Translations under genes and position numbers: made by a program
Assembly: GCF_007741475.1 (NCBI RefSeq)
Contig: NZ_CP036261.1
Span: 1,240,001-1,304,000, forward strand
DNA: 64,000 nt
DNA from: Rosistilla ulvae
Lineage (GTDB): Bacteria > Planctomycetota > Planctomycetia > Pirellulales > Pirellulaceae
Direction of reading: 5' to 3'
Notes under the pieces: generated by a model
Database searches by the model: none
What the model was told of the DNA's origin: nothing
What the model saw: the letters and a program-made list of their open reading frames with translations, nothing else
Part shown: positions 1-64,000 of the stretch, piece by piece
Layout of the letters: every line of letters begins with the position of its first letter
How positions within the stretch are numbered: the first letter of the stretch is position 1

Positions 1-197
1 ATACGAGGCACGCAATGCGGATGGTCGATCGGATCGATCTGTTGCCCAGCGATCTACGCGGCGGCAATCTGTTGATCCGCGACGGGTATCTGATCTTGGC
101 GAGTCCCGATCGGTTGGCCGTTTTCGATTCCCGCGAATTCAAGGTTGCCACGATTGCCCCTGGCTCGCCAATCGGCGAAACTTTGAAGCATGAATGA
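1..197 (+). CDS. 3' end of an unidentified gene, possibly beta-propeller (PQQ-like) protein
   Basis: The reading frame is open from the left edge of the window to a TGA at 195-197, so only about the last 64 residues are present. The stretch GGNLLIRDGYLILASPDRLAVF resembles one blade of a PQQ/WD-type beta-propeller, where a 'readable value in a display variable' pattern recurs, but this is a weak similarity judged by eye. The stop overlaps the start of the MoxR gene by 8 bases (ATG at 190), which indicates translational coupling. The partial gene therefore probably belongs to the same operon as the MoxR and DUF58 genes. Function cannot be assigned from this fragment. Confidence 0.6.
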   Translation, partial: TRHAMRMVDRIDLLPSDLRGGNLLIRDGYLILASPDRLAVFDSREFKVATIAPGSPIGETLKHE

Positions 198-1239
198 CAG
201 CCAGAATATCGGTGACCGCGAGTTGATCGAGCGGTTGGCCAGCGAATACGCAGCGATTAAAGCCGAATTGGCCAAAGCGATCATCGGCCAGGAAGAGACG
301 ATCGAGCAGGTGATCACGGCGTTGGTCGCCGGCGGGCATTGTCTGTTGGTCGGGGTGCCCGGTTTGGCCAAGACGTTGTTGGTGCACAGTTTGGCATCGA
401 CGCTCAAGCTCGATTTCAGCCGGATCCAGTTCACTCCCGATCTGATGCCCAGCGATATCACCGGAACCGAGGTAATCCAACAGGATCGCGAGACGGGGGA
501 ACGGCAGTTCAAATTTCTGCCGGGGCCGATCTTCGGCAACATCATCTTGGCCGACGAGATCAATCGGACGCCGCCCAAAACGCAGGCTGCGTTGTTGGAA
601 GCGATGCAAGAGCGGCAGGTGACCGCGGGCGGAACGCGACACGAATTGCCGAATCCGTTTTTTGTTCTGGCCACGCAAAATCCGATCGAACAAGACGGCA
701 CCTACCCGTTGCCCGAAGCTCAATTGGATCGGTTCATGTTCGACGTGCGGATCGATTACCCCAACGAAGCGGATGAATTGCAGGTCGTGCTGCAGACCAC
801 CGACGACAAAGAGGAATCGCTGACCGCGGTTGTCGACGGGGCGCAGTTGCTGGAGTTCCGTCATTTGGTTCGTCGGATTCCGATCGCCGAGCCGGTCGCG
901 CGGTATGCGATGACGCTGGCTCGCGGCAGTCGGCCGTCGGATCCGCGAGCGTCGGACCAGGTGAAGAAGTATGTGCGTTGGGGAAGTGGCCCACGCGGCA
1001 GCCAGTACCTGGTGCTGGCGGCAAAGGCTCGGGCGGCGCTGCAGGGGCGGCATTTGGTCGAGCGAGACGATGTCGATGCGGTGGCGCTGCCGGTGCTGAG
1101 GCATCGGATTCGATTGAACTTCGCCGCCGAAGCCGATGGGCTGACCGTGGCGCAGGTCATCCAAGATCTGATCCAACGCGCTCGCCATGGCGCCGAACCG
1201 GCTGGCGTTGCGGCGGTGTTTCGAAATCCGACCTCCTAA
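190..1239 (+). CDS. MoxR family AAA+ ATPase
   Basis: 349-residue protein of the AAA_3 (MoxR) family, cytoplasmic ATPases that act as chaperones for von Willebrand-type partner proteins. Walker A is GVPGLAKT at residues 55-62. Walker B with the family signature DEINR is at 122-126, followed by the typical stretch PPKTQAALLEAMQE. Length is normal for the family (about 320-350). It overlaps the preceding gene by 8 bases and is followed 11 bases later by a DUF58 gene, which is the classic MoxR partner. Known family biology suggests assembly or activation of an envelope or metal-containing complex; the actual client is not identifiable here. Confidence 0.95.
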   Translation: MNDSQNIGDRELIERLASEYAAIKAELAKAIIGQEETIEQVITALVAGGHCLLVGVPGLAKTLLVHSLASTLKLDFSRIQFTPDLMPSDITGTEVIQQDRETGERQFKFLPGPIFGNIILADEINRTPPKTQAALLEAMQERQVTAGGTRHELPNPFFVLATQNPIEQDGTYPLPEAQLDRFMFDVRIDYPNEADELQVVLQTTDDKEESLTAVVDGAQLLEFRHLVRRIPIAEPVARYAMTLARGSRPSDPRASDQVKKYVRWGSGPRGSQYLVLAAKARAALQGRHLVERDDVDAVALPVLRHRIRLNFAAEADGLTVAQVIQDLIQRARHGAEPAGVAAVFRNPTS

Positions 1240-1250
1240 CGGTCGCTGCG

Positions 1251-2138
1251 ATGTATCAAACGTTTGCCAAGTATTTGGATCACGACGCGTACACGGCGCT
1301 GAATGCTTTGCGTCTGAAGTCGCGGCATCGCTTCGCCGGTTCTGCGGCGGGAGAGCATCGCAGTTTTCGGATGGGGCAAGCTATCGAGTTCGCGCAGCAT
1401 CGCCAGTATGCGCCGGGGGACGATCTGCGTTACCTCGACTGGAAGATCTACGGGCGGACCGACAAGTACTATCTGAAGCAGAGCGAAGACGAAACGGATT
1501 TGTGCTGTTACGTGTTGCTCGATAACAGCGAGAGCATGTCGTTTGCTGGCACCGATTCGGAAATTTCCAAGCTGCAGTACGCACGCAAGTTGGCGGTCGC
1601 GTTGGCCTTCGTCACGCTAGCGGGACAAGACCGGATCGGTCTGGGAATGTTGAGCGATCGCTTGTTCGACTATCTGCCGCCGTCGAGCGCCATCAGCCAA
1701 CTGTCCCGCTGGGACGAGGTCTTTGAAAAAACGCCAGCTGCCGGGGGGACCGACCTGCCTAGTGGTGTGGCGCAATTTGTCGATCAGGCTCGGCAACCGG
1801 GGCTGGTCGTCTTGATCAGCGATCTGTTGGGACCCGAGCAGGGGCTGCAGGGAGCGCTGACGCTTTTGCGTGGTGCAGGACATGATGCAATTGTGCTGCA
1901 TGTAATGGATCGGCAGGAGAGGGAGTTTCGCTTCGACGGCGAACTCCATTTTGAGGGTCTCGAATCTGCGGGTGAGGTCGATGTTAACGGCGCTCAGATA
2001 CGCAATGCTTATCTAGAGGAGCTGGATAACTTTATAGAAAAGCAGCGCCAAAACTGTTGGGGGCTGGGATTTGAGTTTTCGACAGTGTTGACCGATTTAC
2101 CCTTGGCGGCGGCCTTGTCGTCGCACTTCCGCCATTGA
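1251..2138 (+). CDS. DUF58 domain protein (von Willebrand-like)
   Basis: 295 residues from the ATG at 1251; the frame is open further upstream, but that part overlaps the MoxR gene in another frame and looks non-coding. The DUF58 signature RQYAPGDDLRYLDWKIYGRT is clear, followed by LLDNSESM, a DxSxS MIDAS-like metal-binding motif of von Willebrand domains. No membrane segment is visible, so the protein is probably cytosolic or membrane-associated through partners. It follows the MoxR gene by 11 bases, and the pair is widely conserved as MoxR-DUF58 modules. Its exact role is unknown; by analogy it is the effector or scaffold that the MoxR ATPase remodels. Confidence 0.92.
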   Translation: MYQTFAKYLDHDAYTALNALRLKSRHRFAGSAAGEHRSFRMGQAIEFAQHRQYAPGDDLRYLDWKIYGRTDKYYLKQSEDETDLCCYVLLDNSESMSFAGTDSEISKLQYARKLAVALAFVTLAGQDRIGLGMLSDRLFDYLPPSSAISQLSRWDEVFEKTPAAGGTDLPSGVAQFVDQARQPGLVVLISDLLGPEQGLQGALTLLRGAGHDAIVLHVMDRQEREFRFDGELHFEGLESAGEVDVNGAQIRNAYLEELDNFIEKQRQNCWGLGFEFSTVLTDLPLAAALSSHFRH

Positions 2139-2236
2139 TCGCGTCAGTGTCGTTATGGCAATTCGGGAGGCATCGGGTTTCATCTCCGTATCGGTTTGAG
2201 TTCTGCCATTCGGCGTGCCGATGCTTGTCGGTACGC

Positions 2237-2242
2237 TATACT
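2237..2242 (+). promoter_or_regulatory. Possible -10 element for glgP
   Basis: The hexamer TATACT lies about 50 bases before the glgP start. The same core, GCTATACTTCG, appears upstream of the tRNA-Asp gene at 41016-41026, which makes it a reasonable candidate for a sigma-70 -10 box. No convincing -35 box is seen 16-18 bases upstream. Confidence 0.25.
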
Positions 2243-2291
2243 TCGCCGTATTCGCGTATTTCGAATTGACCATAAACGAAGATTTGGATTG

Positions 2292-4751
2292 ATGACAGCA
2301 ACAACTTTAACCAAACCCGCGTCGATTGATCTCGCTGGCCTGGACGAAGAAATTCGGCGGCACCTGCACTATACCCTCGGGTATCACGAACGGGATGTTT
2401 CGCCTCGCTACGTCTGTCGCGCGACAGCTTTGGCGGTTCGCGATCGATTGGTGGGCAGTTGGCAGCAGACGCGCGACGCGATTCGTGAGACCGATCAGCG
2501 CCGCGTCTATTATCTATCGCTTGAGTTCTTGATCGGGCGTTCGTTGAGCAACGCGATCCAGAACATCGACCTCGATGGTCCCGCTCGCGAGGCGTTGCAC
2601 CAATACGGTTTGAGCCTGGAAGAGGTCGCCGAAAAGGAGCACGATGCGGGACTTGGCAACGGTGGTTTGGGCCGCTTGGCAGCTTGTTTTCTCGACAGTT
2701 GCGCCAACTTGAAACTGCCGGTCGTTGGTTACGGCATCCGTTACGAATACGGCATGTTCCACCAACACATCGAAAACGGCCGCCAAATCGAAGATCCCGA
2801 TCATTGGTTGCGCGATGGCAATCCGTGGGAGATGGAGCGTCCCGACGAAGCGCAGAACGTTCATTTCTACGGCTACACCGAACACTACCGCGACGACGAG
2901 GGAACACCTCGTTGTCGTTGGGCCGGCAGCCACGACGTCGTTGCCGTTCCTTACGACATGCCGATCCCGGGCTATCGCAACAAGACCGTCAACACGCTGC
3001 GGTTGTGGAAAGCGGCGGCGACCGACGCTTTCGATCTGGAAGAGTTCAATTCGGGCAGTTACCCCGAAGCTGTCGCGTCGAAAAACATGGCCGAACAGAT
3101 TTCGATGGTCCTGTATCCCAACGATGCTAGCGAAAACGGGAAGGAACTGCGTCTGAAGCAGCAATACTTCCTGGTCTCGGCCAGCTTGCAAGATATCGTC
3201 AAGGATTGGGTCGAAAAGCACGGCGATGACTTCACCGACTTTGGCAAGAAGAATTGCTTCCAATTAAACGACACGCACCCCGCGTGTGCCGTCGCCGAAT
3301 TGATGCGGATCTTGTTGGATCAGTATCAGATGGAATGGCAGCAGGCTTGGGAAATCACCACGCAGTGCATGGCATACACCAACCACACGCTGTTGCCCGA
3401 GGCGTTGGAGCGTTGGTCGGTCTCGCTGTTCAGCCGTTTGCTGCCGCGATTGTTGGACATCATCTATGAGATCAACCATCGCTTCCTGGCTGAAGTCTCC
3501 AAGAAATGGCCGGGCGATGTGGCGCGTCAACGCCGCATGTCGTTGGTCGAAGAAGGAGAGAATCCTCACATCCGGATGGCACATCTGGCGATCGTCGGCA
3601 GTTTCTCGGTCAACGGCGTTGCTGGGTTGCACACCGAACTGTTGAAGAGCGGTCTGTTCCAGGACTTCTATGAACTGTGGCCGAAGAAGTTCAATAACAA
3701 GACGAATGGCGTGACCCAACGTCGTTGGTTGGCGCACTGCAATCCAGGGCTTCGCGATCTGTTGAACGAGACGATTGGCGAGGGCTGGCAGACCGATTTG
3801 AGCCAGATCGAACGGCTGCGTCCGTTTGCCGAAGACGCTGCGTTTCGCAAGCGTTGGGCAGAGGTCAAACTGCAAAACAAGCGTCGCTTGATCGAATACG
3901 TTCGCCAGACAACGGGGATCGAATTCCAAGAAGCTGCGTTGTTCGACGTGCAGGTCAAACGGATTCACGAGTACAAGCGTCAGCTGTTGAATCTGCTGCA
4001 CGTGTTGAATCTGTACGACCGGATCCAACGTGGCGACACCGCGGGGATGGTTCCGCGTTGCGTGTTGATCGGTGGCAAAGCGGCTCCCGGATATCACGTT
4101 GCCAAGATGATCGTCAACTTGATCAACAACGTCGCTAGCGTGATCAACGCCGATGAAAAAGCGAACGACCTGTTGAAGCTGGTCTTCCTGCCGAACTACC
4201 GCGTTTCAGCGATGGAAGTGATCTGCCCGGCGACTGAACTGTCCGAACAGATCTCGACCGCGGGTAAAGAGGCGTCGGGTACCGGCAACATGAAGTTCAT
4301 GATGAACGGTGCTCTGACGATCGGAACGCTCGACGGTGCGAATATCGAGATTCGCGAACAGGCGGGCGATGACAATTTCTTCCTGTTCGGACTCGATGCG
4401 GCAGAAGTTGCAGAGACCAAAAAGGCTTACGATCCCAACAAGATTATCGCCGGCGACGAAGAGATCCAACGGATCATGGCGATGATCGAAGGTGGTCGGT
4501 TCGACGCTGGGAATCCTGGAACGTTTAACATCTTGACCGCCGGGCTCCGCAATCCTTACGACCCGTGGCTGACGATCGCCGATCTTCGCGATTACATCGA
4601 CACGCAACGCAAGGTCGATGCGGCGTACCAAGATCAAGAGGGTTGGAACCGGATGAGCATCTTGAACACAGCCAACAGCGGCTGGTTCTCGAGCGATCGC
4701 ACGATCCAACAATACGCCGACGAGATCTGGCAAGCCAAGCCGTTGGGCTAG
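2292..4751 (+). CDS. glgP: Glycogen/starch phosphorylase
   Basis: 819 residues from the ATG at 2292 (the open frame extends to 2196, but the family N-terminus aligns best here). The enzyme removes terminal glucose from alpha-1,4-glucans with phosphate, giving glucose-1-phosphate, using pyridoxal phosphate. The PLP-site signature EASGTGNMKFMMNGA is present with its lysine, as is the active-site region NGGLGRLAACFLDS near the N-terminus. Length is standard for GT35 phosphorylases (about 800-840). No other glycogen gene is adjacent, so it is probably a single-gene unit. The stop overlaps by four bases the stop of the convergent gene on the minus strand. Confidence 0.97.
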   Translation: MTATTLTKPASIDLAGLDEEIRRHLHYTLGYHERDVSPRYVCRATALAVRDRLVGSWQQTRDAIRETDQRRVYYLSLEFLIGRSLSNAIQNIDLDGPAREALHQYGLSLEEVAEKEHDAGLGNGGLGRLAACFLDSCANLKLPVVGYGIRYEYGMFHQHIENGRQIEDPDHWLRDGNPWEMERPDEAQNVHFYGYTEHYRDDEGTPRCRWAGSHDVVAVPYDMPIPGYRNKTVNTLRLWKAAATDAFDLEEFNSGSYPEAVASKNMAEQISMVLYPNDASENGKELRLKQQYFLVSASLQDIVKDWVEKHGDDFTDFGKKNCFQLNDTHPACAVAELMRILLDQYQMEWQQAWEITTQCMAYTNHTLLPEALERWSVSLFSRLLPRLLDIIYEINHRFLAEVSKKWPGDVARQRRMSLVEEGENPHIRMAHLAIVGSFSVNGVAGLHTELLKSGLFQDFYELWPKKFNNKTNGVTQRRWLAHCNPGLRDLLNETIGEGWQTDLSQIERLRPFAEDAAFRKRWAEVKLQNKRRLIEYVRQTTGIEFQEAALFDVQVKRIHEYKRQLLNLLHVLNLYDRIQRGDTAGMVPRCVLIGGKAAPGYHVAKMIVNLINNVASVINADEKANDLLKLVFLPNYRVSAMEVICPATELSEQISTAGKEASGTGNMKFMMNGALTIGTLDGANIEIREQAGDDNFFLFGLDAAEVAETKKAYDPNKIIAGDEEIQRIMAMIEGGRFDAGNPGTFNILTAGLRNPYDPWLTIADLRDYIDTQRKVDAAYQDQEGWNRMSILNTANSGWFSSDRTIQQYADEIWQAKPLG

Positions 4752-5494
4752 GTTGCCGCATCCTGCTCCGGCTGAGGCAACTCAGCCGGATCGAGCTGTC
4801 GGTCGGTGGCGAAAAACAGCCAATCGGTTTGCCAATGGTCAACCAGAGCGTTGAAAGTCTTCACCGGTTCGACATGCACGCTTTCAAAGGTTTCTCGCAG
4901 CGCTACTGAAAACTGGCTGCTCTGGGCATACGACCAGACAGCCAGCACGCCATGTTCGGCCAGATGTGCTTTGGCCGCTAACAGCCCATCGCGAGTGTAG
5001 AAGCCGTTCTCTTCTTCTCCCAGTTGATCGCTGGGGGAATGGTCGACATCGATCACGATCAGGTCGTATCGATCCGTTGGCGATTCCGCCAGCCGCTGAT
5101 AGACATCCCCCGCGATGATCTTCAACTGTTCCGCTGCGTTTAATTCGCTCGATAGCGGCACCAAACCCTGCCGCAGCCAATCGACAACTTGCGGAAGGTA
5201 TTCGATCACGTCGACCGATGCGACGTTCTCATGCTTCAGCAGTTCTTGTGCTGTGTAGCCCAGCCCCAGTCCGCCGACCAAGGTTTTCAAATTGGGGCCG
5301 CCATGGATCTCGACGGCGCGGTTGGAGATCTGACGCTCCGAATCGGTATTCAGACTGCTCATCAGGAACTCGTGATTCAGCGTCACCTCGGTGACGATCG
5401 TCCCGGGTTGGGAGAGCAGTTCGCGGCGACGCAGGCAGAGCGGCCCCAGCGGCGAATCTTCGTAGGCCAAGATTTCAAAGTTGGGGCGTTCCAC
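4748..5494 (-). CDS. Spermidine-synthase-like methyltransferase-fold protein
   Basis: 248 residues if translated from the GTG at 5494, which has AAGGA eight bases upstream; the frame also allows a GTG at 5533. The Rossmann core is visible: LVGGLGLGYTAQELL (nucleotide-binding loop), VDVIEYLP (acidic residue ending beta-2), and YDLIVIDVDHSP. This matches the spermine/spermidine synthase superfamily, but the substrate is uncertain because many planctomycete members are uncharacterised. The gene converges on glgP with a four-base overlap of the stop codons. Confidence 0.8.
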   Translation of the reverse strand: MERPNFEILAYEDSPLGPLCLRRRELLSQPGTIVTEVTLNHEFLMSSLNTDSERQISNRAVEIHGGPNLKTLVGGLGLGYTAQELLKHENVASVDVIEYLPQVVDWLRQGLVPLSSELNAAEQLKIIAGDVYQRLAESPTDRYDLIVIDVDHSPSDQLGEEENGFYTRDGLLAAKAHLAEHGVLAVWSYAQSSQFSVALRETFESVHVEPVKTFNALVDHWQTDWLFFATDRQLDPAELPQPEQDAAT

Positions 5495-5904
5495 GATCGG
5501 ATTCCTTGTCGGTGTCGGCAGAGGCCGGAGCACGTATGCAAACGATGAGAGATTGTCCCCATGGCTGCTGTGCTGCCTCGATGAGGACCGATGGCCAGAT
5601 TGTAGCGAGCATCGTCGTTGGAAGACAGCGGCGCCGATCGCGAGCGGATCGCTGCCGAGCGATCGGGCAGTCGCTGGCGGTTGGAACCGGTTTGCAGATG
5701 GTAGGTGAGCAGCGATTGCTCGGGGCGATCAAGGAGCATGCGGCGGAACGGTAAAGCGATGATGTTTGCAGCCGAAATTGTGCTCAAACTCGCGTTGGCA
5801 TTCGCTTTGCATTATCGATTCTGCATTCCGAAAATTCCCCGCTGTTGCTTTCGTGCGGACGAGTGCTCTGGCGACATGCTCAGCTCAATCCCAAGGATTC
5901 AAAG
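5495..5904. other. Intergenic region, no gene seen
   Basis: About 410 bases between divergent starts (methyltransferase-like gene on minus, small secreted protein on plus). Short open frames here have no ribosome binding site or protein-like composition. It should hold both promoters, but no clear -35/-10 pair could be chosen by eye. Confidence 0.6.
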
Positions 5905-6258
5905 ATGAAGACTAAACTCACCGTCGTCGTTTTGGCATTCGCCTGCGTTGCTGCGTTGGGTGCATCGAACGCTTCGGCGCAAGGCTATGGTCATGGTATG
6001 TTCTATCATTCCGAAGCTGGAGCTCGCGGCGCGGCAGGACACTACACCTACGGCGACTATTACAGCAACCACCGGCACGCTCGCGGTCACGTCGGAGTGC
6101 GAAGTCCGGCCCTCAATACTTCACCATTCGGCTATCGCGTCAACGCGGCGAGGGTGTTGAGCACCAATGCAACGCCCGCGAGTGGACATCGATTTGGCGA
6201 TCTGTACCCCGGCATGGTCCTGCCCGATGGTGCGGTGGTTGTCAGCGTCGGCAAATAA
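5905..6258 (+). CDS. Small secreted protein, Gly/His/Tyr-rich
   Basis: 117 residues from the ATG at 5905. The first 25 residues form a clear Sec signal peptide: Lys-rich start, hydrophobic core TVVVLAFACVAALGA, then SNASAQ with likely cleavage after ASA. The mature part is rich in Gly, His, Tyr and Arg (for example HYTYGDYYSNHRHARGH) and ends with LYPGMVLPDGAVVVSVGK, which looks like a compact beta element. No known domain is recognised. The gene stands alone between a divergent methyltransferase-like gene and a sulfatase 190 bases downstream. A periplasmic or surface location is inferred from the signal peptide. Confidence 0.75.
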   Translation: MKTKLTVVVLAFACVAALGASNASAQGYGHGMFYHSEAGARGAAGHYTYGDYYSNHRHARGHVGVRSPALNTSPFGYRVNAARVLSTNATPASGHRFGDLYPGMVLPDGAVVVSVGK

Positions 6259-6446
6259 ACCGCCATGCGTTGCGTTTATCTTCGCTTGCGAGTCGTGACG
6301 GATTACTGCGATCCGGTAGTCGATGGGCTGTTGAATCGCAGTTTCGGCGAAGTCTCGAATCGGTGCGGCAAGCAGGGGGGATGGGACTGAACTAGAATAG
6401 CGGATCGTCGTTGCGATCCGTTTTCTCTTTTGAGGTTTCCACTTCG

Positions 6447-7856
6447 ATGCGTTTGATGCTCCTGTTTGCTTGTCTCGTCTTGGCACCGTTGGTCTCATCG
6501 GCTGCCGAGCGTCCCAATGTTTTATTGATCTGTGTCGACGATCTACGACCCGAATTGAACTGCTTTGGGAAGTCGTACATTCGCTCGCCGAATATCGACG
6601 CATTGGCGGCTCGCGGTCGGATCTTCGAACGCCATTATGTTCAAGCCCCGACGTGCGGAGCGTCGCGGTTTGCGATGCTGACCGGGCGTTATGGTCCCAG
6701 CGACAACGGGGCACTGTTTAAGCGAGCCGCTCAGATCGCGAAAAATGCCGACTCGGTCTCCGCCAGCATGCCTGCCTGGTTTCGGCAAAACGGCTACACG
6801 ACGGTTTCGGTTGGCAAGGTCTCGCATCATCCCGGCGGACGAGGCGGCTCCAATTGGGACCAGGAGGATAAATTGGAGATGCCGCATTCGTGGGATCGCC
6901 ATCTGTTGCCCGCCGGACCGTGGCAGCATCCACGCGGCGCGATGCATGGTTTGGCCCACGGCGAGATCCGTCACGACCCTTCCAAGATGGATCTGATTCA
7001 ATCGAGCGAAGGGGACGATTCGATCTATCCCGATGGCTTGATCACCGACGAAGCGCTGCGTCAGTTAGATCGATTGAGCGGCGACGACGGCGAGCAGCCT
7101 TTCTTTTTGGCCGTTGGTATCATCCGACCGCATCTGCCGTTTGGAGCTCCTGCAAAATACATGCAGCCCTATCGCGATCTCACCCTGCCGCCGATTTCTC
7201 ATCCGGAGAAGCCGTCGGGAAAGACGACGTGGCACCGATCGGGAGAGTTCATGCGATACAACCGTTGGGGCAAGGATCCGAATCACGATGCCGAATTTGC
7301 GACCGCCGTGCGGAAGCATTACGCAGCGTGTGTCACGTACGCCGACGCTCAGGTTGGCAAGCTCTTGGAGCGATTGAATCAGCTGGGACAACAGGACAAC
7401 ACGATCATTGTGTTATGGGGCGACCACGGCTGGCATTTGGGAGAGCACGGGATCTGGGGGAAGCACGCGTTGTTTGAAGAGTCGTTGCGATCGCCGTTGG
7501 TGATCTGCCATCCCGGTCTGCCCAATCCAGGCGTAGCAACGCGGTCGATCGTCGAAAGCGTCGACATCTTTCCGACTCTGTGCAGTCTGAGCGGTCTGCC
7601 GCAGCCCGATTTTGTCGACGGAGTTTCCTTGACGCCGATTCTCCAATCGGCAGATGCCGCCGGGCATCCAGCGGTCTCGTACGCCAAGGCTCAAACGCTT
7701 CGTACCGACACGCACCGCTTGATCCTCCATCGCGATGGCTACGTCGAACTGTACGATCATCGCGGCGAGGATGGTGAGACAACAAACATCGCCGAAAAAC
7801 ATCCCGAGCTGGTCGAAGCGATGCTGCAGCAGTTGCGTCAGCGGGTCAAAGGTTAA
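6447..7856 (+). CDS. Secreted sulfatase, iduronate-2-sulfatase-like
   Basis: 469 residues from the ATG at 6447, with signal peptide [20 protein letters not shown]. Type I (formylglycine) sulfatase: metal-binding aspartates in CVDD (residues 29-32) and the modification motif CGASR starting at Cys70 (C-x-[PA]-S-R), followed by FAMLTGR. The later segment [17 protein letters not shown] is typical of the iduronate-2-sulfatase branch. It hydrolyses sulfate esters, probably on a sulfated polysaccharide, after export and conversion of Cys70 to formylglycine. The substrate cannot be read from sequence. Its stop overlaps the stop of the convergent flgE gene by four bases. Confidence 0.93.
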
Positions 7857-10288
7857 CGCGCCAGGTTCAGCAATTCGTCCAACAGTTCTTGAGTCGAAGT
7901 GATCACCCGCGTGTTGCCCCGGTACTGCGTTCCGGCGAGCACGAGGTCGACCAGGTCGGCACCCATGTCGGTGTTGGACAATTCCAACGCACCGGCGCGG
8001 ATCGCTCCGATACCGTTTTCGCCGGGACCACCTTGAACCGGCAGGCCGGTGTTGATGCCTTGGGCGTAAAGGTTCTGGCCGCGTTGGTCGAGGCCGGCGG
8101 GGTTGGCGAAACGGGCGAGCTGGATCTGTCCGAGGTCGCGGGTCACACCGTTGCTGAACACGCCACGCACGATACCGTCTTCACCGACAACGTAGCTGGT
8201 CAATACACCGGGAGCCGAACCGTCTTGTCGAGTCGCGGCGAGCGAGGCCGTATCGGTGGCCAAGCCGGATACCGAAGTGAAATCGAGTTCGAATTGCAGC
8301 GGCGAAATACTAGGCGATCCGCTGCGGTTGATATTCACTTCGGTGTTCGATGCGGAGATGAAGTTGCCGTTGCCGTCGAATCGAATCAAGCCGGTGCCGA
8401 CGGAGATCCCGTTGCTGGTGGTCGACTGGTTTTCCGAACTGTCGGCGTACCAACGATAAACGGTCTGTTCGTCGGTCCGTTCTTCCAGCGCAGTCGTTAC
8501 TCGCATGTCCAAGGGATTACCGAGCGAATCGTAGACGACAAAGTCGGCGACCGCACTGGTTCCTACCGCTTCTTGAATTGTTCCAAAGGCGAGGTTGGGA
8601 ACGGTGACGTTTCCAAGATCGTCTTCGATCCGGAACGCTGTTAGATCGATGTCCAAAGCATTCAATTCGCCGTTGTTGCTGACAAACCGAATCGCACCGT
8701 CCTGGATGTAGCCACCTGGAATCAAGGTTCCGGTTTCACCGGGGATATTGTTCTCCGACCCCGGGATCGGGTTTTGTGAATCGACCTGCAGGATCTGGAT
8801 ACCGGACGCCGATTCGACAAAATCGATCAGATCTTGCACCGTGGAGGTCGCGGTGATCTCCAGTTCTTTCGTTCCCAGCAAGCGATCCCCTTTTTCACCC
8901 TGGTAGGACATTGTTCCCACGGTGAAGACGGGTGAATAGTTGAGCCCGTCCCGTTTAAGGACGTTGGTCAACAGCGTGTTGCTGTTGATCGTGGGCCCGT
9001 CGAGATCCAACAGTTTGTTCCCCGTGATGTCCAGATCGGCGATCTCCGCGTCGGATTTGCTATCGGTATACGTATCGTAGGGGGAGACGGTGTCGACCAG
9101 ATAGAAATTGTTCTGGTCGTTCGCCAGGTTGCGATAGATGCGGATTTCATCGTATTCAGGGAAACCACCTCCGGTTGGCGGAGTTGGTGGGATCGGGAAA
9201 TTGTCGATGGTGATCCGGCCATCAACGACGTTTTGAGGACCGATCAGAACGCTCGGAATGCTCTCGGTTGAGCCCGTTTTGTGATACGTCACCATGTAGG
9301 TGTAGTTGCCGCTAAGCGTGTCGGTGTCCAGTGGAGTCGTCGAAAGGGCGACGGAGCCGTCGTCGATGTAGCTGCCAGCGGTCGCGGCGGTGTCGAGTTG
9401 GAAAAACTCGCTCCCCCCCGCCTCGGTACGGTAGATGTTCACCGAAGTGTATTCTGGTGAGGGGGAGGCGGGCAGGCTGCCAAGGGTGATCTGTTGACCG
9501 GTTGCTGCGTTGACCGAGATCGGCGCGCTGGGGACCGTTTCACGGCCAGCGTTGTCGACGTAGGTGAACCGATACTGATAATTGCCCGCAGCTAGCGCGC
9601 CACCTCCGGCGACCGTTGTCGTGACACTATTCGACGATGGAACCGGTGATGTACCAATGTTGATGTCGCTGCCGTCGGGACGTGGGACCGCAGCATCCCC
9701 CAAGATCGCGCTTTGGATCACTTCAGCAGCGGTTGCGACCTCCCCCTTGGGCGTCAGCGTTCCTTCGAAGGTGACTTCGTTTGTCGCCCGAGCGACCGAT
9801 TCACTGCCCAGCGGAATCGTGATCGGTTCGAGCTGTGTCTCTTGAATACGAAACGATTCGTCGGCACCAAACCCAAGCAAACGCTGGCCCGTCGACGTGG
9901 TTAACTGGTTTTCGCTGTTGAGCTTGAAGATTCCATTCCGCGTGTACAGATTCTCGCCTTGAGAACTCTCAACGATAAAGAAGCCCTCGCCCTGGATGGC
10001 CAGGTGCGATGGAGTCGAGCTGATTTCGATCGTCCCTTGGGTGAAGTCGGGGGTGATCTCGGCGACCTGCACACCCAAACCAACCTGGCGCGGGTTGGTA
10101 CCGCCGTTTTCGGCGGTCGGCGCAGCACCTAGCGATTGGGTCTGCAAGAACTGCGTCGCAAAGACAGCGGTCGAGGCTTTAAACCCAACCGTCTGCGCAT
10201 TGGCCAAGTTGTTGCCGATTACATCGATCTGGGTTTCAGCGGCGCTGAGGCCCGTCAATGCCGTGCTGAGTGCAGATGCCAGTCCCAT
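7853..10288 (-). CDS. flgE: Flagellar hook protein FlgE with two internal domain insertions
   Basis: 811 residues from the ATG at 10288, chosen because AGGGA lies six bases upstream; an ATG at 10294 is also possible. The N-terminus [30 protein letters not shown] and the C-terminal [12 protein letters not shown]...NTRVI segment are diagnostic of the axial rod/hook family and form the coiled-coil D0 parts. Typical bacterial FlgE has 400-450 residues. Here residues of about 222-430 hold two tandem fibronectin-III-like modules, each with a GNYxYxxTY start and a repeated [VE][NI]IYR strand (around 284 and 383). It is the last gene of the flagellar operon and probably forms the hook, with the inserts exposed on its outer face. 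Confidence 0.93.
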
Positions 10289-10338
10289 GCTCATTCCCTA
10301 ATTGCGATCAAATCGTCGCGGGAGAGTATGCTAGCTGG

Positions 10339-10776
10339 CTAGCCTTCGACGATCTCCCGGATGTTCCCTACTTGTATCGTCTTTTCACCAATGTGAACTT
10401 TGACATTCCGGGAATCTCCGCCCTCACTATCGGTCTCTACCGAGACCCGATCGATCTTTCCACTGATCTCTTCGGCGTCGTCGCTGAGTCCGGAGACCTC
10501 GCGGCCGATCAGGTTGCTAGCGGTTGTCAGCTGTTGGCTGAGCGAAAGATTGCCCAGCGTTTCGGTCAGATCGTTGGTCGCACCGATCTCGCGAATCTGA
10601 CCGATCTGTTGCAGCATTTCCGCGTTTTCCATCGGATTCAACGGATCTTGGTTCTGCATTTCGGTGATCAGCAGCGTCAAGAAGTCGTCGAGATTCAGGT
10701 CGTTGAGTCCACTCTCGGCAGCGTCCGCCGAACTGCTAGCGGATGAGGTAGCACCTGTTGCAGCAATTTGAGACAT
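10339..10776 (-). CDS. flgD: Flagellar hook capping protein FlgD, short form
   Basis: 145 residues from the ATG at 10776 (MSQIAATGA); upstream in-frame codons are not protein-like. The FlgD N-terminal signature LDDFLTLLITEMQNQDPLNPMENAEMLQQ is clear, and the following region (ASNLIGREV) also fits. FlgD caps the growing hook and is required for FlgE polymerisation. At 145 residues it lacks the C-terminal Ig-like/tudor-like domains of the 230-residue enterobacterial protein and keeps only a short beta tail, a variation known in several phyla. It sits between fliK and flgE, the usual order for a hook assembly module. Confidence 0.92.
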   Translation of the reverse strand: MSQIAATGATSSASSSADAAESGLNDLNLDDFLTLLITEMQNQDPLNPMENAEMLQQIGQIREIGATNDLTETLGNLSLSQQLTTASNLIGREVSGLSDDAEEISGKIDRVSVETDSEGGDSRNVKVHIGEKTIQVGNIREIVEG

Positions 10777-10922
10777 CCGACATTCCTGGGGGCGATTGGA
10801 GAATAAAAAATTTGTTCCCGGCGATGATACGCCGTCGATCCCTTCGGCCACCATTGCAGTTTCTTCCCCAACGCACCCTCAATGGCTACCGCATGATCTC
10901 CGGCCGCGGCAGCCGAAGATCG

Positions 10923-12554
10923 TTAGGCGACAAGATCCAGCTGTTCGGTCGACGATCCTGTCGAGCTGCCGATCTCCTGCGGCAGTTCGGTTGGGGCGAC
11001 CGGTTCGGGCATCGGTGGCCGCGGCGGTGCGGCGAAGTTTTGGAACGTTTCACGCTGTTCCTGTTGGCCGCCTTGCGACGTCCCCATCTCGCTTTCCATG
11101 CCGATCTCGATCGATTCGATCTGAAATCCCTGTTCGGCCAGCCGGTTTTTGAGGTCGTGTAGATTCTCTCGCAACGCGTGCGAGGCGGCTTCCGATTCGG
11201 TCACGATCCGCGCGTTGATCTTCCGTCCGGAGACGTTGACGTCGATCCCAACCGATCCGAGTCGCGGCGGGTGCAGGCGGATCTTCAGGCTGCCGCCGTC
11301 GGTCCCCAGTTGCTGAAAGGCGCGCGAGACGCGTTGCAGCAACTTCGCTCGGTCGACTTGGTCCAATGGATTCGTATCGGTCGACTTGGCTTTGGCGGCT
11401 GTCGCCGTCGTTGCATTCCCCGCCGTTTCGATCTTTGCCGAACCGATCGTTGGTGCGGCGTCGGCCAATGGCGTCGCGCTCGACCGAGCGGCGGCTTCGG
11501 TCTGTTTTGCTGCGGCGATGGGAATCGATGTGGCAGCCGACTGGCTGGCCGGTTCCGCTTCGGGCACAGGTTGCGACAGCGCTGCGGTTGCGTCGACCGA
11601 CGGCAGGTCGACCGGAAGCTCTTCGGCGACGGCCAGTTCGGCCGGCGCGACGATCGCTGGCGACGTGCCTTCGGCCGGTCGCTGAGTCGAAGCCGGCTGC
11701 ACCGAATCGGCGGGCGGCTGGGTTCCGTTGGGCAGCCCGACGATCCGTTCTTCGCCTGAATCCTTGCTGAATCGCCGTTTCGATTTCTGTGATCCCGGCT
11801 CCACGTCGCTGCGGGCGATCGCTGGTTCCAGTTCTTCTGCCGCCGCTTTGGCGATCGCTGGATCCTCTGGTTCTACGTTGGGATCGGATTCCGAAACCGG
11901 GGCGACAGCAACCACCTGGCTATCCTGCTGATCGGCCGCATCGGAAACCGGTTCCGCGACAAGTTCGGATGTCGTGTCGGTTTCGGCCAGCGATTCCTCG
12001 AATGCTTCGGGCTGCTCGGTCGCTTCGACGTTCTCGATCGGGGTGTCCAACGGCGTCGATTCTGCGGTGTCCGACGAATTTGCATCGACGGCCAAATCAG
12101 CTTCCGTTGCCGCAGCGTTCTCGCCGGCGCTGTCGGTTGGCGCGACAGCCGCTACGTTTTCGTTGGCTTCCGCATCGAGCTCTTCGCCGTTGGGCGTGGC
12201 CGATGCCGGCTGCTGATCCGGATCGGCGAGGCCTGCTTCGGCGGCGATCGGTTCTTCGACCGAAGCTTCCAGTGGTTCGGATGTTTGTGCGATCGGTGTC
12301 GCGGCGGTTTGTCCAACGGCCGCGGAATCGTACGACTCATCGTCGTCGCGATCTTCCGAATCGGGCTTGTTTGTCGCTTTGGGGGCCGCCGGTTCGTCGG
12401 CCTTGGGCTGCGGCCGCTCGCGCGTCGCCGGAGCGGCTTCAAAGATTTGGGCAAAGCCGCTGGTCAGGTCGGTCGGATCCAACTGCAATTGCAACGAAGC
12501 ATTATTGCCTCGGCGAATTGCGTTGATCGAGTTGAGCGAAATCGAGTCGCCCAT
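10923..12554 (-). CDS. fliK: Flagellar hook-length control protein FliK
   Basis: 543 residues from the ATG at 12554, which is preceded by GGGGAGG at a good distance; the frame extends upstream to 12599. The first 400 residues are low-complexity, rich in Ala, Pro, Glu and Thr, as expected for the FliK ruler region. The C-terminal Flg_hook domain is recognisable from LKIRLHPPRLGSVGIDVNVS through ALRENLHDLKNRLAEQGFQI. FliK measures hook length and switches export specificity from hook to filament proteins by contacting FlhB. It lies between the motE-like gene and flgD. Confidence 0.9.
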   Translation of the reverse strand: MGDSISLNSINAIRRGNNASLQLQLDPTDLTSGFAQIFEAAPATRERPQPKADEPAAPKATNKPDSEDRDDDESYDSAAVGQTAATPIAQTSEPLEASVEEPIAAEAGLADPDQQPASATPNGEELDAEANENVAAVAPTDSAGENAAATEADLAVDANSSDTAESTPLDTPIENVEATEQPEAFEESLAETDTTSELVAEPVSDAADQQDSQVVAVAPVSESDPNVEPEDPAIAKAAAEELEPAIARSDVEPGSQKSKRRFSKDSGEERIVGLPNGTQPPADSVQPASTQRPAEGTSPAIVAPAELAVAEELPVDLPSVDATAALSQPVPEAEPASQSAATSIPIAAAKQTEAAARSSATPLADAAPTIGSAKIETAGNATTATAAKAKSTDTNPLDQVDRAKLLQRVSRAFQQLGTDGGSLKIRLHPPRLGSVGIDVNVSGRKINARIVTESEAASHALRENLHDLKNRLAEQGFQIESIEIGMESEMGTSQGGQQEQRETFQNFAAPPRPPMPEPVAPTELPQEIGSSTGSSTEQLDLVA

Positions 12555-12619
12555 CGCGTAACCTCCCCACTCGACCCGAGTTCGCCCCGGGGCGGACATG
12601 GGGTCCGGCCAGAAGATCG

Positions 12620-13264
12620 CTACTCGTCGCGAGCCTTATCGATGACTGTCTTTTCAGGTTCGCCTGCACCGATGTGGTTCAGGATCTGTTGCAGTTTGTC
12701 CGCTTCTTCGGGCGAGACAAACTCCCTTAAGATCTTCTTTCGTTTGTCAGCCTGCATGGCTTTAACGATTGCAACGACGTCGTTAAGGTCACCCCCATCT
12801 AACATTCGGATCAATTGATCCTTGCTGGTCGCCGGTGGCAACGACTCCAGCGTCGACTGCAGCGACTGCATCGCTTCGTCCTGAACGCCTTGGGAAAGTT
12901 CGGCCAATTTGCGGTAGAAAGCGTCTTTTCGCGTGTCGAAACGCGATTCTTTCGATCGCAGCCGCTCCTGAACCACCTGCAATTGGTTGTAATAGTTCTC
13001 TTGGGCGCGGCGCCGCAGATCCATCTCCAGCCCATCGCGAGCCCGCTCGGCTAAGACCTCTTCGAAGCTGGGGATCGGTTCGGTTTTGGCCGCGCGAATG
13101 CTATCGGCGACCCGATCGCCCGAGATGTCGATGCCGTTCATCAGCCCCACGATCTTGGTGGTGCTGGCGGCGTTCAGGTTGCCGCGGACCGCAAGAACCC
13201 CGACGACCAACAGCTGAGTCAGCACGGTGGCGACGCAAAACGCAGCGATTCCTTTGGTTAACAT
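12620..13264 (-). CDS. MotE-like coiled-coil membrane protein
   Basis: 214 residues, with an N-terminal membrane helix (about residues 5-26: GIAAFCVATVLTQLLVVGVLAV), then a long charged coiled coil (about 85-140) and a C-terminal helical part resembling the MgtE N-terminal domain (DLNDVVAIVKAMQADKRKKILREF). This architecture matches MotE-like proteins that are commonly encoded between fliJ and fliK. MotE is a periplasmic chaperone for the MotC stator component in alphaproteobacteria; in other phyla the role is only inferred. It is three bases from fliJ, so it is surely co-transcribed. An alternative description is simply a DUF-type flagellar accessory protein. Confidence 0.75.
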   Translation of the reverse strand: MLTKGIAAFCVATVLTQLLVVGVLAVRGNLNAASTTKIVGLMNGIDISGDRVADSIRAAKTEPIPSFEEVLAERARDGLEMDLRRRAQENYYNQLQVVQERLRSKESRFDTRKDAFYRKLAELSQGVQDEAMQSLQSTLESLPPATSKDQLIRMLDGGDLNDVVAIVKAMQADKRKKILREFVSPEEADKLQQILNHIGAGEPEKTVIDKARDE

Positions 13265-13267
13265 CGA

Positions 13268-13729
13268 TTAAGTCCCACGTAAGCTATGTTCCGCCGACTG
13301 GTGCAGCACGGCGGCGACTTCGTCCATTTCGGCCTGCAGCCTCGCTTGTTCTGTGTCGCGATACGTCTGCAACGCGCGATCGCGCAGCTTTTCGATCCGT
13401 TTGACTTCTTGATCGGCTGTCTGCAGGATCAGTTCTCGTTTTCGCAATTCGACGTTGACCTGGCCGACCTGCTGCTGAAGTGTAGCTTTTTCTTGCTCGA
13501 CGAGAATTTCATGGCGTCCCTGAGCCAACAATTGGTCGACGCTGATCTTCCCCTTTAAATGGGTGCCGCGCTGCGTCTTCAGATTTTCCAGTTCGCTGCT
13601 TTTGTCGGCGATCTGCGTTTCCAGGATTCCCAACGCCTGAGTCGCGTCGGCGACGCCTCGCCGCGCCGCATCGCGCTCGCTGCAACGCAGGTTCAACAGC
13701 GAGGCGAGTCGAAATTTGAATCCTTTCAT
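13268..13729 (-). CDS. fliJ: Flagellar export protein FliJ
   Basis: 153 residues, almost entirely a charged helical coiled coil starting MKGFKFRLASLLNLR, which is the typical FliJ N-terminus. FliJ inserts into the FliI hexamer, resembling the gamma subunit of F-ATPase, and couples it to the export gate. Length fits the family (about 145-150). It follows fliI, and the motE-like gene begins three bases after its stop. Confidence 0.9.
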   Translation of the reverse strand: MKGFKFRLASLLNLRCSERDAARRGVADATQALGILETQIADKSSELENLKTQRGTHLKGKISVDQLLAQGRHEILVEQEKATLQQQVGQVNVELRKRELILQTADQEVKRIEKLRDRALQTYRDTEQARLQAEMDEVAAVLHQSAEHSLRGT

Positions 13730-13815
13730 CGCCAGGTCATCCTTGTTTGCGTTGGTTTGGGAATCGGCAAATCCGTTGCCGAGCTGTGGTTATCGTTTGG
13801 GAAACGCTGTGCGAT

Positions 13816-15144
13816 TTAGCCCGCAAGCGTTTGCATCGCCTTCATGGTGATCGCCAAGGGCGAGACCTCGTTCGATTTTTGCGTCAGGAATTGCTTCAAC
13901 ATCGGCTGCATCTCGATCGTCTTGTCGAGCTCGGGATTGGTCCCCGCGCGATAGGCTCCGATGTTGATCAGGTCTTCGTTGGTGCGGTAATTGGCCAACC
14001 ATTTGCGCAGCTGAGTCGCGGCGGCTAGCGAATTGGCCGGGATCAGTTTGGTCTGCAGACGGCTGAGGCTCTCCAGGACGTCGATCGCCGGCCAGTGCCC
14101 TTCGGATCCGAGTTTGCGGCTGAGGAAAAAGTGGCCGTCGAGTAATCCACGCAGGTTGTCGCTGATCGGTTCGTTGTTGTCGTCACCGTCGACCAGGACG
14201 GCGTAAAACGCGGTGATCGAACCACGCTCGGTGCGACCCGATTGCTCGACCAACTTGGGCAGCGTCGAGAAGACCGACGGCGGATAGCCGCGGGTTGTGG
14301 GAGGTTCGCCGACCGCCAGACCGATCTCTCGCTGAGCGGTTGCAAAACGGGTGATCGAATCCATCAACAGGACGACGTTTTTGCCTTGGTCGCGAAGCGC
14401 TGTCGCGATCGCCGTCGCGGTCCAAGCCGCTTGGATCCGCATCGTTGCCGGTTGATCGTTGGTCGAAACGACAAGCGTGCTGCGAGCCATTCCCTTTTTG
14501 CCCAACGTGTGCTCGATGAACTCGCGGACCTCGCGTCCACGCTCGCCGATCAATCCGATCACGACAGCATCGGCTTTGGAGTTCTTGGCTAGCATGCCCA
14601 TCAGGGTACTCTTGCCGCCACCGGCTCCGGCAAAGATGCCCAGCCGTTGTCCGAGCCCGCAAGTCAGCAGCCCATCGATCGAACGGATCCCCGTTTCGAA
14701 GACGGTCTCGATCGGCGGTCGATCCAACGACGCGGGCGGTTCCATGTTGATCGAGGTGGACGTCAGCGAAGCGGGCAGCGGGCGTCCGTCCAATGGGCGG
14801 CCCAGTGCGTCGACGACGCGGCCGATCAGCCCCTCGCCCAATCGCAGGTTCACGCTGTGGCTCTGCAGTTCGACCGGATCGCCCGACGAGAGAGCTGATA
14901 ATTCATCCATCACCGCCAGGATCGGCGAATCGTCGCGGAAGCCGATCACCTTGGCAGCGCCCTTTTGCCCGCTGCGGGTGTGGATCGTGCAGATCGAACC
15001 GACGGGCACGCTCAGCCCGCGGACCTCGACCCGATTACCGACGATCGCATGGACCGACCCGACGACGCGGCCGTCGATCGAATTGCGGATCGTCTGGCGG
15101 TAATCGTCGGCTTTCACCAGTTCGGGGAAGGGAGCGTTCTTCAT
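13816..15144 (-). CDS. fliI: Flagellum-specific ATPase FliI
   Basis: 442 residues, the standard FliI size. Walker A GAGGGKST is at residues 173-180, followed by the GERGREVREF segment typical of FliI/F1-beta-like ATPases, and LLMDSITRFATAQREIGLA with the Walker B aspartate. The enzyme energises flagellar protein export with FliH and FliJ at the cytoplasmic side of the basal body. The N-terminal beta-barrel domain occupies the first 95 residues. It starts at ATG 15144, 64 bases after the fliH stop. Confidence 0.96.
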   Translation of the reverse strand: MKNAPFPELVKADDYRQTIRNSIDGRVVGSVHAIVGNRVEVRGLSVPVGSICTIHTRSGQKGAAKVIGFRDDSPILAVMDELSALSSGDPVELQSHSVNLRLGEGLIGRVVDALGRPLDGRPLPASLTSTSINMEPPASLDRPPIETVFETGIRSIDGLLTCGLGQRLGIFAGAGGGKSTLMGMLAKNSKADAVVIGLIGERGREVREFIEHTLGKKGMARSTLVVSTNDQPATMRIQAAWTATAIATALRDQGKNVVLLMDSITRFATAQREIGLAVGEPPTTRGYPPSVFSTLPKLVEQSGRTERGSITAFYAVLVDGDDNNEPISDNLRGLLDGHFFLSRKLGSEGHWPAIDVLESLSRLQTKLIPANSLAAATQLRKWLANYRTNEDLINIGAYRAGTNPELDKTIEMQPMLKQFLTQKSNEVSPLAITMKAMQTLAG

Positions 15145-15208
15145 GCGTTTTCCATTGGCTGCGGTCGCTTCCCGGGAAGGGATTGCGTGGGGACGGTTTC
15201 CGCCCGAT

Positions 15209-15901
15209 TCATTCTTCTTCGCTTTGCAGGCCCAGGTGTTGGGCGAGTTTTTCTAGTTGTGTCGATAGTTGTAAATCGATGTGTCCGCCCTCTTGGCGGA
15301 CCACGACGCCCATCGGTTCGACTGCTTCGTCCGGTTCGATGTGCGTTTCCTGAGGCAGGCCGGGGCGGCGGACGACGCGATCGAGTTGTTGCCCCAAGAC
15401 GCTTAACGTTTCCGGGTGGACGGCCAGCGTGATCTTCCTCGCTCCGCGGACTGCATCGAGCGCTTCGTTGGCCCATCCCAGCAGGATCTCGTCGTTTTGG
15501 TTGATCGCATTGCGAGTCAGCTTTTGTGCGACTTCAAATGCGATCTCCAGCGTGTTCTGTTGCCACTGTTGCAACCAATCGTTTTCCGTTTCCCACAGCT
15601 GATCGATCGCCGATTCGAGCGTTGCCAAGCGGCTGTGGACCGCCGAATCGACAGCGACTTTGACCCGCTGGTCGATCACTTCGTTGGCCTCTTTCAGTCC
15701 CTCTTCGCGACCGGCTTCGCGAGCTTGCTGTTGGATCGCTTCGGCGTCGGCATGCGCTTGCTTGATGATCGCCGCGGCGGTTTGTTGAGCCCGTGCGACT
15801 TCTTGCGACGCGCGATTGGCAAAGTCGTCGAGATTAAACCCAGCCACGCCCGAGAAGCCAGGATCCTGTTTGCCCGATTTGGATTTCAGAATGGTCGACA
15901 C
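15209..15901 (-). CDS. fliH: Flagellar assembly protein FliH
   Basis: 230 residues starting at GTG 15901. The middle region (about 33-80) is an Ala/Glu/Gln-rich helix, and the C-terminal half carries the FliH/HrpE pattern WLQQWQQNTLEIAFEVAQKL and ...VHPETLSVL. FliH binds FliI as a dimer and regulates and positions the ATPase. The call rests on this pattern and on the position between fliG and fliI. No strong ribosome binding site is visible, and the start could differ by a few codons. Confidence 0.88.
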   Translation of the reverse strand: MSTILKSKSGKQDPGFSGVAGFNLDDFANRASQEVARAQQTAAAIIKQAHADAEAIQQQAREAGREEGLKEANEVIDQRVKVAVDSAVHSRLATLESAIDQLWETENDWLQQWQQNTLEIAFEVAQKLTRNAINQNDEILLGWANEALDAVRGARKITLAVHPETLSVLGQQLDRVVRRPGLPQETHIEPDEAVEPMGVVVRQEGGHIDLQLSTQLEKLAQHLGLQSEEE

Positions 15902-15946
15902 GGTCGGTTACTCGATGGAATGGGTTAAAGGAGGCAAACGCTTCGC

Positions 15947-17068
15947 TTACGCGGCGAAACTCATTCGCGAGGGAGCCGACGCTGGCAGATGCAATTCGGG
16001 CAGCTTGCCGGCGTCGTGTAATTGCATCGCCGCGTCGTACAGTTCGCGTTGGCTGGCATCGATCTGACGCAATTCGACGTTGTCGATCTTCCGCATCAGA
16101 TCTTGCACCTCGCGGCGTTGGTTGCGAGGCAGGATCGTCAGCAACCGCTGGACGACGCGCGGGTCCATCCCGCACAACGACAGGATCGCGGTGTCGACCT
16201 CGACCTCCAACAGCACGCGGCGGAGCGCATCGGCGGGCAAGCGTTCGATCGGGGCAAAATCGATGGGCGTCGGTTCGCTGTCGAGATCTAGGTGCAATTC
16301 ATCGACGACCTCTGCCGATTCGATCGCTCCCGAATCCCATTCATCCAGCTGCTGCGGTGGCTCTGGCGGCGCCGAATCCACGGGAGCAACGGGCTCTGGC
16401 GGCAACGATGCAGCGAGATCGGGCAGTTCGGAGAGAATCTGTTTGCGTTGGTCGAGGTCCAGGTGCGTCAGGATCGAGGCGAGCGAGCGGCTGCCCGCTT
16501 GCGGTTCGGCTGGCGTCACCTTTTTCATCAACGATTGCAGGTGCTCGCTGATCTCCTGCAACGCTTGGCTGGGGATCTCGGTGATCGCGGCCAGTCGTTG
16601 GATCGCAGATTTACAGACCGATGTCGGCAGGTCGGCCAGCAGTTGAGCGGCGACCGACGGTTGCATCGAAGCCAGCACGATCGCAACGGTTTGCGGGTGT
16701 TCGTCCGACAGGGCGCTGACGAGCGCACGGATCGGCATCTCGTTCAGGAAGTGCAGCGGGTCACGCGATTCGGCTTCTTCTTCGGCGGAGTTCTCCGCTG
16801 GCGAAGAGGTTGTAGTGGCGGGAACTGCCGCGGCGGTGGGCTCAGGGGCGACGGGGGTAGGCCGCGAAGCCGTGGCGTTCTGGGACTTCTGCATGAAGTC
16901 GGCGATCGCCATCTTCCGTTCCAGCGGGTCGATTCCGGACAGTTGTGAGATTGCGTACCGAACCTGAGCCGCTCGCGATGGGGGCATCTTGGCCAGCAAC
17001 TGGGACGCCGTGACCTGATCGAGACTGTCCAGCAAGACAGCGACGCGACGAAGCGAACCCTGATCCAC
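15947..17068 (-). CDS. fliG: Flagellar motor switch protein FliG, divergent
   Basis: 373 residues from the GTG at 17068, which has GGAGGG seven bases upstream; a TTG at 17098 is possible but badly spaced. The N-terminal FliG motif LRRVAVLLDSLDQVTASQLLAKM is present. The middle domain has DEHPQTVAIVLASMQPSVAAQLL, the ARM-like EHPQ motif of FliG. The C-terminal part has ALRRVLLEVEVDTAILSLCGMDPRVVQRLL. FliG forms the C-ring rotor that contacts the stators. Two Pro/Ala/Glu-rich linkers (about 65-100 and 205-265) make it longer than the usual 330-345. It is the first gene of the operon; fliF, normally its neighbour, is not in this window. Confidence 0.88.
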   Translation of the reverse strand: MDQGSLRRVAVLLDSLDQVTASQLLAKMPPSRAAQVRYAISQLSGIDPLERKMAIADFMQKSQNATASRPTPVAPEPTAAAVPATTTSSPAENSAEEEAESRDPLHFLNEMPIRALVSALSDEHPQTVAIVLASMQPSVAAQLLADLPTSVCKSAIQRLAAITEIPSQALQEISEHLQSLMKKVTPAEPQAGSRSLASILTHLDLDQRKQILSELPDLAASLPPEPVAPVDSAPPEPPQQLDEWDSGAIESAEVVDELHLDLDSEPTPIDFAPIERLPADALRRVLLEVEVDTAILSLCGMDPRVVQRLLTILPRNQRREVQDLMRKIDNVELRQIDASQRELYDAAMQLHDAGKLPELHLPASAPSRMSFAA

Positions 17069-17682
17069 AACCAATCCCTCCGATGAATAGACAAGCAAAC
17101 ACAGAAAAGCTTATAGCGAGCCGAGCTCGATGGCGGAAGAGAAGTTGCGGGGAGGGTTTGAGTGTTGGGGAGCTTGGGGATGGTTTGGGGGTGGGCAGTC
17201 TCCGGAGCTTTATCAACGCAGAGTCCAGTCGCGAGCAATGGAGAACTGTTTGCCAGCCCCCTGCCCGTGCGATTTAGGGCCATCGGGCAAACCCTCACAC
17301 AACTGACTCGCGCCGGGCCGACGAATCGAAAAAAATGCGAAAGTTTTTGCTAGCATAACAATTGGTGTCGTCTGGCCGAGTCGCGGTCTCGTGCTAGCAA
17401 ATGTTCCAGAGAATTCCAGCTCGGCGACGAGCTGAAAGCGTTGCAAGGTGGGGGGAGACAAAAGGGCCCCATGTGAGTCAAAACCTTTATAAAACGGGGG
17501 AGCTGCCAATCTGCTCACTTGACATTTGCACATGCTCGGCAATAACTTACAAGGACAGCCATTGCATCCATCGTTGCTTGCCAATGGTCCCGCAGAAACA
17601 GCATGTTATGCAATGAGATTTGCAGCACGACGTTCCTCTCCAACGTCTTTTTTATCCATGCGTCCCACGATAAGGATATCTA
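17069..17682. other. Intergenic region with possible flagellar operon promoter
   Basis: 614 bases between the divergent fliG and BON-domain genes, with no credible coding frame. On the minus strand, TATAAG (17111-17116) lies about 43 bases before the fliG start and could be a -10 box, but the -35 position reads only TTCCGC. No sigma-28 or sigma-54 consensus was found. The sequence GCTAGCA occurs twice, near 17349-17355 and 17392-17398. Confidence 0.35.
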
Positions 17683-17901
17683 ATGATTGACACGCTCGAA
17701 CCGCAATCGTCTGTTGTTGCTCGAAATCGTCTGCACGAAAGCCCAATCACCGAGCTCCGCGATCTGGAGATCGTCGAAGATGGTGAATGCTTGTGCATCA
17801 GCGGCCGCGTTCGCTCGTTCTATCACAAGCAGCTCGCTCAAGAGACCGTTCGCCAAACCGCTCCCGGTTGGACCGTCGTCAACCGCGTCGACGTCGACTA
17901 G
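17683..17901 (+). CDS. Small BON-domain-like protein
   Basis: 72 residues from the ATG at 17683. The pattern LEIVEDGECLCISGRVRSFYHKQLAQETVRQ followed by GWTVVNRVDV is that of a single BON domain: a strand, a GxVxS turn, a helix and a second strand. BON domains bind lipids or serve as small interaction modules, often in envelope proteins. This copy has no signal peptide, so it is probably cytosolic. It is monocistronic, followed by the convergent sulfatase gene. Confidence 0.75.
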   Translation: MIDTLEPQSSVVARNRLHESPITELRDLEIVEDGECLCISGRVRSFYHKQLAQETVRQTAPGWTVVNRVDVD

Positions 17902-18050
17902 GTTCTTCGAACACTACCTCCTGCCGTCGCTGCGGTCGTTGAAACGATCGTCAGCGAATTCGGATCGATGCCACGCTTCGATCGTCTCCACGACGTGGCT
18001 CCCAGGACTGCAGCGAGTTGCGGTTCTTCGGTAGGTCGCTCTCTCGCGGT

Positions 18051-19727
18051 CTACTCACCCTGCCACGTTCGCGTATTCAGTTTGCCCGCCTTCAGTTCGG
18101 CTAAGCGGCGCTGCAGGTATTGGTGGGAGATCTTCCTCGCCTTGGCGCGATCGGCTTCGTCGTAATCCCAGAACTCCTGCACGATCGCCTCGCACTTCGG
18201 ATGATGGCTGCCGTCGTCTCCCACGCTTTGCCGCAGCCGAGCCAGTTGGGCTTTCAGTTCAGCCACCCGTTCCGTTTGGTCGGGATCGTCGTAGAGGTTC
18301 CGTGTCTCCTGCGGATCGTTTACCAGATCGTAAAGCTCCCAGCCCGCTGGCGTTTGATAACCGCCGTCGTAATTGCAGCCGTAGAAGTAGATCAGCTTGT
18401 GCGTCTTGGTTCGAATGCCTAAATGCCCCGGATTGTCGTGGTGAGCCATGTGCATCCAATAGCGATAATAAGCCGCTTGCTTCCAGTCGGCCGGTTCGTC
18501 GCCGGTCTCCAGCAGCGACTTAAACGAACGCCCCTGAACCGAAGCGGGGATCTCGGCGCCGGCCAACGCCAGCATCGTCGGGGCGTAGTCGACGTTTTCG
18601 ATGATCGTGTCGTACCGCTTCCCCGCCGGAATGCTTTTGGGATAGCGGACCAGGAATGGCATCCGCTGCGATTCTTCGAACATCCAACGCTTGTCCTGGT
18701 AGTCGTGCTCGCCCAGCATAAAACCCTGGTCGCCGGTGTAGATGATGATCGTGTTGTCGATCTGCCCCGTTTGTTCCAGATGTTGGAGTAACCGGCCCAG
18801 ATTGTCGTCGATCCCTTTGACGCAGCGGAGATACTTCTTCAGGTAGGCCTGGTAGGCGAACCGCGTATTTTCTTCGTCGCTGTAGTTGGCGGGATCAAAG
18901 TTCTTGGGGAACTCGTTCGGATAGAGTGACGGTAGATCGCCAAGGTAGGATCGCCGCAGGTTGCGTCCGCCGATCGACGTGCCGATATGAGGCAGTAGTT
19001 CGTCGTTGGCACCTCGCGTGGCCAGCGATCCAAACTTGGGATCGCGATGCCACAGCGTGTCGGGCTCGGGGATCTGGACATCGGCCAGATACGATTCGTA
19101 ACGCTCGGCGTTTTCGAAGTAATCGTGAGGCGCTTTATAATGATGCATCAAGAAGAATGGCTGCTCTTGATCCCAGCCATCTTTCAACCAATCGAGCGTC
19201 AGGTCGGTGATCGCATCGCTGGAATGTTTGCCCGGAAACTGCAGTTTGTTTTTTCCCCACGGCTTGTCGCCACGAACCAGGAATTCCGGGTCGTGGTATT
19301 TCCCCTGGCCGGGCAGCACGCAGTAATAATCGAAGTCGGCCGGTTCATGGTGCAGGTGCCACTTGCCGATCATCGCGGTTTGGTAACCCGCCTTGCCCAT
19401 CTGAATCGCCAGCATCTGTTCGCCGGGAGCGACGCGGCCGCTGAGATCAAACGCGCCGTTGGTGTGGTTGTATTGGCCCGTCATCACGCACGCTCGCGAT
19501 GGCGAACAGATCGAATTGGTGCAGAAGGCGTTGGTGAACAACGCCCCCTCTTTCGCCAATCGGTCGATGTTGGGCGTCGGGGCAACCTCGGCTAATCGGC
19601 TGCCGTAAGCGGAGATCGCGGGCGCGGCGTGGTCGTCCGACATGATGTACAGGATGTTGGGGCGATCCGCGGTCATCGCGGTCGATGGCACAGACACGAG
19701 CAAAAGCAGCAGCAACGTCCGCATCAT
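18051..19727 (-). CDS. Secreted sulfatase (type I, formylglycine)
   Basis: 558 residues with signal peptide MMRTLLLLLLVSVPSTAMTA. Metal-binding MSDDH is at residues 29-33, and the formylglycine motif CSPSRACVMTGQ starts at Cys74. The later YTGDQGFMLGEHDYQDKRWMFEES segment belongs to the heparan N-sulfatase/choline-sulfatase-like branch (AslA/N-sulfoglucosamine sulfohydrolase type). It hydrolyses sulfate esters or sulfamates in the periplasm or outside the cell; the polysaccharide is unknown. It is monocistronic and unrelated in detail to the sulfatase at 6447, which carries CGASR rather than CSPSR. Confidence 0.94.
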   Translation of the reverse strand: MMRTLLLLLLVSVPSTAMTADRPNILYIMSDDHAAPAISAYGSRLAEVAPTPNIDRLAKEGALFTNAFCTNSICSPSRACVMTGQYNHTNGAFDLSGRVAPGEQMLAIQMGKAGYQTAMIGKWHLHHEPADFDYYCVLPGQGKYHDPEFLVRGDKPWGKNKLQFPGKHSSDAITDLTLDWLKDGWDQEQPFFLMHHYKAPHDYFENAERYESYLADVQIPEPDTLWHRDPKFGSLATRGANDELLPHIGTSIGGRNLRRSYLGDLPSLYPNEFPKNFDPANYSDEENTRFAYQAYLKKYLRCVKGIDDNLGRLLQHLEQTGQIDNTIIIYTGDQGFMLGEHDYQDKRWMFEESQRMPFLVRYPKSIPAGKRYDTIIENVDYAPTMLALAGAEIPASVQGRSFKSLLETGDEPADWKQAAYYRYWMHMAHHDNPGHLGIRTKTHKLIYFYGCNYDGGYQTPAGWELYDLVNDPQETRNLYDDPDQTERVAELKAQLARLRQSVGDDGSHHPKCEAIVQEFWDYDEADRAKARKISHQYLQRRLAELKAGKLNTRTWQGE

Positions 19728-20089
19728 AAAAACGACTCCTGGAGAGATTCAGTTCAAAGTCAGCTCTAACCGACCAAAGCGAGTCTAATCGTTCGGCGGC
19801 GCGAGGAATCAACCTAGTGGCTTCTGGCGGGGAAATAAAGCAACCGTGCGCGTTGCGAAGGGGGGAAACGCTCGGATTGGAACGTCCGCGATGCGCGTTC
19901 TGATCGCTTTCGCTCTGCGGCGATATCGTTTGCCGTTGGGAGAGCGGCGGTTTCTGCGGCGGCAGCCCGACCAGCGACATCTCGCGCATTGGGGCGACAA
20001 CGTAGTTCGGCGCTCGGCGGCGCGATACAATCGCAGAGAGTGTGGTGAGCGTTTGACGTGGTGACACGCTGGAATGGAGGGATCGCGAT
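19728..20089. other. Intergenic region, divergent promoters expected
   Basis: 362 bases between the sulfatase start (minus) and the coiled-coil protein start (plus). No protein-like frame is seen. A possible -10 box TACAAT is at about 20025-20030, but no -35 partner is convincing. Confidence 0.4.
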
Positions 20090-23000
20090 TTGGATGCTCG
20101 ACTCAAAGATCTACTGGAATCGGTTGCCAGTCGCTTGCGCCGTCAGCGGTTGCTGTGGCTGTTAGCAGCGGTCTGGCTGGCGACAGCTTTCGTTGCCCTC
20201 TCGTTGCTGTGGCAGGTCCGCAGCGGAGAGCTTTCCGCGAACGTTGCTCTTGGCGTGGCGGCGGCTACGCTGGGCGGACTGTTGGTCGCAGCCTGTGCTT
20301 TGAGTCTCTGTTCGTTCCGCGATTCCAAAGCTGTTGCCGCACGGATCGAAGCCCACTTTCCCACGCTGCGACAACGCTTGTTGACCGCTGTCGATCAACG
20401 CCCCGCCGACATCAACACGCCGATGAACTATCTGCAGACGGCGGTGATCGATGAGACGCTGCACCATGGCACGACGCATCGGTGGACATTGGCCGTCAAT
20501 CAAATAGCAACGCGTTTTGCCTGGTCCGTTAACGCGTTGGCGTTTGGGTTGCTGCTGTTGGTTGGGATCGGGTTGAATTCTCAGCTGGCAAACGCCAAGC
20601 ACCACGGTACCGATCCGGCCTCGCTCTCGGAACTGCAGCCGTCGGCACAGCTCACCGTCGAGCCGGGGGATGTCGAAATTGAACGTGGCAGCAACCTCGT
20701 CGTCACCGCTCGGTTCGGAGCCAATGACCTGGGGATGTTGCCCAGCGATGTTCAGTTGATCGCTCGCCGTGGTGACCAGCAGACGCAGTCCGCGATGACG
20801 CGGAACCTGAGTGATCCCGTCTTCGGTGGCTACCTGAACGAAGTGGTCGAGTCGACGACTTACGAAGTGCAATACGACGGCCAGGTTTCGCCGACATATA
20901 GGGTCACCGTCTTTGATTACCCTCAGTTGCAGCGATCCGACGCGCGGCTGGTCTTTCCGCAATACACGGGACTCGAGGAAAAGCGAGTCGACGACACCCG
21001 GCGTGTCAGCGCCGTCGAGGGGACTCAGCTGACCTGGATCTGCCAGCTGAACAAACCGGTCGCTAGTTGCACGTTGGTCGATGATGAGGGCGAAGTCTTG
21101 CCATTGTCAGCCGACGCGGAGAACCCGTTGCACTATCGGGCAACGGTGACGCTTCAGCAATCGACCCGTTGGACGTTGAAGTTGGTCGACGCCGAGGGAC
21201 GCGAGAACAAATATCCGCCCGAACTGGTAGCGCGCGTTCAGCCCAATCAACCGCCGGTGATGAAATTGGTCGCCGCCCGCGACGTCCGCGTCTCGCCGTT
21301 GGAAGAGCTGCAAGTTGGGGCTCGGTTTCGCGACGACTTCGGTCTGTTGCGATATGGGCTCGCCTATGCGATGGCGGGGGAGGAGCCGCACGAGATCGTG
21401 CTTGGGGAAACGACGCAGCGAAAAGAGGAGCGTGAAGCGTCGCCGATGATCGACTTCGAAGCTCTCGCTGCCGAACCCGATCAATTGTTGTCGTACCATT
21501 TTTGGGCCGAGGATTTTGATGCCGCAGGTCAGCCGCGGCGATCCGAAAGCGACATGTACTTCGCCGAAGTCCGGCACTTCGAAGAGATCTTCCGCGAAGG
21601 AGAACCGCCCGCTGGCGGCGAGCCACCTCCTTCGAGTCCCAACGCGCAACAAGCCGACGAACTGGCGGAATTGCAAAAGCAGATCATCACCGGAACTTGG
21701 AACCTGATCCGCCGCGAAACCGCTGCGGAACCGTCGGCTGCTTTTGCGGACGACGTCGCGTTGCTGCACGAATCGCAACAGGCGGCGATCGAACAACTGC
21801 AGGAGCTGGCGGCGGAGCTGACCGATCCGCAGTCGAAAGAATATGTGCAGGCGGCCGAAGCGTTCATGCAGAAAGCTGTCACGCAATTGGCGGCGGTCGC
21901 CGATGCAAACTCCCCTCCCCTGCTCTCCCCCGCGTTAGCATCGGAGCAAGCGGCTTATCAAGGGCTGCTGAAACTGAGGGCTCGCGAATTCGAAGTCTCT
22001 CGGCAACAGCAATCGCAATCGAAATCGAGCAGTTCGTCGCAACAGCAACGCCAACAACAGTTGGATCAACTGGAACTGAAGAACGACGAAAACCGGTACG
22101 AAACCGAACAGCAGGCCCGTTCCGAAGAGGAGCAACAAGCGACCGAGATGCGGCAGGTGTTGAACCGATTGCGCGAACTCGCTCAGCGGCAAGAGGACCT
22201 CAACAAGCAATTGAAGCAATTGCAGTCGGCACTCGAAGCTGCTCAGACCGAACAGGAACGCGAGGAGATTCAACGGCAATTGAAGCGGCTTCGCGAAGAG
22301 CAGCAGGAGCTGTTGCGCGACACCGACGAATTGGCTGATCGGATGAATGCCTCGCAGGATCAACCGGCTACGGCAGAGCAACAGGAACAGCTGGCTGAGA
22401 CACGCGAGAACGTACGCCAGTCGAGCGAAGCGTTGGCGCAGCAGGATGTCTCGCAGGCGTTGACGGCGGGCACGCGAGCGGAACGCGAGTTCAAGCAGAT
22501 GCGGGATGAAGTGCGGCAGCAGGCGGCGGGCGATTTCGCCGAATCGATGCAGCAGATGCAACAACAGGCTCAACAGTTGCAAGAGCAACAGCAAGCGATC
22601 GGCCAGGAGATAGAACAGCTGGAGGAGACGAATCCCGGATCGCTGCGAAGCCCGCAGGATCGCGATCAGATTCGCGATCGGATCGGTCAGCAACGCCAGC
22701 AGCTTGCCGATTTGCTAGATCGCATGGAGCGAACGGTCAGCGATGCAGAGACCTCTGAACCGCTGTTGGCGGAAAAACTGTACGACTCGTTCCGCAAGAC
22801 ACAACAACGCCGCGTCGATCAGCAGTTGGATATGACCAACCAGCTGCTCGAACGGGGACTCGATCCCGACGCGAGTCAGGCGACTGCGGCGGCCGAAGCC
22901 GGAATCGGTGAGTTGCGGGAAGAGATCGACGAAGCCGCTCAAAGCGTCCTCGGCGACCCAACCGAAAGCTTGCGGCGAGCGCTCGGCGAATTGGAGCAAG

Positions 23001-23941
23001 TCTCGGATCAGTTGAGCGATGAAATTCGGGAGAACGATCCGCGTGGAGCGGAGTTGGGAGATGGGGGGCCGGGAGATGGGGAGCCGGGAGATGGGGAGCC
23101 GGGAGATGGGGAGCCGGGAGATGGGGAGCCGGGAGATGGGGAGCCGGGGCAGTCACAACCTGGTCAATCACAACCTGGTCAGTCGCAACCTGGTCAGTCG
23201 CAACCTGGTCAGTCGCAACCTGGTCAGTCGCAACCTGGTCAATCACAACCTGGTCAATCACAACCTGGTCAATCACAACCTGGTCAGTCACAACCTGGTC
23301 AATCACAACCTGGTCAGTCGCAACCTGGTCAGTCGCAACCTGGTCAATCACAACCTGGTCAATCACAACCTGGGCAGTCACAACCTGGGCAGTCACAACC
23401 TGGGCAGTCACAACCTGGGCAGTCACAACCTGGTCAATCACAACCTGGTCAATCACAACCTGGTCAATCACAACCTGGGCAGTCGCAACCTGGACAGTCG
23501 CAGCCGGGACAGTCGCAGCCGGGACAGTCGCAGCCGGGGCGTGGGGGAAGTGGTGGTGGAATCGAAGGGTTTGCGGAGGCAGTGGAAGGACGTGGTGCGG
23601 CACCGCTGACAGGTGAAGGTTTCCGTGAGTGGAGCGATCGGTTGCGGGAGATTGAAGAGCTGGTCGAAGATCCCGAGTTGCGATCGCAAGTTGCTCAGGT
23701 TCGCGAAGCGGCTCGCGAGGTCCGGATCAATTTGAAGCGGCACAGCGAGTCGCCGCAATGGAACTTGGTTCGCGAAATGATCGCTCGTCCGCTGGAAGAA
23801 CTCAAGCAACGCGTCGCCGAAGAACTGCTGCGGCGGTCGGCTGATCGCAACGCATTGGTGCCGATCGATCGCGATCCGGTCCCCGTCGAATTTGCCGATC
23901 AGGTCGAAAAATATTACGAGAAGCTAGGCAGCGGTAAGTAG
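20090..23941 (+). CDS. Large membrane-anchored coiled-coil protein with pentapeptide repeats (DUF4175-like)
   Basis: 1283 residues, starting at TTG 20090 with GGAGGG eight bases upstream. Three hydrophobic helices (about residues 20-45, 55-80 and 140-165) anchor it. The rest is predicted outside the membrane: a beta-rich region (about 180-500), long Gln/Glu-rich coiled coils (about 640-940), then 32 tandem pentapeptides (990-1149) and a helical C-terminus. The layout resembles DUF4175 proteins of Proteobacteria and Planctomycetes, known only as hypothetical membrane proteins. It is the first gene of a three-gene operon with the von Willebrand protein (80 bases downstream) and the caspase-fold protein. 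A structural or scaffold role in the envelope is inferred. Confidence 0.85.
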   Translation: MDARLKDLLESVASRLRRQRLLWLLAAVWLATAFVALSLLWQVRSGELSANVALGVAAATLGGLLVAACALSLCSFRDSKAVAARIEAHFPTLRQRLLTAVDQRPADINTPMNYLQTAVIDETLHHGTTHRWTLAVNQIATRFAWSVNALAFGLLLLVGIGLNSQLANAKHHGTDPASLSELQPSAQLTVEPGDVEIERGSNLVVTARFGANDLGMLPSDVQLIARRGDQQTQSAMTRNLSDPVFGGYLNEVVESTTYEVQYDGQVSPTYRVTVFDYPQLQRSDARLVFPQYTGLEEKRVDDTRRVSAVEGTQLTWICQLNKPVASCTLVDDEGEVLPLSADAENPLHYRATVTLQQSTRWTLKLVDAEGRENKYPPELVARVQPNQPPVMKLVAARDVRVSPLEELQVGARFRDDFGLLRYGLAYAMAGEEPHEIVLGETTQRKEEREASPMIDFEALAAEPDQLLSYHFWAEDFDAAGQPRRSESDMYFAEVRHFEEIFREGEPPAGGEPPPSSPNAQQADELAELQKQIITGTWNLIRRETAAEPSAAFADDVALLHESQQAAIEQLQELAAELTDPQSKEYVQAAEAFMQKAVTQLAAVADANSPPLLSPALASEQAAYQGLLKLRAREFEVSRQQQSQSKSSSSSQQQRQQQLDQLELKNDENRYETEQQARSEEEQQATEMRQVLNRLRELAQRQEDLNKQLKQLQSALEAAQTEQEREEIQRQLKRLREEQQELLRDTDELADRMNASQDQPATAEQQEQLAETRENVRQSSEALAQQDVSQALTAGTRAEREFKQMRDEVRQQAAGDFAESMQQMQQQAQQLQEQQQAIGQEIEQLEETNPGSLRSPQDRDQIRDRIGQQRQQLADLLDRMERTVSDAETSEPLLAEKLYDSFRKTQQRRVDQQLDMTNQLLERGLDPDASQATAAAEAGIGELREEIDEAAQSVLGDPTESLRRALGELEQVSDQLSDEIRENDPRGAELGDGGPGDGEPGDGEPGDGEPGDGEPGDGEPGQSQPGQSQPGQSQPGQSQPGQSQPGQSQPGQSQPGQSQPGQSQPGQSQPGQSQPGQSQPGQSQPGQSQPGQSQPGQSQPGQSQPGQSQPGQSQPGQSQPGQSQPGQSQPGQSQPGQSQPGQSQPGQSQPGRGGSGGGIEGFAEAVEGRGAAPLTGEGFREWSDRLREIEELVEDPELRSQVAQVREAAREVRINLKRHSESPQWNLVREMIARPLEELKQRVAEELLRRSADRNALVPIDRDPVPVEFADQVEKYYEKLGSGK
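23057..23536 (+). repeat. 15-bp coding minisatellite, 32 units (GDGEP then GQSQP)
   Basis: Six units of 15 bp encode GDGGP and five GDGEP (23057-23146), followed by 26 units encoding GQSQP (23147-23536). Units differ almost only at synonymous positions (ggt/ggg/gga, cag/caa, tcg/tca, cct/ccg), and identical variants cluster in runs, which points to expansion by slippage or unequal exchange. The reading frame is kept throughout. Confidence 0.97.
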
Positions 23942-24021
23942 TTTTTAATCATTTCCATCCTGCTTGCTTCGTTCATCCAATCCGTGGTCGCGAGACGTGT
24001 CCCAGCTAGTATAAGTTGTTT

Positions 24022-26376
24022 ATGTTCGATTCGATTCTGATCGCCGCTCCGCAATGGACAGCTCCCGCCGTGGCAATCTGCCTGTTGTCGCTGATTGTCG
24101 TGGCGTGGGCCTATTGGCGTCGTGGGGGATCGTCACGGCGCGGGCCGCTGATTTTTGCGGGGCTGCTGAAATGGATCGCGATCGCCGCTCTCGCGTTATG
24201 CCTTTTGCAACCGATGCTAGAAAGTCAGCGTCCGCGACCGCATGCGAACCTGATCGGCGTGGTCGTCGATAACAGCCGCAGCATGCAGATCCGCAGCCCC
24301 GGTCAATCGCAGCCGCGCAGCGAACGATTGGCCGCGGTCTTAAAACAGGATGCGGATTGGCAGGTTCGGCTATCGCAAGATTATGACGTGCGACGCTATG
24401 CTTTCGATCGCAGCTTGCAAAACGTCGACGATCTATCGACGCTGGAATTCGATGGCGCATCGTCGTCGCTGACGGGCACGCTAACGACGTTGGCCGCGCG
24501 GTTTCGCGATCGTCCCGTCGCCGGACTGATGCTGTTCACCGACGGGAACGCAACCGATCTGACCGACACCGGATTCGATTGGTCCTCGCTCGGCTTTCCT
24601 CTTTATCTGGTCACCGATTCGGTCGATCAAGCGATCGCGGACCTCAAGATCGATCAGGTCAGCACCGCCCAAACCAACTTTGAAGCCTCCCCGGTGACGG
24701 TGACTGCGAAGCTGTCCGCCACCGGTTTAAAAGAGTCGACTGTTGTCGTCCGCTTGCTCGATGCGGAGGGCGTTGCGGTGGAAGAACAGGAGGTGGAATT
24801 GACGCAGGCGAAGCCGACCGCCGACGTCGAGTTCCGCTTCCGCCCGAAGAAATCGGGACTGCAGTTCTATTCGATCGATACGTTTCCCAAATCGCAACGG
24901 GTTGCCTATTCGCAGGGCGAAACGAAGGTGGAAGCGACGCTCGCGAACAATTCGCGATTGCTGGCGATCGATCGCGACCAAGGTCCCTATCGTGTGCTGT
25001 ACGTCGCGGGGCGACCGAACTGGGAATTCAAATTCCTGCGGCGGGCACTGCAGGAGGATGATGAAATCCGCTTGGTGGGACTGTTGCGAATCGCTCGCAA
25101 AGAGCCCAAGTTCAGCTTCCGCGATCGCGGCGTCAATTCTTCCAATCCGCTGTTTTCGGGGTTCGATGAAAACGAAGAGGAGAGTGCCGAGCAGTACGAT
25201 GAACCGGTGCTGTTGCGATTGGGCGTCGATGAAGCGGAACAACTGAGTAAAGGTTTTCCGCGCCAAGCCGAGGAGTTGTTCGGATATCACGCGATCATCT
25301 TGGACGACGTCGACGCCGATTTTTTTACGCAGGATCAGATGCTGATGTTGCGGCAATTCGTCAGCACTCGCGGCGGCGGCCTGCTGATGCTCGGCGGCCA
25401 GGAATCGTTTGCTGGCGGTGATTACGAACACACGCCGTTGGCCGATCTGATGCCGGTCTATCTGCCTCGCGGCAATGAGTCTTCGGGCGGAACGGTCGCC
25501 CGGATGGAACTGTCGCGCGAGGGTTGGCTGCAACCGTGGCTGAGGTTGCGGGAGACGGAAGTCGCTGAAAAGAAACGCTTGGCCGAGATGCCGGAGTTCG
25601 GCACGCTCAACCGCGTCGGCGATGTGAAGCCGGGGGCGTCGATGTTGGCATCTGCCCAAACGGGCGATCGCCAGCAACCGGCACTTGTCGTCCAGCGCTA
25701 TGGCAAGGGAAGGTCGGGGGCGCTGTTGATCGGCGATTTGTGGCGATGGGGGATGCGGCGGAAGCCTGGCGAAAACGAAGACTTGCAGCAGGTCTGGCGG
25801 CAGACGATTCGTTGGATGATCGCCGACGTGCCGCGCGCCGTCGAGATCGATCTCGAGGAATCCAAGGACAGCAGCAAGCCGATCGAGCTCGCCGTGACGG
25901 TTCGCAATCCGGAGTTTCTGCCGTTGGATAACGCTTCGGTCGCCCTGACGGTGGTGCAGCCCGACGGCGAAGAGATGCAATTGCCGACGCAGCCCAGCGA
26001 CCAAGCCGCCGGAGTCTACACCGCCAGCTATTGGCCCAGCAAAGATGGAGCCTATCGCGTGAAAGTTGTCGCGACGGGGCCCGATGGCAGCGACATCGGC
26101 AGCCAGCAGGCCGGTTGGACTACTGAAACGGCGACCGCCGAATTCCAGCGGCTTGCCGTCAATAAGGACTTGTTGCAACAGATCGCCGATCAAACTGGAG
26201 GCGAAGTGATTTCGCAGGACGACCTCGATTCGTTTGTTGCGAATTTGCACAACAAGAAGATTCCGCTGACCCGGCGGCATCTCGCTCCGCTGTGGCACGG
26301 TCCGTGGGTTTTGATCTTCGCCCTAGCCTGTTTGTGTGGCGAATGGGGCGTCCGCCGTTTTCATGGGATGCCCTAA
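24022..26376 (+). CDS. Membrane protein with von Willebrand and glutamine-amidotransferase-like domains
   Basis: 784 residues from the ATG at 24022. Two membrane helices open the protein (about residues 10-28 and 44-64). Then comes a von Willebrand-like domain whose MIDAS motif reads VVDNSRSM (DxSxS), and a class I glutamine-amidotransferase-like region (VLYVAGRPNWEFKFLRRAL ... ILDDVDADFFTQDQM ... GGGLLMLGGQESF). One C-terminal helix (GPWVLIFALACLCGEWGV) follows a beta-sandwich-like stretch. The architecture is typical of BatA/DUF1355-type proteins in Planctomycetes. It lies 80 bases after the coiled-coil protein and 60 before the caspase-fold protein. The amidotransferase-like part shows no obvious catalytic Cys-His pair and is probably structural. 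Confidence 0.85.
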   Translation: MFDSILIAAPQWTAPAVAICLLSLIVVAWAYWRRGGSSRRGPLIFAGLLKWIAIAALALCLLQPMLESQRPRPHANLIGVVVDNSRSMQIRSPGQSQPRSERLAAVLKQDADWQVRLSQDYDVRRYAFDRSLQNVDDLSTLEFDGASSSLTGTLTTLAARFRDRPVAGLMLFTDGNATDLTDTGFDWSSLGFPLYLVTDSVDQAIADLKIDQVSTAQTNFEASPVTVTAKLSATGLKESTVVVRLLDAEGVAVEEQEVELTQAKPTADVEFRFRPKKSGLQFYSIDTFPKSQRVAYSQGETKVEATLANNSRLLAIDRDQGPYRVLYVAGRPNWEFKFLRRALQEDDEIRLVGLLRIARKEPKFSFRDRGVNSSNPLFSGFDENEEESAEQYDEPVLLRLGVDEAEQLSKGFPRQAEELFGYHAIILDDVDADFFTQDQMLMLRQFVSTRGGGLLMLGGQESFAGGDYEHTPLADLMPVYLPRGNESSGGTVARMELSREGWLQPWLRLRETEVAEKKRLAEMPEFGTLNRVGDVKPGASMLASAQTGDRQQPALVVQRYGKGRSGALLIGDLWRWGMRRKPGENEDLQQVWRQTIRWMIADVPRAVEIDLEESKDSSKPIELAVTVRNPEFLPLDNASVALTVVQPDGEEMQLPTQPSDQAAGVYTASYWPSKDGAYRVKVVATGPDGSDIGSQQAGWTTETATAEFQRLAVNKDLLQQIADQTGGEVISQDDLDSFVANLHNKKIPLTRRHLAPLWHGPWVLIFALACLCGEWGVRRFHGMP

Positions 26377-26436
26377 AGCAAAACGCGTTGGATGCATGGT
26401 TCGCAAATCCCGAAACTCGACAAGACAGAGACACCT

Positions 26437-27450
26437 ATGATTCGTCGTATCCCTTCGCTGGCTTGCTTGATTGCGGTGTTGATGTTGGTTCGCGTCGCCC
26501 GCAGCGACGACGCTCCCCCTGCTCCGCCGCAGGTGTTGGTCGTTGTGGGAGCCGGCGGCAGTGAAGAGTATCAGACAGCGTTTGCGACTTGGGCCGATCG
26601 CTGGAAATCGGCGGCTGGTTTGCTGGACGGGGCGAGCTATCATGAGATAGGTCGCGAAGAGGGCCAGAGCGATTCGAGCGACAAGGATCGCTTGAACGAG
26701 CGATTAGCGGAACTGAGCGATTTAAAAGCCGAAGCGGTTTGGATCGTGTTGATCGGCCACGGCACGTTCGACGGCAAGGCGGCGAAGTTTAATCTTCGCG
26801 GACCCGATGTTTCGGCGGAGGAGTTGAGCGGCTGGATCGAGCCGATGCGGAGTCCTTTGGTTGTGGTGAATTGCGCGTCGGCGAGCGGTCCGTTTATCAA
26901 TCGATTGTCGGCCGCGGGACGGACGATCGTAACGGCTACCAAAAGTGGGCAGGAGCAGAACTTCGCTCGCTTCGGCGATTATCTCTCGCAAGCGATTTCG
27001 AACATCGCCGCCGATCTGGACCATGACGATGAAGTCTCGCTATTGGAGGCCTTCCTGAGTGCGTCGAATCAGGTTGCCAAGTTCTATGAAGCGGAGAACC
27101 GAATCGCTACCGAACATGCGTTGATCGACGACAGTGGCGATCGCTTGGGAACGCCGGCGACGATGTTTCAAGGGACCACGGCGGTCGCGGTTCCTCAGAC
27201 CAAGGCGGCTCGCGACGGTGGCGTTGCCGCGCGGCGGGTGATCTTTCAATCGGCCCAGGCGGTTGTGCTGACCCCGGCGCAGCGGGAATCACGGGCGGCG
27301 ATCGAAGCGGAGATTGATCGATTGAAGCTGCGAAAATCGGAACTCGCCACCGATCAGTACTTCGCGCAACTGGAACCTTTGATGCTTCAGCTGGCGGAAC
27401 TGTACGCCGCCGCCGAAGCGGAGGACTCGAACGAATCGCAGCGCGAATGA
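26437..27450 (+). CDS. Secreted caspase-fold (clan CD) protein
   Basis: 337 residues from the ATG at 26437, with signal peptide (hydrophobic SLACLIAVLMLV, cleavage near ARSDD). The core fits the caspase/legumain/gingipain fold: strand plus VWIVLIGHG with His108, then RSPLVVVNCASASG with Cys146, the catalytic dyad spacing expected in clan CD. The segment TIVTATKSGQEQNFARFGDYLSQAI after it resembles the substrate-pocket strand and helix of peptidase C13-like proteins. A helical C-terminal part (about 280-330) is charged. It closes the operon begun at 20090. Whether it is an active protease, and on what, is unknown; the fold assignment is from motif pattern only. Confidence 0.7.
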   Translation: MIRRIPSLACLIAVLMLVRVARSDDAPPAPPQVLVVVGAGGSEEYQTAFATWADRWKSAAGLLDGASYHEIGREEGQSDSSDKDRLNERLAELSDLKAEAVWIVLIGHGTFDGKAAKFNLRGPDVSAEELSGWIEPMRSPLVVVNCASASGPFINRLSAAGRTIVTATKSGQEQNFARFGDYLSQAISNIAADLDHDDEVSLLEAFLSASNQVAKFYEAENRIATEHALIDDSGDRLGTPATMFQGTTAVAVPQTKAARDGGVAARRVIFQSAQAVVLTPAQRESRAAIEAEIDRLKLRKSELATDQYFAQLEPLMLQLAELYAAAEAEDSNESQRE

Positions 27451-27571
27451 TCGGGAGCGCCGAGGGCAAAGAGGTTGCCGGGCCAACGAGTGCTATGGAC
27501 AGATTGGACGATCGCCGCAAAGGAAGTGACCGAGGCGGCGGTGGCTCAGCTGCCTGCCGATATGGCAATTG

Positions 27572-27608
27572 CTAGCAGGTGGGCTCGCGTCGATGCCACA
27601 CCTGCTAG
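27572..27608. terminator. Perfect 10-bp hairpin between convergent genes
   Basis: CTAGCAGGTG (27572-27581) and its exact reverse complement (27599-27608) flank a 17-base loop, located between the end of the caspase-fold gene and the end of the PII gene. No T-tract follows on either strand, so a bidirectional hairpin stop is only probable. Confidence 0.4.
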
Positions 27609-27620
27609 GCCACTGAGACT

Positions 27621-27962
27621 TTAAGAAGCCACGCCGTTCAGTTGAGCACTGCCCCATTGGGGTGTGAACTCAGACTCCATGTCTTCCAGGAAAAGCTTGC
27701 CATCGACCAGCACACGCGTGTTTGATGCTGCAAAGATTGCATGCGCGGCGCGGCGTAAATGCGCGTCGACAACTGAAATGTCGAGTTTACACTTGGGTAC
27801 AAAGAAGAAGCTTCCCGAGCGGTCGAGTCCCGACGCTTGGATCTGCTTGCGGATGAAACCGCGGACCTCGGTGACCAGAATCCGGTGGACACCAATTTCC
27901 TCCAAAGCGGCGTTAACCTCTTCGAGGTGTTCCGCGTCGATGATTGCTTCTATTCTTTTCAT
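27621..27962 (-). CDS. PII-like signalling protein with altered T- and B-loops
   Basis: 113 residues from the ATG at 27962. The fold signature MKRIEAIIDAEHLEEVNAALEEIGVHRILVTEVRGF is that of GlnB/GlnK, as are VPKCKLDISVVDAHLRRA and DGKLFLEDME. In canonical PII the T-loop carries Tyr51 for uridylylation and the B-loop reads TGxxGDGK. Here the T-loop (about 36-54) has no Tyr51 equivalent and is one residue shorter, and the B-loop is NTRVLVDGK. Binding of ATP/ADP and 2-oxoglutarate may therefore differ. No ammonium transporter or glnA is adjacent. It lies 161 bases downstream of the TPR-glycosyltransferase gene, on the same strand. Confidence 0.85.
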   Translation of the reverse strand: MKRIEAIIDAEHLEEVNAALEEIGVHRILVTEVRGFIRKQIQASGLDRSGSFFFVPKCKLDISVVDAHLRRAAHAIFAASNTRVLVDGKLFLEDMESEFTPQWGSAQLNGVAS

Positions 27963-28123
27963 CCGATTCCTATCAAGGTTATTAAAGCCGACCTGCTTGT
28001 CGGGCTGGAGTTTATTTGCCTGACGCATTGAGCAACTGGCGTGCCAGTTGCGACGAAAGTGCTTTTTTTGTTCTGTATTGCTGCGAAAGCTTGCATTCTC
28101 AGCGTCCTTCGCGAGTCGTTGCG

Positions 28124-29479
28124 CTAAAACCGTTCTAGGTGAAGCTTGATTTCTGCCATCACGGCAGCCCAATTTTTCATCTCGGGCTGTCGGGATAGCC
28201 GCATCGAGGGGTACCAGGGGCTCGATTCTCCCTGCAGCAACCACCGCCAATCGGGGACCTTTGGCAGTCCGACCCAGACTGGTACTCCCAGGGCTCCGGC
28301 GAGATGAGCGACCGAAGTGTCGCTGGTCACGACCAGGTCTAAGCCTTTCATAATCGCTGCGGTATCCATAAAGGCACCGCTGGACTGGTCGAGGTTCGCT
28401 GGCAATCGGACGATTTGGTCGGCAAAGTCGACTTGATCAAGCTGCTGGATCCCAAATCCGTGCTGCAGGCAGACGAGTTGCACGTCGGGAATCGATGCCA
28501 ATGGTTCAAAGGCTTGCAGCGGAATCGATCGGAAGATGTCGGCTTGGTGCTGCGGATTCCCCTGCCAACAGATCCCTACCTTTTTCTTGCCGGGGATCTG
28601 GGCGAGCCAGTTTGCCCAGTAGGCTTGCAGGTTTTCCGACGGCCCGAGATAGGGGCCGACATCGGGAATCGACTCCGCATCGATCCCCAGCCGATCGGCG
28701 GCGTCGATAAAGGAGCAATGGAAATCGAAGTTCCCCGGCAGCATCCCCTCGGGAATCAGTTGGTCGATGCCGCGGCATGTGCTCAGCAGCGGGATCAACT
28801 TGGGAGCCGCCTGAACGATCGTTCGCGCCCCACGCTCCTTGAGGGCGATCGCCATCCGCACAAAATGGATCGCGTCCCCGAGTCCCTGTTCCGAATAGAG
28901 CAGGAATGTTTTGCCTTGCGGGGCGCTGCCATCCCAGACTGGTTGGGAGACGTTGGGGCGAACGAAGCCGGGCATCTTCCAACGCCAGCGGTATTCGTCC
29001 CAGCCGCGGCGGAAGTCTCCCTTCAGCAGGTGGATGACGCCGAGATTGCGATGCAGTTCGGGATCGTTCGGAGCGACCTCGAGGCTTGCTTCGAATGCCG
29101 CCAGGCCGCGATCGATCTGCCCGGTCCAGACCCACAGCGTGCCGCGGTTCTTGAGCGGGCTGAGATACTTTGGGTCCTGCTGCAGCGAGGTTTCGAATGC
29201 TTGGTCGGCTTGTTCGACCTGCCCCAGCATCCGCAGCGTGTTGCCGAGATTGTTCCAGGCGATCGGGAAGTGGTTTTGTAGCGACAGCGCCTTGCGGTAT
29301 GCCGCTTCGGATTCTTCGAAGCGGCGTTGGTCGTACAACGCAATTCCCAGGTAGCACCAACCGGCGGCCGAACCGGGAGCTTGCTGTAGGACGTGCCGGT
29401 AGACTTTTTCGGCGGCGGCGTAGTTCCCCTGCTGCTGGATTGTCCAGCCTTGGTTGAGAACCTCTTGGACGGTTGGCAT
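28124..29479 (-). CDS. TPR protein with C-terminal glycosyltransferase-9-like domain
   Basis: 451 residues from the ATG at 29479 (MPTVQEVLNQG). The first 180 residues form about five tetratricopeptide repeats (for example GNYAAAEKVYRHVLQQAPGS, PIAWNNLGNTLRMLGQVEQA). The C-terminal half has the heptosyltransferase-like pattern, KKVGICWQGNPQHQADIFRSI and DLVVTSDTSVAHLAGALGVPVWVGL. Such TPR-GT9 fusions are common in Planctomycetes and are usually left as hypothetical glycosyltransferases. The acceptor is unknown. It lies downstream of rpoD, but a strong terminator separates them, so it has its own promoter. Confidence 0.85.
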   Translation of the reverse strand: MPTVQEVLNQGWTIQQQGNYAAAEKVYRHVLQQAPGSAAGWCYLGIALYDQRRFEESEAAYRKALSLQNHFPIAWNNLGNTLRMLGQVEQADQAFETSLQQDPKYLSPLKNRGTLWVWTGQIDRGLAAFEASLEVAPNDPELHRNLGVIHLLKGDFRRGWDEYRWRWKMPGFVRPNVSQPVWDGSAPQGKTFLLYSEQGLGDAIHFVRMAIALKERGARTIVQAAPKLIPLLSTCRGIDQLIPEGMLPGNFDFHCSFIDAADRLGIDAESIPDVGPYLGPSENLQAYWANWLAQIPGKKKVGICWQGNPQHQADIFRSIPLQAFEPLASIPDVQLVCLQHGFGIQQLDQVDFADQIVRLPANLDQSSGAFMDTAAIMKGLDLVVTSDTSVAHLAGALGVPVWVGLPKVPDWRWLLQGESSPWYPSMRLSRQPEMKNWAAVMAEIKLHLERF

Positions 29480-29544
29480 GGCCCCAATCTTCCCCGTGGT
29501 CGCTTGCTGTTCAAGAAGACAAATGACGATAAGCAAAAGGCAAC

Positions 29545-29573
29545 AAAAAACCCTCGGTGGATGAGACCGAGGG
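29545..29573 (-). terminator. Rho-independent terminator of rpoD
   Basis: On the minus strand CCCTCGG (arms at 29567-29573 and 29551-29557) forms a 7-bp GC-rich stem with a 9-base loop, followed immediately by six T (29545-29550). It lies 71 bases beyond the rpoD stop. Confidence 0.88.
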
Positions 29574-29643
29574 CATTTTGATGTCGTTGGTGTCGGCAGC
29601 CGTCATCGCGTCGATGGCGAGGACGGGGCGTCGACCCAGTGGA

Positions 29644-31200
29644 CTAGTCGAGGAAGCCAACGAGATCTTGGCTGCGGCTAGGTTGCTGCAGCTTGCGAAC
29701 CGCTTTGGCTTCGATCTGACGAATCCGCTCTCGCGTTACCTTGAAGATGTGCCCCACTTCTTCAAGCGTGTAACTGTAGCCGTCGCCAAGGCCGTAACGC
29801 AGTTTGATGATCTCGCGTTCGCGATAGCTGAGGCTCTTCAGGACCGAATTGATTCGGCCGCGAAGCATCTCTTGAGCTGCACCGATCGCAGGGCTTTCGG
29901 CCGTGCCGTCGGGCAACAGGTCGCCAAACTGACTGTCTTCGCTGTTGCCAACCGGACGATCCAAGCTGATCGGATAGCGGCTCATCGCCAACACCCGACG
30001 CGCTTCTTCGACGGTTGTCTCGGCGCGACGCGCTGTCTCTTCGATCGTTGGTTCGCGACCGAGTTCCTGCAACAATTGGCGAGCGACGTTCCGCACGCGG
30101 CTCATCGTTTCGACCATGTGCACAGGAATTCGGATCGTACGGCTCTGATCGGCAACGGCGCGGGTGATCGCTTGGCGAATCCACCAGGTCGCGTAGGTGC
30201 AGAACTTAAAACCGCGGCGATATTCAAACTTGTCGACAGCACGCATCAAACCGGCATTCCCCTCTTGGATCAGATCCAGGAAGGAGAGGCCACGGTTGCG
30301 ATACTTCTTGGCGATCGAAACGACCAACCGCAAGTTACCTTCGCTGAGTTCACGCTTGGCCTGCTGGTATTCCGAATAAACGGTCTTCAGCATGTTGACG
30401 CGTTCTCGCAAGCTCTTGGGCGTCTCTTGCGTGGCGACCATGATCGTGCGGAACTCTTGCAACAAGCGATCCTTCAGTTCGCGGTCCTCTTTCTTGCGAC
30501 CGAGTTTCGAGATCTCCGCTTTGAGATCGTCCAATCGTTGGCTGAATTTCTCCAGCGTGCCGATCATCGTTTCGATTCGCTGAGTCCGCAGACCGAGTTC
30601 TTCGACCAAGCGAACGGCGCGTCGACGGCGACGGGCGAGCGAACGCCAAGCGACGACGCGGCGCTCCTTCGATTCCGACTTGCTCAGCGCGGTCCGGTAA
30701 TCTCGCTGATTCCGCTTCAGCAGAACTTCGAGTGTTTTCAGGTTGTGTGGCAAACGGCCGAGGATTTGGTCTTTTTCCAGTCGATCGGTTACCGAGACTT
30801 GCACGGTTCGGTCGAAGGGAAGTTCCCCGTTGTTCACCCGACGTAGCGTCTTAAACGCGTTGCGGATCACGTAATCGCATTCGAGCAGCTTGGTGCGGAA
30901 GCGGCGGCGCGTCTCTTCGATTCGTTTGGCGAGCAGAATTTCTTCGCGGCGCGTCAGCAACGGGATTTCACCCATTTGCGTGAGGTACATGCGAACGGGA
31001 TCATCGGACCACGAATCACTTTCGACTTCGGCCAACAGTTCGTCGGGGCTTTCCAGCTGGACGTCGCCCTCGGCGACCTGTTCGGTATCTAATGCAGCAT
31101 CATCATCGGTTTCATCATCGATAGGTATTTTACGAAACCCCTCCACGGCGTCGTCGCGTGGGGAATCATCTTCAAAATCGTCCAACAGCGAATCGTACAA
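29644..31200 (-). CDS. rpoD: Principal RNA polymerase sigma factor RpoD
   Basis: 518 residues, apparently starting at TTG 31200 with AGGAG seven bases upstream. The region order is normal: an acidic N-terminus (short region 1.1-like), region 1.2 [22 protein letters not shown], a long charged non-conserved insert, region 2 [28 protein letters not shown] and [21 protein letters not shown], region 3, and region 4 [18 protein letters not shown] ... [18 protein letters not shown]. The region-2.4 and 4.2 residues that read -10 and -35 boxes are the standard ones. It is a monocistronic housekeeping gene with its own terminator. Confidence 0.98.
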
Positions 31201-31877
31201 GTCCTTACTCCTGTGGGCTAATTATCTGGCTGTGGCACGGATCGGGCGGGGCAGCATCGCCTCCATAAAGCTGCCTCCACGTCGCTCATTCATATTCAGC
31301 GACATGTAACTTTACCACCCTTACGCGCGTTCTCGGCTCCCCGAAACCATTTGTTAAAACTTTGTAATTGCACAAACCTTCCGGTTTGATGTGGCAGCGT
31401 AAGCTGTGCCAAGCGGAACAGAAACATTCAAGTTTAGGTTCTCTGTATGGCGCTGCGGATGCATCCCATTTATTTACTAGACCCCAAGCCGGTAATCCCA
31501 TGATTCCGAACAGAAGATCGCGCAGTCACAGTGCAAAAATCTTGCAAGCGGCTGATGTGCATCGTCGTGAAAATCGACAAACTTTCATGAAGTCTTCCGA
31601 TTCGCCGAAAACGCACAGAACCCCCTAACACCCACTGTCGTAGCACCTATACTCGCGAATCCCAGACGAGTGTGTACGGACGATCGAGCCCGTTGATAGA
31701 AGCGTCGGGATGATTGGATACAACCCGATTCGCTCTGATTTGTTGAGCACGACAGCGGTTACTCGAATTCTAGTCACAAACACCCTACAGTCTAGTGTTA
31801 ACGTTTTGAGGTTCGACTCGATTCGCTTGATAAATTTTGATGCCAAAGCTTGATATTTAGCAGGAAAATTCGGACTT
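31201..31877. other. Intergenic region, rpoD upstream; no gene seen
   Basis: 677 bases between the divergent rpoD start and the zinc-ribbon protein. Base composition is noticeably more A+T-rich than the flanking genes. A TATACT hexamer occurs at 31649-31654 on plus, about 225 bases before the next gene. Short frames present here have no ribosome site or conserved features. Confidence 0.5.
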
Positions 31878-32402
31878 ATGCACTTATTCACCTGCCCTTG
31901 TGGCGATAGCTTTCCGATTTCCACAGCGCAAGCGGGGCAGTCGATCTCGTGTCCTCATTGCAATCAATCGGTGCTGCTGCCGAAGCTGCGAGATCTGAAG
32001 CAACTCCCTTCCGCACAACTCGCTGAAGAGGCGTCTCCTGACAGGGGGTGGTCCGGCGGGCAAGGCCTTCTCTTCTCGGTCATCTTCGCTTGCTTGCTAG
32101 CTTCGCTAGGTATGTCGGCGTGGTCGAGCTACCGCTGGTTGCAGATCGAAAAGCCACCGACGCGCGATGAGATGATCGCCATCGGGCACGAGGAGATTGC
32201 GAATCACTCCGCGCCTCAATTGCAAGAGTTCTGGTTGAACTATGGACGGCCAGGAATGGGGACGCGGCGCATGCCTGGATATGCGCAAGTGCAGGTTTAT
32301 CGCGACAGTTGGAAGCATTGGGCCTTTGGCGGCTATGCTGCATCAGCCGTCTGTCTGGTCGCCTTGGTTCTTGTCATCCGCAAGAAGTCCTCGAGCACTT
32401 GA
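31878..32402 (+). CDS. Zinc-ribbon membrane protein, hypothetical
   Basis: 174 residues. The N-terminus MHLFTCPCGDSFPISTAQAGQSISCPHCNQSV has two CxC/CxxC knuckles (Cys6, Cys8 and Cys25, Cys28) typical of a small rubredoxin-like zinc ribbon. Two membrane helices follow (about 65-84 and 147-165), with a soluble stretch of about 60 residues between them. No enzyme motif is seen. This ribbon-plus-helices design is frequent among planctomycete hypothetical proteins. It ends 18 bases before the convergent gene. Confidence 0.75.
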   Translation: MHLFTCPCGDSFPISTAQAGQSISCPHCNQSVLLPKLRDLKQLPSAQLAEEASPDRGWSGGQGLLFSVIFACLLASLGMSAWSSYRWLQIEKPPTRDEMIAIGHEEIANHSAPQLQEFWLNYGRPGMGTRRMPGYAQVQVYRDSWKHWAFGGYAASAVCLVALVLVIRKKSSST

Positions 32403-32419
32403 TCGCTGAGGGGGGACGT

Positions 32420-33637
32420 TTAATCGTCCAGTCGCCAATGCCTAGAAAAACGCTGTCTTGTTCCGGTGCGGAGGATCTGTAGATCGGGGCGGCTGATCAG
32501 TACAAGCGTCTCGGAAATCCAACCGCGGCCGACGAGCAGTGCTAGCTCCGGAGAGACCCATCCCTTCCAGTGCGACAGCTTGCTGAATTCGGGATGCTTC
32601 GTTTGTAAATCAGAGGCGATTGTTTCCAAGGCATCGTCTTGCTTTGGGTCGGAGCATTGCTTGCAACGCTTTTGATCCATCGCATGTGGCGAGACGAGCC
32701 GCTTGCACCACTCGCATTTTTTTGCCAGATCGGTCAAGAATCGCTCATCAGATATCGGACACGTGGTCAACATGTCGACGAGGACATTTTTCCCAGAGAT
32801 CGCACATTGCCCCAGCTCCGTACGCAGTACTTCTTTTTGGGTCAGTTCGCAGCGGCCGACCCCTTCGCGGGCGGTGATCGTTCCGTCCTCGGTGCAGACG
32901 AGGTCGTAAGATTCGATATCGGTGATCGGACACTTGAACATCGGAGGGGGCAGCAGTCCCTTCTCCCATTCGATCGCCCAGCCTTGGAAGGCGAGCGATG
33001 TTTGAGCACCTTGGTCGAATTGGATCCGCACCTTGCCAGCGACCCATTGCGACCAGGCGACAGTGACGCCGATCCGCTGCGTCGTTCCTAGACTGCTGGC
33101 GGCGGCATCGATCCAAGCTGTCATCGTCGATTGATCCCCGGGCTTCAGCCGCGGTGGAATGGCATCGAGGCGGTCCAGGTTCAGTCGGTTCAACAGATCG
33201 GTGTCGATCTTGATACCATCGCGACCGAACCAGTGATGTTCGATCTCCGAACCCAAGGTGCTGATTCGCAGGAAGGGTCTCGGTTCCAGCGTGCAGCCAG
33301 CCAATTGCACGCGGCCGTCGCGGATCTTGTAAGGTTCCAAGACGACGGCGGCGATTCCGGGAACGTGGCTCGGTTCCCCCGACGCTTGAGCCTCGGTTGC
33401 TCCGCCAACAAACTGTCGCTGAAGGTCCCACAGTTTGGCTAGGTCGCCGGTTGTGTCAAACGAGATTGGAGCAGCCGGTGGAGGCTCGTTGTCGGCTGGC
33501 GGTGCGAGCGGCAGCAGCGCGATGCCGCCACCCGAATCGGTCTGCATCTGCAGCGACAGCGCGTCGGCAACCCAGGCAACGTAGTCGCGTGACGCCGCGT
33601 CGAGGCCCGATTCGTTAAGAACTGTCGGATCCGCCAT
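32420..33637 (-). CDS. Hypothetical protein with repeated Cys knuckles
   Basis: 405 residues, not recognised as a known family. The first 260 residues show a strand-rich region with no signal peptide. From about residue 235 to 345 there is a series of Cys motifs, CPIT, CELT, CAIS and CPIS spaced by roughly 20-30 residues, followed by CEWC and CKQC. The spacing suggests several linked zinc knuckles. The C-terminal part (WKGWVSPELALLVGRGWIS) is hydrophobic but not a clear membrane helix. It lies 133 bases after the methyltransferase gene on the same strand; a role in nucleic-acid or protein binding is only a guess from the knuckles. Confidence 0.75.
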   Translation of the reverse strand: MADPTVLNESGLDAASRDYVAWVADALSLQMQTDSGGGIALLPLAPPADNEPPPAAPISFDTTGDLAKLWDLQRQFVGGATEAQASGEPSHVPGIAAVVLEPYKIRDGRVQLAGCTLEPRPFLRISTLGSEIEHHWFGRDGIKIDTDLLNRLNLDRLDAIPPRLKPGDQSTMTAWIDAAASSLGTTQRIGVTVAWSQWVAGKVRIQFDQGAQTSLAFQGWAIEWEKGLLPPPMFKCPITDIESYDLVCTEDGTITAREGVGRCELTQKEVLRTELGQCAISGKNVLVDMLTTCPISDERFLTDLAKKCEWCKRLVSPHAMDQKRCKQCSDPKQDDALETIASDLQTKHPEFSKLSHWKGWVSPELALLVGRGWISETLVLISRPDLQILRTGTRQRFSRHWRLDD

Positions 33638-33770
33638 CTATCCAACTATGCCAAGCGTAAATTCATGGGATGTCCAGCCTGCCAGTCTACCATGGCTAGC
33701 TATTGCTGGATACATAAATATCTTGGGGCTCGCCAGAGCGAAACGTGCAATCGTTCTGCCCGCGAATCGA

Positions 33771-34553
33771 TCATCCGCGCTTCCGCAGCACGTAGACGAC
33801 GTCTTCGCAACTGGCATCGACCGTGATCGGCTCCGAAACGTCGTAGCCGAAGTCGTAGGTCCCGGCGATCTCCCAGCTACCCTCGGTATCGATCAGCGAC
33901 TGGAATTGCTTGGGCGTATAAGATCGCAGCCGCAATTCGTCGGCAATCCGCTTCTGCCCCTTGGGGGTGAAGATATCAAATCGGATCCCAAAGCGTTCCA
34001 TCCGTTTTCGCGGAGCGCGTTCGATGGTCCACATCTGCGTCACGATCGACAGGTGTCCACGCCGCGCCGCCCACGACTCCTCTTCGCTGGGGGCCGCCGC
34101 CGTAGGCGTCAGATGGATCCCCACCAGGTAGATGCCTCCCTTTTTCGTCCCTGCCGCCATGCAACGCATGTGATCGTGAGCGGTTTGGGCGGTCGTCAGG
34201 TGGCGGAAGCTGTTGATCGTATTAAAGGCGAGGTCCCATTTTCGCTTCGGCTTGAAGTCGCTCATGTCAGCGACCCAGGCCGTCGGTTTCATGCCTTTGC
34301 GTTCGAAACGTTTGTTGCAGAACTCGACAGCTTTGGGATTCAGGTCGATCCCGGAGACTTCGAAGTCGTGTTTGGCAAGACCGTACAGCAATCGTCCGGT
34401 GCCGCAGGCCGGTTCGAACAACCGCCGCGCCTTGCCGCCCAGATAGACGTCGTTGATATCGCGGATGAAGCCCATCTCGGCGGCGCAGTCGGCGCCAAAG
34501 ACGAGGTCGTAGTACTTCGGGTGGTCGTAGATACTTTCGTTGACAACATCCAC
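33771..34553 (-). CDS. Class I SAM-dependent methyltransferase
   Basis: 260 residues starting at GTG 34553. Motif I is LFEPACGTGRLLYGLA, motif II VSGIDLNPKAVEFC with an acidic residue ending strand 2, and motif III WDLAFNTINSFRHL. This is the generic small-molecule or protein methyltransferase fold; the substrate is unknown. The N-terminal part NESIYDHPKYYDLVFG resembles ubiquinone/toxin-type methyltransferases of the UbiE/Methyltransf_25 group. It is 22 bases downstream of the DinB-like gene, so the two are likely co-transcribed. Confidence 0.88.
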   Translation of the reverse strand: MDVVNESIYDHPKYYDLVFGADCAAEMGFIRDINDVYLGGKARRLFEPACGTGRLLYGLAKHDFEVSGIDLNPKAVEFCNKRFERKGMKPTAWVADMSDFKPKRKWDLAFNTINSFRHLTTAQTAHDHMRCMAAGTKKGGIYLVGIHLTPTAAAPSEEESWAARRGHLSIVTQMWTIERAPRKRMERFGIRFDIFTPKGQKRIADELRLRSYTPKQFQSLIDTEGSWEIAGTYDFGYDVSEPITVDASCEDVVYVLRKRG

Positions 34554-34575
34554 TGTGCTTGCTTCTTTCGCTTCG

Positions 34576-35106
34576 TTATCGGACGGGATTCAGGCCGAGC
34601 ATCCGCCGCAGCAGACCGATTTGTCCGGCATGGATATGTTCGTGCAGCGGGCAAAACAGAATCGCCCCCAGTTTGTTCGGATAGACCGCGTAGGGCATGT
34701 CGATCGGTTCGAGCAGTCGCTGCGGCGAGCTTTCGGTCACAACCTCGATCGACCGTTGGTGGATCGTGCTGAGCCGTTGCAGCAGTTCGTCGGGCGTCGG
34801 CTGGCCAGCCGGATCGGCGTCGGGCGTCGTTCCGCGGCCGTACTTCTTGCGGAACGTGCCGGGGACCAATTCAAGGTCCTCGGGCTCGCGGCCGCGCTGC
34901 CGGAAGACCAGCAGGCCGTACTGCGAATAGGCGAGGTGGCCGACTTGCCAAGCGACGTGAGTCGGCAGGCCGGCGGGCATTTGAAACCACAATTCTTGCG
35001 GCGTGTTGTCGAGCAGTTCGAGGGTGTACTGGCGAGCAAATTCGATTTGCCCCAATGCCACCGCTCGGCTCTTCTCGACCGTTTCGATATCTAGCTCAAC
35101 GCTCAT
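34576..35106 (-). CDS. DinB-like superfamily protein
   Basis: 176 residues from the ATG at 35106 (MSVELDIETVEKS). A four-helix bundle of the DinB/YfiT type is indicated by HVAWQVGHLAYSQYGLL, with the first metal-site histidine, and LFCPLHEHIHAGQIGLLRRML, with the HEHIHAGQ cluster near the C-terminus. Many relatives are thiol-dependent S-transferases or of unknown function. Length matches the family (about 160-180). It overlaps no neighbour and is followed by the methyltransferase gene. Confidence 0.85.
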   Translation of the reverse strand: MSVELDIETVEKSRAVALGQIEFARQYTLELLDNTPQELWFQMPAGLPTHVAWQVGHLAYSQYGLLVFRQRGREPEDLELVPGTFRKKYGRGTTPDADPAGQPTPDELLQRLSTIHQRSIEVVTESSPQRLLEPIDMPYAVYPNKLGAILFCPLHEHIHAGQIGLLRRMLGLNPVR

Positions 35107-35194
35107 GCGATAAAATTCCTTATTCACGCAACGCAAAAACAACCGCGACGCGAAGCAGAATCCTAACGGGCAATCCCTGCCAGTGATAGCACCA

Positions 35195-36973
35195 TCAGTA
35201 CTTCGGCAGGTCGATCACGCCGTTCCAGTCCGACGGCGCGACGCGGCCATGTTGGGCGATATAGACGGTTAAGAAGTCCTTGGCGCGGTCCGCTGCCGGG
35301 ACCGCGTGCAAGCGTTCAAAGGCATCTCCCCAACGCTTGTCCAACAGCGCGTCGAGCGCCTCTTCATAAGTAGCGATGTCAGCATCGGTCAGCCCACACA
35401 GCGGACCTTCGGGAGGCAGGATCTGGCTGACGACCAGTGGCGTTTCGATTCCGGCCGGCCGGACGCGGGCCAGTCGTCGGATCCGGCAGGTCGTTGGCGG
35501 GACGAAGTCGCGGACATATCGAGCGGTGATTTCGTCGACCAAGATCTCCGCCGACAACTGTTTCGTCATCCCTTCCAAGCGGCTGGAGAGGTTCACGACC
35601 GGGCCAAACGCTGTCACCTTCACTTGGTCGACAGTCCCGATCCGCCCCGCGACGGCGCGTCCGCTGGAGATCCCGATCCCGCAGCGGAAATCGGCCAGCC
35701 GACCATCGCTGCCGGCTGATGTGAACTCTTCGAGGATCGCCAATGCGGCGGCGCAAGCGCGGCCGGGCGCATCGACTTGAGCGATCGGCCAGCCCCAAAA
35801 TCCCATCGCCGCGTCGCCGTGAAAGTCGCCGATCACGCCGCCCGAATCGAGGATGTGCCGCGTCATCACGCCGAGGGCTTCGCTGACCCGTTCCAGCAAT
35901 TCCAGCAACCGACCTTGCGCCTTTTCACTCTGCCGCGAGAACCCGCGAAGATCGCAGAACAGTGCCGACAGTTCGGTCTCGCGCGGCGCCAGCGCGTCTT
36001 CGGTCTCTTTGTTCCCCAAGGCGTTCATCACCACCGGCGCGAAGAACTGTTGCAAGCCGGCCTGGCGGCGCTGCAGGGCACGCATGTCGCGGAGATTGCC
36101 GATCGTGGTCGCGACCAATTCGGAGAACTTTAAATCGTCCTGCAAGACGTCGGCAGCTTGCGACGCAGCGTTTCCAGCGGGGCCGTTGAACAGTCCCGCC
36201 ATCGCTCCGGCGACATACAAACCGAGCCCGTCGGTCCCCGAGATCACGGGGACGCAGAAGGCCCAGTCGATTCCGTCGAGCTGCGTGAACTGCGACTCCC
36301 GGCCGCCGTTCCACAAATGCAAAATGCTCTCCCCCGATTCCAGCGACTTGCGGACCAAGCTGGCGCTGGGGGCGCGTTCCTGCGACGTCGGCACGCGGCT
36401 ATCAAAATGCTGGACGCTGATTTCTGGAGTGTCGCTGCGATTGAGCCCGACGACGGCGACCGCCGATGCGCTGGGGATCCCCTGCAGCAGCACCGTCGCC
36501 ACGCGAACCCAGAGCTCTTGATCGCTGTTGCTGCCGGAGATCAGTTCGGGCAGCCGCCGCAGGACCTCGATCCGTTGGCCAGCATCGCGAAACGGATTGC
36601 GACGCAATTGTTGAGCGTCGAAGGCGTGTTGAGTTAGCTCGCCCTCGGGATCGGGCGAATCGAGCTGCGGGCGATCGACCAGGGTGAACGTTGTGGCGCC
36701 GACGACAAAATGTTCGCCGACCGATATCAGGAACTCTTCGCTCTGCTGGCCCTTAAAAAAGATCGGGTTCCGAGCCGCGGCGATCCTGCGAATCCGCAGC
36801 TGTTTCCCCTCGCGCGTCATGCGCACATGTTGCCTCGAGATCCGATCGTCCCAGGGAATCGACCACGTCCCCGCGTCGCGACCCAACACGATCGGATGGC
36901 TGGCATCGAGGTCGGAGACCGGTCGACGCCAACGGTCTTCGTTGCGCGAACCTTGGACAACCAGATCCAACAT
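35195..36973 (-). CDS. FHA-GAF-class III nucleotide cyclase protein
   Basis: 592 residues from the ATG at 36973. An N-terminal FHA domain (about 25-95) shows GRDAG and RISRQHV, the phosphothreonine-binding signature. A GAF-like region spans about 140-290. A class III cyclase domain (about 333-510) begins at LSALFCDLRGF, with the metal Asp341, then FHGDAAMGFWGWP with Asp387, and VNLSSRLEG with the transition-state Asn461 and Arg465. The base-selecting positions are unusual: Asp383 where adenylate cyclases have Lys, and Lys452 where they have Asp. It may make a cyclic nucleotide with changed specificity or be regulatory. It follows the flavoprotein gene by seven bases. Confidence 0.87.
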   Translation of the reverse strand: MLDLVVQGSRNEDRWRRPVSDLDASHPIVLGRDAGTWSIPWDDRISRQHVRMTREGKQLRIRRIAAARNPIFFKGQQSEEFLISVGEHFVVGATTFTLVDRPQLDSPDPEGELTQHAFDAQQLRRNPFRDAGQRIEVLRRLPELISGSNSDQELWVRVATVLLQGIPSASAVAVVGLNRSDTPEISVQHFDSRVPTSQERAPSASLVRKSLESGESILHLWNGGRESQFTQLDGIDWAFCVPVISGTDGLGLYVAGAMAGLFNGPAGNAASQAADVLQDDLKFSELVATTIGNLRDMRALQRRQAGLQQFFAPVVMNALGNKETEDALAPRETELSALFCDLRGFSRQSEKAQGRLLELLERVSEALGVMTRHILDSGGVIGDFHGDAAMGFWGWPIAQVDAPGRACAAALAILEEFTSAGSDGRLADFRCGIGISSGRAVAGRIGTVDQVKVTAFGPVVNLSSRLEGMTKQLSAEILVDEITARYVRDFVPPTTCRIRRLARVRPAGIETPLVVSQILPPEGPLCGLTDADIATYEEALDALLDKRWGDAFERLHAVPAADRAKDFLTVYIAQHGRVAPSDWNGVIDLPKY

Positions 36974-36980
36974 CGATTTG

Positions 36981-38258
36981 CTAACCTCCCGCGTCGGCGT
37001 CGTGAAGCGACTCGGCGGCGCTGCGACCGGCAACCGTTCCCGTGCTAAACGCCGACTGGAAATTATATCCGCCGATCCAACCGTCGAGGTCCAGGATTTC
37101 TCCGGCAATGTACAAACCGTCGACGATTCGGCTGTGCATCGTCCGCGGATCGACTTCCTTTAACGAGACACCTCCGGCGGTCACCTCCGCCTTTTTGAAG
37201 CCCCGCGTCCCTTGGATCGGCATCCGATTTCGCAGCATCCCCTCGACCAGCAGTCGCCGGTTGGCTCCGCTTAATTCGGCCAGCGGTTTCTCTCCCGCGA
37301 TTTGAGCTTGTTCGATCAAGGCGCTCGCCAGTCGTCGCGGCAGGATTTCGCAGAGTGCTTTGTCCAGCTGGCGGCTCGGTTCGCTCGCCCGTTTCGCATC
37401 GAACCAGCTGTTCAGCCGATCGTCGTTCCAGCCGGGCAACGCGTTGATCCGCAGCTCGATCGTCGACAGATCTTCGACGGCGGTGATCGCTCGGCTGACA
37501 TCCATCGCCGTCGGGCCGGAGAATCCAAAGTGAGTGAACAGCAGCCCGCCGGTTCGCTGAGCCAGTTCGCCCTTTTTCTTCGCAACGCCCGGTTTGCCAA
37601 CGGTCACTTGGGCCTCAGGAAGCGTCAGCCCTTGCAGCTCCCATGTCCAAGCGCTGCCGCCGACGATCGGGACCAGCGAAGGACGGGGCGTGAGGATTGT
37701 GTGCCCGAGTTTTTGCAGCCAGTTGTAGCCATCGCCGACGGTGCCGCAGCCTGGATACGACATCCCGCCAACGGTCACGATCACCGATCGGCAGTGCAGC
37801 GATTGGCCATCGAGATCGACTTGGAATCCGGTCTCGGTGCGAGTCAGGTTTTGGACCGCCGCTCCCAATCGCAGCGTCGCGCCACTTTCGGTCATCCGGC
37901 GCTGCAACGCTTGGCAGACATCCAACGCTCTGTCGCTTTCGGGAAAGATCTTGCCGCCGGGCTCGACTTTGGTTGGGACGCCTAAGTCGCGGAACATTTG
38001 AACGACGTCGGTGGGAGAGAGCTCGGCGAGCGCTTGCCGCAGGAAGCGACCGTTCTTGCCGAAGGCTTCCATAATCCCGGCCGCATCGCAATCGTGAGTC
38101 ACGTTGCAGCGGGTGCCGCCGGACATCAAGATCTTGACCCCCGCCTTGTTCGCTTTCTCCAAGACGCAGACGCTGCGACCTCGGCGAGCTGCTTCGGCGG
38201 CGGCCATCATCCCGGCCGCACCGGCCCCAATTACTACGATGTCAAAGTCATTCTGCAT
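36981..38258 (-). CDS. HI0933-type NAD(P)/FAD-dependent flavoprotein
   Basis: 425 residues from the ATG at 38258. The N-terminal dinucleotide-binding motif is FDIVVIGAGAAGMMAAAEAARRG, and the characteristic family segment is KILMSGGTRCNVTHD, followed by the second FAD motif GGMSYPGCGTVGDGYNW. The C-terminal GGYNFQSAFSTGTVAGRSAAE completes the FAD site. This BaiN/HI0933 family has been linked to bile-acid reduction in some gut bacteria and to unknown roles elsewhere; here it is simply an oxidoreductase. It lies 87 bases downstream of hflC and seven bases upstream of the FHA-cyclase gene. Confidence 0.93.
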   Translation of the reverse strand: MQNDFDIVVIGAGAAGMMAAAEAARRGRSVCVLEKANKAGVKILMSGGTRCNVTHDCDAAGIMEAFGKNGRFLRQALAELSPTDVVQMFRDLGVPTKVEPGGKIFPESDRALDVCQALQRRMTESGATLRLGAAVQNLTRTETGFQVDLDGQSLHCRSVIVTVGGMSYPGCGTVGDGYNWLQKLGHTILTPRPSLVPIVGGSAWTWELQGLTLPEAQVTVGKPGVAKKKGELAQRTGGLLFTHFGFSGPTAMDVSRAITAVEDLSTIELRINALPGWNDDRLNSWFDAKRASEPSRQLDKALCEILPRRLASALIEQAQIAGEKPLAELSGANRRLLVEGMLRNRMPIQGTRGFKKAEVTAGGVSLKEVDPRTMHSRIVDGLYIAGEILDLDGWIGGYNFQSAFSTGTVAGRSAAESLHDADAGG

Positions 38259-38345
38259 TCGGGGCGTCACATTCCATCGTGCTCGGTCGTCGCGTGGACG
38301 TTCCCGATGCGGGTTTTTTCGTTTTTGTTGTCGATGCGTGGCGAG

Positions 38346-39413
38346 TTACTTTTTCAGCGGCTCGAGCTTTTTCAGCAGTCCGAAAAACTCGCTGTCGGTC
38401 GTCAGGATCAAGCTGCTGTCCTTGGTGATCGCCTTTTCGTAAGCCTCCAGCGTGCGGACGAACGTATAAAATTCGCCCACTTCGTTCATCGCTTCAGCAT
38501 AACTTTTGATCACGTCGGCGTCGGCCTGCCCTTTGGTCTCGCTGGCCTTCTGTTGTCCCTTGCCCTCGATGCTCTGCACCTCAGCGTTGGTTTCGTTGAT
38601 GATCGCTGCCTTCAAACGTTCCCCTTCGTTGACGTTCCGCGCCGAGATCGATTCTCGCTCAGCGATCCAACGGTCGAACGTTTTGATTCGGACGCTGTCG
38701 ACAAACGCGATCTGCGAGATCCCGATATCGATCAAGCGGATGCCACGGCCGATCCCTTCTTGATCATCCTTGCTGGCAAGTCGACGTTGGGCTTCGATTT
38801 TGATTTGGTCGAGGATCTTGCTCCGACCGGCGAGGATCTCCTTCGAATTCGATTCGCTCTTCTCTTCCAGTTCGACCAGCATCTGTTCGGCTTGGCTCTC
38901 GCCAACTTCAGCCAGTTCGTCGTCCAGCAATTGTTGATCGCCCGAAAGGGTCAACGTGCGGTTGGTGCTGCGGACGAGTTCGGCCAGATCGTATTGCGTG
39001 ATCACGTCGCGGATCGCACTGCGGCAGATCTGTGCCACCCGTTCCTCGGCGTTTTCGATCGTCCGCAATCGCTGCACAAATGTGGTCGGACCGGTCTCGG
39101 CATCGTCGATCTGCCACATCGCCCAAGGGATCAACTCGATCTTCTTGTCGTCGCGAGTCGGCAGATCGGGCAGCAGGAATCGCCGGCTGTCTCCCCAGAA
39201 CTGACGCGTCTTGGGCAGTCGCCGAACCGTTTCGACAAACGGCAGTTTGTAATAGACGCCCGGTTCGACTTTTTCGCGAGCCGGTTTGCCGAATCGCATC
39301 ACGACTCCCATCTCGCGCTCATCGATCACGAAACAGAAGAAGGGAGCGAGGACGAGCAGGATTGCTAGGACGGCGAGTCCACGTAGTAGATTGATCACAG
39401 TTTCAGGTTTCAT
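38346..39413 (-). CDS. hflC: Stomatin/prohibitin protease modulator HflC
   Basis: 355 residues from the ATG at 39413. An N-terminal membrane helix (about 8-31) precedes the SPFH (stomatin-prohibitin-flotillin-HflC/K) domain: EREMGVVMRFGKPAREKVEPGVYYKLPF. Downstream are an Ala/Glu-rich coiled coil and the C-terminal SYAEAMNEVGEFYTFVRTLEAYEKAI. HflK and HflC form a large periplasmic complex around the FtsH protease and regulate its activity. It follows hflK by 57 bases in the same transcript. Confidence 0.93.
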   Translation of the reverse strand: MKPETVINLLRGLAVLAILLVLAPFFCFVIDEREMGVVMRFGKPAREKVEPGVYYKLPFVETVRRLPKTRQFWGDSRRFLLPDLPTRDDKKIELIPWAMWQIDDAETGPTTFVQRLRTIENAEERVAQICRSAIRDVITQYDLAELVRSTNRTLTLSGDQQLLDDELAEVGESQAEQMLVELEEKSESNSKEILAGRSKILDQIKIEAQRRLASKDDQEGIGRGIRLIDIGISQIAFVDSVRIKTFDRWIAERESISARNVNEGERLKAAIINETNAEVQSIEGKGQQKASETKGQADADVIKSYAEAMNEVGEFYTFVRTLEAYEKAITKDSSLILTTDSEFFGLLKKLEPLKK

Positions 39414-39470
39414 CGTGGGTAGCTGCTTTATGTAGGAGAACTTAAGAACCGGTCGGACACGCGCGGCGGG

Positions 39471-40457
39471 TTACGGGGCGGTGGCCGTGGGGTTCAAGTT
39501 CAGCATGGGCAGCAGACCTTTTAAGTCGCTGTCGAGGATCGTCTTGGGACCGCTTGTCGAAAGCACCCGTTCCATCGATTCCAGATACATCCGTTGCCGG
39601 GTCACTTCAGGAGCTTCTTTATAGCTCTCGTATTTCGATAGCAGCGCGGCGATTTCACCGGCCGCTTCGGCGCGGCGGCGGGCAGCATAACCCTCCGCTT
39701 CGCGAATCAATTTATCGCTGTTGGCCATCGCCGTCGGAATCATCTTGTTCCGCTCGCGCCTCGCCTCGTTGACCAATTGGTCGCGCTGTTGAATCGACGC
39801 GTTGACGTCGTCGAAGGCGGGGCGAACGCGTTCGGGCGGCGTCACGCGTTGCAGCTGAAGGTCGACAACCGAAACGCCACATTGATAGACCGCTAATTGT
39901 TCGGTCATCTCTTCCAATGCGGCCGCAGCGATCTCGTTCCGCTTGCCGGTCAGGATCTCGTCGGCTGAATAATCGCCAACGACGCGGTGCATCGTGCTGC
40001 GAGCGACCGCCAGGATCGTATCTTCGACCTGCCGTTCGTTGATGCTGAAGACATACTCTTGCGGGTCGGTGACTCGCCAAATGACGGTCCATTCAACCAC
40101 CGCGGCAAACAGGTCGCCGGTCAGGATCAAGGATTGCTCCTCTTCCATCTTATTGATCTTCATCTGTTGGCCGCGCGTGCTGGTGTCTTGCGTTCCCGAA
40201 GGGAGTCGCAGACTTCGCTCGCTGGTGTCGATCAGGACGCGGCGGTCGATCCAGGGCAATTTGAAGTGCAGCCCGGGGCCGACTTCGCTGTGGTAGCGGC
40301 CGAAACGCAACACGACAGCTCGCTCGTATTCGCGAACCGTATAGACGCCGCTCCAGACGACATAGATCACCAGCATCGCCGCCATCGCGATAATGCCGGT
40401 GGAGAGGACTTGGCGGGTGGCTTGGCGGATTTCATCGGGATCAAAATTCTGAGGCAC
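39471..40457 (-). CDS. hflK: Stomatin/prohibitin protease modulator HflK
   Basis: 328 residues from the GTG at 40457, preceded by GGAA six bases upstream. The N-terminal helix (about 19-38) is followed by the SPFH domain YTVREYERAVVLRFGRYHSEVGPGLHFKLPW, then ERSLRLPSG. The C-terminal helix region (DKLIREAEGYAARRRAEAAGEIAALLSKYE) is characteristic of HflK. It lacks the long Gly-rich N-terminal extension of the E. coli protein, as is common outside Proteobacteria. HflK works as a heteromer with HflC, whose gene is next. Confidence 0.92.
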   Translation of the reverse strand: MPQNFDPDEIRQATRQVLSTGIIAMAAMLVIYVVWSGVYTVREYERAVVLRFGRYHSEVGPGLHFKLPWIDRRVLIDTSERSLRLPSGTQDTSTRGQQMKINKMEEEQSLILTGDLFAAVVEWTVIWRVTDPQEYVFSINERQVEDTILAVARSTMHRVVGDYSADEILTGKRNEIAAAALEEMTEQLAVYQCGVSVVDLQLQRVTPPERVRPAFDDVNASIQQRDQLVNEARRERNKMIPTAMANSDKLIREAEGYAARRRAEAAGEIAALLSKYESYKEAPEVTRQRMYLESMERVLSTSGPKTILDSDLKGLLPMLNLNPTATAP

Positions 40458-40569
40458 AACTCATTCCAGCAGTTTGCGAGTGGTCAATTGAATGTCCGCT
40501 TGCAGCGGTCATTCGTCATCTAGGCCCAATCGCGAGCGATTCGGGGCGCGAAAACTTTGGCGATTTCGG

Positions 40570-40740
40570 CTAGCGTTTCAGTGCCGAGGTTCGCAGCAGC
40601 AAAAATCCGGCGACGACAAACAACGACGCGATGATGCCCCACTGCGTGGTATCCATCTGGTTGTAATAGTCGGCGAGTTCGCGCGACGCACCTCGCCACC
40701 ATTGATTGAAGCTAAATCCGATCAGTAGTTTACCGAGCAT
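40570..40740 (-). CDS. Small membrane protein upstream of hflK
   Basis: 56 residues from the ATG at 40740, with AAGGAA upstream (spacing about 6). It has one clear hydrophobic helix near the C-terminus (WGIIASLFVVAGFLLL) with a positively charged end, plus an amphipathic N-terminal part MLGKLLIGFSFNQWWRG. No known family is recognised. It precedes hflK by 112 bases on the same strand, so it is probably the first gene of the hflKC transcript and could be an accessory of that complex. Nothing else in its sequence decides the role. Confidence 0.65.
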   Translation of the reverse strand: MLGKLLIGFSFNQWWRGASRELADYYNQMDTTQWGIIASLFVVAGFLLLRTSALKR

Positions 40741-41077
40741 AGCAGTTCCTTTCCGATTCGACAGGGATCGCAAGGGAGGCTGATTCTCCATTGCGGCAAC
40801 CGCAAGATCTGCCTACCAGGGTTGGGGCGGAGTCGAATTCCATCCCGCGGCGGTCAGCAAAAGCTTGGGTTTTCCAGGCGAAAACGCTTCTCGCCTGGCC
40901 GGACCGCCAGCTGTATATGCAGTGGTCCAAGGAACCATAGCTTTTGTTGGTAAGAGAAGATGGCTACGATCCAAAAAAATTGCCGACCCACTATTTTCGT
41001 TTTTTGAAATGCAGGCTATACTTCGTCCGTCCAAGTGACGATGAGTTAAATCAACGCAAGGACCAAACGCCTTACAA
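40741..41077 (+). other. Intergenic region with probable tRNA promoter
   Basis: 337 bases upstream of the tRNA gene, with no coding frame of note. The best -10 candidate for the tRNA is TATACT at 41017-41022, 55 bases before the mature 5' end; the position 17 bases upstream (TTTTCG) is a weak -35. The region immediately before it is T-rich. Confidence 0.35.
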
Positions 41078-41151
41078 GGCGCGGTAGCTCAATTGGTTAG
41101 AGCCCCGGACTGTCGATCCGGAGGTTGCGGGTTCGAGTCCCGTCCGCGTCG
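41078..41151 (+). tRNA. tRNA-Asp (anticodon GTC)
   Basis: A complete 74-base cloverleaf can be drawn: acceptor arm GGCGCGG pairing with CCGCGTC (one G-T pair), D-arm GCTC/GAGC, anticodon arm CCGGA/TCCGG with loop CTGTCGA (anticodon GTC), variable loop, and T-arm GCGGG/CCCGT with loop TTCGAGT. The discriminator base is G, as in bacterial tRNA-Asp. CCA is not encoded. Position 37 is G, rather than the more common A. Confidence 0.97.
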
Positions 41152-41189
41152 CTTCTTCACGTGCTGTGATTTTGCGGCACCTTCTGCGA

Positions 41190-41213
41190 CTGCCAAAGCT
41201 GGCAGTTTCAGTT
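41190..41213 (+). terminator. Possible tRNA terminator hairpin
   Basis: CTGCCA/TGGCAG (41190-41195 and 41200-41205) forms a 6-bp stem with tetraloop AAGC, followed by TTTCAGTT. It lies 39 bases after the tRNA end. Confidence 0.4.
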
Positions 41214-41660
41214 CCCCCGGCCATTCCAAACGATGATGATTCCGTTTGAATGGCCCGTCGGAACGCATGCCCCACTCCAGGTCCACGCGATCACGTGGTG
41301 CAATCGCATCGTTTAACCGCGGCGGCAACGCCCCGCGCGTTTCGCGTGACCTGGGCTATGCAATGGATCGGAGCTTCGCCCCTCATGCAAGGTGCGAGCC
41401 GCCGCTGCCGCGGCTTCACGGGCGGGGGAGCTTGTTCGCTTCGGGCCGCTGTGTGGTCTCCGCTTGTTTGGATCTTTCGGCACAGTTGGAAAAACCGTCA
41501 AGCAGCCGTCGTTTCTTGTTACGGTGTCGCGATGTGTAGTTAGCCTTGGTGTGCGTGCGGTCTATAAGTTGTTGGTGGCAGAGCCGTTCGCTCCGATCGG
41601 ATTTGTTGCCCGACGTTTAGATCTACGGTCGCAGCAAAACTCCAACAGGGCATCTCTACT
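41206..41660. other. Intergenic region with imperfect inverted repeat
   Basis: About 455 bases without a gene. A hairpin with a one-base bulge is formed by GGCCATTCCAAACG (41219-41232) and CGTTTGAATGGCC (41243-41255). Several frames of 60-97 codons cross here on both strands, but their products are Arg/Ala-rich and lack initiation signals, so they are taken as chance. Confidence 0.5.
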
Positions 41661-42623
41661 ATGACGACTAGCACCAAGCAGTATCGATTATTGACACGCA
41701 GCGATTTCGACGGGTTGGTATGTGCCATCCTGCTCAAAGAGTTGGGGATTCTGGGAGACATTAAATTTGTCCATCCCAAAGACGTGCAGGACGGAGTTGT
41801 CGATGTCACCGAGAACGACATTTTGACGAACCTTCCCTACGTTAATGGTTGCCATCTGTGCTTCGATCACCACTCCAGTGAAGCGATCCGAAACAACGAA
41901 CCTCACGGCGAGGACTACATCTTGATTCCTGGGGCCGATTCGGCCGCCCGCGTCGTCTACGATTATTACGGCGGCAAGGAACGCTTTCCCGGAATCGGCG
42001 AAGACATGATGCAAGCGGTCGACAAAGCGGACTCCGCCAAGTTTGATCTCGAAGAGGTTTTGAATCCGAGTGGTTGGGGACTCCTGTCGTTCCTGATGGA
42101 TGCCCGAACTGGACTGGGCCGATTTCATGACTTCCGGATCGCGAACTACCAATTGATGATGGATTTGATCGACTGTTGCAAAAACTATTCGATCGAACAG
42201 ATCTTGGAATTGCCCGATGTTCAAGAGCGGGTCGAGATCTACCGCGCGCATGAGAACCTGGCGAAGAAGCAGATCCGACGATGTTCGACCGTCTATGGGA
42301 ATCTTGTCGTCTTGGATCTCCGCGATGAAAAGACGATCTATGCGACCAACCGCTTTACGATCTATTCGCTGTTTCCCGAGTGCAATATTTCGATGCACGT
42401 GCTGTGGGGCAAGATGCAGCAGAATACTGTTTTTACGATCGGTAAATCGATCTTCGACCGCAGCTGCAGCACCGATGTCGGCGAGCTGTGCCTGAAGTAC
42501 AACGGCGGCGGGCACACCGCGGCCGGAACCTGCCAGGTCGCCCACGAAGACTCCGCCCGCGTGCTGGACGAATTGATCGGCCAGATCAACGAAGACGCGG
42601 GAATTACGACGTCGGTTGTTTAG
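41661..42623 (+). CDS. DHH-family phosphoesterase
   Basis: 320 residues from the ATG at 41661. DHH motifs are clear: LLTRSDFDGLVCAILL (metal-binding Asp), CFDHHSSEA (the DHH signature) and the C-terminal DHHA1 motif KYNGGGHTAAGTCQV. The family includes NrnA-type oligoribonucleases, exopolyphosphatases and c-di-AMP phosphodiesterases; length suits NrnA-like enzymes. It is the first plus-strand gene after tRNA-Asp and is monocistronic. The exact substrate cannot be told from the motifs. Confidence 0.9.
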   Translation: MTTSTKQYRLLTRSDFDGLVCAILLKELGILGDIKFVHPKDVQDGVVDVTENDILTNLPYVNGCHLCFDHHSSEAIRNNEPHGEDYILIPGADSAARVVYDYYGGKERFPGIGEDMMQAVDKADSAKFDLEEVLNPSGWGLLSFLMDARTGLGRFHDFRIANYQLMMDLIDCCKNYSIEQILELPDVQERVEIYRAHENLAKKQIRRCSTVYGNLVVLDLRDEKTIYATNRFTIYSLFPECNISMHVLWGKMQQNTVFTIGKSIFDRSCSTDVGELCLKYNGGGHTAAGTCQVAHEDSARVLDELIGQINEDAGITTSVV

Positions 42624-42731
42624 GAGGAAGTTGAGTTGTTGCTTGCTGGTTTGGTGGCGTGGACCGTTTGTTGGTCTACGAAGCTATTGAAAAAAGGCGT
42701 TCGGCGGAGTCGAGTGTCCACCTGCGCAAAA

Positions 42732-43472
42732 TCAGCCGCCGGTGGGAAGTTCGCGGATTCGCAGGTCGCGCCAGCGAACTTCCAGCGGCGGAGTGCCATT
42801 GGGAACGCTGTGGACTTGCAAGCCGATGAAGCCGGTTGCGGGTGAGTTCTCGTCCAACAGATCTTCGACTTTGCGGCCGTTGACCCAAGTCTGAATTCGC
42901 GGTCCAACGACACGGATTACAAATCGATTCCACTGGCCGTTGATCATCACGTCGTCGACGATCCGATTTTCGCTCAACCATCCACGGCCAGTCCCCTCGC
43001 TGTAGATGTAGCCCGATTCGCAAGCATTGTTCGGGTCGTCCGACAGCGCTTCGATCTCGATCTGCGGCCCGCAAACGCGTCCGCCGTTAACATCCTTCTT
43101 GCTGAACGAACGGACCTGGACGCCCGAGTTCAATTTGTCGTCCAACAGGACCTCAAACGTCAGTTCGAAATCGGCGTATTCCTTTTCGGTGCACAGCAGC
43201 GACGTCGGGCTGCCAACAACCGACCGGCCGACGATCTGCCCACCGTCATTGTGGTAGGTTGCGGTTCCGTTTCGCGGCACCCAGCCGAGCAAACCGACAA
43301 GTTCAACCATCGGTTTCCATCCGGCGGAGCTGATGTCTGGCGCGGCGATCCGCAGATCGCTGCCCCGGTTCTCAGCCGGCCGACTGCCCGTCCCCGCACT
43401 GCTCAACTGGCGCGGAAGCAGACAGCTTGTGATTGCGATCGCAGCAATCGTAAGTAATCGCCAGCCAAACAT
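42732..43472 (-). CDS. Secreted DUF1080 protein (3-keto-disaccharide hydrolase-like)
   Basis: 246 residues with an N-terminal hydrophobic signal (FGWRLLTIAAIAITSCLLP). The DUF1080 beta-jelly-roll is evident: YADFELTFEVLLDDKLNSGVQVRSF, then CGPQIEIEAL and GQWNRFVIRVVGPRIQTWVNGRKV. Enzymes of this family in Bacteroidetes and Planctomycetes hydrolyse 3-keto-glycosides or bind glycans; this copy is probably periplasmic. It is a single gene, divergent from hemB. Confidence 0.88.
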   Translation of the reverse strand: MFGWRLLTIAAIAITSCLLPRQLSSAGTGSRPAENRGSDLRIAAPDISSAGWKPMVELVGLLGWVPRNGTATYHNDGGQIVGRSVVGSPTSLLCTEKEYADFELTFEVLLDDKLNSGVQVRSFSKKDVNGGRVCGPQIEIEALSDDPNNACESGYIYSEGTGRGWLSENRIVDDVMINGQWNRFVIRVVGPRIQTWVNGRKVEDLLDENSPATGFIGLQVHSVPNGTPPLEVRWRDLRIRELPTGG

Positions 43473-43714
43473 AAACGATCCGCTCCAAAGTTGCCGACTC
43501 AGCGGTCGACGAATTAAGTTTGTCCTGTCATCTTAAAGGATCGCTGCGGGCGATGCCCACACAATCGTTGTTCCAATCTTGCGGAATCGCGAAACTCAAT
43601 CAATGGAGATTGGGCAAGCTAGTGGGGAAATCGAGATTTCATTTTGCTCGCTCCGCAATCCGGCCGGTATCGGCCCCCCCTCCATAACACTCTACTTTGA
43701 TACTGCAGCCATAG

Positions 43715-44722
<1,008 letters not shown>

Positions 44723-44745
44723 TTGTTTAGCGAGGCAAGCAGATG

Positions 44746-44806
44746 GTCGCCTTTCGCAGCGCGAAAGTGCGCACGACCAACGCACTTTCGCGCTGCGAAA
44801 GGCGAC
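44746..44806. repeat. REP/BIME-like perfect inverted repeat
   Basis: Two 26-base arms (44746-44771 and 44781-44806) are exact reverse complements, separated by the 9-base loop CACGACCAA. Each arm itself contains the small hairpin CTTTCGC-AGC-GCGAAAG. Related arms are seen at 62274-62421, which shows a dispersed family. It sits between hemB and the photolyase gene and may attenuate transcription. Confidence 0.9.
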
Positions 44807-44830
44807 TAACTCTTGTCCCGAAAGCCTTGA

Positions 44831-46312
44831 ATGACTCGCATCCCCGAACTGCGCATCCGCGACCTCAGCGCGAAATCAGTCCGACCCGACGGACAGTTTG
44901 TCCTCTATTGGATGATCGCCAACCGGCGGACTCGCTATAACTTCTCGCTGCAATACGCGGCGTCTCTCGCTCAAGAACTCGGCCGGCCGCTGATCGTGCT
45001 CGAAGCCTTGCGTTGCGATTATCCATGGGCCAGCGACCGGTTGCACCGCTTCGTCTTGCAAGGGATGGCCGACAACCGCGCGGCCCTGGCCGATTCCAAT
45101 CTCCGCTACTACGCCTACGTCGAACCAAGCGTCGGCGATGGGCGAGGTTTGATCCAACAGTTCGCCCGCGACGCCTGTGCGATCGTGACCGATGACTTTC
45201 CCTGCTTCTTCATCCCCGCGATGTTGCGGTTGGTCGCGCGGCAGGTCAAGGTGGCGATGCAAGCTGTCGATTCCAACGGCCTGCTGCCGATCCGCGCCAC
45301 GGAAAAAGTCTTTGCCAGAGCGCACGATTTCCGTCGCTTCCTGCAAAAGAATCTGAAGCCGCATTTGAGCGAGATGCCCAAGCTGGCGCCGCTGCAAGGC
45401 TTCCGATTGTCCCCACCGCCACCGATCCCCGACGCGATTCTTGAGCGTTGGCCCGAAGCGACCGATGCGCTGCTGGAAGCTTCGCCGGAACAGTTGTCCG
45501 CGCTGCCGATCGACCACGACGTCGGACTGGCCGCGTTCGACGGAGGTTCTGACGCGGCCGCGGCGACGCTCGATTCATTCATCTCGCAACGCCTGCCGCG
45601 ATACGGTGAGGGTCGCAACCAACCCGAATCCGACGCGTCCAGTGGCCTGTCGCCCTACCTGCACTTTGGCCAGATCTCGACGCACGATGTCTTTGCCGCC
45701 ATCGTCGAGCGAGAACAATGGTCGCCCGATCGATTGGCTGCGAAGGCGAGCGGATCGCGCGAGGGTTGGTGGGGAATGAGCGAAGAGGCGGAGAGCTTCC
45801 TGGACGAATTGATCACATGGCGCGAGGTCGGTTTCAACTTTTGCGTCCACCGCCGCGACTACGATCGCTACGAATCGCTCCCCGATTGGGCTCAACAAAC
45901 GCTGGGAGAACACGCCGACGACGAGCGTCAATTCACCTACTCGCTAGAAGATTTCGAAGCTGCAAAGACGCACGACGACCTCTGGAATGCGGCTCAGCGG
46001 CAATTGGTTCGCGAGGGGCGGATGCACAATTATCTGCGGATGTTGTGGGGCAAGAAGATTTTGGAATGGACCCCCACGCCGCAGGCCGCGTTGCAGGTGA
46101 TGCTTGAATTGAACAACAAATACGCTGTCGATGGTCGCGATCCGAATTCGTATTCGGGCATCTTTTGGGTCTTGGGGCGTTACGACCGCGCCTGGCAAGA
46201 ACGGGATGTTTTCGGCAAGATACGTTTTATGAGCAGCGAGAACACGGCGCGGAAACTGAAAGTGAAAAAGTATCTGCAGCGATATGCCGCCGATGCCTCG
46301 ACCGCTCGCTGA
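44831..46312 (+). CDS. Class II CPD deoxyribodipyrimidine photolyase
   Basis: 493 residues from the ATG at 44831. It repairs UV-induced cyclobutane pyrimidine dimers with blue light and FAD. Class II features are visible: SFLDELITWREVGFNF, then LRMLWGKKILEW and RDPNSYSGIFWVLGRYDRAW, the FAD-site region, whereas the N-terminal antenna region is QFVLYWMIANRRTRYNF. Length matches class II enzymes (450-500). It lies 25 bases after the palindromic repeat and 33 bases upstream of queC. Confidence 0.95.
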   Translation: MTRIPELRIRDLSAKSVRPDGQFVLYWMIANRRTRYNFSLQYAASLAQELGRPLIVLEALRCDYPWASDRLHRFVLQGMADNRAALADSNLRYYAYVEPSVGDGRGLIQQFARDACAIVTDDFPCFFIPAMLRLVARQVKVAMQAVDSNGLLPIRATEKVFARAHDFRRFLQKNLKPHLSEMPKLAPLQGFRLSPPPPIPDAILERWPEATDALLEASPEQLSALPIDHDVGLAAFDGGSDAAAATLDSFISQRLPRYGEGRNQPESDASSGLSPYLHFGQISTHDVFAAIVEREQWSPDRLAAKASGSREGWWGMSEEAESFLDELITWREVGFNFCVHRRDYDRYESLPDWAQQTLGEHADDERQFTYSLEDFEAAKTHDDLWNAAQRQLVREGRMHNYLRMLWGKKILEWTPTPQAALQVMLELNNKYAVDGRDPNSYSGIFWVLGRYDRAWQERDVFGKIRFMSSENTARKLKVKKYLQRYAADASTAR

Positions 46313-46345
46313 TCGAATCACGACGCGTTTTAGAAAGCAGTGCAA

Positions 46346-47032
46346 ATGACGAAACCAGCCGTTGTCCTCTTGTCCGGTGGACTCGATTCCGCCACCTGTC
46401 TGGCGATCGCTCGCCGCGATGGCTTCGATCCGCATGCGATCAGTTTCCGTTACGGCCAGCGTCACGAAAACGAACTCGATTGCGCCCGCCGCGTCGCGGA
46501 TCATCTAGGCGTCGCCAAGCATGTCGTCGTCGATATCAACTTGGGGCAGTTCGGCGGATCGGCCCTGACCAGCGAGATCGCGGTCCCCAAACATGATTCG
46601 ATCGATCAAATCGACGATGCGATCCCGGTCACCTACGTCCCCGCTCGCAATACGGTCTTCCTGTCGCTGGCCCTTGCCTGGGCCGAAACACTCGACGCCC
46701 GCGACATCTACATCGGCGTTAACGCATTGGACTACAGCGGCTATCCCGATTGTCGCCCCGCGTTTATCGAACAGTTCCAACGGCTCGCCAACTTGGCGAC
46801 CAAAGTCGGCGTCGAATCCGATGACGACGCGATCAAGATCCATGCGCCGCTGATCGATTTGACCAAAGCAGAGATCATCGCCCAGGGACTTAAGCTAGGC
46901 GTCGACTACGGCCTGACGCTCAGCTGTTACGATCCCGCCGACGGCCAGCCCTGCGGTCACTGCGACGCCTGCCTACTGCGCAATAAAGGTTTTGCCGAAA
47001 ACGACCTCACCGACCCCAGCCTCGCTGGCTAA
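46346..47032 (+). CDS. queC: 7-cyano-7-deazaguanine synthase
   Basis: 228 residues from the ATG at 46346 (a GTG at 46340 is an alternative). QueC converts 7-carboxy-7-deazaguanine to preQ0 with ATP and ammonia, in queuosine synthesis. The PP-loop [13 protein letters not shown] is at residues 6-18, and the C-terminal zinc site is [21 protein letters not shown] with four Cys. No other queuosine gene lies in the window. Confidence 0.97.
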
Positions 47033-47065
47033 GCGCTCTCTCATCGCTCCCTTCAGCTTCGCCGC

Positions 47066-47308
47066 GTGAAGCACTGATGACTTCACCCTCCCCCAAACGA
47101 AGTTTGGCAGGGGAGGGTCGAACAAGCGAAGCGATGTTCGGGGAGCGGCGGCACGGCAAATGCGGGCCGGTTCAACCTCATGGTAGGCCCTCCCCGAAAA
47201 ACTCGCTAAACGCTTGTTTCCCGACCCTCCCTGCTTCGCCGGGCGGGTGAAGTCCTGTCACTTCACTCTCCTAACGAAGTTTGAAAGGGGGGCGTGAACC
47301 AGCGAAGC
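47066..47308. repeat. Two diverged copies of a 65-bp intergenic repeat
   Basis: Direct copies lie at 47066-47132 and 47247-47308, sharing patterns GTGAAG...ACTTCAC.CTCC...AACGAAGTTTG...GGGG...AGCGAAGC. The first copy contains a strong hairpin at 47085-47118 (ACCCTCCCC with GGGGAGGGT, plus CCAAAC/GTTTGG) which may end queC transcription. Copies differ at many positions. Confidence 0.75.
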
Positions 47309-47318
47309 AAATCAAAAT

Positions 47319-48878
47319 CTACGTCGCTTGACGATCGCGGCGGCGGAAGGATTCGACGAGCATCGAGCCAACTAAAACGACAAACAGCGTGGCTAGGGCG
47401 ATCGAGAGGGGGCGTTGGACGAGGCCGGCGATGTTCCCATTGGCTGCGGTTAGCGATTGAACCAAGCGTTCTTCCAGCGGCCCGCCCAAGATGATCCCCA
47501 GCACGACCGGAGCCGTTGGCATTTGCAACCGGACCAAGACAAAGCCCAAGATGCCCATCGCCAGCATCGTTAACACATCGAACAGGCTGCCGTTGAGGGC
47601 ATACGAACCGGTCACACAAAAGGCGACGATCAATGGAAACAGGACCGCTTTGGGAATCTGCACGATCGTCCCGCTGACACGAATCGCCAACAAACCGACA
47701 GGCAGCAGGACCAGATTGGCGAGGATGAACAGCAGGTAGATCGAATAGACCAGCGGCAATTGTTCGTCGAAAATTTGAGGCCCAGGAGTCAGGTTCTTCA
47801 TCATCAGAACGCCGATCACGATCGCGGTGATCGAATCACCCGGGATGCCGAAGACAAGTGCCGGGATCCAGCTGCCCGCCAACGAGGCGTTGTTAGCCGT
47901 CGTTGCATCGCCGATCGAATCGAGCGAGCGACGCTGCGATTCGACTTCGCCCTCGTCGCCAGTGACCGTTGGAGCTTTCTGCTGCATCCGCCTCGATGCA
48001 GCAAACGCAACCCACGACGCGATGTCACATCCGGCACCGGGAAGCATCCCAATCAGAACGCCAATCCCTCCAGAACGCAGCGTCGACATTTTGCGTCGCC
48101 GCAGACGGTCGCCGATTTCTTGCAAAGTGAGCGCCAGCGAATGCGTGGATCGTTGTAACGCCGGCGCGACCGGCGAACGTGGCTTGGCGGGCGCCGCACC
48201 GTCGACAAGGTTCAGCAACACTTCGGACATTCCAAACAGTCCGATCATCGCGGGGATAAAGGAGATCCCGGAATAGAGCGAAGCGATCCCCAGCGTGAAG
48301 CGAGGTTCTTGATGCGCCGCACTCAGCCCGATCGTCGAAAAGAACAAACCCAGCAACAGGCTCAAAACCGCTTTGCTGCGAGGGCCCTCGGCGACGATCA
48401 CTGCACACGTCAGTCCGATTAGGAACAACCAAAAGTACTCGGTGACGGAGAACCAACCCGCGGCTTGAGCGAGCCAGCCGCCAAGCATCATCATCGCGAT
48501 CGCCCCAAAGATTCCGCCGATCACGCTGCAGACCAAGCCCAAACGCAGGACGCGTTGCGCTTCGCCACGACGCGTAAATGCGTAAGCGTCGTCGACATAA
48601 GCTGCCGACGCGGGCGTGCCGGGAATCCGCAATAGCACCGTCGGAAGATCGCCGGCGAAGATCGCGCAGGCGGCCATCGTGATGATCGCCGCAATCGCCG
48701 CGATCGGATCCAACCAATAGGCCATCGGCACAAACAACGCCACCGCCATCGTTGCCGTCAGCCCGGGAATTGCACCGACAAACACGCCGTACAACGCAGC
48801 AGCGATCACGATCAACCAGACATCGCCGCGGGCAAAGACCTGCGTCGCAGCTTCGGTGAATGCTCCGATATCTACCAC
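47319..48878 (-). CDS. tctA: Tripartite tricarboxylate transporter large permease TctA
   Basis: 519 residues from the GTG at 48878, which overlaps the stop of the TctC-TctB gene by seven bases; upstream codons lie within the other gene. The TctA signature GVFVGAIPGLTATMAVALFVP is near residue 30-50, and GIGVLIGMLPGAGCDIASWV and ALVFGIPGDSITAIVIGVLMM are further family motifs. About 11-12 hydrophobic helices are expected. It forms the proton- or sodium-driven channel of a TTT-type importer of small carboxylates. The partner is the fused receptor gene just upstream. Confidence 0.93.
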   Translation of the reverse strand: MVDIGAFTEAATQVFARGDVWLIVIAAALYGVFVGAIPGLTATMAVALFVPMAYWLDPIAAIAAIITMAACAIFAGDLPTVLLRIPGTPASAAYVDDAYAFTRRGEAQRVLRLGLVCSVIGGIFGAIAMMMLGGWLAQAAGWFSVTEYFWLFLIGLTCAVIVAEGPRSKAVLSLLLGLFFSTIGLSAAHQEPRFTLGIASLYSGISFIPAMIGLFGMSEVLLNLVDGAAPAKPRSPVAPALQRSTHSLALTLQEIGDRLRRRKMSTLRSGGIGVLIGMLPGAGCDIASWVAFAASRRMQQKAPTVTGDEGEVESQRRSLDSIGDATTANNASLAGSWIPALVFGIPGDSITAIVIGVLMMKNLTPGPQIFDEQLPLVYSIYLLFILANLVLLPVGLLAIRVSGTIVQIPKAVLFPLIVAFCVTGSYALNGSLFDVLTMLAMGILGFVLVRLQMPTAPVVLGIILGGPLEERLVQSLTAANGNIAGLVQRPLSIALATLFVVLVGSMLVESFRRRDRQAT

Positions 48879-50299
48879 CCCAGCCACCCCCAGGGCAACG
48901 GAACGCCCAACGTCCGAGCGAACAATTGATACAGCAGCGGTGCGGCCAACAGCGTGACTCCGACGATCTGTCGCCGCGTCGCACCAAAGACGATCGCGAG
49001 CAGCCACAGCAGTGCGGCGGTCGCCAACACATAACCAATCGTTTCACAGGTCGCGACAAAAGCGATCACCGCCAAGATCACAACGACCGGGCGAAGCCAA
49101 CGCGACCGGCCGTCGCTCTCCTCCGCCACCGACGGTTCGGTTGCAACCGCGGCTTGGCTGCGGCAAGCCGGAACGACAAAGATCAGCCCCAGAATCCCCA
49201 AGCAGATCGGAAAGAAATAGGGACGGACCACCGCTGTTTGCGATTGGACAAACGCGGGGCTGCCGAGCGTCTCGGCAAATTGCCGATCCGATCGACTCAA
49301 GAACTCCGTAAATTCCGACGCGTCGGCGATCGACGTCTGAAACCCGCCAGAGTCCATGAACTCCGCGAATTTTGGACTGCGAGAGAGTCTGTCGACCGCA
49401 GCTTCCAGCACCTCTACCCGCTCTGGCGGCACGCCGCGTGGACACAACACGCCGCGCCAACTGGATAGACTCCAATCGTCTCCCTGCTCGCGAAACGTCG
49501 GCACGTCGGGAGCCGCAGGAGATCGCTCGTCGGCCATCAGTCCGAGACAGCGGATCTCGCCGGCATCGAGCATCGCGCGGGCTTCGGGGATCGAACAGCA
49601 GACGAGATCGATGCCGCCCGCCATCAGTTCTTGCAGCGACGGGGCCGCACCGTTGATCGAAATCCAGTTCACCGATTCGCTTGGCAACCCACACTGGGCG
49701 ACCCAGCCGATCAGAGCGGCATGCCAAATTCCACCCGCTGCGGTGCCGGAAGCGTTCATCGGTTCAGCTCTCTCGGCCAACGCGGCTTCCACATCGGCCA
49801 AGCTGTGCCAGTCGGAACGCTTGTGAACGAACAGCGCCGCCGGATCGCGGTTCAGCAATCCCAGCGGTTGGTAATCATCGGGGCCGATGGCGCTCAAGCC
49901 GCGATGATGCAGCATGTTTAATTCGACCGTCGCAAGCGTTAGCGTGTATCCATCGGGACTGGCCAACGCGCCGCGAGAATGCCCCGTCACGCCGCCACCA
50001 CCGGTTGCGTTGACAACGTTCACCGGAACACCCAGCTCTTCTTCCAACTGCACCGCCACCTGCCGCGCGATGCGGTCGGTGCCACCTCCAGCCGACCAAG
50101 GGCAGATCAACGTCAGCGGTCGCGATGGAAATTCTTGATTGCTGCCACAGCCTATAACAAAACACGAAACCGCAACCACCGCGGCGTACAAAACGCGAGC
50201 GTGTCGAAAGGTCTCACGTTCCGAAAACAAATGCTTCAAGGAGGATTTACACAGCAAATCAAATGGAAGTTTGCAATGGGAAGGTCTGTCGGTCGCCAT
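48872..50299 (-). CDS. TctC receptor fused to TctB-like membrane subunit
   Basis: 475 residues from the ATG at 50299. After a 35-residue N-terminal part, a lipobox-like VSCFVIGC (Cys51) is followed by a TctC-type periplasmic binding domain: RPLTLICPWSAGGGTDRIARQV, VVNATGGGGVTG and PDGYTLTLATVE. From about residue 359 there are four hydrophobic helices, as in TctB (FFPICLGILGLIFVV, LRPVVVILAVIAFVAT, IGYVLATAALLWLLAIVF, GVTLLAAPLLYQLF). Normally TctC and TctB are separate genes. The start is uncertain because of the long pre-signal region. It lies nine bases after the sialidase stop, and its stop overlaps tctA by seven bases. Confidence 0.85.
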   Translation of the reverse strand: MATDRPSHCKLPFDLLCKSSLKHLFSERETFRHARVLYAAVVAVSCFVIGCGSNQEFPSRPLTLICPWSAGGGTDRIARQVAVQLEEELGVPVNVVNATGGGGVTGHSRGALASPDGYTLTLATVELNMLHHRGLSAIGPDDYQPLGLLNRDPAALFVHKRSDWHSLADVEAALAERAEPMNASGTAAGGIWHAALIGWVAQCGLPSESVNWISINGAAPSLQELMAGGIDLVCCSIPEARAMLDAGEIRCLGLMADERSPAAPDVPTFREQGDDWSLSSWRGVLCPRGVPPERVEVLEAAVDRLSRSPKFAEFMDSGGFQTSIADASEFTEFLSRSDRQFAETLGSPAFVQSQTAVVRPYFFPICLGILGLIFVVPACRSQAAVATEPSVAEESDGRSRWLRPVVVILAVIAFVATCETIGYVLATAALLWLLAIVFGATRRQIVGVTLLAAPLLYQLFARTLGVPLPWGWLGW

Positions 50300-50307
50300 C
50301 GTCTCCA

Positions 50308-51909
50308 CTAGCGATAGAAGACCGGTATCGCCCATTTGCCAAATTCGATCGTCTCCCCTTTGGAGCAATCCTTTTGATACAGCGTGCAGAAATTGGCGGG
50401 CGATTTAGGATCGAAGAGTCGGATTTCGGGATTGGCGACAACTCGAAATCCTTGTTCGATCAAACGCTTCGACTGAGAATCCCTGTTGCGATCCGGCGCT
50501 GGCGTGAGGAACCAAACCGTTCCCGCACTCTCACAAGTTACCGTTTTCTCTCCATCCAGCGGCACCTTCAGGAAAGAGACCTCTGGCAAACCGGCTGGCA
50601 ATTCCGCCGCGGTATAGCTGCGATCAGTGAACAGATCGACGCCGCCAACAAACGGTTGCGCGGTGAACGATCCACCAGTCAATTGGCCCTTCTTGCTTTT
50701 GCTCAACGGCACGCCATCGGGATTGGCTCGCACCGATACTGGAGGTTTCTCTTTCCCGCCGGAGGCTTGGCTGACGACTTGCCGCAGGCGAACGTCGCCA
50801 CTGACATCGCGTCCGGCAGCGACATCCTGTTCGCGAAAATGAGCCGTCAGGATCTGGCGTGCATCGGTGCGGCTGAAGTCGTAAACGATATGGATCATCC
50901 CGTCGGCGGTCTGCTGGCCATCGGGATACGAGACGCCACCGCGCTCATCCAACAACAACCCTCCGCTCCAACTGGCGCCATCGTCGCTGGAGATAAACGC
51001 CATCAAGTGCGATCGTCCTGTCCGCCGGTCGACCGGACCGTGTTTTACTAACAACAGATTTCCCGACGCCAAACGACGCACAAAAAAGCGAGCGCTCGGG
51101 TGCTGGATCGTCGAAGGCGTCAGTTCGGGCCAGGTCTTGCCGCGATCTTTGGAAACCGATTGCCCGATTCCGTAATTGGTACGGACCAGCATCCACAGCG
51201 AACCGTCTTTGCGTTCGACAAACATGTGCTCATCAAATTGGCGGTCTTTCACCGGCACATTGCAGGCACCGCGCAACGACCACGTTTTCCCCTGGTCTTC
51301 CGAAACGATCATCCGGGCACTTTCATCGGTCTCCCGCCACGTCGATGCCGGCAACACCCACTCGCCCGAACTCAACACCGTCGGCTTGCACATCATGATC
51401 CCGTCGGTCAACCGCTGCGGTTCGCTCCAGGTCGGGTTTTCGGAATCGGGTTGATCGGTCGAGACACACCAAACGCCGGCGATGCTGCCGCCGTGGCCAA
51501 CCGCTTGCGCCCAGAACACAAACAACCGACCGTCCGGGGCCATCCACAGCTCGGGATCGTAAGCGCGAACCGGACCGCTGCCGTCGGGATCGACGATCAA
51601 CACCTCTTTCCATGTCGCTCCGCCATCGCCGGAGGTGCTGACGACGACGTAGTTGTTGTGGTCCTCGCCCGGCGTGATCCCGGCATACCAGTTCGCCCAC
51701 ATCCGCCCGCCCGGCGCCACGGCCAAACTGGGAATGCCTTGAAAAGCGCGGTTGGTGACCGCGTGGTCCTTGGGCAACGGAGCTCCTACGTGTGCGGGAG
51801 CTTTGAGGAAACTTTCATCGGCCCAAGCGAGGCTGTCGAAGCAGGGGAGCATCAATAGCATCGAGAGCACGAGCATACGTTGCGTGCGTAACGTCATTGG
51901 ATGATTCAT
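50308..51909 (-). CDS. Secreted BNR/sialidase-like protein
   Basis: 533 residues from the ATG at 51909 (51897 is also possible), with signal segment RTQRMLVLSMLLMLPCFDSLAWA. Four Asp-boxes are visible: STSGDGGATW, SEDQGKTW, SKDRGKTW and SSDDGASW, the beta-propeller blade motifs of sialidases. Exo-sialidases cleave terminal sialic acids, but many planctomycete BNR proteins have other or unknown substrates. The gene leads an operon with a TctC-TctB fusion and tctA, so uptake of a released acidic compound is a natural but unproven inference. Confidence 0.87.
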   Translation of the reverse strand: MNHPMTLRTQRMLVLSMLLMLPCFDSLAWADESFLKAPAHVGAPLPKDHAVTNRAFQGIPSLAVAPGGRMWANWYAGITPGEDHNNYVVVSTSGDGGATWKEVLIVDPDGSGPVRAYDPELWMAPDGRLFVFWAQAVGHGGSIAGVWCVSTDQPDSENPTWSEPQRLTDGIMMCKPTVLSSGEWVLPASTWRETDESARMIVSEDQGKTWSLRGACNVPVKDRQFDEHMFVERKDGSLWMLVRTNYGIGQSVSKDRGKTWPELTPSTIQHPSARFFVRRLASGNLLLVKHGPVDRRTGRSHLMAFISSDDGASWSGGLLLDERGGVSYPDGQQTADGMIHIVYDFSRTDARQILTAHFREQDVAAGRDVSGDVRLRQVVSQASGGKEKPPVSVRANPDGVPLSKSKKGQLTGGSFTAQPFVGGVDLFTDRSYTAAELPAGLPEVSFLKVPLDGEKTVTCESAGTVWFLTPAPDRNRDSQSKRLIEQGFRVVANPEIRLFDPKSPANFCTLYQKDCSKGETIEFGKWAIPVFYR

Positions 51910-52181
51910 CGGGGGGAAGCTTTTGCAATTCAAGGCAGGAAGGGGCGGTAACATTCGACAATACAACCTGGCGAGGGACGATGATAACCACTGCCGACGG
52001 GGATTTCGAGACCTTGCATGGCTCGCTATGGAAGCCGAGCATCCTCTGTGGGGTGGCTACGCCGGAGAGGATGCCGTTGCGCCGCAGCACTTAGACGGCC
52101 GGGAGCTGCTTTTGATGGCTCGTCGGACACAGAAGCCAACGGATCGCAGGCTGGATCGATTGGAAGAGGCGGGCGCAAAAG

Positions 52182-52228
52182 AAAACCCGCCCGCCAGGCA
52201 CAAGGTGAACCTGACGGGCGGGAGTTTT
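52182..52228 (-). terminator. Strong bidirectional-looking hairpin terminator
   Basis: The arms CCCGCCCG..AGG (52187-52198) and CCT..CGGGCGGG (52210-52222) pair over 11 bp. On the minus strand the right side ends GGGCGGGTTTTCTTTT, a good T-tract; on plus it ends GGGCGGGAGTTTT. It fits best as the stop of a minus-strand transcript starting near 52.5 kb. Confidence 0.8.
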
Positions 52229-52277
52229 ATCTCGCTCAGGACCATGCGACTCGACAGAAGTCAACCTCTTCGTGTTC

Positions 52278-52430
52278 TCAATAACGAACACCGTTGTCTG
52301 CCGAAGTCACAATCAGCTTATTAGCCGAAAGGTGATTCGCGAGTGGGGTGGCTGCCTGAGCTGGCAGCCCGCCGGCTGAGCTACGGGTTACCACCCCGTT
52401 GGCAAGTACAGCAATATTCCACTTGAACAC
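52278..52430 (-). CDS. Possible 50-residue protein in a structured transcript
   Basis: A frame of 50 codons starts at GTG 52430 and ends at TGA 52278-52280; it encodes FKWNIAVLANGVVTR and later NKLIVTSADNGVRY, with hydrophobic and polar alternation. AAGGGAG lies directly before the start, which is closer than usual. A competing 13-codon frame (GTG 52422 to TAG 52381) has better spacing from GGAGG (seven bases) and reads MEYCCTCQRGGNP. The transcript ends at the hairpin at 52182. Coding status is uncertain, and the region could equally be a structured RNA. Confidence 0.35.
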   Translation of the reverse strand: MFKWNIAVLANGVVTRSSAGGLPAQAATPLANHLSANKLIVTSADNGVRY

Positions 52431-52446
52431 CTCCCTTCAGATAAAC

Positions 52447-52490
52447 CTGGTTTGGCAGCAGCGGTCCGGGGCCAACCAGAGTGGACCGCT
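52447..52490 (-). promoter_or_regulatory. Mutually exclusive hairpins in leader (possible switch)
   Basis: On the minus strand, AGCGGTCC (52490-52483) pairs with GGACCGCT (52467-52460), while CTGGTTGGC (52479-52471), in the loop of that stem, can pair with GCCAAACCAG (52456-52447). With only three-base linkers the two stems are unlikely to coexist, so they may alternate. The ribosome binding sites of the small frames start about ten bases downstream. Confidence 0.35.
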
Positions 52491-52722
52491 TGATCTGCTC
52501 GGAAGTTAATCGTCGCGACGCGTAAATCGCGACCCAACATATTCAGGATTGGCGGGGGGGCTCAAAAAGGCAAGTGGAATTTGGAATCGACGCCTGAGCG
52601 GCTGGCATGATCAAATCCCCAACGCGTTGCAAAATCGAGACTTATGCCACATTGGTCGCCCAAAAACAATTTCCTACAGCCAGCTTCTGAAGTGGCCAGC
52701 TGGACTCGATTTTGTCGTCGAA

Positions 52723-52944
52723 TCAGGCGATATCGATCTCGAATAAAATGATCACCATCACGTCCGACGCGGAGAAGGAACTCATCGGTCCTGCGCCGCC
52801 ACCACCGCTCTTGGGGGCGATATTCCCTTCGAGCTTGACGACCTTGCCCCCCTTTTTGTGCAGTCGAGCGATCCACCGATTGATCTCGACCTCCAATTGG
52901 TCCAATTCGCTTTCGATGCTTTTGAAGATCTTGACCTGTTGCAT
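52723..52944 (-). CDS. Small conserved-looking hypothetical protein
   Basis: 73 residues from the ATG at 52944 (the frame also opens at 53046, but that would overlap the start of the divergent helicase). The sequence MQQVKIFKSIESELDQLEVEINRW has a helical heptad pattern, followed by KVVKLEGNIAPKSGGGG and a hydrophobic end VMVIILFEIDI. No known family is recognised. The promoter region would be shared with the helicase gene. It may be a small cytosolic accessory protein. Confidence 0.6.
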   Translation of the reverse strand: MQQVKIFKSIESELDQLEVEINRWIARLHKKGGKVVKLEGNIAPKSGGGGAGPMSSFSASDVMVIILFEIDIA

Positions 52945-53040
52945 TAGTTCCGTCCGGTTCTCGGCGACGCACGACTGGTTAAATTCGATGCGTGGCAGTA
53001 TCGTCTGTCGCGTGCCCCAGATCAACTCACGAGACCCACG

Positions 53041-55515
53041 ATGCAAGAATCACCAATCGATCGCGACCAATTAGCGGTCGAATATTTGGAACTGCTCCCC
53101 TACGAACCCTACCCCGTTCAAGAGGAGGCTTTGCTGGCGTGGTTCTCCGAGCCCCAGGGGGTCCTCGTCGCCGCACCGACCGGGACCGGCAAGACGCTGA
53201 TCGCCGAGGCGGCCGTCTACGAAGCCCTGAAGACGGGCAAGCAGATGTATTATACGACGCCGCTGATCGCGTTGACCGATCAGAAGCTGGTCGAGCTGCA
53301 GGAGACGGTCGTCCGCTGGGGCTATCCCGCCGAATCGGTTGGCCTGGTCACCGGCAACCGCCGCGTCAACCCCGACGCTCCGATCCTGGTCGTCGTCGCC
53401 GAGATCCTGCTGAACCGATTGCTGAACCGCGAGGCGTTCGATTTTGCCGACGTCACCTCGGTCGTGATGGATGAATTCCACAGCTTCAACGACTCGCAGC
53501 GCGGCATCGTTTGGGAATTGACTCTCGGGATGTTGCCCGAACATGTCCGGACGCTACTGTTGAGTGCCACCGTCGGCAATTCGGTCGAGTTTGTCTCGTG
53601 GCTGTACCGATCGCACAACCGGCGGCTGCGATTGGTGCAGGGGACCGAGCGGAAGATCCCGCTGCAATACTGGTGGGTCGACGATCAATTGATCGGCGAA
53701 TTTGCCGAGAAGATCACCGAGGGATCGCCCGAGGTGCGGCGGACGCCAGCGCTGATCTTCTGTTTCAATCGCGATCACTGCTGGCTGACCGCGGAACAAT
53801 TAAAGGGAAAGGGCTTGGTCGACGCGGCGCAGAAGACCGAACTGGCCAATATCCTCAACGCCGAAGATCTCTCCGAGGGAGCCGGCCCGAAGATGAAGCA
53901 GATCTTGATGCGAGGCGTCGGCATCCACCACGCGGGGATCCTGCCGCGCTACCGTCGCTTGGTGGAGTCGCTGTTCCAAAAGAAGCTGTTGAGCGTTTGC
54001 GTCTGCACCGAAACGCTTTCGGCCGGGATCAACCTGCCCGCGCGATCGGTCGTGTTGCCGTCGCTGTTAAAAGGTCCCAAGGGGAAGAAGAAAGTCGTCG
54101 AACCGAGTTCGGCTCACCAGATCTTTGGCCGTGCGGGGCGTCCGCAATTCGATACCGAAGGGCACGTCTTCGCCTTGGCTCACGAAGACGATGTCAAAAT
54201 CTTGCGGTGGAAAGAGAAGTACGATCAGATTCCCGAGGACACCAAAGATCCGGGGCTGATGAAAGCCAAGAAACAGCTGAAGAAGAAGATGCCCAAGCGG
54301 CGTCAGGACGAAGCCTATTGGAACCTCACTCAGTTCGAACAGCTGCAGAACGCGGCGCCCGCGAAACTGGCCAGCCGCGGGCAGATGCCGTGGCGTCTGA
54401 TGGCGTATCTGTTAGGCCATTCGTCCGACATTCAACCGCTGCGAGATTTTGTCGGCCGGCGGTTGATGAACGACAAAGAGCTCAAGAATGCTCAGACGCA
54501 ACTGAATCGGATGCTGGTCGTGTTGTGGTCGGCCAAATATATCGAACTGGATCCCAAGCCAGCTTACGCAAGCGCCGATGCGTCGCCAAAGAAACAAGCC
54601 AGCGACAAACAGTCGGGCGAAAAACCGGAGGCTCCCAAACCGCAGGGGCTGTTCGGCGAGATCCTGCAGCAAATGGAATCCGAACCAAAACCGGAGCCCG
54701 ATGCCAAACCAGCCACTACCGACGACGACGCTCCCGATGAAGCGGCGATCGCGCGAGGCTACGACTACGAGAACTACAAACCGCTGACCGCCACGCCGAC
54801 GCCGACGTTGGAGTTGTTGGTCCGGTTGCGGAGTATTCATCCGCTGTACGGCGTCTACATGGCCGATCACATGCTCAAGGCCGACACCAACGAAAAGCTG
54901 TTGGCGTTGGAAAGCGTGTTGGATATCCCCGGCAACGTCGCTCGATCGGTCCGCGTGCCAGGCAAAGATGAGCTGCCGCCGGGACCGCTAGCAACCGAAG
55001 TGCTCGATCCGCGACTGTTAAAGCTGGGACTGGCGACAGCGGAGGAACTGGGAGTTGGCGGGGATGATGAAGAGGAGGACGCCGGTCCGCGTGGGCGGAA
55101 GTATTACGACGAACCACCAGTCCGCGTATTAACGCTCGGCGACAAACTGTACCGGATGTTCCATTCCGACGTCCCGGGCGTGCACGATGTTCGCGTGAAC
55201 CCGGTTTGGATCGCCGGCGAAGTCCTCGAATATGGCGACTTCAATAAATACATCCTCGCCAAGAAGCTGCAGAAGCAGGAGGGGATCCTGTTCCGACACC
55301 TCTTGCGTTTGATCATGTTGATCGACGAGATGGCCGAGATCCCGCCACTTGGCAGCACGCCGGAAACCTGGGAAGACATCCTGGACGACATCGCCGACCG
55401 ACTGACCGAGATCTGCCGCCGCGTCGATCCCGAGAGCACCGATGAAGCGATCGAAAACGCCACCGCCGGCGACGACCTTCTGCCACCGGTCGTCCGCCGC
55501 AAAGAAAAGGGCTAA
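53041..55515 (+). CDS. Ski2-like superfamily II helicase
   Basis: 824 residues from the ATG at 53041. Helicase motifs in order: Q-like/motif I VLVAAPTGTGKT (residues 41-52), motif II DEFH (144-147), SATVG (motif III), and motif VI IFGRAGRPQFD. The DExH signature and large C-terminal part put it with Ski2/Mtr4-like and bacterial Ski2-like RNA/DNA helicases. A low-complexity Lys/Pro/Glu-rich insert lies at about residues 510-560. It transcribes away from the 73-residue gene. The substrate (RNA or DNA) is not evident. Confidence 0.9.
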   Translation: MQESPIDRDQLAVEYLELLPYEPYPVQEEALLAWFSEPQGVLVAAPTGTGKTLIAEAAVYEALKTGKQMYYTTPLIALTDQKLVELQETVVRWGYPAESVGLVTGNRRVNPDAPILVVVAEILLNRLLNREAFDFADVTSVVMDEFHSFNDSQRGIVWELTLGMLPEHVRTLLLSATVGNSVEFVSWLYRSHNRRLRLVQGTERKIPLQYWWVDDQLIGEFAEKITEGSPEVRRTPALIFCFNRDHCWLTAEQLKGKGLVDAAQKTELANILNAEDLSEGAGPKMKQILMRGVGIHHAGILPRYRRLVESLFQKKLLSVCVCTETLSAGINLPARSVVLPSLLKGPKGKKKVVEPSSAHQIFGRAGRPQFDTEGHVFALAHEDDVKILRWKEKYDQIPEDTKDPGLMKAKKQLKKKMPKRRQDEAYWNLTQFEQLQNAAPAKLASRGQMPWRLMAYLLGHSSDIQPLRDFVGRRLMNDKELKNAQTQLNRMLVVLWSAKYIELDPKPAYASADASPKKQASDKQSGEKPEAPKPQGLFGEILQQMESEPKPEPDAKPATTDDDAPDEAAIARGYDYENYKPLTATPTPTLELLVRLRSIHPLYGVYMADHMLKADTNEKLLALESVLDIPGNVARSVRVPGKDELPPGPLATEVLDPRLLKLGLATAEELGVGGDDEEEDAGPRGRKYYDEPPVRVLTLGDKLYRMFHSDVPGVHDVRVNPVWIAGEVLEYGDFNKYILAKKLQKQEGILFRHLLRLIMLIDEMAEIPPLGSTPETWEDILDDIADRLTEICRRVDPESTDEAIENATAGDDLLPPVVRRKEKG

Positions 55516-55564
55516 AGCCACAACTCAGGAAGCTGCGTCAGTGATGGCCGTAGGTGACGCCGGG

Positions 55565-55742
55565 TGCCACTGGCTTGCCAGTGCATTTCGAACGAAGCCC
55601 CAGGGGAGTGCATTACCCAAACGGCTTCCGGTGCGGCTTCGTTTCCGCAAATCAACGCAGTTCAAACAGATGGCATTCCCGACGTCTTGCGGTTATTCAA
55701 ACATTGGGGCTCCGTCAGAAGAGCACTGGCAAGCCAGTGGCA
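55565..55742. mobile_element. MITE-like element, copy 1
   Basis: 178 bp bounded by TGCCACTGGCTTGCCAGTGC (55565-55584) and its exact reverse complement (55723-55742). Each terminal repeat is itself a near-perfect palindrome (CACTGGC-TT-GCCAGTG). It has no transposase, so it would need one in trans. It is part of the first 367-bp duplicated block (55565-55931). Confidence 0.85.
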
Positions 55743-56120
55743 CACACCTGCCATCCTTCCTGCCTGAGGGGCGAAGCTTCGGTCCTTTGCCTAGCCCAGG
55801 TCCGGCGGAGCGAGCCCCGCGAGCGGAGTGTCGGCCTGGGGACCGTACCAACAACACGTAACGGAAGGGCCAACGGCCCGGCGATTTGTTGTTGCTCGAT
55901 TTGAATTGTGCCTGTCCCTAATTCCTCGGCTAACCCACCCGCGGATTGCGCACTCGGCTCAGCCTATTTTTTGCCCGCGAATATCGCGAATTTACGCGAA
56001 TGGAAAACCGTTGACGAGCATTTGGTTGGATAAGAGTCATTCTCCACGAGCGAGCTACCCGGTGCCTCTCCTGCCCGAGGGACGAAGCTCCGATCCTTTG
56101 CTTGGCTGTTGAAGACTGGG

Positions 56121-56298
56121 TGCCACTGGCTTGCCAGTGCATTTCGAACGAAGCCCCAGGGGAGTGCATTACCCAAACGGCTTCCGGTGCGGCGTCGTTT
56201 CCGCAAATCAACGCAGTTCAAACAGACGGCATTCCCGACGTCTTGCGGTTATTCAAACATTGGGGCTCCGTCAGAAGAGCACTGGCAAGCCAGTGGCA
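56121..56298. mobile_element. MITE-like element, copy 2
   Basis: Same 178-bp element with identical 20-bp terminal repeats (56121-56140 and 56279-56298). It differs from copy 1 at only a few positions. Downstream similarity to the longer block ends at about 56402, so this copy is not flanked by the full duplicated block. The sequence TTTGCTTGGCTGTTGAAGAC precedes both this copy and copy 3. Confidence 0.85.
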
Positions 56299-56450
56299 CA
56301 CACCTGCCATCCTTCCTGCCCGAGGGGCGAAGCTCCGATCCTTTGCCTAGCCCAGATCCGGCGGAGCGAGTCCCGCGAGCGGAGTGCTGGCCTGGGGACC
56401 GTGTTCACAATGAACAAACCACCTCCGTAGCCACGGCAGCGGCGGCCGCT

Positions 56451-56567
56451 TAAAGCCTGCGGCGCGAGCGTTACCTGTCGCCGCCTCCGGGGCTTTCCAT
56501 TGATTGCGTCTTGCCCGATCCTGTGGCTCGCGCCACAGGCTTTATGCAATCGCCGCCTCTGCGGCTT
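56451..56567. repeat. Inverted repeat element, second family
   Basis: TAAAGCCTGCGGCGCGAG (56451-56468) is the inverted copy, with one mismatch, of CTCGCGCCACAGGCTTTA (56527-56544). Its right part (56517-56567) has a second copy at 57501-57552 near the PNP gene end. Confidence 0.7.
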
Positions 56568-56622
56568 GCAACTAGCACGAGAGGCGAAGCTCCGGTCCTT
56601 TGCTTGGCTGTTGAAGACCGGG

Positions 56623-56800
56623 TGCCACTGGCTTGCCAGTGCATTTCGAACGAAGCCCCGGGGGAGTGCATTACCCAAACGGCTTCCGGTGCGGCGTCGT
56701 TTCCGCAAATCAACGCAGTTCAAACAGACGGCATTCCCGACGTCTTGCGGTTATTCAAACATTGGGGCTCCGTCAGAAGAGCACTGGCAAGCCAGTGGCA
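56623..56800. mobile_element. MITE-like element, copy 3
   Basis: Third 178-bp copy (terminal repeats 56623-56642 and 56781-56800), again nearly identical. The whole block 56623-56989 has the same length (367 bp) as 55565-55931 and ends with the shared tail ATTTGTTGTTGCTCGATTTG...CATCGGCT-like sequence. Confidence 0.85.
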
Positions 56801-57133
56801 CACACCTGCCATCCTTCCTGCCCGAGGGGTGAAGCTCCGATCCTTTGCCTAGCCCAGGCCAATCGCAGCGAGCCCTGCGAGCGGAGTGCTGGCCTGGGGA
56901 CCGTGCCAACAACACGCGAACGAAGAGCCAACGGTCCGGCGATTTGTTGTTGCTCGATTTGAATTGTGCCTGTCCCCAATTCATCGGCTCGGTCTGGTTT
57001 GCGGAGGTTCGTCTGTTGGAACGTCGAAAACTGCTCGCTCGTTTGGTAATATGCTGATCCCCGCAATTGGCGGTTTTGCGTTGCGGGGGTGTTTTTATTC
57101 GAGTTCATTGCAATCCCTTCGTCAGAGATCCCA

Positions 57134-57445
57134 ATGACAAACTTAGAACCATCTCCAGAAGCGTTGAAATTTCGTGGATCGATGCGTGCGGGTTCCTTCA
57201 CCGCTCAGCTGTTTGTTGAACTGGCCGTCGAGCCGTCGTCGCTTACACTAAGTGCCTCCATGCGGTCGTTCCGAATCGACCGCGAGAATTTTCAAGGGCT
57301 CGAAGAAACCTCGATCCTTGGGATTTTTAAGCGCGGTATCCGTTTCCGTCATAGCCAGCCAGGCCTGACGAATCCGATCATCTTTTACCCGTCGATGAAT
57401 CGAGACGCGTTCCGCCAGCATCTTCAATCGATCGGTTGGTCGTAA
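57134..57445 (+). CDS. Small hypothetical protein, possibly PH-like
   Basis: 103 residues from the ATG at 57134. It is a compact beta-strand-rich protein (AQLFVELAVEPSSLTLSASMRSF, SILGIFKRGIRFRHSQ) with a C-terminal helix RDAFRQHLQSIGW. This shape recalls PH/YcxB-like membrane-associated folds, but no signature is decisive. It follows the repeat island and precedes a convergent PNP gene. Confidence 0.6.
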   Translation: MTNLEPSPEALKFRGSMRAGSFTAQLFVELAVEPSSLTLSASMRSFRIDRENFQGLEETSILGIFKRGIRFRHSQPGLTNPIIFYPSMNRDAFRQHLQSIGWS

Positions 57446-57500
57446 CCCGCAACGTCCGGTTGCCTGCCGAAACCTGTTGCAGGCGACACCTGGCTTGGCG

Positions 57501-57552
57501 GATCCTGCGGCTTGCGCCCGCAGGCTTTATGCGATCGCCGCATCCGCGGCTT
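57501..57552. repeat. Copy of second-family repeat
   Basis: GATCCTGCGGCTTGCGCCCG...CAGGCTTTATGCGATCGCCG matches 56517-56567 with a few substitutions. It lies between the stops of the small hypothetical gene and the first PNP gene. Confidence 0.65.
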
Positions 57553-57565
57553 TTAGCTCACCAGT

Positions 57566-58429
57566 TCAGCTGGTGGTGCTGCGCTGGACTGCTTCTCGCA
57601 CGATCGCTCGCATTCTTGGTTCGGCGATCTGGGCTGCGGCTAGGACGTCGGCGTGGTCGGTGCGTTGGGGAGCGTCTGGACGGGCGATGTTGCTGACCAT
57701 CGACATGCCCAATACTCGCATCCCGATCCGCTGAGCCTGCAGGACTTCCGGGACGGTGCTCATGCCAACCACATCGGCTCCGATCTTGCGCATGAAGCGG
57801 TATTCGGCGCGAGTTTCGTAAGTCGGGCCGAGCGTGGCGAGGTAGGTTCCCGAATGAGCTGGAAAGCCGTTCAGCCGCGCCGTCTCCAAGGCCTTCTCGC
57901 TGAGCGCTTGATCGTAGGGGGATGCGCCACGCAAAGGGGCGTCGCTGCGCGTTTGCGGAGGATAGATTCCGTAATCGAATCGTTGCCCCGGGTGTCCGTG
58001 CAGCATGTCGATGTGGTCGCGGATCACCACGATGTCGCCGATGCGATATTTGGGGTTCAGCCCGCCGGCGGCATTGGAGACGATCAGCGTGTGCGATCCG
58101 ATCGCGGCCAAGACGCGGACCGGGAACGAGACCTGTTCGGTCGTCCAACCCTCGTAGCGATGGAAGCGGCCGGACATCGCGATCACCGGTTGGGAATCGA
58201 GCCAGCCGAAGATCAGTTGGCCGCTGTGCCCCGCGATCCGCGATTGTCCCCAGTTGGGGATGTCGGCGTAATCGATGGCGATCGCATCTTCGATGTAGTC
58301 GACAAGGTTTCCGAGCCCGCTGCCCAAGATGATCGCCACCCGCGGTAGTTCGGCGAGTTTGCACGCGATGAATTCCGCAGTCCGCAAAACTCGCTCGGCC
58401 GGACACTGTTGGTTGGGATGCTTGGTCAT
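57566..58429 (-). CDS. Purine-nucleoside phosphorylase (6-oxopurine type)
   Basis: 287 residues from the ATG at 58429. Trimeric PNP family: VAIILGSGLGNLVD phosphate-binding loop, FPVRVLAAIGSHTLIVSNAAGGLN, GPTYETRAEYR with Glu205 (equivalent of Glu201 in mammalian PNP) and MVSNIARP with Asn247 (equivalent of Asn243). This Asn selects 6-oxopurines (inosine, guanosine). Length is normal (270-290). It lies downstream of a second PNP gene on the same strand, separated by the REP-like repeat at 58524-58588. Confidence 0.93.
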   Translation of the reverse strand: MTKHPNQQCPAERVLRTAEFIACKLAELPRVAIILGSGLGNLVDYIEDAIAIDYADIPNWGQSRIAGHSGQLIFGWLDSQPVIAMSGRFHRYEGWTTEQVSFPVRVLAAIGSHTLIVSNAAGGLNPKYRIGDIVVIRDHIDMLHGHPGQRFDYGIYPPQTRSDAPLRGASPYDQALSEKALETARLNGFPAHSGTYLATLGPTYETRAEYRFMRKIGADVVGMSTVPEVLQAQRIGMRVLGMSMVSNIARPDAPQRTDHADVLAAAQIAEPRMRAIVREAVQRSTTS

Positions 58430-58523
58430 ACGATTCTTGGGTGGAGGGCTCCGCGAAAATCAGAACGGCGGGATCGAGCCCGGGCTAATCATGGTGGGCT
58501 GTTAAGTGTTTGTGCTTATATAA

Positions 58524-58588
58524 ATTAGCCGGCACGCGATAGCGAGGCGTTGTCCAAGGTAACCGGACGCTAACGCGTGCCGGCTGAT
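58524..58588. repeat. REP-like inverted repeat, third family
   Basis: Arms at 58524-58544 (ATTAGCCGGCACGCGATAGCG) and 58568-58588 (CGCTAACGCGTGCCGGCTGAT) are reverse complements with two mismatches. A related copy, GCTAACGCGTGGCGGCTGAT, lies at 62330-62349. Located between the two PNP genes. Confidence 0.75.
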
Positions 58589-58621
58589 ACCTCAAATTGA
58601 AACACCGATCTGCGGTGGGGA

Positions 58622-59461
58622 TTACGCCAGGCGGTCGTTGGCGAAATCGGCGACCGACTGGCGGACCAGGGTTCGCAGGTTCGGTTCGGCGGCGTTGGCG
58701 ATCGCGATGATCTCCTCGACAACCGCTGGCTGCAGCGCGTCGGGCAGGCACATGTCGGTGATCACCGAAAATCCGACGACCTTCAGCCCGCAGTGGACCG
58801 CCACGATCACCTCCGGCACGGTGCTCATGCCAACGACATCGGCACCGATCGTCCGCAGGAATCGGTATTCGGCTCGGGTTTCCAAGTTTGGTCCGGCGAC
58901 GGCGACAAAGACGCCTTTGTGGGCGCGAATGTTCTCGCGGCGGGCGATTTCCAAAGCCGTATCGACCAGCCGTTGGCTGTAGGGTTCGCACATGTCGGGG
59001 AAGCGTGGCCCGAGTCGATCGTCGTTGATGCCGATCAATGGATTGTCACCCATCAGGTTGATCTGGTCTTCGATGACCATGATGTCCCCCGATTGGAAAT
59101 AAGGGTTCAGGCCGCCGCAAGCGTTCGAAACGACCAACAATTCGGCTCCCAAAGCCTTCATCACGCGGACCGGCAGCGTGATCTGTTTCAACGGATAGCC
59201 CTCGTACATATGGAATCGGCCTTCCATTGCAACGACGGGGACACCTTGCAGTTTCCCGCAGACCAACCGCCCGCGATGGCTGGTGGCTGTCGAAGTCGGA
59301 AAGTGGGGGATCTCCGAATAGTCCAACGAGGCCTCGATCTCGATCTCGTCGACGAGTCCACCCAGGCCTGTCCCGAGGATGATCCCGGCCCGCGGAGTGG
59401 TCCCCCAAGCGGCTTTGATCGCTGCTGTCGATTCTTCGATTTTGTCATAGAGGTCGAGCAT
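58622..59461 (-). CDS. Purine-nucleoside phosphorylase, second paralogue
   Basis: 279 residues from the ATG at 59461. The PNP core is kept: AGIILGTGLGGLVD, LPVRVMKALGAELLVVSNACGGLN and GPNLETRAEYRFLR (Glu194). The residue that selects the base, Asn in 6-oxopurine PNPs, reads Asp236 in FSVITDMCLP. Known mutagenesis of human PNP (Asn to Asp) extends activity to adenosine, so this paralogue may act on 6-aminopurines such as adenosine or methylthioadenosine. It is the upstream gene of the tandem pair. Confidence 0.9.
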   Translation of the reverse strand: MLDLYDKIEESTAAIKAAWGTTPRAGIILGTGLGGLVDEIEIEASLDYSEIPHFPTSTATSHRGRLVCGKLQGVPVVAMEGRFHMYEGYPLKQITLPVRVMKALGAELLVVSNACGGLNPYFQSGDIMVIEDQINLMGDNPLIGINDDRLGPRFPDMCEPYSQRLVDTALEIARRENIRAHKGVFVAVAGPNLETRAEYRFLRTIGADVVGMSTVPEVIVAVHCGLKVVGFSVITDMCLPDALQPAVVEEIIAIANAAEPNLRTLVRQSVADFANDRLA

Positions 59462-59832
59462 GCGGAATCCTTTTATCTCGCGGATGCGACGGTCTTCGCG
59501 GTTTCGGGGGGAGCTTCGATCGTTTGTACAGATCGCTGCTGCTGAGGTGATGTCGCATCATAAAACCTGCGCCCCCAACGTGGCAACGGACTTGATAGGA
59601 TTGAAGATATCTGTTTCAAAAGAACTTCGACCGGATCTTTTCTTTCTGCGCCGGTACCCGATGCGGATCGGCACGCCGCACCGACCGACTGCACGAAAAT
59701 CCGTTAAACTCAGCTTGTCTCTACATTGCGGTAAACCGCCACGCCGAAAAGGTTGGGGCAGATCGAACCCCTTCGCGGCCATCGTTCTTTTAAATATCCC
59801 TTTTGTTGCACGTTAAGTAGAAGCGAATTCGC
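59462..59832. other. Intergenic region, divergent promoters expected
   Basis: 371 bases between the divergent PNP and HerA-like genes. No coding frame of note. A short perfect stem GCGGT-AA-ACCGC occurs near 59729-59740. No clear -35/-10 pair was chosen. Confidence 0.45.
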
Positions 59833-62259
59833 ATGATCCCTTCTGTCGATCAGTTTGAAAAGCTCGGAGCCTTCTATCTGGGCCGCGAGTACGATATGAA
59901 AGCCGGTCGTAATCGCGACGATCTGCTGATGTACGATGCCAAGGATTTGTGCACCCACGCCCTCTGCGTCGGGATGACCGGCAGCGGCAAGACGGGGCTC
60001 TGTCTGTCGCTGTTGGAAGAAGCCGCGATCGACGGCATTCCGGCTCTTTGCGTCGATCCCAAGGGAGACCTGGCGAACCTGCTGCTGACCTTCCCCGACT
60101 TCAATCCCGACGATTACAAACCGTGGTTGGAACAGGGAGAAGCCTCGCGGAAGGGGATCACGCTGGACGAATTGGCTGCCAGCAAGGCGAAGCTGTGGCA
60201 GGATGGTTTGGCGTCGTGGGGGCAGGATGGCGATCGCATCCGCCGTTTTCAAGATTCGGTCGACATCGCCGTCTACACGCCCGGCAGCAACATCGGGCTG
60301 CCGCTGACCATCTTAAAGAGCTTCAACGCGCCGCCCCCCGAAATCCTAGAAGACAGCGAAGCGATGAGCGACCGGATCGCCGGCGCGGCGTCGGGGCTGT
60401 TGGCGTTGGTCGGCGTCGATGCCGATCCGCTCTCCTCCCCAGACCACATCCTGCTGTCGAAGATTTTAGACACCAACTGGCGTGCCGGGAAAAACGTAAC
60501 CATCGGCGATTTGATCGGCATGATCGCTTCGCCGCCGTTTGATCGCGTCGGCGTGATCAATCTCGATGCCTTCATGTCGCCAGCCGATCGAACCAAGCTG
60601 TCGATGCGGTTGAACAATCTGTTGGCCTCTCCCGCCTTCTCGACTTGGTTGGAAGGCGAAGCGTTGGACATTCAGCGTTTGATGTACACCGACGAGGGGA
60701 AGCCGCGGTTGACGATCCTGTCGATCGCCCATCTGTCGGATACCGAGCGGATGTTTTTCGTCACGATCCTGTTGAACGAATTGGTCGCCTGGATGCGGAC
60801 CCAGAGCGGCACCAGCAGCTTGCGGGCGATGTTCTACATGGATGAGGTTTTTGGCTATTTCCCTCCCGTCGCTAAACCGCCATCGAAGGCGCCGATGCTG
60901 ACGCTGCTGAAGCAGGCTCGGGCGTTTGGTCTAGGCGTCACGCTAGCGACTCAGAACCCGGTCGACCTCGACTACAAAGGGCTATCGAACATCGGCACCT
61001 GGTTCTTGGGGCGGCTGCAAACTGAACGCGATAAGCAGCGTGTGCTCGAGGGACTCGAAGGAGCCGCGGCGCAGACCGGCGTGCCGTTTGATCGCCAAGA
61101 GATGGAACAGACGCTGGCCGGGTTGGGGAGCCGCGTCTTCTTGATGAACAACGTTCACGACGATGGGCCGCGCGTCTTTCAGTCGCGTTGGGCGCTGTCG
61201 TTCCTGTCGGGCCCGTTGGCTCGCGATCAGATCTCTCGGTTGATGAAGGACCGCCGCGAGCAAGCGGCCAAGGAGTTGGCCGAAAGTGGTGAACCGGCCG
61301 AATCGATCGCCACGGGAAGTGCTCAAGGTGCGCGGCCGATGGTCCCCGCGGGGATCGAAGAGCGATTTGTCTGTCCGACGAAAAGCCCGGCCGAATCGGC
61401 GTCGCTGGTCTACCGGCCGGCGATTTTAGGAAAGGGCTCGCTGCACTTCGTCCGCAGCCGCGGGTCGATCGATCTGTGGCAGGACCAGTCGCGAATCGTC
61501 TCTTGCGCCGCTGGCGTCCCCGATCCGCTGTGGATCGACAGCAAGCCGGCTCCTCAGGATCTGCAGCTCAGCGATCGACCGGACGAAAGGTATACGTTTG
61601 CCGATCTGCCGACCGAATTGGTGAATGAGAAATCGTACAAACGCTGGGCGGACGATCTGAAGGATTACTTCTACCGACACCAGACGCTGGCGGTCTACGA
61701 ATGCGACGAAGTCGATCAACTGGCGCCGCCGGGGTCGACGGAGGTGCAGGCGCGATTGCACTTCAAACAAGCGGCTCGCGAGGCGAGGGATCGCGAGACG
61801 GAGAACCTGCGCGACAAGTTCTCCTCGAAAATGCAATCGTTGGAAAAGAAGATCCGGACCGCCGAGGATCGCGTTTCCCGCGAAGCGTCGCAAGCGCAAG
61901 GGGCGACTTGGCAATCGATGATCCAGATCGGTTCGACGCTGTTAAACGGATTTATGGGGAACAAGATCAGCCGTCGGGCTTCGACAGCGGCCAACGGATG
62001 GAATCGGGCCGCGCGGCAGAAGGAGGATGTCCACCGTGCCGAAGCGGCGTTGCAAGCGTTGCACGACGACATGGCTGACCTGGAAGAGGATTTGAAGCGG
62101 GAGATCGATGAACTGGCCGAACGCTTTCATATCGATAACCTGAAGCTGGACGAGACGCTGATCAATCCACGCAAGGGGGATTTGCGAGTCGATTCGCCCG
62201 TGCTGCTGTGGACCCCGTGGCAAGTCGATTCGGTGGGGATCGCCCAGCGGCTGTTTTAG
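59833..62259 (+). CDS. HerA-like P-loop ATPase (DUF853/DUF87 type)
   Basis: 808 residues from the ATG at 59833. Walker A GMTGSGKT is at residues 47-54, preceded by THALCV; CVDPKGDLANLLLTFPDF and the Walker B segment RAMFYMDEVFGYFPPVAKPPSK follow, then LATQNPVDLDYKGLSNIGTWF. This matches the bacterial HerA/VirD4-like ATPase branch with a long C-terminal extension containing a Glu/Arg-rich coiled coil (about 640-690 and 720-760). It has no membrane helix. Such ATPases pump DNA or peptides through ring complexes; the substrate here is unknown. No nuclease gene of the HerA-NurA type is next to it. Confidence 0.85.
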   Translation: MIPSVDQFEKLGAFYLGREYDMKAGRNRDDLLMYDAKDLCTHALCVGMTGSGKTGLCLSLLEEAAIDGIPALCVDPKGDLANLLLTFPDFNPDDYKPWLEQGEASRKGITLDELAASKAKLWQDGLASWGQDGDRIRRFQDSVDIAVYTPGSNIGLPLTILKSFNAPPPEILEDSEAMSDRIAGAASGLLALVGVDADPLSSPDHILLSKILDTNWRAGKNVTIGDLIGMIASPPFDRVGVINLDAFMSPADRTKLSMRLNNLLASPAFSTWLEGEALDIQRLMYTDEGKPRLTILSIAHLSDTERMFFVTILLNELVAWMRTQSGTSSLRAMFYMDEVFGYFPPVAKPPSKAPMLTLLKQARAFGLGVTLATQNPVDLDYKGLSNIGTWFLGRLQTERDKQRVLEGLEGAAAQTGVPFDRQEMEQTLAGLGSRVFLMNNVHDDGPRVFQSRWALSFLSGPLARDQISRLMKDRREQAAKELAESGEPAESIATGSAQGARPMVPAGIEERFVCPTKSPAESASLVYRPAILGKGSLHFVRSRGSIDLWQDQSRIVSCAAGVPDPLWIDSKPAPQDLQLSDRPDERYTFADLPTELVNEKSYKRWADDLKDYFYRHQTLAVYECDEVDQLAPPGSTEVQARLHFKQAAREARDRETENLRDKFSSKMQSLEKKIRTAEDRVSREASQAQGATWQSMIQIGSTLLNGFMGNKISRRASTAANGWNRAARQKEDVHRAEAALQALHDDMADLEEDLKREIDELAERFHIDNLKLDETLINPRKGDLRVDSPVLLWTPWQVDSVGIAQRLF

Positions 62260-62273
62260 GGATCGCCGCGATG

Positions 62274-62421
62274 GTCGCCTTTCGCTCCGCGAAAGTGCGG
62301 ATGCCGAATAAGCGCTTCGCGAACCGGCTGCTAACGCGTGGCGGCTGATGGTCGCCTTTCGCTCCGCGGAAGGCGCGTCCGGTGCATACAGGGGCCGCAC
62401 TTTCGCGGAGCGAAAGGCGAC
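62274..62421. repeat. REP/BIME-like cluster, first family
   Basis: 27-base arms at 62274-62300 and 62395-62421 are exact reverse complements and contain CTTTCGC-TCC-GCGAAAG; a third, variant copy lies at 62351-62376. The third-family motif at 62330-62349 sits immediately before that variant. The family is the same as at 44746-44806. The cluster starts 15 bases after the stop of the HerA-like gene. Confidence 0.85.
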
Positions 62422-62577
62422 CTTGGGCAAATTCGCAGGCTTGCTGCGAGTGCAACGTTACCTGCTTTTTACGGTGCCAAATGCCGCAGCGCTCGGCGGT
62501 CGAGAGGACCGTTGTCGCGCGACGGCCCCTTTGCTGCAACTTGGACGCTCGTTAGGATTCGGCAGCTATGTCACATG

Positions 62578-64000
62578 GTCTGAACCCCGCTCAACACGAA
62601 GCCGTTAATACGCTCTCTGGTCCGCTGCTGGTCTTGGCCGGAGCGGGTACGGGGAAGACGCGCGTCGTCACCTTTCGTATCGCCAACCTGATCCGCAACG
62701 GCACCGCCGCCGATCGGATCCTTGCGGTGACGTTCACCAACAAAGCGGCGGGCGAGATGCAGGAGCGGATCGCCGAGCTGTTGGGGATCTCCAAACGCCC
62801 GTCTAAAAAAGACGATCGGCCGCGGCCGGTGATCGGCACGTTCCACTCGCAATGCGTTCGCATCTTGCGGCAACATGCGACCAATCTGGGCTACCCGAAG
62901 AAGTTCGCGATCTACGATCGATCGGATCAAGAGAGCATCGCGCGGAGCGTGCTTCGCGAATTGCGTTTGCCGACGGCGGCGCTGAAGCCGGGCGATCTGC
63001 TGTCGATCATCGGCCAATGGAAAAACGGCTCGATCCATCCCGACGCGGCGGTCAACGAAGCGCGCACCGACAAAGAGCACCTCGCGGCGGCTGGTTATCG
63101 GCGGTATCAGAATTCGCTGAAGGCCTGCGGCGCGATGGACTTCGACGATCTGTTGCTGAACACCGAGGTGCTGTTTACCGAACACGAAGAGGTTCGCCAA
63201 TCGGAGGCCGATCGCTTCGATCACATCCTTGTCGATGAGTATCAGGACACCAACGGCAGCCAGTATCGGATCATCAAAGCGCTCGCCGATGCGCACCGCA
63301 ATCTGTGTGTCGTGGGGGACGATGATCAATCGATTTATGGCTGGCGTGGAGCCGACGTTCGCCACATTTTGAACTTCAAGAAAGACTGGGAAGATGCGAC
63401 CGTCGTCCGCTTGGAGGACAATTATCGCTCGACCGGTTCGATCCTCGAAATGGCCAACCGGTTGATCCAGTACAACACGGTCCGGCACGACAAATCGCTG
63501 AAGCCGGCACGTCCGGCGGGACAGCGGCCGCGGATCTCGCAGTTCAAAGACGAGACCGAAGAATCGCAGCGCGTCGTCGGCGAGATCGGCCGGTTGATCG
63601 AATTGAATCACTACCAACCGGGCGAGATTGCGATCCTGTTCCGGACCAAGGAACAGCCGCGGTTGTTCGAGCAGGAGTTGCGGAAGGCCGCCCTGCCCTA
63701 CGTGATGATGGGCAGCCAGTCGTTTTTCGATCGACGCGAAGTCCGCGATGTCGTGGCGTATCTGAAGTGGGTCGAACAGCCCGACGATGAGGTCTCGCTG
63801 ATGCGCGTCGCCAACACGCCGCCGCGCGGGCTGGGCCAGGGAACTGTCAAGTTGTTGATGGACGCCGCGGTGAAGCGAGGCCAGCCGATCTGGCAGGTGA
63901 TGTGCGACGACACGGTCACATCGACGCTGCCGCCAGCGGCTCGCCGCGGAATCGACGACTTGCGTGGCATCCTTGTCGATGTGCAGAATCGGATCCGCGA
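62578..64000 (+). CDS. UvrD/PcrA-type 3'-5' helicase, 3' end beyond window
   Basis: 474 residues are visible from the ATG at 62578; the frame is open to the right edge. Motif I is AGAGTGKT (residues 24-31), then VTFTNKAAGEMQERI (motif Ia), HILVDEYQDTN (motif II), GDDDQSIYGWRGAD (motif III) and EDNYRSTGSIL (motif IV). Superfamily I helicases of this type work in nucleotide excision and mismatch repair and in removing RecA filaments. No nuclease domain is visible in the part present. The start lies 156 bases after the repeat cluster. Confidence 0.95.

What the first reader, a model, noticed from the sequence alone, without database searches (positions are those of the whole stretch)
20090..27450. 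Three-gene envelope operon ending in a caspase-fold protein
A 1283-residue anchored coiled-coil protein with 32 pentapeptide repeats, a von Willebrand/amidotransferase-like membrane protein, and a secreted clan CD (caspase-like) protein with His108 and Cys146 are encoded on one strand with gaps of 80 and 60 bases. MoxR-DUF58 and von Willebrand clusters are known in Planctomycetes, but I do not know a described system joining them to a secreted caspase-fold protein. It could be an envelope-associated proteolytic complex. The operon and motifs are seen directly; the joint function is inferred.
Basis: partly seen in the sequence, partly recalled or inferred. Interest (0 to 1): 0.72.

Follow-up and report, generated by a model that had tools for sequence, protein, structure and literature searches.

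The report
Dead legumain-fold partner of Bat operon
In planctomycetes and some verrucomicrobia, a membrane-protein operon of a known kind (MoxR/Bat) comes with a secreted protein that has the shape of a protein-cutting enzyme but has lost its cutting residue, so it probably serves as a docking part rather than a protease.

Summary
The three genes are real: A 20090-23941, B 24022-26376, C 26437-27450, gaps 80 and 60 bases. They are the tail of a larger cluster, TPR - DUF4159 - MoxR - DUF58 - BatA - A (DUF4175-like) - B (MIDAS motif, GATase1_like) - C, contiguous in relatives and split over three places in this genome. C has the legumain (C13) fold. In three genome sets B and C occur in the same 53 of 497 genomes, with neither alone at the level of full-length orthologues, also in seven genomes where they are unlinked. 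The proposed catalytic dyad is wrong: His108 is invariant (66 of 66), but Cys146 (38 of 66) is not the nucleophile. The Cys of nine C13 homologues falls on residue 148, which is Ser in 59, Ala in 6, Pro in 1 and never Cys. C also keeps an EF-hand-like acidic loop. Best reading: C is an obligate, non-proteolytic, probably calcium-binding secreted partner of a Bat/MoxR-type envelope module. Two sister B-C pairs with the Cys in place suggest descent from a protease. Complex, calcium binding and envelope role are inferred. New variant of a known kind.

The parts
20090..23941 (+). Gene A, 1283 aa: N-terminal hydrophobic segments, DUF4175-like region, Gln/Glu-rich coiled-coil-like middle, low-complexity linker, conserved C-terminal segment
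   Evidence: DUF4175 E 0.007 in the window protein, below the Pfam cut-off, and matches at E <= 0.01 in 15 of 22 orthologues; orthologues 35-53% identical
23057..23536 (+). 32 tandem pentapeptides (GDGGP, 5 x GDGEP, 26 x GQSQP) in A, residues 990-1149
   Evidence: GQSQP found in 3 of 29 A proteins compared, those of this genus (26, 17 and 24 copies); the others have other P/G/Q/E/S-rich stretches
24022..26376 (+). Gene B, 784 aa: two N-terminal hydrophobic segments, VWA-like region with MIDAS-like residues, GATase1_like domain, Ig-like segments, C-terminal hydrophobic segment
   Evidence: GATase1_like over the Pfam cut-off and in 31 of 31 orthologues; D83 and S85 31 of 31, S87 28 of 31, D174 31 of 31
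24268..24282 (+). B residues D83-N-S-R-S87, MIDAS-like DxSxS
26437..27450 (+). Gene C, 337 aa: signal-peptide-like N-terminus, legumain/caspase-fold domain, C-terminal helices
26758..26760 (+). Codon of C His108 (position of the catalytic His of C13 peptidases)
   Evidence: 66 of 66 orthologues; aligned with the C13 His in 9 of 9
26872..26874 (+).
   Evidence: C 38, T 14, A 7, G 6, S 1 of 66
26878..26880 (+). Codon of C Ser148 (position of the catalytic Cys of C13 peptidases)
   Evidence: the C13 Cys falls here in 9 of 9 sequences with three MAFFT settings and by hhalign; S 59, A 6, P 1, C 0 of 66
27013..27048 (+). C residues 193-204, DxDxDxxxSxxE loop (EF-hand/dockerin-like, possibly calcium-binding)
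   Evidence: D193 66, D195 65, D197 64, S201 65, E204 66 of 66; loop leading into helix 202-219, with helix 173-186 before it, in the model
27127..27144 (+). C residues 231-236, DD(N/S)GD(G/R), second acidic loop
   Evidence: D232 65, D235 65 of 66

Best explanation
A-B-C is the 3' part of a Bat/MoxR-type envelope module: TPR protein - DUF4159 - MoxR AAA+ ATPase - DUF58 - BatA (VWA) - A (DUF4175-like membrane protein) - B (membrane protein with a VWA-like MIDAS motif and a GATase1_like domain) - C. C is an exported legumain-fold pseudopeptidase: it keeps the catalytic His and the fold, has Ser (or Ala/Pro) where the catalytic Cys should be, and keeps an acidic EF-hand-like loop. Proposed mechanism (inferred): C works outside the cytoplasm as a non-cutting, probably Ca2+-stabilised docking or recognition subunit that binds the outward-facing parts of B (VWA or GATase-like region) or A. 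The MoxR ATPase with DUF58/BatA remodels this membrane assembly from the cytoplasm, as NorQ does with its VWA partner NorD, in the service of envelope integrity or maturation of envelope proteins. Shown: cluster, export-like N-terminus, fold by prediction, lost nucleophile, invariant His and acidic loop, co-occurrence with B. Inferred: physical complex, calcium binding, envelope role.
For: Fold. Lost nucleophile: profile comparison with nine C13 homologues, probability 99.7%, E 5e-27; their Cys falls on 148 and their His on 108 in 9 of 9 under three alignment settings; eight of the nine are over the Pfam C13 cut-off, and L151 aligns its ACYSG motif with legumain's ACESG. Position 148 is never Cys in 66 orthologues, and five of the 50 sequences (L046, L064, L067, L077, L078) show no Cys at all (L078 has a masked stretch). 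Co-occurrence: B and C in the same 33 of 60 relatives (sets compared), the same 17 of 246 genomes of the phylum, the same 5 of 194 of G308's phylum. C lies within 0.8 kb downstream of B on the same strand in 46 of these 53 distinct genomes and is unlinked but still present in 7 (coordinates). Cluster: MoxR and DUF58 upstream of A-B-C on the same strand in 22 of the 51 loci examined; BatA, DUF4159 and TPR genes identified in L051. In this genome the closest MoxR-DUF58 (75% and 61% identical to L051's) and BatA lie together at 7.7-11.6 kb and TPR-DUF4159 at 1.07 Mb.
Against: Ser148 with His108 is present in most orthologues (Ser 59 of 66), so a serine-type activity cannot be excluded by sequence; Ala or Pro in 7 of 66 argues against it. 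Two distant C relatives next to distant B relatives (L126, L130) do have Cys at 148, so proteolysis may exist in sister modules. Exceptions to co-occurrence, outside the three sets: of the 16 genomes behind L031-L046, G306 (L034) has C but only weak partial B matches and G309 (L037) has no B match at E <= 1e-40. Co-occurrence counts and the 66 sequences are not corrected for shared ancestry, and some of the 66 are close relatives. Pfam C13 matches the window protein below its cut-off (15.5 against 22.8 bits) and only 6 of 50 members at E <= 0.1. Foldseek TM-scores are modest (about 0.40 by query for the best rows). L051's MoxR matches the conflict-system model bpMoxR over its cut-off (41.8 against 27 bits). 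No physical interaction, calcium binding or phenotype was tested.
Confidence: 0.58

Rival explanations
1. C is an active clan CD cysteine peptidase using His108 and Cys146 and cleaves envelope proteins.
For: Legumain fold; Cys146 in 38 of 66; export-like N-terminus.
Against: Cys146 lies two residues before the homologous nucleophile position in 9 of 9 comparisons; the fewest changes for Cys146 present or absent on the tree of 66 is 11, on a quick tree with 40 of 63 inner branches open, while C is kept wherever B is kept in the sets; some orthologues show no Cys at all.
Confidence: 0.1
2. C is a hydrolase or transferase that uses Ser148 in place of Cys, with His108.
For: Ser148 in 59 of 66 and His108 in 66 of 66.
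Against: Ala in 6 and Pro in 1 of 66 at 148. Recalled: Cys-to-Ser changes normally kill caspase-fold enzymes; the abstract of PMC6426788 reports tyrosine and serine in place of the His-Cys pair in pseudo-orthocaspases, presumed inactive by its authors.
Confidence: 0.12
3. The module is a conflict (anti-phage or self/non-self) system of the MoxR-vWA kind with a caspase-like effector.
For: MoxR-vWA ternary conflict systems with caspase domains are described in PMC7159879; [quoted passage not shown] L051's MoxR and the window's other MoxR match the bpMoxR model over its cut-off (41.8 and 54.2 against 27 bits).
Against: The same MoxR proteins match the general AAA_3 model far better (211 and 215 bits). 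C has an export-like N-terminus; the partners in L051 are BatA, DUF58, DUF4159 and a DUF4175-like protein, a Bat-type make-up, and DUF58 does not occur in that paper's main text. The gene order is the same across many genera.
Confidence: 0.12
4. C is only a hitch-hiker in the operon with its own unrelated secreted function.
For: In seven genomes of the 60 relatives C lies away from B.
Against: In all seven, C is still present, and C is absent from all 27 of the 60 relatives that lack B.
Confidence: 0.08

Closest known systems
Bat (Bacteroides aerotolerance) operons and the Rhizobium leguminosarum RL3499-RL3502 (cmdA-cmdD) operon
   Same: MoxR, DUF58 and BatA/VWA membrane proteins in one cluster; R. 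[quoted passage not shown] the original paper is not held).
   Different: The cluster here adds a DUF4175-like protein with a long low-complexity linker, a MIDAS-motif/GATase1_like protein and the legumain-fold protein C; whether the Rhizobium operon has counterparts of these was not tested.
Peptidase C13 (legumain, GPI8) family
   Same: Fold, His position and motif region, and a downstream DDNGDG-like segment seen in several bacterial C13 homologues.
   Different: Nucleophile Cys replaced by Ser, Ala or Pro in 66 of 66; window protein below the Pfam cut-off.
Pseudo-orthocaspases of cyanobacteria and alphaproteobacteria (PMC6426788, abstract and section list read)
   Same: Caspase-fold protein with Ser at the nucleophile site, presumed inactive.
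   Different: Those also replace the His by Tyr; C keeps the His, is nearest to legumain and belongs to a MoxR/Bat cluster.
MoxR-vWA ternary conflict systems (PMC7159879, passages read)
   Same: MoxR and vWA proteins coupled to caspase-like domains, often inactive; bpMoxR model matches over its cut-off.
   Different: Different partner genes; C has an export-like N-terminus.
NorQ/NorD (PMC13036017 and PMC9976466, abstracts and section lists read)
   Same: MoxR ATPase acting on a VWA partner to remodel a membrane protein; used here as the mechanistic analogy.
   Different: No DUF58, BatA, DUF4175-like or caspase-fold protein is mentioned in the abstracts.

Membership tests
Peptidase C13 / clan CD cysteine peptidase (as an active enzyme) | Caspase/legumain fold | tested here: met
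   AlphaFold2 model pLDDT 85.3; legumain 4nol Z 17.7, rmsd 2.7, 191 aligned
Peptidase C13 / clan CD cysteine peptidase (as an active enzyme) | Catalytic His | tested here: met
   His108 66 of 66, aligned with the C13 His in 9 of 9
Peptidase C13 / clan CD cysteine peptidase (as an active enzyme) | Catalytic Cys at the end of strand 4 | tested here: not met
   Residue 148 is S 59, A 6, P 1, C 0 of 66; hhalign pairs the same residues
Peptidase C13 / clan CD cysteine peptidase (as an active enzyme) | Pfam C13 match over the cut-off | tested here: not met
   window protein 15.5 against 22.8 bits; 6 of 50 members match at E <= 0.1
Peptidase C13 / clan CD cysteine peptidase (as an active enzyme) | Proteolytic activity | not testable with these tools
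   needs purified protein
Bat/MoxR-type operon | MoxR ATPase and DUF58 genes | tested here: met
   adjacent in 22 of 51 loci; present but unlinked in this genome
Bat/MoxR-type operon | BatA-type membrane protein with VWA | tested here: met
   L051 BatA PF07584 E 2.9e-16 and VWA; orthologue in this genome at 9.5-11.6 kb
Bat/MoxR-type operon | Role in envelope integrity or aerotolerance | not testable with these tools
   no mutant data for these organisms
VWA protein (gene B) | MIDAS residues DxSxS ... S/T ... D | tested here: met
   D83, S85, S/T148, D174 in 31 of 31, S87 in 28 of 31
VWA protein (gene B) | Match to VWA profile or fold | tested here: inconclusive
   PF00092 in 1, VWA_2 in 1 and VWA_CoxE in 2 of 31; model pLDDT 70.3, Foldseek rows with TM near 0.1 and rmsd mostly near 28
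Glutamine amidotransferase (gene B) | GATase1_like domain | tested here: met
   over the cut-off, 31 of 31 orthologues
Glutamine amidotransferase (gene B) | Conserved catalytic Cys | tested here: not met
   no Cys among the invariant or nearly invariant columns of 31 orthologues
DUF4175 (gene A) | Pfam DUF4175 match over the cut-off | tested here: inconclusive
   window protein 14.9 bits against 27.3; 15 of 22 orthologues match at E <= 0.01, best 7.3e-08
MoxR-vWA ternary conflict system | bpMoxR match of the MoxR protein | tested here: met
   L051 MoxR 41.8 against 27 bits; AAA_3 211.3 bits in the same protein
MoxR-vWA ternary conflict system | Third conflict component (VMAP or iSTAND) beside MoxR and vWA | not tested
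   not searched with a model; the neighbours identified in L051 are of the Bat kind

The most novel reading that the evidence does not exclude
An exported caspase-fold pseudoprotease has been turned from an enzyme into an obligatory receptor or adaptor subunit of a MoxR/Bat envelope machine across two phyla, with sister modules (distant B next to C relatives such as L126 and L130) that still carry an active-type protease, so that a protease-armed and a disarmed form of the same AAA+/VWA machine can be compared.
Probability: 0.4. Interest if true: 0.7.

Novelty: new variant of a known kind. Interest (0 to 1): 0.55.

Why it matters
MoxR/Bat modules are widespread and their job is still poorly defined. 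A secreted subunit that is inherited with the module, has a well-understood fold and lacks the catalytic Cys gives a concrete handle: it points to recognition outside the cytoplasm, and sister modules with an intact cysteine offer a natural comparison. It also corrects a tempting annotation (secreted caspase-like protease) that would mislead.

Tried and rejected
Rejected: Cys146 as nucleophile; the window's own MoxR-DUF58 pair at 190-2138 as the partner of A-B-C (55.8% and 35.6% identical to L051's against 74.8% and 61.0% for the pair at 7.7-9.3 kb); the Extensin_1 match of A as anything but low complexity; chance adjacency.

Led nowhere: sequence search of the PDB with C alone or with profile A2 (best E 1.1 and 0.12); NCBIfam on C (no family at E <= 1); Foldseek of the B model (mostly beta-galactosidases and other glycosidases, TM near 0.1); promoter and terminator scan (3 promoter-like sites against 1.8 in shuffles; 14 terminator-like against 8.9, sd 3.0; none taken as evidence). 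Search of C in the phylum of G318 (L046's genome): 19 of 299 genomes matched, only G318 itself strongly (263.5 bits; the next 43.9). Papers: the listings of searches showed no paper that joins DUF58/Bat-type MoxR clusters to a legumain- or caspase-fold secreted protein; these are listings of an open-licence library, and those of 47, 63, 78 and 80 were cut at 15 of 48, 10 of 307, 8 of 3,903 and 8 of 15 papers.

Rows dropped before counts: the set of 66 leaves out L079-L081 (distant paralogues, Pro at 148 by their loops) and the repeats L109, L110 and L138, and never held L044 (a verrucomicrobial relative like L037, left out of A1) or L055 (same contig as L032). L046 and L078 are long branches and were kept; L045 and L078 have masked letters. 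Distant relatives L125-L137 and L143-L146 were not counted as orthologues. Co-occurrence counts use, C matches over 350 bits (17 of 29 genomes with a match) and, B matches over 900 bits (241 of 246 genomes have some B-like match, since GATase/VWA paralogues are common). At the looser B limit of 1e-80 used, adds seven genomes (G115, G120, G169, G199, G203, G228, G289), each of which has some C match, in G120 a weak one (35.9 bits) and in G120 and G203 on other contigs. One search counts 5 of its 9 matches as strong.

Full report
What is there. The three open frames are as described: A 20090-23941 (TTG start, 1283 aa), B 24022-26376 (784 aa) and C 26437-27450 (337 aa), with gaps of 80 and 60 bases. 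C's His108 and Cys146 are counted from ATG 26437. The 32 pentapeptides of A are real (31 in an uninterrupted regular run, plus one GDGGP before it). GQSQP occurs in 3 of the 29 A proteins compared, those of this genus (26, 17 and 24 copies); most others have other P/G/Q/E/S-rich stretches towards the same end, so the repeat looks like a fast-changing linker and not a defining feature.

Surroundings. In this genome A-B-C stands between a divergent sulfatase and, downstream, genes on the other strand for a P-II-like protein, a TPR protein and an RpoD-type sigma factor. In relatives the same three genes are the tail of a larger cluster. The loci of the window's genus (L047, L048) and L056 have 7-8 kb upstream of A without them; many other loci were cut by contig or locus ends before that point or hold C without A-B. 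In L051 and L054 the order is a large protein (872, 840 aa), a small one (281, 280 aa), MoxR, DUF58, a 702 or 707 aa protein, A, B, C; Pfam names L051's first five as TPR with peptidase MA, DUF4159, AAA_3, DUF58 and BatA with VWA. In the window's genome these are split: MoxR-DUF58-BatA at 7.7-11.6 kb and TPR-DUF4159 at 1.07 Mb, each the best match to L051's genes among the loci fetched. The MoxR-DUF58 pair at the start of the window is a different, less similar pair. The window's taxon is not told; one genome of its family (G017) has the same contig as L032, a record titled Planctomycetaceae bacterium, so it is taken as a planctomycete.

Fold of C. AlphaFold2 with 16 sequences gave mean pLDDT 85.3 and pTM 0.81. 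Foldseek's best PDB match is the SAVED-CHAT protein (E 1.2e-6, TM 0.40 by query) with caspases and legumain close behind; realignment puts legumain first (4nol, Z 17.7, rmsd 2.7 over 191 residues, 14% identity), with metacaspase 4 tied and GPI transamidase lower. The caspase-fold prediction is therefore right, and legumain (C13) is the nearest solved kind, although Pfam C13 stays below its cut-off for the window protein and matches only 6 of 50 members at E <= 0.1.

The active site. On 66 aligned orthologues His108 is invariant and Cys146 is present in 38 (T 14, A 7, G 6, S 1); the fewest changes for Cys146 present or absent on a quick tree is 11, but 40 of its 63 inner branches are open. The 66 are not independent: some are close relatives, such as the three of the window's genus and nine of one verrucomicrobial group. 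Nine more distant homologues with a C13-type motif were compared with the family; eight are over the Pfam C13 cut-off and L131 is below it. hhalign gives 99.7% and E 5e-27, with the C13 Cys of the sequence shown opposite Ser148 and a gap opposite Cys146; three MAFFT settings put their His on 108 and their Cys on 148 in 9 of 9; L151 aligns its ACYSG with legumain's ACESG. So the nucleophile position is 148, and it is Ser in 59, Ala in 6, Pro in 1, Cys in none. Five of the 50 sequences (L046, L064, L067, L077, L078) show no Cys at all; L046 and L078 are long branches, and L078 has a masked stretch. By its own criterion the proteolytic reading fails for Cys146.

What is conserved instead. D193, E204 and E226 are invariant, D195, D197 and S201 nearly so: an EF-hand- or dockerin-like DxDxDxxxSxxE loop that leads into a helix of the model, with a second acidic loop at 231-236. 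Dockerin_1 matches one member weakly (E 0.013). Calcium binding is inferred. The loop is also seen in two C13 homologues with a normal Cys (L131, L135), so it may be an old feature of this branch.

Co-occurrence. B and C were sought in three sets. Relatives: C in 33 of 60, B at E <= 1e-80 in 33 of 60, and the two sets are identical. Phylum: 17 of 246 strong C and 17 of 246 strong B, identical. Phylum of G308, the genome of verrucomicrobial locus L036: 5 of 194 strong C and 5 of 194 B, identical. After removing overlaps (G000, G019, G052) that is 497 genomes, 53 with both, none with one alone at this level. In 46 of the 53, C lies within 0.8 kb downstream of B on the same strand (in G058 with two short frames between); in seven (G012, G013, G018, G030, G032, G033, G040) it lies elsewhere and is still present. 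Fisher tests are extreme but ignore shared ancestry, and the level was set by score (over 350 bits for C and 900 for B in the second set). Results against: of the 16 genomes behind L031-L046, 14 have a strong B match, whole or in pieces; G306 (L034) has only weak, partial ones and G309 (L037) none at E <= 1e-40. In L037 C sits near the start of a 3.3 kb contig.

Sister pairs. Distant relatives of B and C also lie within 1.1 kb of each other on the same strand in G063, G115, G169, G199 (two places), G228 and G289 (coordinates). At residue 148 these C relatives read Ser (L125, L127), Cys (L126, L130), Pro (L132, L137) and Gly (L133). L126 and L130 keep the His as well. So C relatives with both residues exist beside B relatives, and the window's group looks like a disarmed descendant; the direction is inferred. 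L081 (G029) is a second, paralogous MoxR-DUF58-A-B-C cluster in the same genome as L065.

B and A. B has a GATase1_like domain over the Pfam cut-off, in 31 of 31 orthologues, without a conserved Cys, and a MIDAS-like motif (D83, S85, S/T148, D174 in 31 of 31). VWA profiles match only a few members, and the model of B (pLDDT 70.3) gave no useful fold match. A is DUF4175-like: below the cut-off in the window protein, matched at E <= 0.01 in 15 of 22 orthologues.

Mechanism. The likeliest reading is a Bat/MoxR membrane machine whose exported part includes a non-cutting legumain-fold subunit. MoxR ATPases act on VWA partners to remodel membrane proteins (NorQ/NorD: PMC13036017, PMC9976466, abstracts and outlines). 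Cells with defects in the related Rhizobium operon have envelope changes, as told in PMC5700661 (passages). Complex formation, calcium binding and envelope role are inference. MoxR-vWA conflict systems with caspase domains, about 70% of those in the effector position inactive, are the main conceptual rival (PMC7159879, passages), and L051's MoxR does match the bpMoxR model of those systems over its cut-off; the partner genes and the export-like N-terminus of C speak for the Bat kind.

Novelty. The Bat/MoxR module, the C13 fold and pseudo-caspases are each known. The listings of searches of an open-licence library showed no paper that joins them in this way; some listings were cut, and the library is not the whole literature. 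I rate it a new variant of a known kind.

Noticed in passing
window 190-4751: A second MoxR-DUF58 pair, followed by a glycogen (carbohydrate) phosphorylase gene (2196-4751); it is not the closest counterpart of the MoxR-DUF58 that accompanies A-B-C in relatives. The genome has 14 DUF58 and 16 AAA_3 matches at E <= 0.001.
   Followed up: partly
window 7853-17098: Flagellar genes on the - strand (FlgE-type hook protein, FliK, FliG by Pfam; a FliI-like ATPase at 13816-15144 by inspection only) between the MoxR-DUF58 pair and A-B-C.
   Followed up: no
window 23057-23536: Pentapeptide repeat with two blocks (GDGEP then GQSQP); copy number differs among three congeneric species.
   Followed up: partly
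window 27621-28250: P-II-like protein at the C-terminal end of a 209-residue frame; the true start is probably internal (P-II match from residue 97).
   Followed up: no
L126 and L130: Distant C relatives next to distant B relatives that keep both His and Cys at the C13 positions: candidate active proteases of a sister module.
   Followed up: partly
L081 (G029) 1145-14353: Second, paralogous MoxR-DUF58-A-B-C cluster in a genome that also has the standard one; its C relative has Pro at position 148.
   Followed up: no
L046: B-C pair in a contig binned as a Nevskiaceae (gammaproteobacterial) MAG; the C protein there shows no Cys. Transfer or mis-binning not resolved.
   Followed up: no
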